Below, piece by piece: positions 1 through 32,929 of a DNA stretch of 32,929 bases. The position numbers and the translations under genes are program-made. Under the pieces are notes generated by a model. That model did no database searches and had not been told where the DNA came from. It saw nothing but the letters and a program-made list of their open reading frames with translations. How positions within the stretch are numbered: position 1 is the first letter of the stretch; each line of letters begins with the position of its first letter. Source of the stretch: a virus; IMG/VR virus record IMGVR_UViG_3300017613_001967, positions 1-32,929 of that record; one strand, given 5' to 3'.

Positions 1-4
1 AGAT

Positions 5-307
5 ATGGCTAGACTTCAAAACATTCAAATGATTGGTAAAAGTAAACAGATTAGAGTGGTGCTAGATAGTGTCAATCCTGATACTAATTACATTGAAAGA
101 CTATCAGGTGCCTTTTATGACACTCTTGACTATAACCATCGTTGTATGAAGTGTTTAAAACCTATCCAGTGGAACGACTGGACTGGTGAGAACAAGGCAA
201 GGGCAACTTGCTGGTGCGGTCAAAAAGCTACACTATCTTATCAAATGTTTGATAGTCCTGCTTCTTCATTAACTTATTATCAGGCAACGGCAAGTCAATT
301 AGTGTAA
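5..307 (+). CDS. Small zinc-ribbon-like protein, function unknown
   Basis: 100-residue protein I do not recognise as a named family. Four cysteines at residues 47, 50, 69 and 71 (CMKC ... CWC) form a plausible zinc-binding knuckle in the middle of the protein. The flanks have no signal peptide or membrane segment. The ATG is preceded by AGAT, which matches the last bases of the repeated leaders downstream (GGAGGATTAGATATG), so the window probably begins just inside the end of another leader and this start is well supported. It is the first visible cassette of the leader array. A nucleic-acid or protein-binding role is possible but not shown. Confidence 0.75.
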   Translation: MARLQNIQMIGKSKQIRVVLDSVNPDTNYIERLSGAFYDTLDYNHRCMKCLKPIQWNDWTGENKARATCWCGQKATLSYQMFDSPASSLTYYQATASQLV

Positions 308-324
308 AGTCTTTTTGAAGTTCC

Positions 325-410
325 TATTGTATTCTGTTAGGTATAGTAATAAATATTACTATACCTTGCGGTTGTATAATTAAATACACCGTTATATAGG
401 AGGATTAGAT
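325..410 (+). promoter_or_regulatory. Structured leader element, copy 1 (type A)
   Basis: First complete copy of the repeated leader. Its parts in order are: 5' arm ATTGTA (326-331); hairpin 1 with a perfect 12-bp stem (339-350/355-366) and AAAT loop; hairpin 2 (369-377/384-391, one bulged T) with loop AATTAA at 378-383; and the SD AGGAGGATT ending 4 nt before the ATG. The 5' arm can pair with TATAAT at 375-380, which belongs to the left strand and loop of hairpin 2, so arm pairing competes with hairpin 2 or forms a pseudoknot with its loop. Hairpin 1 has no following T-run, so it is not a classical terminator. Confidence 0.8.
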
Positions 411-830
411 ATGGAATCTATCAATCAAATGACACAGGAAGAAATCAACAGAATCAACGAAATGGTATGCTGTGGGAATTGTGGTGCTACTGCCGTGATT
501 CTCAAGTGGGATAACTTAAATCAACGGATGCTTTGTCCCGATTGCAAGTTTGTTGAAAAAGTAATGGACTTGCTGCCTCATGGATCTGGTATCAACGGAG
601 ATTGGGGTTTCGATTGGAAAAGAAATGGTTCTCTTCACCTGCATAATGGCTATCACTGTATGAATGAAAATGGCTATTATGATGGATGGGTAGACTTTAC
701 AGTCATACTTCATCCTAACGATAAAGAATATTTTCGGCTCCAATTCAATAGCAACAGGTACAAGGCTGAAAAGTACATGTTGAGAGAATACCTAACTGAT
801 ACCATCTATGACGCATTGGAAAAATTGTAG
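411..830 (+). CDS. Zinc-ribbon protein, function unknown
   Basis: 139 residues. An N-terminal zinc ribbon is visible as CGNC (residues 21-24) and CPDC (42-45), an 18-residue spacing typical of such ribbons. The remainder is rich in aromatic and acidic residues (DWGFDWKRNG, YYDGWVDF) and may form a small beta-rich domain. No membrane segment. The start lies 4 nt after the conserved leader SD. The TAG stop (828-830) sits inside the 5' arm of the next leader, so coding and leader sequence are fused. Family not recognised. Confidence 0.8.
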   Translation: MESINQMTQEEINRINEMVCCGNCGATAVILKWDNLNQRMLCPDCKFVEKVMDLLPHGSGINGDWGFDWKRNGSLHLHNGYHCMNENGYYDGWVDFTVILHPNDKEYFRLQFNSNRYKAEKYMLREYLTDTIYDALEKL

Positions 831-914
831 GCCATTAGATATAGGGAGCTTATCATACTCCCTATATCTTGTAGTTTTACAATTAAGTAAAGCTATTATA
901 TAGGAGGATTAAAT
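823..914 (+). promoter_or_regulatory. Structured leader element, copy 2 (type E)
   Basis: Arm AATTGTA (823-829). Hairpin 1 has a 12-bp perfect stem (837-848/858-869) unlike that of copy 1. Hairpin 2 is AGTTTTAC/GTAAAGCT (873-880/887-894), closed with a G-U pair, and again has loop AATTAA (881-886). The arm is exactly complementary to TACAATT (878-884). The SD is TAGGAGGATTAA. The stem sequence differs from type A while pairing is kept, which supports an RNA structure. Confidence 0.78.
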
Positions 915-1229
915 ATGACCCAGTACAATGTAACTTTAAAGGCAAAAGAATTGAAGTTGGGTGATGTTGTCAAAGTCGGTGAAGGTAGCTATTTGACAGC
1001 AACAGTCATTAAGATCAAACACACCTCATTTACCAAACTCAGCCAACATACAGTTGAGCACAGAACCGAACAAGCTGGCCTAATTACTTTCTTTAGACCT
1101 TATGTTCACACATCAGATGTTGAGACAACTGCTGGCATTACTCCATATATAGGCTTTGAACAGTTTGAAGTCTATGCTGACAGTGACCGTAGATACTTTT
1201 GCTACGAACATGACAATCTAATCAAATAA
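915..1229 (+). CDS. Small protein of unknown function
   Basis: 104 residues, soluble, with no cysteine motif or membrane segment. The N-terminal stretch (residues 10-36: ELKLGDVVKVGEGSYLTATV) has the alternating pattern of a small SH3-like or KOW-like beta barrel, but this is only a pattern impression. The C-terminus is acidic and aromatic (EVYADSDRRYFCYEHD). It starts 5 nt after the leader SD and its TAA overlaps the 5' arm of leader copy 3. I do not recognise the family. Confidence 0.72.
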   Translation: MTQYNVTLKAKELKLGDVVKVGEGSYLTATVIKIKHTSFTKLSQHTVEHRTEQAGLITFFRPYVHTSDVETTAGITPYIGFEQFEVYADSDRRYFCYEHDNLIK

Positions 1230-1319
1230 TTGAAACCGGGCAAGTATGATAACTAGTAGAAGTTATCATACTCCGCAGGTAAATCAATTAAGGTTTATCT
1301 ATATATAGGAGGATTAGAT
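1227..1319 (+). promoter_or_regulatory. Structured leader element, copy 3 (type D)
   Basis: Arm TAATTGA (1227-1233). Hairpin 1 is 12 bp (1243-1254/1261-1272). Hairpin 2 is AGGTAAATC/GGTTTATCT (1277-1285/1292-1300) with two G-U pairs and loop AATTAA (1286-1291). In this copy the arm has changed to TAATTGA and the loop side to TCAATTA, so the long-range pairing is kept by a compensating change. Bases 1223-1315 are identical to 3018-3110. The RBS is GGAGGATTAG. Confidence 0.8.
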
Positions 1320-1694
1320 ATGTTAGAAACAACAGAAGTCGAATTTAACGAGTACTTTAAATTATTAGATGAGTTTGATAAAGAATGCTTTCCCGAATAC
1401 TCTGATAGTGAATACATACAGCAAGACATCTTTGAATTTTCAATTTGTGGTTTTACATATCAAACGAGAATCATTGTTGATAAATTCAAAGTGATTCTTG
1501 ATGCCGCTTCCACTGAACCTAAAATTTCATCCAATTTCCTTAACATTGACGAAGTCTTTGAGGCTGAATGCATGACTAAGTTAGAAGCAAAAGATCTTGC
1601 CGTGTTACTTGCTACAGAAGACTCTCATTACAATTGCACTGGTGACGACCTGTTGATGTATGGATTCAGAAGGAGATTAGAATCATGTTACTAA
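1320..1694 (+). CDS. Acidic small protein of unknown function
   Basis: 124 residues, strongly acidic in the first 35 positions (many D/E, including DEFDKECFPEYSDSEY). It has no membrane segment and no ordered cysteine cluster. A small acidic early-phage protein could be an inhibitor or DNA mimic, but nothing in the sequence establishes that. The start follows leader copy 3 with the usual SD spacing and leader copy 4 follows immediately. Family not recognised. Confidence 0.72.
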   Translation: MLETTEVEFNEYFKLLDEFDKECFPEYSDSEYIQQDIFEFSICGFTYQTRIIVDKFKVILDAASTEPKISSNFLNIDEVFEAECMTKLEAKDLAVLLATEDSHYNCTGDDLLMYGFRRRLESCY

Positions 1695-1697
1695 GAA

Positions 1698-1785
1698 AAT
1701 TGTAGGCTGTCAGGAGATATAATTATTAGATTATATCTCCGAGCGGTTGTATAATTAAATACACCGTTATATAGGAGGATTAAAA
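1698..1785 (+). promoter_or_regulatory. Structured leader element, copy 4 (type A)
   Basis: Arm AATTGTA (1698-1704). Hairpin 1 is GGAGATATAA/TTATATCTCC (1713-1722/1731-1740) with an 8-nt loop. Hairpin 2 (1744-1766) is identical to copy 1, with loop AATTAA. The SD is TAGGAGGATTAAAA. Hairpin 1 is completely different in sequence from copies 1-3 yet perfectly paired. Confidence 0.8.
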
Positions 1786-2148
1786 ATGAAAATTAGAATG
1801 ACAGTTAAAAGGCTTAAAACACTAATTGATGAAGGCTATAAGCTAGATCAATCAATTAAAAAAGATCAAGATTCTTTAAATCAGATCAAAGTACAAATAA
1901 AAAAATATGCTGAGACAAAGGATAGAGAAAAATTTATTGGTAATGATCATTACTGCCTTGTTTTCGACAAACCTTACGGAAATGTCAAAAGCCCTTTGAA
2001 AGTATGGCATCTATGCAAAGGTAACAAAAAACTGTTCTTTAGTCTGATCAAGGTGTTAGTAACTCGTCTTGAAGACACTTTTGATGAGAAAGTCATCAAA
2101 AGACTGGTGGAATACAATGATGTTAAATGCATTTCTTTTCGTGAATAA
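1786..2148 (+). CDS. Coiled-coil N-terminal protein, function unknown (Gam/Gp157-like layout)
   Basis: 120 residues, basic. Residues 1-45 are predicted helical with heptad-like spacing (LKTLIDEGYKLDQSIKKDQD), followed by a short beta-rich segment (FIGNDHYCLVFDKP) and a helical C-terminus. A helical coiled coil followed by 'K-x-F-x-G-x-x-Y' recalls the general layout of Gam-type and Gp157-type phage proteins that shield DNA ends or resist host nucleases. The resemblance is weak and I give it only as a possibility. It follows leader copy 4 with a normal SD. Confidence 0.7.
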   Translation: MKIRMTVKRLKTLIDEGYKLDQSIKKDQDSLNQIKVQIKKYAETKDREKFIGNDHYCLVFDKPYGNVKSPLKVWHLCKGNKKLFFSLIKVLVTRLEDTFDEKVIKRLVEYNDVKCISFRE

Positions 2149-2232
2149 TTCTACACTGTCAGAAGGTATAGATTGGTCTATACCTTCGAGCGGTTGTATA
2201 ATTAAATACAATTGAACATAGGAGGATTAAAT
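2146..2232 (+). promoter_or_regulatory. Structured leader element, copy 5 (type A variant)
   Basis: Hairpin 1 is GAAGGTATAG/CTATACCTTC (2162-2171/2178-2187) with a 6-nt loop. Hairpin 2 is CGGTTGTAT/ATACAATTG (2191-2199/2206-2214) with two G-U pairs and loop AATTAA (2200-2205). The bulge of type A is lost here and pairing is continuous. The arm TAATTCTA has one mismatch to the loop side. The SD is ATAGGAGGATTAA. Confidence 0.76.
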
Positions 2233-2415
2233 ATGATAGAGCATCGTAAAAAAGAATTGGCGCTTACTGTTTGGAACCTATTTCTTCGGGACAATGCATA
2301 CCAACGAGAATCAGGATTCGCCCAGAACGCATTAAAACAGCTTCAAAAAATGACCTACACTCAACTTGACACTTTGGCGACTCTGTTACTTGGCAAAAGG
2401 AGCTATAACAAATGA
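2233..2415 (+). CDS. Small helical protein of unknown function
   Basis: 60 residues, mainly helical (KELALTVWNLFLRDNAY; FAQNALKQLQKMTYTQL), with no cysteines or membrane segment. I chose the ATG at 2233 because it lies 5 nt after the conserved leader SD; an upstream TTG in the same frame lies inside the leader hairpin and is not credible. It is first in a three-gene cassette whose second gene overlaps it by 4 nt (ATGA), so the genes are probably translationally coupled. Function unknown. Confidence 0.7.
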   Translation: MIEHRKKELALTVWNLFLRDNAYQRESGFAQNALKQLQKMTYTQLDTLATLLLGKRSYNK

Positions 2416-2603
2416 AGATAATATGTATGCATTGCCAAAAAACATTAAAAGTACTGCCTCAAAAGGTTGGTGAGATTAGTCATGGGGACTGTATCAGTTA
2501 CGGAAAACCATGCGAAGGTAGCAAAAAGTATCAGTCATATGTTAAACAAGCTATTTCAAGATTAAAGGAGCAAAATAATGAAGGTGCGAGAAAAGATGGA
2601 TGA
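2412..2603 (+). CDS. Small zinc-finger-like protein
   Basis: 63 residues. Cys5 and Cys8 (CMHC), His24, Cys27 and Cys34 give a likely zinc knuckle at the N-terminus, and a lysine-rich tail follows. The layout CxxC...SHGxC is common in phage zinc-knuckle proteins and in zinc-ribbon anti-repressor-like peptides; function cannot be assigned. The start overlaps the previous stop (ATGA) and has AAGGAG 10 nt upstream. The 3' end overlaps a 30-codon membrane-peptide ORF by 26 nt. Confidence 0.68.
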   Translation: MKIICMHCQKTLKVLPQKVGEISHGDCISYGKPCEGSKKYQSYVKQAISRLKEQNNEGARKDG

Positions 2604-2670
2604 CATTTTAGGCATTATTGGCCTCACAAGTTTATTACTTTTCTTTTTTATCGCTGTTATGTGCTACTAA
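2578..2670 (+). CDS. 30-residue single-span membrane peptide
   Basis: A very short ORF starting at ATG 2578 with AAAGGAG 7 nt upstream. It encodes a charged N-terminus (MKVREKMDD) followed by one hydrophobic helix of about 20 residues ending ...FFFIAVMCY. The TAA stop is also the beginning of leader copy 6, exactly as for the longer genes of the array, and this argues that the reading frame is real. A small single-pass inner-membrane peptide of unknown role; a toxin, lysis-timing or superinfection-exclusion peptide are all possible. Confidence 0.6.
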   Translation: MKVREKMDDILGIIGLTSLLLFFFIAVMCY

Positions 2671-2754
2671 TTGTATTCTGTTAGGTATAGTAATAAATTA
2701 TTACTATACCTTGCGGTTGTATAATTAAATACACCGAATATAGGAGGATTTATT
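2668..2754 (+). promoter_or_regulatory. Structured leader element, copy 6 (type A)
   Basis: Arm TAATTGTA (2668-2675), whose first three bases are the stop codon of the preceding peptide. Hairpin 1 (2683-2711) is an almost loop-free 12-14 bp palindrome. Hairpin 2 (2714-2736) has loop AATTAA. The SD is TAGGAGGATT, followed by TATT and the ATG. Its first 27 nt resemble copies 8 and 10. Confidence 0.8.
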
Positions 2755-3024
2755 ATGAAAATAATTGAATGTAATGGTAACAACAAAAAAACCTATCGCT
2801 TAAAAATCAAAAAGAAAGACTACCTTGCAATGGCTAAAGCTATTAGCAAGGTATATGAAAAGGTTCCCAAAATCCATGAAATCTATCATAATCATGGCCT
2901 ATCTGACATGCGATTTCGATGGGATATGCTGTGGGCTTCTGATTTTGACACATGCACACTATATGATTATTTAATAGATGATAATATAGATACAGCATTG
3001 AGACACATTACCAACACCAAATAA
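2755..3024 (+). CDS. Small basic/acidic protein of unknown function
   Basis: 89 residues with a lysine-rich N-terminal third (NNKKTYRLKIKKKDYLAMAK) and an acidic C-terminal half. No membrane segment or metal motif. The start lies 5 nt after the leader SD; the TAA overlaps the arm of leader copy 7. Not recognised. The lysine-rich beginning would allow nucleic-acid contact, but this is inference. Confidence 0.7.
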   Translation: MKIIECNGNNKKTYRLKIKKKDYLAMAKAISKVYEKVPKIHEIYHNHGLSDMRFRWDMLWASDFDTCTLYDYLIDDNIDTALRHITNTK

Positions 3025-3114
3025 TTGAAACCGGGCAAGTATGATAACTAGTAGAAGTTATCATACTCCGCAGGTAAATCAATTAAGGTTTATCTATATA
3101 TAGGAGGATTTATT
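3022..3114 (+). promoter_or_regulatory. Structured leader element, copy 7 (type D)
   Basis: Arm TAATTGA (3022-3028), hairpin 1 (3038-3049/3056-3067), hairpin 2 with loop AATTAA. Bases 3018-3110 are identical to 1223-1315 over 93 bp, including both loops. This points to recent duplication or gene conversion between leaders whose downstream genes are unrelated. The copies differ only after GGAGGATT. Confidence 0.8.
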
Positions 3115-3330
3115 ATGAGTAAAAGAGTAGAAGTATTACTGGGAAAAGATGGTTCAGTAAAAGTTGAAGCTTTCGGGTTCAAAGGTACTTCTTGTATAGA
3201 GGCTACCAACTTTATTCGTAAGGCACTAGGTGAAAAAGCAAACAACAGCAACACCTTCCTGAAACCCGAATATTGGGAGATGGAAGATGATTTAAATGTC
3301 AACGGATTGCCTAGTGGCCATTGTGGATAA
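3115..3330 (+). CDS. DUF2997 family protein
   Basis: 71 residues. The pattern 'V-x-V-x-x-x-K-D-G-S-V-K-V-E-A-F-G-F-K-G-x-S-C' followed by a helix with 'F-I-R-K-A-L-G' matches my memory of the small DUF2997 family (about 60-70 aa). That family is often encoded beside DUF1257 and a Ycf46-type AAA ATPase in bacteria and some phages. Here the next gene is DUF1257 and the ATPase is 1.5 kb downstream, and this context strengthens the call. The conserved Cys lies in the G-K/T-x-C turn. Biochemical function is not established. Expressed from leader copy 7. Confidence 0.72.
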   Translation: MSKRVEVLLGKDGSVKVEAFGFKGTSCIEATNFIRKALGEKANNSNTFLKPEYWEMEDDLNVNGLPSGHCG

Positions 3331-3364
3331 ATAAACCTTTAAGAAAGTACAAGGAGACATACCT

Positions 3365-3730
3365 ATGAGTCACATCTCAACATACACAGTAAAAATTAAG
3401 AACCTCGATCTTTTCCTGAACTGTGCAAGTGCCAAAGGCCATGAAGTTATCAAGGGTCTTCAGGTAGTCAAACAATTTGGTGCTAATCATGTAGATGCCG
3501 TCGCCTCAGTTAAATTGACAGGATGGCGTTATCCTATAGCAATCACTGAAACCGGAGAAATTAAATATGACCACTTCGGTTCTGCACCAAATAGTATGGA
3601 AAGACTAGGTGAACTTTGCCAACGATATAATGAAGAAGTCATAACTTCAAATATTGATTATAGCAAGGTTCAAAACTTCTTTAAAGAACAGGATAAAGAA
3701 GAAAACCTAAAACTGGTATTTGAATATTAA
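3365..3730 (+). CDS. DUF1257 (Ycf35-like) protein
   Basis: 121 residues beginning MSHISTYTVKIKNLDLFLNC, which closely follows the family opening (MSHFS-x-I-K-T-x-I-K-x-L) of DUF1257/Ycf35 proteins; length matches the usual ~120 aa. Residues 35-75 (VVKQFGANHVDAVASVKLTG..YPIAI) correspond to the beta-sheet core and the C-terminal part contains the usual helical stretch (LCQRYNEEVI). It lies 34 nt after DUF2997 with its own SD (AAGGAGA) and no leader, so the two are one cassette. Plastid and cyanobacterial relatives are known, but the function remains uncertain. Confidence 0.75.
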   Translation: MSHISTYTVKIKNLDLFLNCASAKGHEVIKGLQVVKQFGANHVDAVASVKLTGWRYPIAITETGEIKYDHFGSAPNSMERLGELCQRYNEEVITSNIDYSKVQNFFKEQDKEENLKLVFEY

Positions 3731-3814
3731 TTGTATTCTGTTAGGTAGTATAGTTATAGGCTATACTACCTTGCGATTATACAATTAAGTATAATCTATA
3801 TAGGAGGATTTATT
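3728..3814 (+). promoter_or_regulatory. Structured leader element, copy 8 (type B)
   Basis: Arm TAATTGTA (3728-3735). Hairpin 1 is AGGTAGTATAG/CTATACTACCT (3743-3753/3761-3771). Hairpin 2 is a perfect 8-bp GATTATAC/GTATAATC (3775-3782/3789-3796) around AATTAA. The arm is exactly complementary to TACAATTA (3780-3787). Compared with type A, both strands of the stem have changed. Confidence 0.8.
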
Positions 3815-4243
3815 ATGAAGAAAGTAATGGGATATGAAATTAAACCTCAAGCCAATCTTTATAGAGCTAATCTTCGTAAAGCTGATCTTCGTGGAGCTGA
3901 TCTTCGTGGAGCTGATCTTTGTGGAGCTGATCTTTATAGAGCTAATCTTTATAGAGCTAATCTTTGTGGAGCTAATCTTTGTGGAGCTGATCTTTATAGA
4001 GCTGATCTTTGTGGAGCTGATCTTTATGATGCCAATCTTGACTTCTCATGCTTGCCGTTATGGTGTGGATCATTTGGAATGATTGTAGATGATCGATTCG
4101 TAAAACAAATTTTATGTCATTTCGCAAGATTAGATGTATCAAAATGTTCACCTTGGATCAGGTACGTACATAGAGTAATATCTAACCTTTATAATTGCAA
4201 AAACTGGTTTTGCAAAGAAAGAAATGATGTGGAAGAAATCTAA
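3815..4243 (+). CDS. Pentapeptide-repeat protein
   Basis: 142 residues. Positions 12-76 hold about 13 consecutive A(D/N)LxX pentapeptides ([15 protein letters not shown]), which fold as a right-handed quadrilateral beta helix in this family; some members mimic DNA and act on gyrase. After the repeats comes a [10 protein letters not shown] segment and a helical C-terminal domain (~residues 85-142) that often accompanies pentapeptide repeats in phages and bacteria. At DNA level the repeats are nearly identical 15-mers, so they expanded recently. The target is unknown; a DNA-mimic role is possible. Start is fixed by leader copy 8. Confidence 0.85.
3851..4040 (+). repeat. 15-bp tandem repeats inside the pentapeptide gene
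   Basis: Consecutive near-identical 15-mers of the form GCTGATCTTTGTGGA / GCTAATCTTTATAGA. Third codon positions are conserved as strongly as first and second positions (leucine is always CTT), so the array grew by DNA-level slippage or recombination rather than by protein-level selection alone. A second frame also stays open across the array for this reason. Confidence 0.85.
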
Positions 4244-4327
4244 TTGTATGTTATTAGGTATGATAGTCTATAACTATCATACCTTGTGATAATACAATTA
4301 AGTATTATCTATATAGGAGGATTAGAT
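4241..4327 (+). promoter_or_regulatory. Structured leader element, copy 9 (type C)
   Basis: Arm TAATTGTA (4241-4248, beginning with the stop codon). Hairpin 1 is AGGTATGATAGT/ACTATCATACCT (4256-4267/4273-4284). Hairpin 2 is GATAATAC/GTATTATC (4288-4295/4302-4309) with AATTAA. Relative to type B, the T-A and A-T pairs in the stem are swapped on both sides. The RBS is GGAGGATTAG. Confidence 0.82.
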
Positions 4328-4624
4328 ATGAGAAAACTAGAAGGTGCTGGTATATTTGTTTTTGCTCCAATTATTTCTATTTGCCTTTGGATATTAATTA
4401 TTTTATTTATATATCTATGCACAGGGTGTGTGACTTCATCAAGCAACACTAAGAAAGTCGGCATATACAACAAAGATGATGCATATAAAGGGTACTTAAA
4501 ACAAAGTCCCATTGACCCAAGGGTAACAACTCGTTACGACAAGAAAGGCAATATAAAAGGATATTATAAACAAAGTCCTATTAATCCAAGAAAAACAATA
4601 TACCATAAAAAAGGAGGTGATTAA
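4328..4624 (+). CDS. Membrane-anchored or lipoprotein-like small protein
   Basis: 98 residues. A hydrophobic segment spans residues 9-31 and ends LCTGC at about residues 30-34, resembling a lipobox, although Cys at -3 is atypical; it may be a lipoprotein or simply an N-terminal anchor. The exposed part has two copies of KGY(L/Y)KQSPI(D/N)PR separated by a basic linker, a repeat also seen in small bacterial cell-envelope proteins. I chose ATG 4328 because it follows the leader SD. The last codons carry the SD (AAAGGAGGTGAT) of the next gene. Confidence 0.72.
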   Translation: MRKLEGAGIFVFAPIISICLWILIILFIYLCTGCVTSSSNTKKVGIYNKDDAYKGYLKQSPIDPRVTTRYDKKGNIKGYYKQSPINPRKTIYHKKGGD

Positions 4625-4625
4625 A

Positions 4626-4775
4626 ATGATGTCTAAACCATTAATTCTCTTCTTACAGTTAACTGGTTTAATTGTTCTGCTCTATGGAGCTGGAACAGAA
4701 AGCGCTGCCAAAATCGTTATTGGAATTATTTTGGTTATAATCGGTGGTATTGGGTATAGGGAAAGAATCAAGTAA
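4626..4775 (+). CDS. 49-residue two-segment membrane peptide
   Basis: Short ORF starting ATGATG at 4626, 1 nt after the previous stop, with an excellent SD (AAGGAGGTGAT). It has two hydrophobic stretches, residues 5-22 and 29-44, separated by GAGTESAAK, and ends with the charged tail YRERIK. This suggests a small hairpin membrane peptide. The TAA begins leader copy 10. Paired with the preceding membrane protein it may form one envelope-acting cassette, for example in exclusion or lysis; this is inference only. Confidence 0.65.
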   Translation: MMSKPLILFLQLTGLIVLLYGAGTESAAKIVIGIILVIIGGIGYRERIK

Positions 4776-4859
4776 TTGTATTCTGTTAGGTATAGTAAGT
4801 CTAACTTACTATACCTTGCGATTATACAATTAAGTATAATCTATATAGGAGGATTAAAA
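4773..4859 (+). promoter_or_regulatory. Structured leader element, copy 10 (type B)
   Basis: Arm TAATTGTA (4773-4780). Hairpin 1 is 12-13 bp (4788-4800/4804-4816). Hairpin 2 is GATTATAC/GTATAATC (4820-4827/4834-4841) with AATTAA, the same as copy 8, but hairpin 1 is of the type A sort. Hairpins 1 and 2 therefore appear to recombine as separate modules. Confidence 0.8.
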
Positions 4860-5144
4860 ATGGCTTATTTAATGACAGAACCTGACAAGAGTATCTTCTA
4901 CATTAACGGAAAAGATCGTTATGGTAATGAGATATTGTGGACGAAATATCCGTTCTGCCCAGTAAAAAGGTGGAACGGAGCCAGCCTCCAATTAGGTGTC
5001 ATTTGGTATAGTAACAAAACCGAGGTGAAGTTTGCCAATATCTTTATGCTTCCAAAAAAACATTCTAACTGGGATAAACTTGATGGAATTGAATACCAAA
5101 CCATTGAGGAACTGGTTCTTGAAGGTGAATGGAGAGTAGATTAA
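4860..5144 (+). CDS. Small protein of unknown function
   Basis: 94 residues, soluble, aromatic-rich (several W and Y) with a beta-like pattern: SIFYINGKDRYGNEILW, then LQLGVIWYSNKTEVKFANIF. No metal motif or membrane span. The ATG at 4860 follows the leader SD; longer in-frame starts would lie inside the leader. Not recognised. Confidence 0.7.
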   Translation: MAYLMTEPDKSIFYINGKDRYGNEILWTKYPFCPVKRWNGASLQLGVIWYSNKTEVKFANIFMLPKKHSNWDKLDGIEYQTIEELVLEGEWRVD

Positions 5145-5234
5145 TTGTACCTTGTTAGACAGTATAATCTTATAAGACTATACTGTCTTGCGGTTGTATA
5201 ATTAAATACATCCGAACATATAGGAGGATTAATT
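5142..5234 (+). promoter_or_regulatory. Structured leader element, copy 11 (type A variant)
   Basis: Arm TAATTGTA (5142-5149) pairs with TATAATTA (5197-5204) through one G-U. Hairpin 1 is AGACAGTATA/TATACTGTCT (5157-5166/5179-5188), extended inward by TCTTA/TAAGA. Hairpin 2 (5191-5199/5206-5214) has loop AATTAA and one T-T mismatch. The SD is TAGGAGGATTAATT. Confidence 0.78.
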
Positions 5235-6641
5235 ATGGAAAGCACAGAATTGACAAACTATCTCCGTGCTGGTTTTACTTGTTTCTGGCTTACTACCAAT
5301 GAGCCAGATAGAGTGAAAAAAGTTGTTTATGATCAACTAAACAACTTTAGTCTGAAGAACGGAGATAAGTACCAGGTCGATGAATGGAAATGCACTAAAG
5401 AACCAAACCCAACTGCTCCACTTATAGCCTTGGCAACCGCCCAAGCTAACACGGTAATGTTTCTTTACAATTATCACTGGTTCGTTGGAAATAATCAGGT
5501 AGTGCAATTAATTCAAGACAGTATCCCTGTCTGGGGTAATGAAGGTAAGGCAATTGTAATCGTTAGTTCCACAGAAAAAATACCACAGGAACTTCAAAAA
5601 GACTTTACACTAATTGACTTGCCGTTGCCTGAAAAAGATGAGATTGATGATGTAATAAGGCACATTGCCCCTGACGAAAAGTATCTTCCCCAAAAAGAAG
5701 ATATGGATGCAATCAAACGGGTATCAACTGGGTTGACCAGAAAAGAGATGGAAAACGTTTTTGCACTGTCATTGGTTAAACATAAGAAGTTTGATATTTC
5801 TACAATCAATAACTTCCGTGCACAGACCATCAAAAAGTCTGGTTTTGCTGAGGTTCTTGAGCCTACCGTGACATTTAAGGATGTTATCGGTTATGAAGAA
5901 TTTAAAAGGCAATTTATCGAAACAGTTCACAAACCTGATAGCAAAGGTGTTGCTGCAATCGGACCTGCTGGAACTGGCAAGACTTCCCTTGCAAAAGCAA
6001 TGGGTGCTGAATCTAACAAGTTAACCATCATGGTCAATCTTGGCGCATTTCAAAGCAAGTATCAAGGTGAATCATTTTCTAATGTCAAATCTTTCATTAA
6101 AATGATAAAAGCCTTGGGTGATTGCTTGCTTATCTTCGACGAATTTGAGAAGCAGTTTGCTGGTACATCCGGCGGTGGTGAGCTTGACAGTGGAGTTAAA
6201 AAAGGCATGGGTTCTTTATGGCTGGACTTCTTTCAAAATCGCCCTCCAAATGTCTATATCGTAACTACCTTCAATTCCTTTGTAGGTGTCGACCCTGAAT
6301 ATCTTAGAGCTGGTCGGTATGACGCATCACCATTCTTTATTGACTTGCCTAACGCTGAAGTGAAAAATAAAATCCTGGCACACTACATGGCAAAATTTAA
6401 TCTCAAAAAACAAAAGGTTCCTGCAATGCCGGACTGGACTGGTGCTGAGATAGAAAGCCTTTGCCACAATGCCAATATGCGAGGCATTACATTAATGGAA
6501 GCAAGCCAATTTATTTTGCCCCTGGCCGCTACTAAAAAGGAAGAAATTGATTCCTTGCGAGCATGGGCGAAAGGCCGCACTATTAAAGCTGAAAAAATTC
6601 CACAATTCAAAACTAAGTCAAAACGCAAAATTCAAATTTAG
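5235..6641 (+). CDS. AAA+ ATPase, Ycf46-like
   Basis: 468 residues. Residues 1-140 match the characteristic N-terminal region of Ycf46-type ATPases: a GFTCFWLTTNEPDRV opening, then a 'VMFLYNYHWFVGN' and 'VIVSSTEKIPQELQKDFTLIDLPLP' pattern. The AAA core has Walker A GPAGTGKT (243-250), Walker B LLIFDEFE (D302/E303) and a sensor/arginine region near YLRAGRYD. This is the third member of a DUF2997-DUF1257-Ycf46 set. The partner and substrate are unknown; it is likely a remodelling ATPase in the cytoplasm. The last residues, KSKRKIQI, resemble the end of the protein at 7951-8823 in both protein and DNA. Expressed from leader copy 11. Confidence 0.85.
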   Translation: MESTELTNYLRAGFTCFWLTTNEPDRVKKVVYDQLNNFSLKNGDKYQVDEWKCTKEPNPTAPLIALATAQANTVMFLYNYHWFVGNNQVVQLIQDSIPVWGNEGKAIVIVSSTEKIPQELQKDFTLIDLPLPEKDEIDDVIRHIAPDEKYLPQKEDMDAIKRVSTGLTRKEMENVFALSLVKHKKFDISTINNFRAQTIKKSGFAEVLEPTVTFKDVIGYEEFKRQFIETVHKPDSKGVAAIGPAGTGKTSLAKAMGAESNKLTIMVNLGAFQSKYQGESFSNVKSFIKMIKALGDCLLIFDEFEKQFAGTSGGGELDSGVKKGMGSLWLDFFQNRPPNVYIVTTFNSFVGVDPEYLRAGRYDASPFFIDLPNAEVKNKILAHYMAKFNLKKQKVPAMPDWTGAEIESLCHNANMRGITLMEASQFILPLAATKKEEIDSLRAWAKGRTIKAEKIPQFKTKSKRKIQI

Positions 6642-6651
6642 GAGGATTATT

Positions 6652-6828
6652 ATGAAAAAAGATTATCACTTTACAATTGTAGACAACACTGTCAGATGTA
6701 AGGTTTGTGGCCAGCCAATTAAAACAAGATTGATCATGACTAAACAGCCACAAAACCGAACGAAGTGTTATAAATGTTACAATGAAAAAAGGAAGCTGGG
6801 TGTGAGCCACAGAAAAGCACTCATCTAA
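6652..6828 (+). CDS. Small zinc-finger protein
   Basis: 58 residues with CKVC (16-19) and CYKC (39-42), a classical four-cysteine zinc finger of treble-clef or ribbon type, embedded in a basic protein with the tail KRKLGVSHRKALI. Likely nucleic-acid binding. The ATG at 6652 is preceded directly by TAGGAGGATTATT without leader hairpins and lies 10 nt after the ATPase stop, so it is a second gene of the Ycf46 cassette. Alternative upstream starts would overlap the ATPase by about 100 nt and lack an SD. Confidence 0.75.
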   Translation: MKKDYHFTIVDNTVRCKVCGQPIKTRLIMTKQPQNRTKCYKCYNEKRKLGVSHRKALI

Positions 6829-6913
6829 TTGTATGTTATTAGGTATGATAGTTATAGACTATCATACCTTGTGATAATACAATTAAGTATTATCTATATA
6901 GGAGGAAATAATT
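6826..6913 (+). promoter_or_regulatory. Structured leader element, copy 12 (type C)
   Basis: Nearly identical to copy 9: arm TAATTGTA (6826-6833), hairpin 1 (6841-6852/6858-6869), hairpin 2 GATAATAC/GTATTATC (6873-6880/6887-6894) with AATTAA. The SD region is the most diverged of the set (GGAGGAAATAATT), so it would match the anti-RBS loop at 28732-28741 least well. Confidence 0.8.
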
Positions 6914-7864
6914 ATGGCTAACAAGCGTCAAAAGAAGAAGCAACAGGCAAAGATGACACCCGTGACTGCTTCGCAGGTATCTAATAACACCAACATGAAA
7001 GATGCAATGACAAAGGCAAAAGCCGAAGTGAAGAAGGCACCAGCAAAAAAGCCTGAACCTGTTAAGTCTAAACCTGAACCTCGAAAGATTATTGGTGTTG
7101 GTAGTGCAAACAAAGGAGCCATTATTCACGCTATCACTGATCGAGATAACAGTATACTGTGTGACACAAGACGCAAGAACTACCTTGTAGATGTCACACT
7201 ATCTCCTTCACATGTCAACTGTATAAAGTGTAAAAAATTCAAGTCTTTTGAAAAATACCTTGAATTGAAAACACCTAAAAAAGTTGAACCTGTCAAAAAG
7301 GAACCTGTCAAAGAAGCAGTTAAAGAAGTCAAGCCTGCCAAAAAGGAACCTGTCAAGCCAAAAGTTAACATTGACATACCTCCACCGGGTAAAGTTTTTT
7401 CTGAACCCGATGAGTTTGAAGCATTAAAAACTTTGATGGATATAAGGTTTAAAAGACTTCGAACCCATTTGGAGAAAGTCATTCTCAAAAAGATCAATGA
7501 AGAAATTGGCAAAATGCCTAACTGGTTTATTACCAGAAAGTCAAATGGCAGGTTTCAAATTATTCATGAGAAAAGCCGGTATGTATTCACTGACAACATC
7601 ACACAGGAACAGGCAGAACAACTGATTGTCAGATATTCAGAGATACCTATTCAATGGGACGGTGTTACTAGGATACCTAAAGCATTCATTGGATCTATCA
7701 GAAAAATACATGCTGAAGTTATCGGTAATACCGTGAACAAAAAGGAACCAAAGAAAAAGCGCAAACCAATTGAAAAAATCAAAAAGAGAAGAACTATTGG
7801 GATAAAACATTTTCCTGAAAAACAAAAACAAGTCAGAATTAAGATTAAGAGGAGATCAAAGTAA
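6914..7864 (+). CDS. Lys/Pro-rich multi-segment protein of unknown function
   Basis: 316 residues. It has a basic N-terminus (ANKRQKKKQQAK), a Lys/Ala/Pro linker (~30-60), a small segment with CIKCKKF (CxxC, about residues 102-105), a second linker with repeated 'KKEPVK' units (~120-150), a folded region of about 160-265, and a very basic C-terminus ending KIKIKRRSK. The low-complexity linkers imply two or three tethered domains that bind nucleic acid or a partner. No named family is recognised. Start is fixed by leader copy 12. The C-terminal KIKRR tag recurs in other proteins of the window. Confidence 0.75.
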   Translation: MANKRQKKKQQAKMTPVTASQVSNNTNMKDAMTKAKAEVKKAPAKKPEPVKSKPEPRKIIGVGSANKGAIIHAITDRDNSILCDTRRKNYLVDVTLSPSHVNCIKCKKFKSFEKYLELKTPKKVEPVKKEPVKEAVKEVKPAKKEPVKPKVNIDIPPPGKVFSEPDEFEALKTLMDIRFKRLRTHLEKVILKKINEEIGKMPNWFITRKSNGRFQIIHEKSRYVFTDNITQEQAEQLIVRYSEIPIQWDGVTRIPKAFIGSIRKIHAEVIGNTVNKKEPKKKRKPIEKIKKRRTIGIKHFPEKQKQVRIKIKRRSK

Positions 7865-7950
7865 AATTATACTTTGTTAGGTATAGTAATATTTATTACT
7901 ATACCTTGCGGTTGTATAATTAAATACACCGTTATATAGGAGGATTAGAT
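7864..7950 (+). promoter_or_regulatory. Structured leader element, copy 13 (type A)
   Basis: The arm is AAATTATA (7864-7871) instead of AATTGTA. With TATAATT on the hairpin 2 side this gives an uninterrupted A-T/T-A pairing, where other type A copies rely on one G-U. Hairpin 1 is 7879-7890/7895-7906 and hairpin 2 is 7909-7931 with AATTAA. The RBS is GGAGGATTAG. Confidence 0.8.
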
Positions 7951-8823
7951 ATGAATGTAGACACATTGCAAAATTCAGTAATGGTAAATGTAAGATGTGG
8001 CTGGTGGGGTGCAATGGCAAGGTACGATGAGAACAAACTTGGGAAAGATGTCCCCAAGAAAATTGTTCGAGCCGTTCAGGACTTATTGGAAGATAAGTCC
8101 CTCATTGATGAAGCTAGAACAATTCAGCGAAAGTTAAAAGGTTTCATCGGCAATAATAGTTTGCCTTGCCCTATTGATGGAGTCTACCTTGTTGCTAAAG
8201 ATAGAGTGCCAGTTATTCATGACAAGGTTAACGAGTCTATCGAATTGATGTCTATACCAGTTAACAAACTGGTAAGCAATTATGGTAGACTAAAAAGAAA
8301 GTTCAAGAAAAAATACCCAGATCAATACCAAAGTGAAAAGTATCCCACAAGCAAGCGTCTAAAGGCCAGGTTTTATATTGATTGCAATTTCTTTCAAATC
8401 GGTATGCCTGATAATGACATTATGGAACTTGACCCTGAACAGTATAGACAAGCTGTTCAAAGATTCCAGAATATGGCAGAGGAGATTGAAGAAATGGCAG
8501 TCACACTTATCGGTAACCGTCTAATGCAACGGTTAGACAAACTTCAAAAGCAGTGTGAAACTGGCGAAGGCATTCATGGTCGCACTATTGGTTCTATCAA
8601 TCGCTTTCTTGATAACTGGAAAGAAATGTGGTCTGGTCAAGTTGATGATAAAAAGCTGACTATGATCATGGCAAGGTTGAGAGGCCAAATGAAAAAGGTT
8701 AGTGCAGATAGACTTCGTGGCAATGAAGAATTTAGAGGTGAAGTCGCTGCCAAGATTGAAAAGATCATGACAAACCTTGACCGTATACCAAATGTCAGTT
8801 TAAAACGCAAAATTGACATTTAA
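7951..8823 (+). CDS. DUF3150-like phage protein (tentative)
   Basis: 290 residues, mostly helical. The opening (WWGAMARYDENKLGKDVPKKI), the 'LKGFIGNNSLPCPIDGVYLV' segment and the following helices with a paired 'Y-x-x-L-K-R-K-F' recall DUF3150 proteins, which in phages and bacteria often neighbour AAA ATPases of the MoxR/CobS sort; the match is from memory and moderate at best. The Ycf46-like ATPase two cassettes upstream could be a partner, but this is inference. The terminal SLKRKIDI resembles the ATPase C-terminus. Start fixed by leader copy 13. Confidence 0.7.
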   Translation: MNVDTLQNSVMVNVRCGWWGAMARYDENKLGKDVPKKIVRAVQDLLEDKSLIDEARTIQRKLKGFIGNNSLPCPIDGVYLVAKDRVPVIHDKVNESIELMSIPVNKLVSNYGRLKRKFKKKYPDQYQSEKYPTSKRLKARFYIDCNFFQIGMPDNDIMELDPEQYRQAVQRFQNMAEEIEEMAVTLIGNRLMQRLDKLQKQCETGEGIHGRTIGSINRFLDNWKEMWSGQVDDKKLTMIMARLRGQMKKVSADRLRGNEEFRGEVAAKIEKIMTNLDRIPNVSLKRKIDI

Positions 8824-8830
8824 ATTAAAC

Positions 8831-8892
8831 TGTTATATAATGGCCGTTTGTTTCCTTGACAAACGGCCATTGAGTTACTAGGAGGATTCTAC
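8831..8892 (+). promoter_or_regulatory. Degenerate or alternative leader with one hairpin
   Basis: Between the genes lies a single perfect 13-bp hairpin AATGGCCGTTTGT/ACAAACGGCCATT (8839-8851/8859-8871) and then CTAGGAGGATTCTAC before the ATG. The two-hairpin AATTAA design is absent although the SD core GGAGGATT is kept. No T-run follows, so it is unlikely to be a terminator. It may be a simplified member of the leader series. Confidence 0.6.
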
Positions 8893-9390
8893 ATGAAATG
8901 CTTGTACTGCAATTACTTTGCTCACGGAGATATAATCAGAAGGGAAACAAACCTTGGCGAAAAGAAAAAACCAGGCATGGTAAAAAGAAAATGTTCAGCC
9001 ATGAATAAAAATGTTGCATTAGATACCGATGCCTGCAAATACTTTTCACCATGTGACACTTTCTACTGTGATAAAAATAATCAACGAATCAAAATGTTAC
9101 TATGCATTGCACGACGTTTAAATAGAAACAACCTTGATGCATTCAAAGGTTGTAAACGATGCAGACAATTTGACCAAGAAATAAAACCTATTTTAGAAAC
9201 GTATGGTATGGAGGCGCAAAAAATTGTAAACCCTCCACAAAAGGAAACTGTCAAGAAAAAGGAACCAAAAAAGACCAAACTGAAAAAACGTAAGAAAATT
9301 TCATCGAAAGCAAGAAAAAAAATTATTCCAAAAGCTAAAAAACGTAAACCAATTAAACCAAAGATTAAAAGAAGGAGAAAGAAACTATGA
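8893..9390 (+). CDS. Cysteine-rich protein with long Lys/Arg tail
   Basis: 165 residues. The first ~100 contain at least nine cysteines in CLYC, DACKYFSPC, FYCDK, LLC and GCKRC groups, indicating one or two zinc (or Fe-S) sites. Residues ~112-165 are almost pure Lys/Arg/Pro (KKEPKKTKLKKRKK ... KIKRRRKKL), a nucleic-acid-binding or targeting tail like that at 6914-7864. The SD is GGAGGATTCTAC. The stop overlaps the next start (ATGA). Family not recognised; an RNA- or DNA-binding role is inferred. Confidence 0.75.
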   Translation: MKCLYCNYFAHGDIIRRETNLGEKKKPGMVKRKCSAMNKNVALDTDACKYFSPCDTFYCDKNNQRIKMLLCIARRLNRNNLDAFKGCKRCRQFDQEIKPILETYGMEAQKIVNPPQKETVKKKEPKKTKLKKRKKISSKARKKIIPKAKKRKPIKPKIKRRRKKL

Positions 9391-9770
9391 AAAAAGTAAA
9401 CGGCCAAGATTATGTTCAGGCTTACTATGTAATGAGAGGTAGATATCTTACATCGGTTGACGAACCTGCAACCTTTGATGAATTTACACCTGTCATCACA
9501 GAGCGTGAAATAATCTTGGAAAGTCAAGAACGATCACCTGAAGATGAGGTAATTAAAAAAGACATGTACCAAAAAATGAGTAGTGAAGCAAAGCAAGTAA
9601 TATCAATCTGTATAAACTGTCCCAATGAAATTTTAGATTTAATCACACCTCGCAACTCAAAAAAGATAAAAAAGGAAAAACTGGTAAAGTACCTACAAAA
9701 CAAATGGCATAACAAAAGATTAGTTCGTAAAGTTTTAAATGAGGTAACAACATTAATAAAACACTTTTAA
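9387..9770 (+). CDS. Phage protein of unknown function, possibly HTH-containing
   Basis: 127 residues. The C-terminal half (KMSSEAKQVISICINCPNEI ... LVKYLQNKWHNKRLVRKVL) has the layout of a helical domain found in many phage proteins, where 'L/M-S-x-x-A-K-x-V-I' is followed by two helices resembling a sigma-region-4-type helix-turn-helix. I cannot confirm DNA binding. Coupled to the upstream gene through ATGA overlap. It is the last gene before the terminator at 9800-9842. Confidence 0.7.
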   Translation: MKKVNGQDYVQAYYVMRGRYLTSVDEPATFDEFTPVITEREIILESQERSPEDEVIKKDMYQKMSSEAKQVISICINCPNEILDLITPRNSKKIKKEKLVKYLQNKWHNKRLVRKVLNEVTTLIKHF

Positions 9771-9780
9771 AATGGTTTAA

Positions 9781-9790
9781 TAGGAGGATT
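9781..9790 (+). promoter_or_regulatory. Orphan leader-type RBS without a gene
   Basis: TAGGAGGATT, identical to the SD segment of the leaders, is followed by TAAAGAATC and then directly by a terminator. No ATG, GTG or TTG lies at a usable distance. It looks like the scar of a lost cassette, or an unused insertion position at the end of the array. Confidence 0.6.
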
Positions 9791-9799
9791 TAAAGAATC

Positions 9800-9842
9800 A
9801 AAAAGGCCCAGTAGGTTTAATTACCTACTGGGCCTTTTTTTT
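9800..9842 (+). terminator. Strong Rho-independent terminator
   Basis: Stem AAGGCCCAGTAGGT/ACCTACTGGGCCTT around the loop TTAATT (9817-9822), followed by eight T residues. The preceding A-run makes it potentially bidirectional. It closes the leader-cassette array and separates it from the replication genes. Confidence 0.92.
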
Positions 9843-9886
9843 GGCCCTTTTTTGGTGAGAATTATAATGTAAAAAAATGTTATAAT
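9841..9886 (+). promoter_or_regulatory. Likely promoter(s) for the SLOG/helicase operon
   Basis: Two sigma-70-like options follow the terminator: TTGGCC (9841-9846), 16-bp spacer, TATAAT (9863-9868); and an extended -10, TGTTATAAT (9878-9886). Similar TGGTATAAT motifs occur at 18335-18343 and 27234-27242. The ATG of the next gene is 22 nt beyond the second -10. Confidence 0.6.
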
Positions 9887-9908
9887 TAATGTATAAGGAG
9901 CATACAAT

Positions 9909-10295
9909 ATGAAAAGAAAAATTATACCATCATCTAAAACTATTGGCATTGTTGGATCAAGAAGACGGAATACTGAAGAAGACTTTTATAAGGTCTATGA
10001 TCAATTTACACAACTATATAAGTCTAATGATATAATTTGTTCTGGATTATGTCCTGCTGGTGCTGATTATTTTGCCGTTTTAATTGCTAAAAAATTCAAA
10101 TTGGAAACCCTATGGTTCCCTGCCAACTGGGATAAACATGGAAAAGCAGCCGGTTTTATTCGCAATACAGATATAGCCAAAGCATCAGACATTTTAATTG
10201 CTTGTGTTCACATTGATAGAACAGGTGGCACCGAAGATACCATAAAAAAATTTATTAAATTCCATAGCGACAGAAACTTATATCTAATATATTAA
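9909..10295 (+). CDS. SLOG-fold DUF2493-like nucleotide-binding protein
   Basis: 128 residues. GIVGSRR at residues 13-19, CSGLCPAGADYFAVLIAKKF at about 44-63, PANWDKHGKAAGFIRNTDIA and a final GGTEDTIKKF match the SLOG/Rossmann-like DUF2493 (YspA-type) family, which is thought to bind nucleotides or NAD/ADP-ribose-related ligands. Such proteins occur in many phages; the precise ligand is not known. The SD ATAAGGAGC precedes ATG 9909. First gene after the terminator and promoter region. Its N-terminus, MKRKIIP, is one of several basic terminal tags. Confidence 0.82.
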   Translation: MKRKIIPSSKTIGIVGSRRRNTEEDFYKVYDQFTQLYKSNDIICSGLCPAGADYFAVLIAKKFKLETLWFPANWDKHGKAAGFIRNTDIAKASDILIACVHIDRTGGTEDTIKKFIKFHSDRNLYLIY

Positions 10296-10304
10296 GGAGG
10301 ATAC

Positions 10305-10607
10305 ATGAGATGTTTTGAGAAAATCCTATTCTTGGGAAACGGTGAATACTCAATGAAAAACTTATTCAAACTTCAAGAAAGATTCAATGAAGGAATTCAT
10401 GTTTCCGGTGCATTACAACAACCTGACCATGCCACTACCCAAGAAGAAGCAGAATTCCAAAAACAACAAAGGATTGAAATGCACAAAGATTTAGAGGATA
10501 TAGTAAAGGACATTATCACAGCGCTACTTGGTGAGAAATTCACACTCTCATTATACATACCTTTGCCAAAAGTGGAGGTAATAAATGAATCCCAAACCCA
10601 CAATTGA
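10305..10607 (+). CDS. Small acidic protein of unknown function
   Basis: 100 residues, helical, no membrane span. Residues 17-60 are rich in Q, E and H (HATTQEEAEFQKQQRIEMHK), and the end is hydrophobic and proline-containing. ATG 10305 has an ideal SD (AAGGAGG with 6-nt spacing); a second in-frame ATG at 10353 lacks one. The 3' end overlaps the helicase start by 23 nt, suggesting coupling. Not recognised; may act with the helicase. Confidence 0.68.
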   Translation: MRCFEKILFLGNGEYSMKNLFKLQERFNEGIHVSGALQQPDHATTQEEAEFQKQQRIEMHKDLEDIVKDIITALLGEKFTLSLYIPLPKVEVINESQTHN

Positions 10608-12009
10608 AATCCTCGATTCTATCCATTGTTACGCCAATAAGGAAGCCCGTAAGATTATAAAACACGCCTTGTCCTACAAAAAAGTCCACTGGCGACAAGG
10701 GCAATTCCAAAAGAAATCTAAAACTAATACTCAACACCTTATTTCTGGTCGTGACGGTAGTGGAGGCCATTTCTTAACTGGATTATTGTCTAAAGTTAAA
10801 AAATACTGCAAAGAACTAAACATCCAAATAGAAATAATAGGCTCACTTGAAAAATTAAGACCACAAGCCAAACCATCACTTAAAGGTATTAAATTCAGAC
10901 CAGATCAAGTTAAGGCACTCCAAAGAATCAAGCGACACCAATTTGGCCGGATCATTCATCCCACTGGCACAGGTAAAACAATTATAGAAATGGGTATAGT
11001 ATCCATGTTCCCAAATTGCTATATTCTTTTACTAGCTCATACTAGAGACTTGGCAAAACAACTTTCTGATGCAGCTGAGGAGTTTCTTCCTGAACACAAT
11101 ATTTATACACCTCAAGGGGGTGAACAAATAAATAATGCTATAAGTAATATGGCAGATCGTGCTAACCAAGGATACTATGACGGAATTCTTATAACCACAA
11201 TACAATCTTTTGCCAAACTTGACCCCAATCAATATATGCATTTATTTGATGTTACCATAGTAGATGAAAGCCACCATATTTCCAGTGAGAAAAGCCAGTA
11301 TGGTAAAGTCATGACTCATAACCTATCACCTCGCAGATATGGCTTTACCGCTACCTTACCCACAAAGGATGACCAACTGCTCTTCAATGAAGGTATCCTT
11401 GGCCCTGTAATTGCAAATTTATCTATAAAAGACGCCATTAAAAATAATCTTGTGGCTATACCCAAAATTAAATTGGTCAATGTTCCTTATGATCCCGAAC
11501 TAAATAAGCAATGTTCTAATCGTTATTTTAAATATGCCGAATTATGCATCGCCACTAACAAAAAAAGGAATGCTCTCATATGCTCAGAGGCCGCTGATGC
11601 CGTTAAAAATAAAAAACCCGTATTGGTTATTATTGAAAAAATAGAACATGGTAAATTGTTACAACAGAAAATGTTGAAGTCTCATAATTTAAAAGTACCA
11701 TTTGCAAGTGGTGTATCTTCCCAGGAAGAACGATTAAAATATAAGCAAGATTTAATTGGTGGTAAAATACTATGTGTTATAGTGTCTCGTATATGGATGG
11801 AAGGCATAAATATACAAAATTTAGAGGTTATAATCTATGCCGCAGCTATGAAAGAAAAGAAAAGGGTGATACAAGCAATGGGACGTGGATTAAGAACCTC
11901 CAAGGATAAAGATGAAATACTATTAATTGACTTCTTAGATCCTTACAAATATTTAAGTGAACACAGTATTTTAAGAATACAAACCTACAACGAAATGGGA
12001 TGGCTATAA
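10585..12009 (+). CDS. SF2 DNA helicase, UvsW-like
   Basis: 474 residues. Motif Q/I region: FRPDQVKAL then HPTGTGKT (Walker A, 125-132); motif II DESH (227-230); motif III FTATLP; motif VI QAMGRGLRT near residue 430. The N-terminal ~110 residues form an accessory domain. Layout and size match phage UvsW/Res-type SF2 helicases that remodel recombination intermediates, unwind R-loops and switch replication modes in T4. The SD GGAGG precedes ATG 10585. Followed at once by the methyltransferase. The exact substrate is inferred from the family. Confidence 0.88.
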   Translation: MNPKPTIEILDSIHCYANKEARKIIKHALSYKKVHWRQGQFQKKSKTNTQHLISGRDGSGGHFLTGLLSKVKKYCKELNIQIEIIGSLEKLRPQAKPSLKGIKFRPDQVKALQRIKRHQFGRIIHPTGTGKTIIEMGIVSMFPNCYILLLAHTRDLAKQLSDAAEEFLPEHNIYTPQGGEQINNAISNMADRANQGYYDGILITTIQSFAKLDPNQYMHLFDVTIVDESHHISSEKSQYGKVMTHNLSPRRYGFTATLPTKDDQLLFNEGILGPVIANLSIKDAIKNNLVAIPKIKLVNVPYDPELNKQCSNRYFKYAELCIATNKKRNALICSEAADAVKNKKPVLVIIEKIEHGKLLQQKMLKSHNLKVPFASGVSSQEERLKYKQDLIGGKILCVIVSRIWMEGINIQNLEVIIYAAAMKEKKRVIQAMGRGLRTSKDKDEILLIDFLDPYKYLSEHSILRIQTYNEMGWL

Positions 12010-13370
12010 AAATTATGAAACTAAAAAAGAGAAAATCTAAACCTTACTTTGAAAATCAATTCGGCCAGGTCTATCTCGGAAACGTCCTACCTATATTAAA
12101 AACCCTACCTAGTAATTCAATTCATATGTGTGTTACCTCACCTCCATATTGGGGTCTGCGAGACTATGGAAACCCACCTCAGATATGGGATGAGCCATCC
12201 TTTGGTTATTGCAAACAAATAATTAATAATAGAGAAACATCTGTAAAAGGTAAACATGAATGGGAAGATAAAAATCCTATAAAAACACGTAAAGATCCAA
12301 AAACAGGAATTGCCATTTCTACAGATGAAAATAGAAAGAAAACAGTTGTTGCTACAAATCAATTTTGCAAACATTGTAACGCATGGAAAGGTGATTTAGG
12401 ATCGGAGCCAACACCAGATCTATTCATTCAACACCTAACACAAATCTTTCGTGAAGTGAGAAGAGTATTAAGAGATGATGGTATCCTCTTTCTTAATATC
12501 GGAGATACCTATACAGGGACTGGTGGATCACTAAGAATTAATTTTGGCAAGATCAAACCACTAACTACCTACCCATCAGCAACTAAAATTCCAGAAGGAT
12601 TAAAGCACAATGAACTAATTGGCATACCTTGGAAATTAGCATTCGCTCTCCAAAAAGACGGATGGAGACTAAGACAAGACATTATATGGAGTAAAAGATC
12701 AGTCACTCCAGAAAGTTGCACTAATAGATGTACTAAATCCCATGAATACATTTTTATACTCGCCAAATCTGCAAAATACTTCTATGATAATTTTGCCGTA
12801 AGACAACCAACTATAGATAAACAATCTTTTCCTCCAAAAGAAAACACACCATATATCGCAGGTGGCAATAAGCGATCTGTATGGACGATCGACACAGACA
12901 AAAGAAACAACACAGACAAAAGAGATAATAAAACACACTTTGCTGTTTTCCCAGAAAAACTAGTAAGGACATGTATCTCACTAGGAAGTTCTGAAAAAGG
13001 CTGTTGTCCTCAATGTGGCAAACCTTGGGAAAGACATATCAAAAAGCACCGAATGAAAAATTACATTTTTAAAATTACCAACACAGAGTGGAAACCTGCT
13101 TGTGAATGCAAAAGTGATGATACTTATGGGCAAACCTATCAGAATCCAGGAGGTGAAGACGACACACTTCCCTTTAACCCTATCCCATGCACAGTTCTTG
13201 AACCATTCTTAGGATCAGGCACAACCTTCTCAGTTGCCTCAATACTTAACAGAAGATGTATTGGGATAGACGTCTCTAAAACCTTTCTAGATAATGATGC
13301 CATCCCCCATATAGAAAAAGAAGCCAGAAAACAACGGCAAGCCATTAAAAGTAAAAAATGGTTCAAATAA
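12000..13370 (+). CDS. Site-specific DNA methyltransferase (N4-cytosine or N6-adenine)
   Basis: 456 residues. Catalytic TSPPYWGLRDY lies near residue 46 and the SAM-binding motif EPFLGSGTT near 402, the order typical of beta-class amino-methyltransferases; SPPY is compatible with either N4C or N6A. Two zinc-ribbon-like pairs are present (CKHCN ~124; CPQCGKPW ~338 with a later CEC), as is usual in this large phage/bacterial subfamily. No restriction endonuclease is adjacent, so it is probably an orphan that protects or marks phage DNA. Start uncertain: ATG 12000 overlaps the helicase stop, while ATG 12015 gives MKLKKRKSKP; neither has a clear SD. Confidence 0.88.
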   Translation: MAIKIMKLKKRKSKPYFENQFGQVYLGNVLPILKTLPSNSIHMCVTSPPYWGLRDYGNPPQIWDEPSFGYCKQIINNRETSVKGKHEWEDKNPIKTRKDPKTGIAISTDENRKKTVVATNQFCKHCNAWKGDLGSEPTPDLFIQHLTQIFREVRRVLRDDGILFLNIGDTYTGTGGSLRINFGKIKPLTTYPSATKIPEGLKHNELIGIPWKLAFALQKDGWRLRQDIIWSKRSVTPESCTNRCTKSHEYIFILAKSAKYFYDNFAVRQPTIDKQSFPPKENTPYIAGGNKRSVWTIDTDKRNNTDKRDNKTHFAVFPEKLVRTCISLGSSEKGCCPQCGKPWERHIKKHRMKNYIFKITNTEWKPACECKSDDTYGQTYQNPGGEDDTLPFNPIPCTVLEPFLGSGTTFSVASILNRRCIGIDVSKTFLDNDAIPHIEKEARKQRQAIKSKKWFK

Positions 13371-13445
13371 TCAATTGCGTTAATACGTTATAATCATTAT
13401 TAATGCACTTTATTTAATGTTTAATGACCATAAAAATGTAATGAC

Positions 13446-14357
13446 ATGAATATCATCAACTTTTTGGAAAATGCAAATATTGAAGTGATTAAAAGGGGTA
13501 AGAATGTATCTGCTGGATGGATTAGCATCACTTGCCCTTTTTGTGGTGATACGTCTAACCATTTCGGTATACAGTTAAGTGACCTCCGCTGTAACTGTTG
13601 GAAATGTGGTAGTCACACCATAATAGATTTAATTACAACTATTGAAAGCTGTTCATTCAAAAGAGCAAAATCAATAGTTAAAGAAATTCGTGATTCAGAA
13701 CCACCTGTTTATTTACAACGACGAGAACAAATACGAGGTGTTTATCAATACAGAAAAGTCCACTTACCTCCAGTAGTATCTCCCCTTCCTAAAAGATACC
13801 GTGAATACCTCCAAGACAGAGGTTTTAATCCAACTCATCTTGAAAGAAAATATGGTCTGCTTGCTTGTTTAAACAGAACCAAATATAAATTTAGAATTGT
13901 AATTCCAATATTCTTTATGAACAAACTTGTCAGTTTTACCACTCGCACTATTTTTAATGAAATAGACCCACCATATTTACATCCTACATATAAAGAGGTT
14001 CTTTATACCCCAAAGCAAACTGTCTATAATTATGATTCATTTCCTACTGGTACTGATCTTATTGTTATGGAAGGCCCGTCTGATGTTTGGCGTTGGGGCA
14101 ATGGAGCTGTATCTACAAACGGTATTAACTATTCTATAGACCAAATTATCACACTACGGTCTAAACCAATTCGCCGCCTATTCTTATTTTTCGACAATGA
14201 ACTCACTGCTCAAGCAAGAGCAAGAGAGTTAATATTATTAATAAAACCTGCTGCCAAACACGTAGAACAAATAAAGCCTGATCATAAAAATGATCCTGGT
14301 GAGATGACCCATTCAGAAATCATGTACATCAAACAACATCTTAAATTTAATAAATAA
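13446..14357 (+). CDS. DnaG-type DNA primase
   Basis: 303 residues. The N-terminal zinc-binding domain has Cys30-x2-Cys33 and Cys49-x-Cys51-x2-Cys54. Linker to a Toprim core with MEGPSDVW (Glu209) and LFFDNE near residue 250, the metal-binding acidic residues of DnaG. It is short compared with bacterial DnaG (~600 aa) and lacks the C-terminal helicase-binding domain, as is common for phage primases. It synthesises RNA primers for the DnaB-like helicase/Pol III replisome encoded downstream. No good SD precedes ATG 13446; the 75-nt spacer before it is very AT-rich and contains four TAATG words. Confidence 0.88.
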   Translation: MNIINFLENANIEVIKRGKNVSAGWISITCPFCGDTSNHFGIQLSDLRCNCWKCGSHTIIDLITTIESCSFKRAKSIVKEIRDSEPPVYLQRREQIRGVYQYRKVHLPPVVSPLPKRYREYLQDRGFNPTHLERKYGLLACLNRTKYKFRIVIPIFFMNKLVSFTTRTIFNEIDPPYLHPTYKEVLYTPKQTVYNYDSFPTGTDLIVMEGPSDVWRWGNGAVSTNGINYSIDQIITLRSKPIRRLFLFFDNELTAQARARELILLIKPAAKHVEQIKPDHKNDPGEMTHSEIMYIKQHLKFNK

Positions 14358-14370
14358 GGAGGTGGTTTAA

Positions 14371-14730
14371 GTGAAATTAAATAGGAGAAAATTTGATCCT
14401 AGTGAATATGAAATAATAAAAGAATTTACTCCTGAAAATCCTGAAGTAGATTCTGGTGGCATATTCATACCCAATCATATACTACACAACCCAAAACTAA
14501 ACTTTACTCAATCAATATTGCTTGCCTTAATCTACTTTGTTGAAGACCCTGATTGTAATGGTTTTTGTTACGCTGCTAACTCTTACTTCTCAAAAATACT
14601 CGATATTAATAATAATTCTATTAAAAAAAATCTATCCCTTTTAGTCAAAGATGGATTTTTAATAAAAACAATTCACAATAATACAAGATTTCTAAAAACC
14701 ATAGACTTTATGGATGGAGGTGAGTATTAA
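14371..14730 (+). CDS. Winged-helix replication protein (short paralog)
   Basis: 119 residues, GTG start at 14371 selected by a strong SD (AAGGAGGTGG, 7-nt spacing). The segment SGGIFIPNHI ... FTQSILLALIYFVED ... CYAANSYFSKIL ... NNNSIKKNLSLLVKDGFLIK is a winged-helix domain like those of phage replisome organisers. The next gene repeats the same domain (GLWIPKKDLF ... CYATNSYFSEIF ... ISNNIRFLITEGYIEV), so the pair arose by tandem duplication; this copy lacks the C-terminal half. Its N-terminus, MKLNRRK, is a basic tag. Confidence 0.8.
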   Translation: MKLNRRKFDPSEYEIIKEFTPENPEVDSGGIFIPNHILHNPKLNFTQSILLALIYFVEDPDCNGFCYAANSYFSKILDINNNSIKKNLSLLVKDGFLIKTIHNNTRFLKTIDFMDGGEY

Positions 14731-15866
14731 TGAAAATCCAAAAAAGGTTTACAAGTAAAAACCCACAAAGTAAGTTTGAAGGTCTATGGATTCCAAAGAA
14801 AGATCTCTTCAATCAAGAACTAAGTTTCCTTCAATCAGGACTTCTTTCATCAATCAAATACCTGCAAAAAATTTCACATGTGAAATTATGTTATGCTACC
14901 AATTCTTACTTTAGTGAAATTTTCAAAGTCACTGAAAAGGCTATAAGTAATAACATCCGTTTTTTGATAACCGAAGGTTATATTGAGGTTGTAAAATTCA
15001 ATGGTCGGGTAAGGTTCTTAAAAACAACAGATAAGAAGCCAAATCAGCATGGAACTAATTTCCATGCTGACGGGAAAAAAGGTCAAACAGATAATACAGT
15101 ATATAATAAACTTATTTCTAACGAAATAAGTAACGGTTTTTTTCAAAAACCGTCTATTATTCCTAATAATAAGATAAAGAAAAAAAGGAGATTGATAAAG
15201 TTACCAGATCCCAAAATAAAATTCATTATTGATTATTGGAATAATATTGGCAAACCATTTTCTAAAATAATAAAGAAAGAACCTGTTAAAAAGTTATTAA
15301 TACCATTATTGAAAAAGAATGATTATAGAACTATTTGTGAAGTATTTGATAAGGCATATAAATATATGACAGATCCTTATTTTTTCTTTGCATCTAAAAA
15401 AACATATCGTTGTGTTGAATTCTTTAAGCCTAACTCATACAGCTACATTGGTAAATGGATAGATGGAAACAAAATGAATAATTGGTTCGATATATTCTTT
15501 AAAAAGTCTCACCGGTGGCTAGAACAAAACGTATTGAGATTGCCAAAAGATACTATTGGATATAATGAAGACTTCTATAATGAAATATGCCGTATACTAT
15601 CAATTGCTCCGCAGGATAGAGATGATCAACTTGCCATTAAAAGAACATGTATTCGGATTAGTGATTGGCTAGGTGTTAATAATACAGACACTCTACAATG
15701 GCCGGTATTAAATGACTTTGAATATTTTATTAGAGATAATTATCCTGATACAAGAAAGATACAACCCTATTGGTTCTCAGGTAGAGCTTTTTGGAATAAG
15801 CAGTTTGCAGACTATCTTGTCCAGACTGGAAGATTTTCTCACATCTCAGAAATTAAAAGGATCTAA
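14730..15866 (+). CDS. Replisome organiser / helicase-loader-like protein
   Basis: 378 residues. Residues 1-100 are a winged helix paralogous to the preceding gene. A polar linker (~105-160, including KKKRRLIKLPD) follows, and residues ~165-260 match the phage replication pattern 'I-I-D-Y-W-N...K...I-x-x-L-L...Y-x-x-x-F-F-A-S-K-K-T'. This is typical of proteins that bind origin DNA and load the DnaB helicase. Overlaps the previous gene by 1 nt (TAATG). It sits between primase and DnaB-like helicase, consistent with loader function; the assignment to origin recognition is inference. Confidence 0.75.
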   Translation: MKIQKRFTSKNPQSKFEGLWIPKKDLFNQELSFLQSGLLSSIKYLQKISHVKLCYATNSYFSEIFKVTEKAISNNIRFLITEGYIEVVKFNGRVRFLKTTDKKPNQHGTNFHADGKKGQTDNTVYNKLISNEISNGFFQKPSIIPNNKIKKKRRLIKLPDPKIKFIIDYWNNIGKPFSKIIKKEPVKKLLIPLLKKNDYRTICEVFDKAYKYMTDPYFFFASKKTYRCVEFFKPNSYSYIGKWIDGNKMNNWFDIFFKKSHRWLEQNVLRLPKDTIGYNEDFYNEICRILSIAPQDRDDQLAIKRTCIRISDWLGVNNTDTLQWPVLNDFEYFIRDNYPDTRKIQPYWFSGRAFWNKQFADYLVQTGRFSHISEIKRI

Positions 15867-16480
15867 TGAAATCAATATCATTCTTCAAAAACAAACCAAC
15901 AAGACCTATAATAACATCACCACTCCAATTTGAAATAGTCTATATTAATATTCCATTTGCTATTCTATTAAATAAAGAATGGCATTCAAGACTTCCTATT
16001 TTTAAATCACCATACATAACTAAAAAGCATATTTCCTTTGGAGCTAGATATAAATCTTGTTGGTATGCATCTGCTATATGGACACCTCCAATTTCAAGGC
16101 TTTTCAATAATAGAGGATTCTTAGAATTAAGAAGAATGGCTATTGCACCTGATGCACCTAAAAATACTGCTTCAAGAATGCTGTCTATTATGTGTAAAAA
16201 TATTAAAGCTCGTTTTCCTGATATATGGAAATTAATATCTTACCAGGATACAGATGTACACTTAGGCACTATTTATAAAGCAAGTGGATGGATTCTAGCA
16301 GCTAAAAGTCACAAATCCAATTGGCATAAAGGCCAATGGAGTAAAGGTAGAAAAATAAGATCAAGTGACTATCAAGCTCCTGGTGTTAAAATCAGATGGG
16401 AAAGAGATATAAGGAAAGAACCTAAAAAAAATAAAATAAGAAGGAAAATACTTCTAAAAAGAAGGATTAGCAATCTATGA
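15866..16480 (+). CDS. Mom-like GNAT-fold protein, possible DNA modification enzyme
   Basis: 204 residues. WYASAIWTPP (~65-75), ELRRMAIAPDAPKNTASRML (~87-106) and SYQDTDVHLGTIYKASGW (~125-142) form the pattern I associate with Mu Mom-like GNAT proteins; Mom converts adenine to a methylcarbamoyl derivative and protects DNA from restriction. The basic tail (KIRRKILLKRRISNL) would suit DNA contact. It starts within the stop of the replication protein (TAATG) and overlaps the helicase start (ATGA), so it is co-translated with the replisome. The chemistry in this phage is unproven. Confidence 0.68.
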   Translation: MKSISFFKNKPTRPIITSPLQFEIVYINIPFAILLNKEWHSRLPIFKSPYITKKHISFGARYKSCWYASAIWTPPISRLFNNRGFLELRRMAIAPDAPKNTASRMLSIMCKNIKARFPDIWKLISYQDTDVHLGTIYKASGWILAAKSHKSNWHKGQWSKGRKIRSSDYQAPGVKIRWERDIRKEPKKNKIRRKILLKRRISNL

Positions 16481-18165
16481 GATCTCCTATTAAGATCATC
16501 AAAACTACTGAACATGAAGATGAAAAAACTATTCTTGCTTTCATGGTCATGCATGACGATGTTACAAAGGCAGTCCACACATTCTGGAAAACCAAACAAT
16601 TAAAACTAAAACACATATCTACTGCTTATAGAAGACAATTCCGCAATATTATAAAATTCTATGAAAAATACAATGAGGCACCCCGTAGAGCTATAAAGTT
16701 CATTCATGATGGAGAAAAAGCAATTCTTAGGCACAATAAGGATGAACTAAAATTAAATAGCCAGGTATTAAAAACTATTGCTGAAGAATACTCTGCAAAT
16801 CGTGAAGGATATCTTGTAAATAGCCAATATATCATTGAGGAACTTATACCTCGTTTTATAAGAATAAGAAAAACTGCTGAGATTAATGAAAAATTAAGTA
16901 TAGCAGTTGAAAATGGACTGTCTGATGAAGCTGAGCGATTACTATTAGAATATGATAAGGTTCAAACCGAGCAAAAAGATCCTACCTTTGGATTCACGAC
17001 CCCATTAACACTTGATTACCAACTAGATATGCTAGCTCGTTTTGATGATGAAGGTACTAAAGAAGTCTACAGATTCCCTGATGCACTAGGTGCCTTAATT
17101 GGGCCATTAAAAAAAGGTTGGCTAGTCGCTATTAGTGGTGCTACCAAGGCCTCCAAAAGCTATTTCTTAGGTCAAATAGCTTTTGATGCTGTATTAAATC
17201 AAGGGAAAAAAGTAATGTATCTATGTCCTGATATGAGTGAGGAAGACATGAATGAAGAACGCATTGTATCATATATAACAGATAGAGCCTCAAGCAAAGA
17301 ACTTGCTGGCAATACATATCTACCTGAATTTGATTGTATAAAAAACCAGACAGGAGAATGTAAAGATAGGCCAAAAGGCAGAGTGCCACTATTAAAAAAA
17401 CCTGTTAGTCAAAATCCTAATAGTGTAAAAGAGCAAATTCTTGCTGACTCAATACAATGCTTAAATTGGAAAACATGCACTAAATGTAGATTTGAAAACC
17501 CAAAAAGATATAGTGCTGCCATATACTTTAGAAAAAAGAGAATAAAAAGTTTCAAGATAACTGAAAGGCAAAACAGGTTACAAAGAAGAAAATTCAAACC
17601 TTTGAAATATAAGCATGGACAAAACTTCAAGATAAAATACTTCCCCAAATATCAAGCTACCATTGAAGATTGTTTTGACGTTATACATGGCTATATTGAA
17701 ACTAATGACTGGCAACCTGACATTATTATATTTGATTACATCGACATTTTAAACCCTGGTCGTGGTGAACAGAAAAAGTCATTTAATGATTATAGAGATT
17801 ATGATCATATGTGGAAGACTGCTAGTAGGCTTGCCCAGGAAACTGACACACTAGTTTTGACAGCCGATCAATCAACTAAAGCAGGACGCACCGCAAGGCT
17901 ATTAGATGAAACATCTACATCACAGGCCAGCATGAAAGATCATCACCTGAATGTCAAAATAGGTATTGGCAAAATCAAGGAAGAAACCCAAAATAATATA
18001 GCTCGTGTAAACGTATTATTTCACAGACATCGACCATTCAATAGAAATTTAGAAGTCTTAGTTACTCAAAATCTCACCTGTGCGAATGCATTTGTTGACT
18101 CTGCCTTTTGGTTCGATAAAACATCGCCACCGTATAATATCCAAATCCCTCAAAATGAGGTTTAA
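16477..18165 (+). CDS. DnaB-like replicative DNA helicase
   Basis: 562 residues. The core begins near residue 175 (GFTTPLTLDYQLD); Walker A is GATKASKS (221-228), with Ser where the canonical loop has Gly before Lys; the strand 'KVMYLCPDMSEEDMNERIV'-like segment follows, and Walker B is IIIFDYID (Asp420). An insertion between these holds six cysteines (CIKNQTGEC; CLNWKTCTKC) that may bind zinc. The C-terminal 'LTADQST' and RHRPFN regions match helicase motifs 3 and 4. Unwinds DNA at the fork. Overlaps the Mom-like gene by 4 nt. The altered P-loop and inserted knuckle are unusual. Confidence 0.82.
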   Translation: MRSPIKIIKTTEHEDEKTILAFMVMHDDVTKAVHTFWKTKQLKLKHISTAYRRQFRNIIKFYEKYNEAPRRAIKFIHDGEKAILRHNKDELKLNSQVLKTIAEEYSANREGYLVNSQYIIEELIPRFIRIRKTAEINEKLSIAVENGLSDEAERLLLEYDKVQTEQKDPTFGFTTPLTLDYQLDMLARFDDEGTKEVYRFPDALGALIGPLKKGWLVAISGATKASKSYFLGQIAFDAVLNQGKKVMYLCPDMSEEDMNEERIVSYITDRASSKELAGNTYLPEFDCIKNQTGECKDRPKGRVPLLKKPVSQNPNSVKEQILADSIQCLNWKTCTKCRFENPKRYSAAIYFRKKRIKSFKITERQNRLQRRKFKPLKYKHGQNFKIKYFPKYQATIEDCFDVIHGYIETNDWQPDIIIFDYIDILNPGRGEQKKSFNDYRDYDHMWKTASRLAQETDTLVLTADQSTKAGRTARLLDETSTSQASMKDHHLNVKIGIGKIKEETQNNIARVNVLFHRHRPFNRNLEVLVTQNLTCANAFVDSAFWFDKTSPPYNIQIPQNEV

Positions 18166-18223
18166 AATATTTACATCTTCATATTTATTGTTATTTAAAT
18201 CATAAGATCATATAATCTAACTT

Positions 18224-18292
18224 GTTTTAAATTGTAAGATTAACATATTTAAAACCAAACTTTGTAAACCGTTGATATTGGCACGTTTACAA
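18224..18292. promoter_or_regulatory. Two phased inverted repeats (operator or origin-like sites)
   Basis: The AT-rich 263-nt gap holds IR1 GTTTTAAAT (18224-18232)/ATTTAAAAC (18247-18255) and IR2 TTGTAAAC (18262-18269)/GTTTACAA (18285-18292). Half-sites are 23 bp apart start to start in both. The half-sites resemble the GTTTAAAC palindromes beyond the next gene (19325-19364). They lie upstream of a -10 element, which suits repressor or activator binding; an origin function is also possible. Confidence 0.6.
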
Positions 18293-18334
18293 CATGCATA
18301 TAATTAAAAAAAATATCGTATATGTTTATAAAAA

Positions 18335-18343
18335 TGGTATAAT
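18335..18343 (+). promoter_or_regulatory. Extended -10 promoter
   Basis: TGGTATAAT, a TGn-TATAAT extended -10, lies 85 nt upstream of the chosen start of the next gene; no good -35 is seen. The resulting mRNA would have a leader of roughly 80 nt containing a short in-frame N-terminal extension (MNECSCMVEC...) that lacks its own SD. Confidence 0.55.
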
Positions 18344-18428
18344 GTAAATGAATGAGTGTAGTTGCATGGTTGAATGTTCAACCATTGCAGCTAAAAATAA
18401 ACCCTATATTATATGGAGGAAATTTATT

Positions 18429-19208
18429 ATGGCTTTAAGCAAAGAAAAACAATTACTGAAATGGGTCAAAAAGTTAAACCGTGCAAAAGTGGCTGAGGCC
18501 ATCGACACAGACCAGGATTATGACGACCTCAAAGAAGAATTTATGGACACCCTTGAGGAACTCGATGATAGTGGCAAGATTGATGATGTCGATGAAAATG
18601 TCGTCAAATTCTTCAATGCCCTTGTAGAAGAAGATGAGGGTGAGGAAGAAGGAGATGAGGATGACGAGGATGACGAGGATGACGAGGATGACGAGGAAGA
18701 AGAGGATGACGAGGAAGAAGAAGAGGATGACGAGGAAGAAGAAGAGGATGAGGAAGACGAATTCGCTGAAATGAGCCGTCTGGAAATGAAAAAATTCATC
18801 AAGGCCTCCAAAAACAAAAAGGTTAAGGCCATCAAGGTGTTTAAAAGCACTAGTGATGATGATCTCCGTGAAGCTATTCGTGAGGCGTCTGGCACCAAAA
18901 AGGCTGCTCCTGCTAAAAAAGCTACCACCAAGAAAGCCACCGCAAAGAAAACCACCACCGCAAAAAAGAAGGGTTCATCTGAAGATGGGACTACCCTCCA
19001 TGATCTAGTGGCAAAATCCCTGACCAAACACAAAGGAAAATCAATTACCTTTCTCAAAATCAGGGATGAAGTGGTAGCAGAGCGCAAAAAGCATGGATTG
19101 TCTGCAACACCTAGCATGGCTCGTCTGTATGTCAAAATCATCTGTTCCTCACTAATAACTCTTGGATTTGCTGCTGGTGATGAAACTTCCATCAAGTTGA
19201 AAAAGTAG
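18429..19208 (+). CDS. Acidic / histone-H1-like chimeric DNA-binding protein
   Basis: 259 residues. Order: helical N-terminus (1-66), an almost pure Asp/Glu tract (67-113), a SAP-like helix pair (114-155, ending DDDLREAIREASG), a Lys/Ala/Thr tail like histone H1 (157-181) and a C-terminal winged-helix-like domain (186-259). The acidic and basic stretches are like those of nucleosome assembly factors and may chaperone DNA-binding proteins. ATG 18429 has the SD TGGAGG 10 nt upstream, so I prefer it over the ATG at 18348. Codons are richer in G/C than in neighbours. Ends in a terminator and is flanked by operator-like arrays. Role inferred. Confidence 0.78.
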   Translation: MALSKEKQLLKWVKKLNRAKVAEAIDTDQDYDDLKEEFMDTLEELDDSGKIDDVDENVVKFFNALVEEDEGEEEGDEDDEDDEDDEDDEEEEDDEEEEEDDEEEEEDEEDEFAEMSRLEMKKFIKASKNKKVKAIKVFKSTSDDDLREAIREASGTKKAAPAKKATTKKATAKKTTTAKKKGSSEDGTTLHDLVAKSLTKHKGKSITFLKIRDEVVAERKKHGLSATPSMARLYVKIICSSLITLGFAAGDETSIKLKK

Positions 19209-19250
19209 ATTCACTAAATTAAAACGAATGTATCACAGGACAAAATGTCG

Positions 19251-19295
19251 AAACGTCATAGGGGTGTCAAAATTCACCCCTATGACGTTTTTTTT
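19251..19295 (+). terminator. Rho-independent terminator
   Basis: Perfect 16-bp stem AAACGTCATAGGGGTG/CACCCCTATGACGTTT (19251-19266/19275-19290) with loop TCAAAATT, followed by a run of T to 19295. Ends the transcript of the acidic protein gene, so that gene is probably a single-gene unit. Confidence 0.92.
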
Positions 19296-19324
19296 GACAT
19301 ATTCATAATCCCCTATTGTTTTTA

Positions 19325-19364
19325 GTTTAAACCCCGTCCTGTGGCCGTTTAAACCCGTTTAAAC
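19325..19364. repeat. Three GTTTAAAC palindromes, helically phased
   Basis: GTTTAAAC at 19325-19332, 19347-19354 and 19357-19364. Start-to-start distances are 22 and 10 bp, about two and one turns of the helix, so all three sites face the same side. The array lies between the terminator and the radical-SAM gene, and so is suited to be an operator or replication-protein binding array. Confidence 0.7.
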
Positions 19365-19383
19365 AACATAAAAAGGATTGATT

Positions 19384-20655
19384 ATGTCATTATTAACACG
19401 TAAAAAAAAACTCAATATCCTATTAGTTGAACCTCCGTACAGGGTCAGCTATTTACCCACCGGACTTCAAAGAATAGCCACCTACCATTTAAAACGCAAT
19501 GATAATATAACCTTTATCAATAGCCACCCAAAACAGCACTTCTCCAAAATTAACACACCAGATCACTTTGATAAAATCTATATAACATCTGTTTTCACAT
19601 TTGACGGTGACATAGTTGTTAATGTGACAAAATACTTGAAAAGGTTATTTCCAAAAACCAAGATAGTGGTTGGTGGGATATTCGTCACACTAATGCCTGA
19701 TTATTTTGAAAAACAAACAGGTATAAAGCCTTGGATCGGTATACACCCAAAATTTGAAAACCAGGTGCCTGATTATTCCATGTTCCCCAAAACGTCTCAA
19801 GTTCTAGCCACTACCACAAGGGGCTGCATTCGTAACTGCGAGTTTTGTGGTGTCAGGTTATTTGAACCAAAATTTATGGTTAAACCAGAATGGGAAAAAC
19901 AAGTCTATGCTGGATATGAAACAGGTGCTAGGCACATATGCTTTGGAGATAATAATTTTATAGCTAATGCATGGTCACATAAAAAAAGGGTTATTAACCT
20001 TGTCAAATCACTTGACAAGGTGACTGTTGATTTTAACCAGGGTCTTGATTGTAGGATATTTCGTGAACGTGATGCAAAACTGTTAAGCCAAATAAATATA
20101 CCTACCTTGCGATTTGCTTTTGATGGTATGCATGAAGATGGATACTTTCAAAAGGCTGTTAAATTAGCCCAAAAATATAAGACAGGCAAAGTTATAACGT
20201 CTTTTGTTTTGTATAACTTTAATGATACACCTGAAGATGTATGGTATCGGCTGAATGAAATTCTTAAATCGAAAACACATGCCTTTGGTATGAGATATGT
20301 GCCACTAGATGCATTGAATAGGTCGTCATATGTTGGAAAACATTGGACTAGAAAAACACTTAAAAATTTCATTAGGTTGTTATCATTATGGACAGGTGGC
20401 AGTGGTACACTATCTTTTCGAGCAAATAGAGAAGATGATTTTGCACGTATAGGCAGGACAGCAGAAGAATTTGTTGAAAAAATAAATAGTGATGATGTTA
20501 ATCAAACTTATTATGCCAAAGTGAGGCATTCAAAAAGAGCATTAAGAACAGGTCTTGGTTTAATAGATAAAACAGATATGAAGCTATATAAACCCAAAGT
20601 TATTAAAAAGAAAATCTCAAGTGAACCAGGAATAAAAATCAAGAAGTATAGATAA
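19384..20655 (+). CDS. Radical-SAM protein with B12-binding-like N-terminus
   Basis: 423 residues. The 4Fe-4S motif is TRGCIRNCEFC, with cysteines at 148, 152 and 155 (CxxxCxxC). The N-terminal 120 residues (ILLVEPPYR ... KIVVGGIFVTLMPDYF) have the Rossmann-like pattern of B12-binding domains of methylthiotransferase/Elp3-type radical-SAM enzymes, but I see no clear DxHxxG cobalamin motif. The product is unknown; with the Mom-like and methyltransferase genes nearby, nucleotide or DNA modification is a fair guess. ATG 19384 follows AAAAGG. The basic C-terminus ends KIKKYR. Confidence 0.85.
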   Translation: MSLLTRKKKLNILLVEPPYRVSYLPTGLQRIATYHLKRNDNITFINSHPKQHFSKINTPDHFDKIYITSVFTFDGDIVVNVTKYLKRLFPKTKIVVGGIFVTLMPDYFEKQTGIKPWIGIHPKFENQVPDYSMFPKTSQVLATTTRGCIRNCEFCGVRLFEPKFMVKPEWEKQVYAGYETGARHICFGDNNFIANAWSHKKRVINLVKSLDKVTVDFNQGLDCRIFRERDAKLLSQINIPTLRFAFDGMHEDGYFQKAVKLAQKYKTGKVITSFVLYNFNDTPEDVWYRLNEILKSKTHAFGMRYVPLDALNRSSYVGKHWTRKTLKNFIRLLSLWTGGSGTLSFRANREDDFARIGRTAEEFVEKINSDDVNQTYYAKVRHSKRALRTGLGLIDKTDMKLYKPKVIKKKISSEPGIKIKKYR

Positions 20656-20679
20656 ACACATAACAAGGGAGAAATTAAA

Positions 20680-21714
20680 ATGGAAATTAAAACGAGTTTA
20701 TTAATCGAGGCATTAAACACAATTAAAAGTGTCAGCAGTGACAACCTCACTGCTGAAGAGGATAATTTGGTTATCTTTGCATTTGGCCAAGTTATTGCTC
20801 AGAATGAACAATGCTACATATCAACATTGTTTGACCATGAGCTAGAAGAATGCACCCTGCCATACAACAAATTGTTCACCCTATTATCAGCCTTCAAACC
20901 AGATAGAAACCTGTCATTAAAAATGGAGAACCAAAACATTAGATTGGAGTTTGAAAAGGACAGAAAAAAATCAAACACAAAACTTGCTGCTTACACCAAT
21001 AAAGAGTTTGACTATATTGATCCACCTAATACAGGATGGAAAGAAGTTCCCACTGAATTTGTTAACGCTCTTAAAAAAAGTAAAGTGTCACTACCGACTG
21101 AATCACTTAGGTCTATACTTACCAGCTATGGGGTCAAAAATAACAAGGTCACCACCTCTGACGACTTCAGGGCAAGTGAATTTGAAATGAGTACAGGGTT
21201 TAACAATGAGTTTGCTTTATCAGGCAAATTAGGCCAACTCATTATTGAGAACCACCTCTCAAAATACATTGTAGATGGCAATATTATTTCTTTTAAAAAT
21301 GACAATGTATTTGTTACAGCACCTTTAAGTATAGAGACTTATCCTGAATTAAATAGTGAGATATTCTCTTTTAAAAATAGTATCAAATTGATTACACAAG
21401 ATTTTATCAAAGCACTTGATAGATCTGTCTTATTTGCTGAAGGACTATCAAATATTGACTATGCTGTATCATTTAATATTAATGGAAAACATCTTGAAAT
21501 AAATGCAGCTAATAAATATGGTAAGAATAAAGAAGTTATTGAACTAATTTTTTCAAATTCTGCTGATAAAAACTTATCAATAAACCCTGTTTATCTGTCT
21601 CAAATACTAAAAATGCTTTCGGGTAAAGATGTTGAGGTTGGAATTACAGAAGAAAACAACCTTGTCTTTAATGAGAATGGATTTAACCATTTGATTGCTT
21701 CTTATGTAGAATAG
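20680..21714 (+). CDS. Sliding clamp, DnaN-like
   Basis: 344 residues, close to the usual ~370 for bacterial beta clamps. Sequence is diverged, but the repeated beta-rich pattern and the ending LNPVYLSQILKML-type segment followed by VEVGITEENNLVF and LIASYVE correspond to the third clamp domain. Its position directly before the clamp-loader gene and in a Pol III replisome supports the call. It would encircle DNA and tether the Pol III alpha. SD AGGGAG 9 nt before ATG 20680. The diverged C-terminal end may fit the phage polymerase only. Confidence 0.8.
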   Translation: MEIKTSLLIEALNTIKSVSSDNLTAEEDNLVIFAFGQVIAQNEQCYISTLFDHELEECTLPYNKLFTLLSAFKPDRNLSLKMENQNIRLEFEKDRKKSNTKLAAYTNKEFDYIDPPNTGWKEVPTEFVNALKKSKVSLPTESLRSILTSYGVKNNKVTTSDDFRASEFEMSTGFNNEFALSGKLGQLIIENHLSKYIVDGNIISFKNDNVFVTAPLSIETYPELNSEIFSFKNSIKLITQDFIKALDRSVLFAEGLSNIDYAVSFNINGKHLEINAANKYGKNKEVIELIFSNSADKNLSINPVYLSQILKMLSGKDVEVGITEENNLVFNENGFNHLIASYVE

Positions 21715-21729
21715 AGAAAGGAATCTGTT

Positions 21730-22650
21730 ATGCCGTCTTTAGATAAAAAATATAGACCCACTTCATTTAGAACTTTTATCGGTAACAGAACATTAATTGC
21801 CAGATTAAAAGAACTTTTAAATGACAAAGAATCTTTCCCTTCCGCCATGTTGTTTCAGGGCGAGAGGGGTTGCGGGAAGACAACTCTTGCAAGAATTGTA
21901 GCTAAACAACTTGATATTACCAATATAGTAGAACTCAACCTTGGCAACTTAAGAGGCATAGATAATGCAAGGTCGATTGAGGAGAACACCAAATACTTAT
22001 CAATAGATGGTGGTGGTAAAGTAATTATCATCGACGAGTCTCATCGCGGAACTGTGGATTTTTGGAGCTCGATGCTTAAAGTTTTAGAAGAGCCACCTCC
22101 CAATATTCACTTTATTTTATGTACTACAAACCCGGAAAAATTAATAAACACAGTTGTGTCGAGAACTAAACCTCCTTTTCAAGTAGGTAGACTTCATCTT
22201 GATGAAATGAAACTACTTATAAAAAAAATAGCAAGGAAAGAAAAGATTGCTATTACCAATTCAGTACTCAGAAGCATAACATCATCAGCAGAAGGTATTC
22301 CGAGAGATGCATTACTCATATTGAACAGTATTAAGAATATTGATGATCCCATAACCATGATAAAATTTATAAAGGATGGTAGTTGGGATGAAAAAAATAA
22401 AGAAATAAATGAATTGTCAAATTCTCTTCTTAAAGGTGTTGGTCATAAACAAATTATGACGATGGTTAGAAAAATGGATCAAGACCCTGAACATATTAGA
22501 AGAGGAGTCTTAAATTATATGAGTAAGGTATTACTAAACAATGACAATGAACGAGCTGCAATGATCATGGAATGCTTCATTGACAATCTTTATAACACTG
22601 GCAAGGCTGGATTAATATATGCTATCTATTCATCCATTAAAGGGGGGTAA
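21730..22650 (+). CDS. Clamp-loader ATPase, DnaX-like
   Basis: 306 residues. DKKYRPTSFRTFIGN opens in the classical loader manner, with Walker A GERGCGKT (44-51), Walker B IIIDESH (Asp102; DESH instead of DEVH/DEAH), LEEPPPNIHFILCTTNP and an 'SRT' box in place of the family SRC motif at ~149. The DnaX zinc knuckle is missing and the protein is short, so this is a compact one-subunit-type loader. Loads the clamp encoded 15 nt upstream. The SD GAAAGGA precedes ATG 21730. Confidence 0.88.
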   Translation: MPSLDKKYRPTSFRTFIGNRTLIARLKELLNDKESFPSAMLFQGERGCGKTTLARIVAKQLDITNIVELNLGNLRGIDNARSIEENTKYLSIDGGGKVIIIDESHRGTVDFWSSMLKVLEEPPPNIHFILCTTNPEKLINTVVSRTKPPFQVGRLHLDEMKLLIKKIARKEKIAITNSVLRSITSSAEGIPRDALLILNSIKNIDDPITMIKFIKDGSWDEKNKEINELSNSLLKGVGHKQIMTMVRKMDQDPEHIRRGVLNYMSKVLLNNDNERAAMIMECFIDNLYNTGKAGLIYAIYSSIKGG

Positions 22651-22653
22651 CTC

Positions 22654-22905
22654 ATGGTTAAATTAAAAAGGAGAAAGAAGGATCAATACAACTAGAAAGA
22701 TGAATTTATAAACTGGCATTCTCGTAGCACAAATATAAAGTTACGCAAAGTTAAAAGCTATGTTTATGAATATGAATTTGAACTATCTATAACCCACAAC
22801 GGATATCAATGAAGTACTATCCGTTTCAATAAAGAAGAAGGTTTTGAAATCCGTAAATTAATGGATAAACATTTTCGACTAGATATATGGAAAAAGGAGG
22901 GTTAA
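22654..22905 (+). pseudogene. Small ORF interrupted by in-frame TAG and TGA
   Basis: From ATG 22654 one reading frame runs to TAA 22903-22905 (about 83 codons) except for TAG at 22693-22695 and TGA at 22810-22812. Both flanks read as plausible protein: MVKLKRRKKDQYN / KDEFINWHSRSTNIKLRKV ... ITHNGYQ / STIRFNKEEGFEIRKLMDKH. No internal ATG with SD restarts the frame before the TGA. Two nonsense mutations in a decaying gene is the simplest reading; programmed readthrough is an alternative. Genes nearby end with TAG and TGA, so a global code change is unlikely. AGGGGGG lies 7 nt before the ATG. Confidence 0.6.
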
Positions 22906-22906
22906 A

Positions 22907-23035
22907 ATGGATGATTTGCTAAAATTTGTAGATATTATATTCTGGCCTGTTACCATCTATTGTATCGTGATTGAAATTATGCGTCCTTTTAAATTAATAG
23001 CTGAAAAAATTATAAGAGATACATTAATGTCCTAG
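22907..23035 (+). CDS. 42-residue membrane peptide
   Basis: Short ORF preceded by AAAAAGGAGGGTTAAA, an excellent SD. Hydrophobic residues 8-25 (VDIIFWPVTIYCIVIEIM) form one probable membrane helix and are followed by a basic tail. The stop is TAG. The function is unknown; it shares the small membrane-peptide theme of 2578-2670 and 4626-4775. Confidence 0.62.
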   Translation: MDDLLKFVDIIFWPVTIYCIVIEIMRPFKLIAEKIIRDTLMS

Positions 23036-23059
23036 TTGAGTTGAAATGTAGGGAGCAAA

Positions 23060-23386
23060 ATGAGGTATCCATATAAATGCACTAGGTGTGGCTATTGCTG
23101 CTTATCAACTCCATGCCCTATTATTAAGTTTTTAATTCCAGATGTAGAACAATGCCCTTTCTTCGACCTTGATAGAGAAGGTGTTGCATACTGCCATTTG
23201 GTATACTTAGGAGTAGTCCCCAAAGGGGATGGGTGCTGTATCAAGGCAAGATGTTTTAGAGGCAATGATGTTTATGATTTTGCAGCATTACCACCTGAAA
23301 TAAAAAGAGACTTAGCACTAAACCTAAAAAGGAGGAATAATGAACAAAACAAGAACCAAATGGATCAGAAAACTTTTCAAGGATAA
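23060..23386 (+). CDS. Cysteine-rich metal-binding protein
   Basis: 108 residues with CTRCGYCC (7-14), Cys19, Cys32, Cys45, Cys59-60 and Cys65. The CxxCGxCC opening is like that of the YkgJ-type zinc/iron-chelating family and of Fe-S proteins; an Fe-S or zinc site is likely. The C-terminal tail is Lys/Asn-rich and its last 47 nt overlap the next start. SD GGGAG before ATG 23060. No enzyme function can be assigned. Confidence 0.72.
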   Translation: MRYPYKCTRCGYCCLSTPCPIIKFLIPDVEQCPFFDLDREGVAYCHLVYLGVVPKGDGCCIKARCFRGNDVYDFAALPPEIKRDLALNLKRRNNEQNKNQMDQKTFQG

Positions 23387-23513
23387 AGATTCAAACCTAT
23401 TATTATCAGTCCATGAAATTGTAAAAAGATCAAAAGTTAGAAGACAACCTTTTAGAGTCGCTAAATCTATGTGGTGCAGAAATGATCCAGCAACAAAAAC
23501 CTGGGGCAAGTAA
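23340..23513 (+). CDS. Small basic protein (57 aa)
   Basis: Found between longer ORFs: ATG 23340 is preceded by AAAAAGGAGGAATA, the strongest SD nearby. It is Lys/Arg-rich throughout (NKTRTKWIRKLFKDKD; HEIVKRSKVRRQPF) and contains one Cys. It overlaps the preceding gene by 47 nt and the next by 32 nt, which weakens the case, but the ribosome site is convincing. Probably nucleic-acid binding; not recognised. Confidence 0.5.
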   Translation: MNKTRTKWIRKLFKDKDSNLLLSVHEIVKRSKVRRQPFRVAKSMWCRNDPATKTWGK

Positions 23514-23718
23514 ATTCTCAAAAACAAACTATCACGAGGCCATTAATTTTGCACTCAACTATCCACCTGATTTTGATTTAATTAGATACCATGAAGAAAA
23601 GGATGTTTTCATTGTAAGTGTCTTTGATGAAGGTTGGTACAATGTCAACTTGACAGGATCTTTTGTAAGAGCTTGCTTAAAATGGAAAGGAGTAAGAAAA
23701 TGGAAAACAAACGAATAG
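23482..23718 (+). CDS. Small protein of unknown function
   Basis: 78 residues, with a mixed alpha/beta pattern (FDLIRYHEEKDVFIVSVFDE, WYNVNLTGSFVRACLKW). No metal motif or membrane span. ATG 23482 has no strong SD, so translation may be coupled to the overlapping upstream gene. The next start lies inside its last codons. Not recognised. Confidence 0.62.
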   Translation: MIQQQKPGASKFSKTNYHEAINFALNYPPDFDLIRYHEEKDVFIVSVFDEGWYNVNLTGSFVRACLKWKGVRKWKTNE

Positions 23719-23891
23719 TGATTGACACAGAAGAAAAATTAAATCAATTAGGCGAATACTGTTATAAATTTTATAAACTAGGATATAAACGTGCTATTAA
23801 AGATTTAAATAACACTAGTCATATGTTTGACTTTGAGAAACATGATTCATTTATGAAATACTTCAAAGAACTATCAAAGGGATTGTTATGA
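23700..23891 (+). CDS. Small protein of unknown function
   Basis: 63 residues. I place the start at ATG 23700 since AAAGGAG lies 7 nt upstream; a longer reading from 23634 would lie inside the preceding gene without an SD. The sequence ('VIDTEEKLNQLGEYCYKFYK ... FMKYFKELSKGLL') is helical and aromatic. Its stop overlaps the Pol III start (ATGA), so it is coupled to the polymerase. Confidence 0.65.
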   Translation: MENKRIVIDTEEKLNQLGEYCYKFYKLGYKRAIKDLNNTSHMFDFEKHDSFMKYFKELSKGLL

Positions 23892-26800
23892 ATAATTCAG
23901 ACTTCTGCCATCTACACAACCATACAGAATTCAGCTTTCTCGACGGATTTGGTACACCTGAAAACTATGCCAAAAAAGCAGTAAGACTTGGGTTTAAATA
24001 TCTTGCTTGTACAGATCATGGAAGTATAGATGGACTAATCAAATTTCAGGTGGCCTGTGAAAAACATAACATCATACCTATTCTCGGTTGTGAGAGTTAC
24101 ATTACTCCTGAGGTAAACAAAGAAAGAAAAAATGGTCATATAATACTACTTGTTAAAAATCGTACTGGGTTTAGGAACCTCACCAAAATGCTATCTTTTG
24201 CTAATAGTGAAGGTTTCTATTACAAACCAAGAATTACCTATGACATATTATTGAATCATACTCGAGGATTAGTTATATCTACAGCTTGTGTGCAAAGCTT
24301 CATCAATATGCCTGGAGGTCAAGATTTGTTTCAAAACTTATATGACCTCATTGGTAATGACCTGTACTGTGAGATACAGGCTAACAAATTAAATATCCAA
24401 AAAGTTCATAATAATAAGATAATGTCATTAGCAGAATACTTCAAACTAAAAGTAATTGCAACCAACGATTCTCACTATATTAATGCTTCGGATTGGAAAG
24501 CCCAGGAAATGTTACTGGCCATTCAAAGAAAAGCGTTGTGGGATGACCCCAAACGCTTTAAATTCACTATTAAAGGGCTACATTTAAAAAGTGTCAACCA
24601 AATGAAAAAAGCCATGCAGTTGTACAACTGCTGGCACCCTAAATATCTATCTAATACTATTGATGTAGCTGAAAAATGTTGTAATTTCAAAATAAAAAAG
24701 AGGAAGATCAAATTACCAAAAGTTGGAGATTTAAGTATAAAACAAGAATCACAAGTTTTATGGTTTGAGTGTAAGAAGGGTTTTCAGCAAAGATTCGGTG
24801 AACAAATGGAAGACGGCTCAATATATGACAAGCGTTTTCAAAAGGAGTTCGACCTCATTAAGAAAAAGAACTTCATTCGCTATTTCCTTATAGTATATGA
24901 ATTAGTAACATGGTGTAAAGAAAATGAAATTCTTATTGGGCCTAGAGGTTCTGTTTGTAGTAGCCTTATTGCCTTTCTATTAGGTATAACAGGAATTGAT
25001 CCAATAAAACATGATTTGTTGTTTAGCCGCTTTATTAGTGAAGATAGGATTGACTATCCTGATATTGACATTGACTTTGAAAACAGTAAACGTCATTTGG
25101 TAAAGGAGCATCTTGAGGAAGTTTATGGCATAGGTCGTATTGCAAATGTTAGTAGTTTTAGTAGATTAAAGTCAAGAGCTGCTGTTAGTGATATTGCAAG
25201 GACTTTTGGCATCCCACCAGGTGAGGTAAATAGATTCACAAAATTGATAGACTATAAAACAGAAGATGGGCTAACTGATGCTATTGAGCAAAATGAAGAA
25301 GGTAGGGAGTTCAAAAGCAGACATCCACAAGTTGTCAGGCTAGCTAGAAAACTTGAAGGACAGGTACGAAATCGCTCTCAACATGCTGCTGCTATTATTA
25401 TATCCCAAAAACCTTTAAAAAGTTCTGGTCAATGTGTAATTATAGAAAAGGAAGATGTTACTCTAACAAACTGGGAAAAAGATGATGCTGAATACATGGG
25501 GTTGATGAAACTTGATGCACTTGGTCTTAAATTTTTAAGCATACTATCTGAAGCAAGAAGACTTGTCAAAGAAAATTACAATACTGAAATTGATTTTGAA
25601 AAGATACCTCTTGATGATAAAAAAATATTTAAGTTTCTTAGTGATCCAAATAATCTCTTAGGAATATTTCAACTTTCTGGATATGCTAATCGTGCTCAAA
25701 TTACACAAACAGGAATTAAAGAATTTAATGATATAGCTATAACCACCTCACTTGCTCGCCCTGGCCCTTTGGCGTCAGGTATGACTCATGAGTATAACAC
25801 ACGGAAAAGAGTTGGTAGATGGACACTAGGACACCCCATATATGAAAAAATAACAAAGGATACATTAGGGGTCGTCGTGTTTCAGGAACAAGTAATGAAG
25901 ATAATTAGTGAGATGGCAGGGCTACCTGAAAGCACTGCTGATAAAATAAGAAAAGTGATTGGTAAAAAAAGAGATGTTAAAGAGTTTGAACCATATAGAA
26001 AGCAATTTATATCTGGTTGTCGAAAAACCAAAACATTTTCTAGGAGTGAGGCAAAAGAATTTTGGAATGGCTTATTAGAATGGAGTTCTTATGGATTTGG
26101 AAAAGGTCACGCTGTGGGTTATTCAGTAGTTGCATATTGGTGTGCCTATCTTAAATACTATTATCCCACTGAATTTATTTGTGCATCATTAACTTTTGAG
26201 CCAGACAACAAAACAAAAGAAACAGTTGAAGAAGCATACAAGCTTGGCCTTTCAATTATACTTCCAAGAATTAGTAGTCCCTATACCCACCTCACAGACT
26301 GGGTAGCTAAAGACAAAAAATTATATATTCCATATACCAAAATTAAAGGTATAGGTAAATCTAAAGCAAAACAAATTACTAATGTTAGTAATGCTAAAAC
26401 CAACTTCTATCAAACTGAACGACAAGTAACACCCCATAAAGGAGCTTTGGGGAACCTCCTTACAGAGATACAAGCATACAGGTCAGAAGATAAGATTCAA
26501 GAAGTAACCCCTGAAATGACAAAATACTTTGATTTTAGAATAGTATCTAATCCTAAAAACCAGTATGCAAACCTATACAACTTATTTAACCGCAAGCTAA
26601 CTAGCAGAAAACTTGACCCCGCTTTATGTGGTGATTTAAAAGTGTTGAAGTTAATAAATAAAAAAATAGTTAAGGTAAGAAGGTTCAAAGGATACGATAA
26701 AGACCTCTCAATGTGTTTAGCATGTGATTTGATAAACGAATGTACTGCACCTGTGCCTCCATCACAAGGTAGATACAATATAATGATTATTGGACAAGAT

Positions 26801-27241
26801 CCCGGTTATGATGAAGACAAAGATGGTATCGGGTTTATTGGTGCATCAGGAAAACAACTATGGTCAAACATATCTTATAATAGGTCACTATTTCACATAA
26901 CTAATATCAATAAATGCTACCCTTCAAAATCAAGAAAATCAAGTAACAAGCAAATAAAACTATGTTCATCCTGGCTTAAGCAGGAATTAGAATCAGTAAA
27001 GCCAATCCTTATACTTGCCCTTGGCAATTCTCCACTATATTACTTTACAGGAAAAACTGGTGGTATAACAGAACTCAGTGGATCAACTACATGGAATGAG
27101 AGATATAGTTGTTGGATTTGTTGGTCTATGCATCCGGCATCTATACTCCACAATGCTAATAATAAACCAGCTTATATAAGAGGCATTAAGAACTTTAAAA
27201 AGACCTTTGCCATGCTTAAAACAATGAAAAAAATGGTATAA
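23888..27241 (+). CDS. DNA polymerase III alpha fused to family-4-type uracil-DNA glycosylase domain
   Basis: 1117 residues. PHP domain at the N-terminus (CHLHNHTEF, TDHGSIDG); palm with GPRGSVCSSL (~355) and the catalytic aspartates PDIDIDFE (Asp394, Asp396), plus MKLDALGLK (Asp543); helix-hairpin-helix IKGIGKSKA (~818). Residues ~940-1117 form a glycosylase domain: Cys943, Cys946, Cys1010 and Cys1026 with the C-x2-C...C-x15-C spacing of [4Fe-4S] family-4 UDGs, GQDPGYDED (969-977), and HPAS (1082). The usual OB-fold/tau-binding region of DnaE is missing. Replicates phage DNA with the clamp; the fused domain may remove or sense uracil. Start overlaps the upstream stop. Confidence 0.9.
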   Translation: MNNSDFCHLHNHTEFSFLDGFGTPENYAKKAVRLGFKYLACTDHGSIDGLIKFQVACEKHNIIPILGCESYITPEVNKERKNGHIILLVKNRTGFRNLTKMLSFANSEGFYYKPRITYDILLNHTRGLVISTACVQSFINMPGGQDLFQNLYDLIGNDLYCEIQANKLNIQKVHNNKIMSLAEYFKLKVIATNDSHYINASDWKAQEMLLAIQRKALWDDPKRFKFTIKGLHLKSVNQMKKAMQLYNCWHPKYLSNTIDVAEKCCNFKIKKRKIKLPKVGDLSIKQESQVLWFECKKGFQQRFGEQMEDGSIYDKRFQKEFDLIKKKNFIRYFLIVYELVTWCKENEILIGPRGSVCSSLIAFLLGITGIDPIKHDLLFSRFISEDRIDYPDIDIDFENSKRHLVKEHLEEVYGIGRIANVSSFSRLKSRAAVSDIARTFGIPPGEVNRFTKLIDYKTEDGLTDAIEQNEEGREFKSRHPQVVRLARKLEGQVRNRSQHAAAIIISQKPLKSSGQCVIIEKEDVTLTNWEKDDAEYMGLMKLDALGLKFLSILSEARRLVKENYNTEIDFEKIPLDDKKIFKFLSDPNNLLGIFQLSGYANRAQITQTGIKEFNDIAITTSLARPGPLASGMTHEYNTRKRVGRWTLGHPIYEKITKDTLGVVVFQEQVMKIISEMAGLPESTADKIRKVIGKKRDVKEFEPYRKQFISGCRKTKTFSRSEAKEFWNGLLEWSSYGFGKGHAVGYSVVAYWCAYLKYYYPTEFICASLTFEPDNKTKETVEEAYKLGLSIILPRISSPYTHLTDWVAKDKKLYIPYTKIKGIGKSKAKQITNVSNAKTNFYQTERQVTPHKGALGNLLTEIQAYRSEDKIQEVTPEMTKYFDFRIVSNPKNQYANLYNLFNRKLTSRKLDPALCGDLKVLKLINKKIVKVRRFKGYDKDLSMCLACDLINECTAPVPPSQGRYNIMIIGQDPGYDEDKDGIGFIGASGKQLWSNISYNRSLFHITNINKCYPSKSRKSSNKQIKLCSSWLKQELESVKPILILALGNSPLYYFTGKTGGITELSGSTTWNERYSCWICWSMHPASILHNANNKPAYIRGIKNFKKTFAMLKTMKKMV

Positions 27242-27242
27242 T
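27234..27242 (+). promoter_or_regulatory. Extended -10 promoter overlapping the polymerase stop
   Basis: TGGTATAAT uses the last codons and stop of the polymerase gene and is the third TGn-TATAAT in the window. It could drive the small membrane protein and the SSB, which must be made in large amounts. No -35 consensus is visible. Confidence 0.5.
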
Positions 27243-27279
27243 TATATATAATAAATACTGAAAAAAACGGATATATAAA

Positions 27280-27492
27280 ATGGATCAAATACTTACATTT
27301 AAATTTCTAATGCTTGCCTTTATTGCAATTATATTTATATATATTGCAATAAGACTAGTAGGATATGCTTTTGCACGTTCATGGTTTGATGTGAAACTAA
27401 ACCATGAACTCAAACAAAATGGCTTTCATAAAACTAAACAACCAGACAAACAAAAAGGAGGAAAAGAAAATGGCCAGAAGAAAATCAACTAA
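27280..27492 (+). CDS. Small single-span membrane protein
   Basis: 70 residues. Hydrophobic residues 8-31 (FLMLAFIAIIFIYIAIRLVG) form one membrane helix; the C-terminal half is polar and lysine-rich (HKTKQPDKQKGGKENGQKK). SD is weak (ACGGA). The end overlaps the SSB start by 23 nt and contains the SSB ribosome site AAAAAGGAGG. Not recognised. Confidence 0.62.
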   Translation: MDQILTFKFLMLAFIAIIFIYIAIRLVGYAFARSWFDVKLNHELKQNGFHKTKQPDKQKGGKENGQKKIN

Positions 27493-28639
27493 GAAGCGTA
27501 GGTTTCAGGCAGATGAACTGATGACTCGTATGCGCGCGAGTAAGGCGTCTATGCGAGGATCAAAAACGATTATTGACATGGAAAAGGTAGGTGACACTCA
27601 AGTATGGCAGCCTAAAAATGGAGATCACACTATTGATGTTATTCCATACTTTGCAGGTGATAATGATCCAAATGTTAAAAAAGGTGAGACTACTTATCTT
27701 TTTCCATACTCTCAACATCCCCGAATTGGAGCCGCTGAGGAACAAGTTCTATGCCTTGCCGCTACATTTGGTGATCCTTGCCCCATTTGTGAAGATCGTA
27801 TGAAATTAAGGGAACAAGGCCAAGATAAGGAAGTTTGGAAACCCCTATTTCCAAAAGATAGGGCAATATACAATATCGTATGTTATGATCAAGGTGAAGA
27901 AAAGAAAGGTGTTCAGATATGGGATGTTGCAAGATATTATTTTGAAAATCCTGTATTGAAACTTGCTATGAGAAAGGGCAGAGGTGGAAAATCAAAAACA
28001 GGCACCAATTTTCTCGACCCTAAAAATGGTAAAAGTGTTGTTTTTGAAATTGAACCAGCAAAATCAAAAGATGACTTCCCAAAATATGAAGGTGTTGCCT
28101 TTGAAGAAAGAGACTATGAAATTGAAGATGATATACTAGATCAAGCAGTTGCACTTGATCAAATTGTAAAAGTATTATCATACGATGAGATCTCGGAACT
28201 ATATTTTGGTGGCAAAGTTGAACCCAAAAGTGAAAGGAGAAAATCCAAAGGTTCTGATGAAGATGAAGATGAAGATGAAGAATTATCTACTGATGAACTT
28301 ATGGAACAACTTGAGGAATGTGAAGATCTGGATGACCTTGATGAGTTTATTGACGAAAATGATTTTGATGTTGAGATTACCCAAAAGTCCCGCTTCCCTA
28401 AAGTTAAACGGCAACTAAAAAAACTCATTATAGAAATGGAAATGGATGAAGATGAGGAGAATGAAGATGATGAAGAAGAAGAGGAGCAGGATTATACCTG
28501 GGGTCGAATTAAGAAAATGACAAAAAGAAAACTCAAGATAGTTATTGATGAAGAAGACTTAGATGTTGATCCTGACGAAGCCGAAGATACTGATGAGTTA
28601 AGAGAAATGGTAGCTGATGAACTGGACATTAAATATTAA
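27470..28639 (+). CDS. Single-stranded DNA-binding protein, gp32-like
   Basis: 389 residues. Basic N-terminus (ARRKSTKKRR), then a core with His83, Cys95, Cys104 and Cys107, the His-Cys-x8-Cys-x2-Cys zinc site that parallels T4 gp32, and FPKDRAIYNIVCYD. Residues ~262-300 and 325-345 are acidic tails; two SAP-like helical repeats follow (DELMEQLEE ~275-325; WGRIKKMTKRKLKIVIDEED ~344-389). ATG 27470 is fixed by AAAAAGGAGGAAAAG; upstream starts lie within the preceding gene. Coats ssDNA at the fork. The C-terminal modules resemble part of the protein at 18429-19208. Confidence 0.85.
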   Translation: MARRKSTKKRRFQADELMTRMRASKASMRGSKTIIDMEKVGDTQVWQPKNGDHTIDVIPYFAGDNDPNVKKGETTYLFPYSQHPRIGAAEEQVLCLAATFGDPCPICEDRMKLREQGQDKEVWKPLFPKDRAIYNIVCYDQGEEKKGVQIWDVARYYFENPVLKLAMRKGRGGKSKTGTNFLDPKNGKSVVFEIEPAKSKDDFPKYEGVAFEERDYEIEDDILDQAVALDQIVKVLSYDEISELYFGGKVEPKSERRKSKGSDEDEDEDEELSTDELMEQLEECEDLDDLDEFIDENDFDVEITQKSRFPKVKRQLKKLIIEMEMDEDEENEDDEEEEEQDYTWGRIKKMTKRKLKIVIDEEDLDVDPDEAEDTDELREMVADELDIKY

Positions 28640-28646
28640 CTAGTTT

Positions 28647-28881
28647 GGTTAAGTTTGGGAGCCTCCTTTCCCTCATCCCCCCAGATGAGGTTTTAATCCC
28701 AACCTAACCATGAGGAAAGGGGTGTTAAAGACTAATCCTCCGACTCACCCCTTTCCTCAAAACTTTATAATTTGGCTTGTGGAGACAAGAGGGTGGAATC
28801 AAAATCCATACGGCAAGTAAGAGCTTCGATATGGTATAGCCGGATTGACATGAGGGCGGTGCCGGTGAGTCTCCACGAGTC
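28647..28881 (+). ncRNA. Structured non-coding RNA candidate with anti-RBS loops
   Basis: The 278-nt gap between the SSB and the next gene carries three folded domains. D1: GGTTA/GTTTGGGA pairs with TCCCAAC/CTAACC (28647-28660/28697-28709) around hairpin CCTCAT/ATGAGG (28671-28676/28685-28690), leaving GCCTCCTTTC (28661-28670) unpaired. D2: 14-bp stem 28711-28724/28746-28759 with a 21-nt loop containing CTAATCCTCC (28732-28741). D3: 13-bp stem (28774-28786/28869-28881, core GTGGAGAC/GTCTCCAC) enclosing ~80 nt. D1's CCTTTCCCTCAT can also pair with D2's left arm. I match no known RNA family. Whether it is a separate RNA or an mRNA region is not known. Confidence 0.6.
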
Positions 28882-28917
28882 ATTATTCAAACCTTAAAAA
28901 CTTAGGATATTAAAATT

Positions 28918-29106
28918 ATGTCTAACAAAATGACAAAAGAAGAGCATATCGAAACTCATAAAAAATTACACAAAAGCCTTGATGAACTGGTGGCAGATTT
29001 TATATCCCATACTGAAAAAATTCCGTCTAAGACCACAATATTAGAATTATTGGAATGGTCATATAAACAAACTATTGATCCAACTAATCTAAAACTCATT
29101 TTATAA
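28918..29106 (+). CDS. Small phage protein of unknown function
   Basis: 62 residues: MSNKMTKEEHIETHKKLHKS followed by 'LDELVADFISHTEKIPSKTTILELLEWSYKQT' in two helices. I have the impression that similar small proteins with the P-S-x-T-T-I/L-x-E-L-x-x-W-S motif are widespread in phages, but their function is unknown. TAGGAT is a weak SD for ATG 28918. It is the first gene after the structured RNA. Confidence 0.68.
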   Translation: MSNKMTKEEHIETHKKLHKSLDELVADFISHTEKIPSKTTILELLEWSYKQTIDPTNLKLIL

Positions 29107-29142
29107 ACTTATTCGTTAAAACATTCAATAAAGGATAAAATC

Positions 29143-29358
29143 ATGTCAGTAATGGGTATTAAAACTTTTTCATCAGATAACAAGGATGAATTTGATGAAA
29201 TAGTAAATAAGTACTTATCAGAAAAAGAGAATTTGATTCTTCATGATCATACAAAATTTGAAATAACTACACAATACAAGGAACATTATAACGGACACTA
29301 TTTTATTCCAGTTTTAAAAACATTTTATTCAGTAATTTTTTATGGAGAACTAGCATGA
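29143..29358 (+). CDS. Small protein of unknown function
   Basis: 71 residues. Beginning 'MSVMGIKTFSSDNKDEFDEIVNKYLSEKENLILHD' and ending with beta-like strands rich in Y and F. No metal motif or membrane segment. SD AAAGGAT, 7 nt before the ATG. The layout of an N-terminal acid patch and a C-terminal 'YSVIFYGEL' strand is seen in several small phage proteins of unknown role. Stop overlaps the next start (ATGA). Confidence 0.66.
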   Translation: MSVMGIKTFSSDNKDEFDEIVNKYLSEKENLILHDHTKFEITTQYKEHYNGHYFIPVLKTFYSVIFYGELA

Positions 29359-29468
29359 AAAAATGGTTTTATGAATATAATAATGCATCATTTAAAGATG
29401 CCAATATACAACGACCAAAATCTGTCTATTCTAAATGGCTTAAAGTATATAATGAGGAACAAAAATGA
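29355..29468 (+). CDS. 37-residue basic peptide
   Basis: A short ORF linked to its neighbours by ATGA overlaps at both ends (29355-29358 and 29465-29468), the strongest argument that it is translated. Aromatic and lysine-rich (KKWFYEYNNASFKDAN; SVYSKWLKVYNEEQK), no membrane span. Function unknown. Confidence 0.58.
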   Translation: MKKWFYEYNNASFKDANIQRPKSVYSKWLKVYNEEQK

Positions 29469-29911
29469 TAATTTCATTTACAGATAAATATTCATTCCTT
29501 TCTAATTTTTATAATTCACCTATCATATGGTCGAATGAAAAATATCCTACTGTAGAACATGCATTTCAAGCAGCTAAATGTCTATGTTTCTACAATAATG
29601 ATTCAGTCCAAATCAGACTGGCCTCATCACCTGGAAAGGCTAAAAGACTTGGCCGTAAATGTGATTTACGGACTGACTGGAATCTAGTGAAGATCACTTT
29701 TATGACTACCTTTATTCAATTAAAATTCAAAGACAATACCCTACTAGCTAAAAAACTTCGTCAAACAAAACCTCATTTTATTTGTGAAGGCAACTATTGG
29801 CATGACAACTTTTGGGGTGATTGTATCTGTCCTAAATGCAATATCAGCCAAGGCCATAATCATTTAGGACAGATATTAATGAAGACTAGAGATCTACTAA
29901 TAGGAATATGA
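29465..29911 (+). CDS. NADAR (YbiA-like, DUF1768) family protein
   Basis: 148 residues. FLSNFYNSPI (11-20), KYPTVEHAFQAAK with Glu31, SSPGKAKRLGRK, KFKDNTLLAKKLRQT, and EGNYWHDNFWGD ... LGQILMKTR match the NADAR/YbiA family. Members are N-glycosidases acting on riboflavin intermediates or on ADP-ribosylated nucleobases, and some reverse DarT-type guanine ADP-ribosylation of DNA. A four-residue CICPKC pair inserted after FWGD is unusual and may bind metal. In a phage this fits counter-defence against DNA ADP-ribosylation or NAD-based immunity; substrate not shown. SD GAGGA. Confidence 0.85.
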   Translation: MIISFTDKYSFLSNFYNSPIIWSNEKYPTVEHAFQAAKCLCFYNNDSVQIRLASSPGKAKRLGRKCDLRTDWNLVKITFMTTFIQLKFKDNTLLAKKLRQTKPHFICEGNYWHDNFWGDCICPKCNISQGHNHLGQILMKTRDLLIGI

Positions 29912-30162
29912 TGATTGATTCAGAATTTTGTGAACGATGCAAACGGCCATACACAATAAAAGGTGCCTTATACTGTGATTCATGCTTAAAAGATATGGGA
30001 TTCTGTGGACGTTTCATAGAGATACCACCACAAATAAAATTCTTAGCTGAATCAATTATTTCAAATAAAAGAGTCCTGTTTTTACATTCTAGGAAATATG
30101 GTAAAACTTATGCTTTAAAATTGGTTAAGGAATACTATGAAAATAAAAAGAAGAAAACCTAA
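29908..30162 (+). CDS. Zinc ribbon plus degenerate P-loop-like protein
   Basis: 84 residues. CERC (8-11) and CDSC (23-26) make a zinc ribbon. The second half, VLFLHSRKYGKTYALKLVKE, resembles a P-loop beginning (GxxxxGKT-like: SRKYGKT) but is too short for an ATPase domain, so it may bind nucleotide or be a truncated remnant of one. ATG 29908 overlaps the NADAR stop; the 3' end overlaps the recombinase start by 26 nt. Not recognised as a named family. Confidence 0.6.
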   Translation: MMIDSEFCERCKRPYTIKGALYCDSCLKDMGFCGRFIEIPPQIKFLAESIISNKRVLFLHSRKYGKTYALKLVKEYYENKKKKT

Positions 30163-31228
30163 AAAGGTCACTGTCAAACGAAGGAAGGTAACCACCAAAC
30201 AAAAATCTACCCCAACTGTTGAGTTTATTAGTAGTGGTAGTACCCCTCTCAATTTATCTTTATCAGGCAAAGGGCCAAAAGGTGGATGGGCTAGAGCAAG
30301 AATTGGAAACATAGTAGGTGGTAGATCTGCTGGTAAAACTGCTGTTGCTCTAGAGTGTGCCTTTTGGTATTATAAAAACATTAATAAAATTAAGAGTGTT
30401 ATATTCCCACCTGTAGATGAATTTACTATCGTCTATAATAATGCAGAAGCCTCTATGGATTTTGATATACCTAAAATGTATGGCCCAAAATTTAATGACA
30501 AAGTACATTGGGTTAGATCACCAAATGTGGAACACTTTGGCCGTGACTATTTTAGACATGTAGATAATCTTGAACCAGGTCATAGTTTATTATATATCCT
30601 TGATACCCTTGACTTTCTAAGGTCTAAAGATTCCTTAGAGCGTTTTGCTGAAAGTGTTAAAAAAGATGATTCAGAAAAAGGATCATATGATCTCAGCAAA
30701 CAAAAATATCTATCAAGTTTCTTTGCAGTTACAAGTAAATTCCTAGATGAAAATAAAAAGGATGCTACACTTATGATCCTTAGTCAAATACGAGATAAAA
30801 TAGGGGTTGTTTTTGGCAAGAAACAAATGCGGACTGGTGGTCGCGCCTTTGACCATGCAGTACATCAAGAATTATGGATTAAAGAAAAACAAAAACTAAG
30901 AGCTACTAAAAAGGGTGAGGAAAGGGTATATGGTATTGATGTTGCTTGCCGAGTTGAAAAGAACAAGTGTGCTAAACCTTTTAGGGAGTGCAATTTTCAA
31001 ATACTATATGATTATGGTATTGATAATTTAAGTTCAATGATCAATTATTTATGGGGTAAGAAACAAATTAATTTTGATGGTCAAACCTTTAAAACTAAAA
31101 AACCGTTCATCAAATATATAGAGGACAATAATTATGAACGTCTTATTGAGGAGAAAACAGAACAAAAGTGGCATGAGATCGAACACGCTTTTGAGGCGGA
31201 GGTCGAATCCAGAAATAGACGCTGGTAA
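30137..31228 (+). CDS. RecA/UvsX-like recombinase
   Basis: 363 residues. Basic N-terminal tag (MKIKRRKPKKVTVKRRK), then IGNIVGGRSAGKTAVALE with Walker A GGRSAGKT (61-68), ILDTLDFL as Walker B, and LMILSQIRDKIGVVFGKK followed by RTGGRAFDHA, the pattern of the L2 region and following strand of phage RecA-type proteins. It would pair homologous strands in recombination-dependent replication together with the UvsW-like helicase and the gp32-like SSB. SD AAGGAA. The end overlaps the exonuclease start by 95 nt. Confidence 0.86.
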   Translation: MKIKRRKPKKVTVKRRKVTTKQKSTPTVEFISSGSTPLNLSLSGKGPKGGWARARIGNIVGGRSAGKTAVALECAFWYYKNINKIKSVIFPPVDEFTIVYNNAEASMDFDIPKMYGPKFNDKVHWVRSPNVEHFGRDYFRHVDNLEPGHSLLYILDTLDFLRSKDSLERFAESVKKDDSEKGSYDLSKQKYLSSFFAVTSKFLDENKKDATLMILSQIRDKIGVVFGKKQMRTGGRAFDHAVHQELWIKEKQKLRATKKGEERVYGIDVACRVEKNKCAKPFRECNFQILYDYGIDNLSSMINYLWGKKQINFDGQTFKTKKPFIKYIEDNNYERLIEEKTEQKWHEIEHAFEAEVESRNRRW

Positions 31229-32111
31229 ACCTCCCACTCTTATCTTTGACGCCACTGCTCTTGCTTATAATGCTTTTTATTCAATAGGCACAACACTTAG
31301 TTATAATGGCAAACCTACTGGGGTAATTTATGGTTTTCTAAAAAAAGTATTGCAATTAGCACTAAAGTTTAAAACAAATGACATGGTATTCTGTTGGGAC
31401 GCAGGATATAGTTGGCGTGAGGTAAACTACCCTTATTATAAACAAGATAGAAAAGCCAAAAAAGAAAATGCTTCACCTGAAGATAAGGAAATGTTTGATC
31501 AATTATTATTTCAGCAATTACAGCTAAATCATTCTATACTTCCTCGTATGGGGCTAAAGAACTCCTTCTGCTTTGCCAAATATGAAGGTGATGATCTTAT
31601 AGGTGAGTTAGTTAAAGAGTATTTTAAAGACAGAAAAAAAATAGTTGTTACCAGTGACAATGATATGTATCAACTATTAGATATAGCTGACATTTACTTA
31701 TTACATAAAAAGAAAATCTTTACTCATAAAATGTTTCAAGAAGAATATGGCATACATGCAGATCAATGGCCTTTAGCTAAAGCAATAGGTGGCTGTTCTG
31801 GTGATGGTATTATTGGAGTTCAAGGTGTTAGTGACCCTAAGAACCCTAAAAGTAATGCTTTAAAATATATTAAAGGTGAGTTGGTTAAAGGCACAATATA
31901 TGACAGAATTAAAAGAGAAAAGCATGGGGTTATAGAAACCAACCTACCTTTAGTCACTATACCTTATATGAAAAGTGAAATGCCCAAAATGACAATTAAA
32001 AAGAACAGAGTCACTCGGAAAAGACTAATAAGGCAATTTGATAAATTTAGGTTTATTAGTTTCTTGGAAAATGAAACTTTTAATAAGTGGGAAAAAGTAT
32101 TTAATTTGTAA
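31134..32111 (+). CDS. 5'-3' exonuclease, FEN/RNase H-like
   Basis: 325 residues. Asp39 in LIFDATALAYNAFYS, CWDAGYSWR, YPYYKQDRKA, YEGDDLIGEL, TSDNDMYQLL and GGCSGDGIIGVQGV are the ordered motifs of the PolI-N/T4 RNase H flap nuclease family; the helix-hairpin region follows. Removes RNA primers and flaps at Okazaki junctions. No start codon exists between the recombinase stop and the first motif, so the first ~30 residues must overlap the recombinase gene. ATG 31134 is the most upstream plausible start (AGAGGA nearby); ATG 31173 is an alternative. The extension has two NxLLRR(K/R) units. Confidence 0.84.
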   Translation: MNVLLRRKQNKSGMRSNTLLRRRSNPEIDAGKPPTLIFDATALAYNAFYSIGTTLSYNGKPTGVIYGFLKKVLQLALKFKTNDMVFCWDAGYSWREVNYPYYKQDRKAKKENASPEDKEMFDQLLFQQLQLNHSILPRMGLKNSFCFAKYEGDDLIGELVKEYFKDRKKIVVTSDNDMYQLLDIADIYLLHKKKIFTHKMFQEEYGIHADQWPLAKAIGGCSGDGIIGVQGVSDPKNPKSNALKYIKGELVKGTIYDRIKREKHGVIETNLPLVTIPYMKSEMPKMTIKKNRVTRKRLIRQFDKFRFISFLENETFNKWEKVFNL

Positions 32112-32122
32112 AGGAGAACAAA

Positions 32123-32302
32123 ATGACAAAAGAAGAATTAGAAGACTTGGTTTTAAATGAGTATAACAAATTAAATGTGGAAAGTGCCAGACGCCAAATG
32201 CAATACTTACCATCAAACCAAATTAAAGCTCTTATTAATATCATAGCACCACTACTGAAAGACATTAGAGAGCTTAAAGAACTTATTCACAGAGGGTACT
32301 AA
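32123..32302 (+). CDS. Small helical protein of unknown function
   Basis: 59 residues, not overlapping any longer frame, with AAAGGAG 7 nt before ATG 32123. Wholly helical and charged (TKEELEDLVLNEYNKLNVES; LKDIRELKELIHRG), compatible with a coiled coil. Followed after 2 nt by another coiled-coil protein; the two may interact. Not recognised. Confidence 0.65.
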   Translation: MTKEELEDLVLNEYNKLNVESARRQMQYLPSNQIKALINIIAPLLKDIRELKELIHRGY

Positions 32303-32304
32303 TT

Positions 32305-32523
32305 ATGCCTGAAATAAAAGAACCTAAAAAGTCAGAATGGCAATCATTACAAGATCTGTTAAAACAGATAATTGATGCGTCTATGTCTGCTCGTGACATC
32401 TTAAAGGTACATGATGAAATGATTAACCTACAAAATCAAATGATCCATGCATCAACTCAATCACTTAAAGAGTTAACAGAAAGAATCGAGGCACTAGAAG
32501 AAATATCACATGAAAGGAGATAA
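32305..32523 (+). CDS. Small coiled-coil protein
   Basis: 72 residues. Heptad-like hydrophobic spacing from residue 13 to the end (LQDLLKQIIDASMSARDIL, SLKELTERIEALEEI). It starts 2 nt after the preceding stop with a weak SD (AGAGGG). Its last codons (GAAAGGAGATAA) provide the SD for the next gene. The function is unknown; a homo- or hetero-oligomer is likely. Confidence 0.66.
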   Translation: MPEIKEPKKSEWQSLQDLLKQIIDASMSARDILKVHDEMINLQNQMIHASTQSLKELTERIEALEEISHERR

Positions 32524-32525
32524 CT

Positions 32526-32723
32526 ATGGATACAGGACATGGTAATTTTGAACGCTTTGAAGAAATAGAAAATGATTTAGAAGAACTCAAACAAAAATAC
32601 CCTAAACATGGTGGTGTATTTAAAGTCGGTGAGAAAATTACTATAAGAAATAGTATATTCAAAATTAAGTCCATCAAACCTAAAGAGTTAAGATTAAAAC
32701 TCATAAGGAAGGTAAATCCATGA
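32526..32723 (+). CDS. Small phage protein with beta-rich C-terminus
   Basis: 65 residues. An acidic helical start (FERFEEIENDLEELKQKYP) is followed by 'GGVFKVGEKITIRNSIFKIKSIKPKELRLKLI', a compact beta unit seen in many small phage proteins of unknown function. SD AAAGGAGA. Overlaps the next gene by 4 nt (ATGA). Confidence 0.68.
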   Translation: MDTGHGNFERFEEIENDLEELKQKYPKHGGVFKVGEKITIRNSIFKIKSIKPKELRLKLIRKVNP

Positions 32724-32902
32724 CAACACAAAATAACAGAATAGAACACATACTTCAGTTTATGGAGTATGATATATTAACAGATAATGAGCATGACTGG
32801 GTTGTTAAATTTGAAGATAAATTTACAAAATATAGAAAACTTTCAGAAAGAGAGATGGAGATTTTAGAAAATATCTTTAAAAACGCCGCTGAAAGGGTAT
32901 AA
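32720..32902 (+). CDS. Small phage protein of unknown function
   Basis: 60 residues: 'RIEHILQFMEYDILTDNEHDWVVKFEDKF...LSEREMEILENIFKNA', a helical layout (two helices, charged loop, 'LSxRExxIL' helix) that I recall in several phage families with no known role. The SD AAGGAAGG lies upstream of ATG 32720. Stop TAA at 32900-32902. Confidence 0.66.
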   Translation: MTTQNNRIEHILQFMEYDILTDNEHDWVVKFEDKFTKYRKLSEREMEILENIFKNAAERV

Positions 32903-32904
32903 AA

Positions 32905-32929
32905 ATGAATAACTATGAATATAATCGTG
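32905..32929 (+). CDS. Partial gene cut by the window end
   Basis: ATG 32905 follows the previous stop by 2 nt with GAAAGGG as SD. Only eight codons (MNNYEYNR) remain, so nothing can be said about the product. Confidence 0.45.

Follow-up and report, generated by a model that had tools for sequence, protein, structure and literature searches.

A hairpin loop complementary to repeated early-gene SD sequences lies downstream of a phage SSB gene and may form part of an antisense element

The window analyzed here is the whole 32,929-nt stretch (positions 1–32,929, one strand) of IMG/VR virus record IMGVR_UViG_3300017613_001967, from a phage that encodes a T4-like replication set (gp32-like SSB, UvsX, clamp loader, helicases and a DnaE-type polymerase). 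The SSB gene, whose true start is probably 27470, is followed by a structured non-coding gap, a NADAR-domain gene and uvsX, and at 0.3–8 kb a repeated structured leader precedes early genes (Table 1). Elsewhere in this region, the DnaE-type polymerase (23888–27241) appears to have a uracil-DNA-glycosylase-like domain at its C terminus (a fragment at 2–784 of contig L037, resembling that polymerase end, matches Pfam UDG), and a perfect 15-bp inverted repeat with a 22-nt gap falls at 29824–29875, within the 3′-terminal part of the NADAR gene. Neither the window nor contig L023 contains a tRNA or tmRNA.

Table 1. Coordinates of the features discussed, in the window (strand given) and in relatives carrying hammerhead arrays.
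Feature	Coordinates	Strand	Description
Leader copy 1	318..413	+	Structured leader, 3′ end TATATAGGAGGATTAGATATG; one of 13 copies
Other 12 leader copies	end at ATG of 915, 1320, 1786, 2233, 2755, 3115, 3815, 4328, 4860, 5235, 6914, 7951	+	
Leader SD GGAGGATTAG	399..408, also 1308-1317, 4316-4325, 7939-7948	+	Exact complement of the H2 loop
gp32-like SSB gene	27404..28639	+	Pfam gp32 2.8e-9; SD GGAGGAAAAG at 27457
Structured non-coding gap	28640..28917	+	278 nt, 3′ of the gp32-like SSB gene; predicted domains H1-H2-H3
H1 hairpin	28646..28710	+	Unpaired CCTCCTTT (28662-28669) and C-run (ATCCCCCC) kept in L037
H2 hairpin	28711..28759	+	14-bp stem, 21-nt loop
H2 loop anti-SD core CTAATCCTCC	28732..28741	+	Within the 13-nt core AGACTAATCCTCC (28729-28741) common to L037
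H3 domain	28773..28882	+	About 110 nt, long-range closing stem TGTGGAGAC/GTCTCCACGA; structured RNA
NADAR-domain gene	29465..29911	+	Synteny shared with L037, which has one 3′ of SSB and the hairpins
UvsX/RecA-like recombinase	30137..31228	+	Core gene that follows SSB in the group
Hammerhead arrays in relatives	G001 (L225:10935-18035), G002 (L230), G003 (L222), G008 (L214), G013 (L248), G014 (L249, L250)		
Array-head non-coding regions	G001 9548-10934, G002 49950-51375, G003 32530-33571, G008 14328-16234		

On the sense strand the gap folds at −92.3 kcal/mol (z −4.06; 0/200 shuffles as stable). Its second hairpin, H2, has arms of 14 nt each (28711–28724 and 28746–28759) that are 100% complementary at 21-nt spacing, with CTAATCCTCC at 28732–28741 in the loop; a preliminary description of this DNA had reported a 14-bp hairpin with an anti-SD loop at these positions, and both parts are confirmed. 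The CTAATCCTCC bases are mostly unpaired in prediction (0.79–1.0 each, apart from two Cs, 0.38 and 0.57). A search for the same H2 stem elsewhere found none. Across the window no Rfam family matched at gathering threshold, and none related appeared in the gap at E<=5. Promoter-like matches around the element are at background level, and no promoter or terminator delimits a discrete transcript. With an inverted-repeat cluster adjoining replication genes, the hairpins might be a DNA-level element (a replication origin or packaging site) formed in single-stranded DNA near SSB–uvsX; yet the folding excess is smaller on the antisense strand (z −2.08), the locus shows no GC-skew switch, and in the relative described below the loop is conserved and the stem is not, so that we hold this explanation to be very improbable.

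The 13 leader copies (0.3–8 kb) constitute a well supported structured RNA, with compensatory changes in 14 of 21 predicted pairs and 3′ ends of the form TATATAGGAGGATTA..ATG. The leader RNA (318–7953) has hairpins that covary and may form a pseudoknot, TAATTGTA with TACAATTA around an AATTAA loop. It has no Rfam match; a model built from it returned strong matches in the window only, and a search of IMG/VR with the leader pattern gave 10 matches, none of them a leader. The window leader is possibly an unknown ribozyme or switch.

The loop segment CTAATCCTCC is the exact reverse complement of the leader SD segment GGAGGATTAG, which is found without mismatch at 399, 1308, 4316 and 7939 (leader copies 1, 3, 9, and 13), with one mismatch at 903, 1774, 2221, 4848, 5223, and 6641, and with two mismatches at 2743, 3103, 3803, 8881, and 9783; this window search with 0–2 mismatches agrees with the earlier tally of exact, 9-of-10 and 8-of-10 matches. 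The sole exact minus-strand GGAGGATTAG site in the window is 28732–28741. By a rough, post hoc hand estimate from base composition, this exact 10-mer would be expected by chance at ~1e-4 in the 278-nt gap and at ~0.01 anywhere on the window sense strand. CCTCC occurs at just two sites in the sense-strand non-coding sequence of the window, 28662 (in H1) and 28737 (in H2), both within the element.

The H2 loop prefers leader RBSs over the other RBSs of the window. Its mean predicted pairing is −14.8 kcal/mol with leader RBSs and −7.2 at 31 other window starts, which sets the leader genes apart, whereas a typical 16S-like tail discriminates little (−10.3 kcal/mol on leader RBSs vs −8.5 on other RBSs). 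Judging from these modeled energies, the H2 loop could compete with the ribosome at leader genes. The leader SDs are only 0.2–0.9 unpaired in predicted folds, which counts against such an action in trans. Instead, the loop might act solely in cis, pairing with the SSB SD (autogenous control) or with that of the gene that follows in the same mRNA, the leader match being a by-product of a shared SD. T4 gp32 is autoregulated, the element lies in the SSB transcript, and SSB SDs are GGAGG-type in both the window (GGAGGAAAAG, −11.2 kcal/mol) and L037 (AGGAGGATAAAA, 8 nt complementary). However, the window SSB SD pairs over 6 contiguous nt only, more weakly than the leader mean of −14.8; the following gene (28918) gives −5.3; and the CTAAT part of the loop is accounted for by the leaders, not by SSB. 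We therefore consider purely cis action unlikely.

One SSB relative (L037; 47% identity) carries two hairpins directly after SSB, and the gene order SSB–H1–H2–...–NADAR is common to it and the window. Its H2, GCACCCGGTAGG-CCAGACTAATCCTCCTA-CCTACCGGGTGC, holds in its loop AGACTAATCCTCC, identical to the window, on an unrelated stem (GCACCCGGTAGG/CCTACCGGGTGC vs TGAGGAAAGGGGTG/CACCCCTTTCCTCA in the window). In alignment, the two also agree fully in their H1 loop ATCCCCC and their ACCAT linker. A shared stretch of at least 13 nt arises in 2/3000 dinucleotide shuffles, and because L037 keeps the 13-nt loop core on an unrelated stem, chance is an unlikely source of the loop match, as far as this conservation between two sequences (window and L037) can be read. 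The exact loop pattern was found in 22 IMG/VR stretches, among which L037 alone has it in a strong hairpin; the rest are apparently chance occurrences. Taken together with its flank, the L037 loop can pair with as many as 12 nt of the window leader (TAGGAGGATTAG; mean −16.9), more than the window’s own loop does. The L037 contig (5.5 kb) has no leaders on it, its own targets being out of view. It also carries (2307–4215) a TROVE (Ro60-like) gene and, after it, several Y-RNA-like elements, of which two are tRNA-like (weak YrlA match); this is where H3 lies in the window.

The conserved AGACTAATCCTCC exceeds the leader complementarity by 3 nt, and something else may thus also select the loop. 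One candidate is a protein-binding site or tertiary contact (e.g., for a TROVE/Ro60-like protein as in L037), with the SD complementarity incidental. This would accommodate the length of the conserved core, the conservation of the H1 C-run and linker, and the TROVE protein encoded directly downstream in L037. It fits poorly with the ten conserved bases being the exact complement of a repeated leader SD and with the recurrence of independent anti-SD segments in leader-array relatives (below), and we judge it improbable.

Gaps after SSB were also compared across other SSB relatives. In G003 (L041/L136; 40% SSB identity) a 13-bp hairpin follows SSB with AAATCCTCC in its loop, and the leaders of that phage are mostly GGAGGATTTA. 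CCTCC is present in 11 of 43 non-redundant SSB-downstream gaps vs 4.0 expected (0/500 shuffles), some of these being terminator stems. An ordinary SSB–uvsX stem-loop (for RNA stability, as an RNase barrier or as a weak terminator), matching the leaders through chance and a generic CCTCC, would suit the many relatives whose SSB–uvsX gaps hold hairpins, terminators among them, that have unrelated loops, and the post hoc nature of the first observation. It is at odds with the 13-nt loop core kept on the replaced L037 stem and with the CCTCC excess, and the sequence downstream of H2 (AAAACTTTATAATTT) lacks the U-run of an intrinsic terminator; a terminator scan, which accepts loops of 3–8 only, did not report H2 (21-nt loop) as terminator-like. 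On balance this explanation appears quite unlikely.

Several further observations concern these searches and gaps. A UvsX query by exact patterns found no relatives, and an SSB profile search of GTDB contigs found five distant ones that were not informative. A 17-bp hairpin with CTAATCCCCC (G011/L138) was not counted, lying 3′ of exo rather than SSB in a phage that shows no leader array. An intron remnant was rejected: the L023 pol and uvsX inserts are in-frame and Rfam shows no intron. These inserts (11503–12320, 13057–13445, and 16884–18220) fall in polymerase and UvsX, and that in UvsX reads as an intein-like ORF. L025 has several structured non-coding modules (CATGGCGGC...GCCATGA) after SSB at 17860–18700, one of them tRNA-like, and in L008 (3640–3840) a long insert separates tRNA-like ends (GTCCCGTGGTGG...GGGTTCGACTCCCGCCGGGAC) immediately 3′ of SSB.

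A second body of evidence comes from six relatives (G001, G002, G003, G008, G013, G014) with 4–14 type-II hammerheads (RF02276) per phage, mostly a few tens of nt 5′ of early-gene SDs; some of the genes are homologous to window leader genes. The window itself (G000) has 0 RF02276 matches, its leaders occupying the place of the relatives’ hammerheads. All six hammerhead-array relatives, with GGAG-type SDs, carry a non-coding array-head segment bearing an anti-SD T[TC]CTCCTCCTT. In the four measured (G001, G002, G003, and G008), these regions are 1–2 kb, have no Rfam match at gathering threshold, and possibly represent a long phage RNA ending near the anti-SD. The four array-head regions first compared share a single 11-mer, TCCTCCTCCTT, which is also exact in G013; G014 has the variant TTCTCCTCCTT. 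In place of GGAGGATT, G014 leaders are mostly GGAGA-type (five GGAGAA), in agreement with the TTCTCC of its RNA; a paired change of leader and RNA is suggested by these sequences. The window begins at its leader array, so that its array-head region falls outside view. From these comparisons, a leader SD plus an anti-SD RNA is likely a group-wide theme.

The preliminary description had counted relatives that keep the leader SD but have an unrelated loop sequence as evidence against its model, and co-variation of loop and SD as evidence for it; the first check came out mixed. The hairpin downstream of SSB is absent in the close relatives G002 (22-nt gap) and G001 (98-nt gap), and is also missing in G008, G013, and G014, but these phages, which keep a GGAG-type leader SD, carry the array-head anti-SD instead. 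Across own-vs-other duplex energies in seven phages, the true pairings did not beat permuted ones (868/5040 as good, 0.17), and co-variation is not significant overall, although the window RNA, alone among the seven, fits its own leaders best and the paired change in G014 is suggestive.

The model first put forward, in which a phage RNA binds the RBSs of leader-tagged genes, thus survives in part. The loop kept without its stem in L037, the leader-specific pairing and the relatives’ array-head anti-SD segments—which, like the hairpin and its complementarity, were computed directly—favor it, and the failure to find a discrete-RNA signal does not. We propose, at about an even chance of being right, that the gap holds a 3′-UTR-type antisense element repressing leader-tagged early genes in trans as the replication operon comes on. 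Specifically, H1–H2 would act as antisense RNA encoded in the 3′ UTR of the SSB mRNA, whether retained there or processed out, and its anti-SD loop would pair in trans with leader SDs; we infer repression rather than activation, as well as the timing of transcription and the processing of the element. This would provide a feedback early-to-middle switch for ~13 genes at once. More tentatively, and with rather less than even confidence, the phage lineage may possess a purely RNA-based regulon, in which structured early-gene leaders with a stereotyped SD (built on a type II hammerhead ribozyme or, as the window has it, on a different covarying RNA) are paired with a dedicated anti-SD RNA for early-to-middle shut-off.

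If true, a phage RNA matched to one SD that recurs ahead of ~13 genes would let a whole gene set be switched compactly at translation, with no protein regulator needed, and the link to hammerhead-leader arrays places those ribozymes in a regulatory context that can be tested. Phage antisense RNAs known so far usually regulate a single gene. What would be new is the multi-gene leader regulon and, in relatives, its hammerhead setting; a search of open-licence literature found no description of such a leader regulon, which is weak evidence of novelty.

Among known systems, the c4 antisense RNA of phages P1/P7, in which complements of the RBS region likely lie in RNA loops, blocks translation of the phage ant mRNA (PMC12197685). 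H2 likewise presents, in a phage-encoded RNA, an unpaired loop complementary to the RBS region of phage mRNA, but its candidate targets are ~13 repeated leaders rather than ant mRNA, it is located after SSB, and it has no Rfam match. In the cellular RNAIII/sX13/CyaR-like class, a C-rich or anti-SD motif sits in an exposed hairpin loop, as it does in H2, where it is also kept in L037. Staphylococcus aureus RNAIII and the UCCC-loop sRNAs use C-rich hairpin loops to base-pair to the G-rich SD/RBS motifs that many mRNAs have (PMC2837412), and Xanthomonas sX13 is a C-rich loop sRNA whose loop 3 is UCCCCCU (PMC3771888), a motif also contained in the L037 H1 loop; these are cellular sRNAs with proven transcripts and targets, whereas the present case is computational and no sequence homology to them was found. 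Escherichia coli CyaR, a host sRNA with no Rfam match to the window, also directs an anti-SD hairpin loop at the SDs of certain mRNAs (PMC2837412). Type II hammerhead ribozymes (Rfam RF02276; PMC3088659) resemble the window leaders in that, in relatives, they form structured leaders of homologous early genes just 5′ of the same SD type, although the window leaders have a different covarying structure. A member of no known RNA family, the element is best read, by analogy, as c4/RNAIII/CyaR-like in mechanism.
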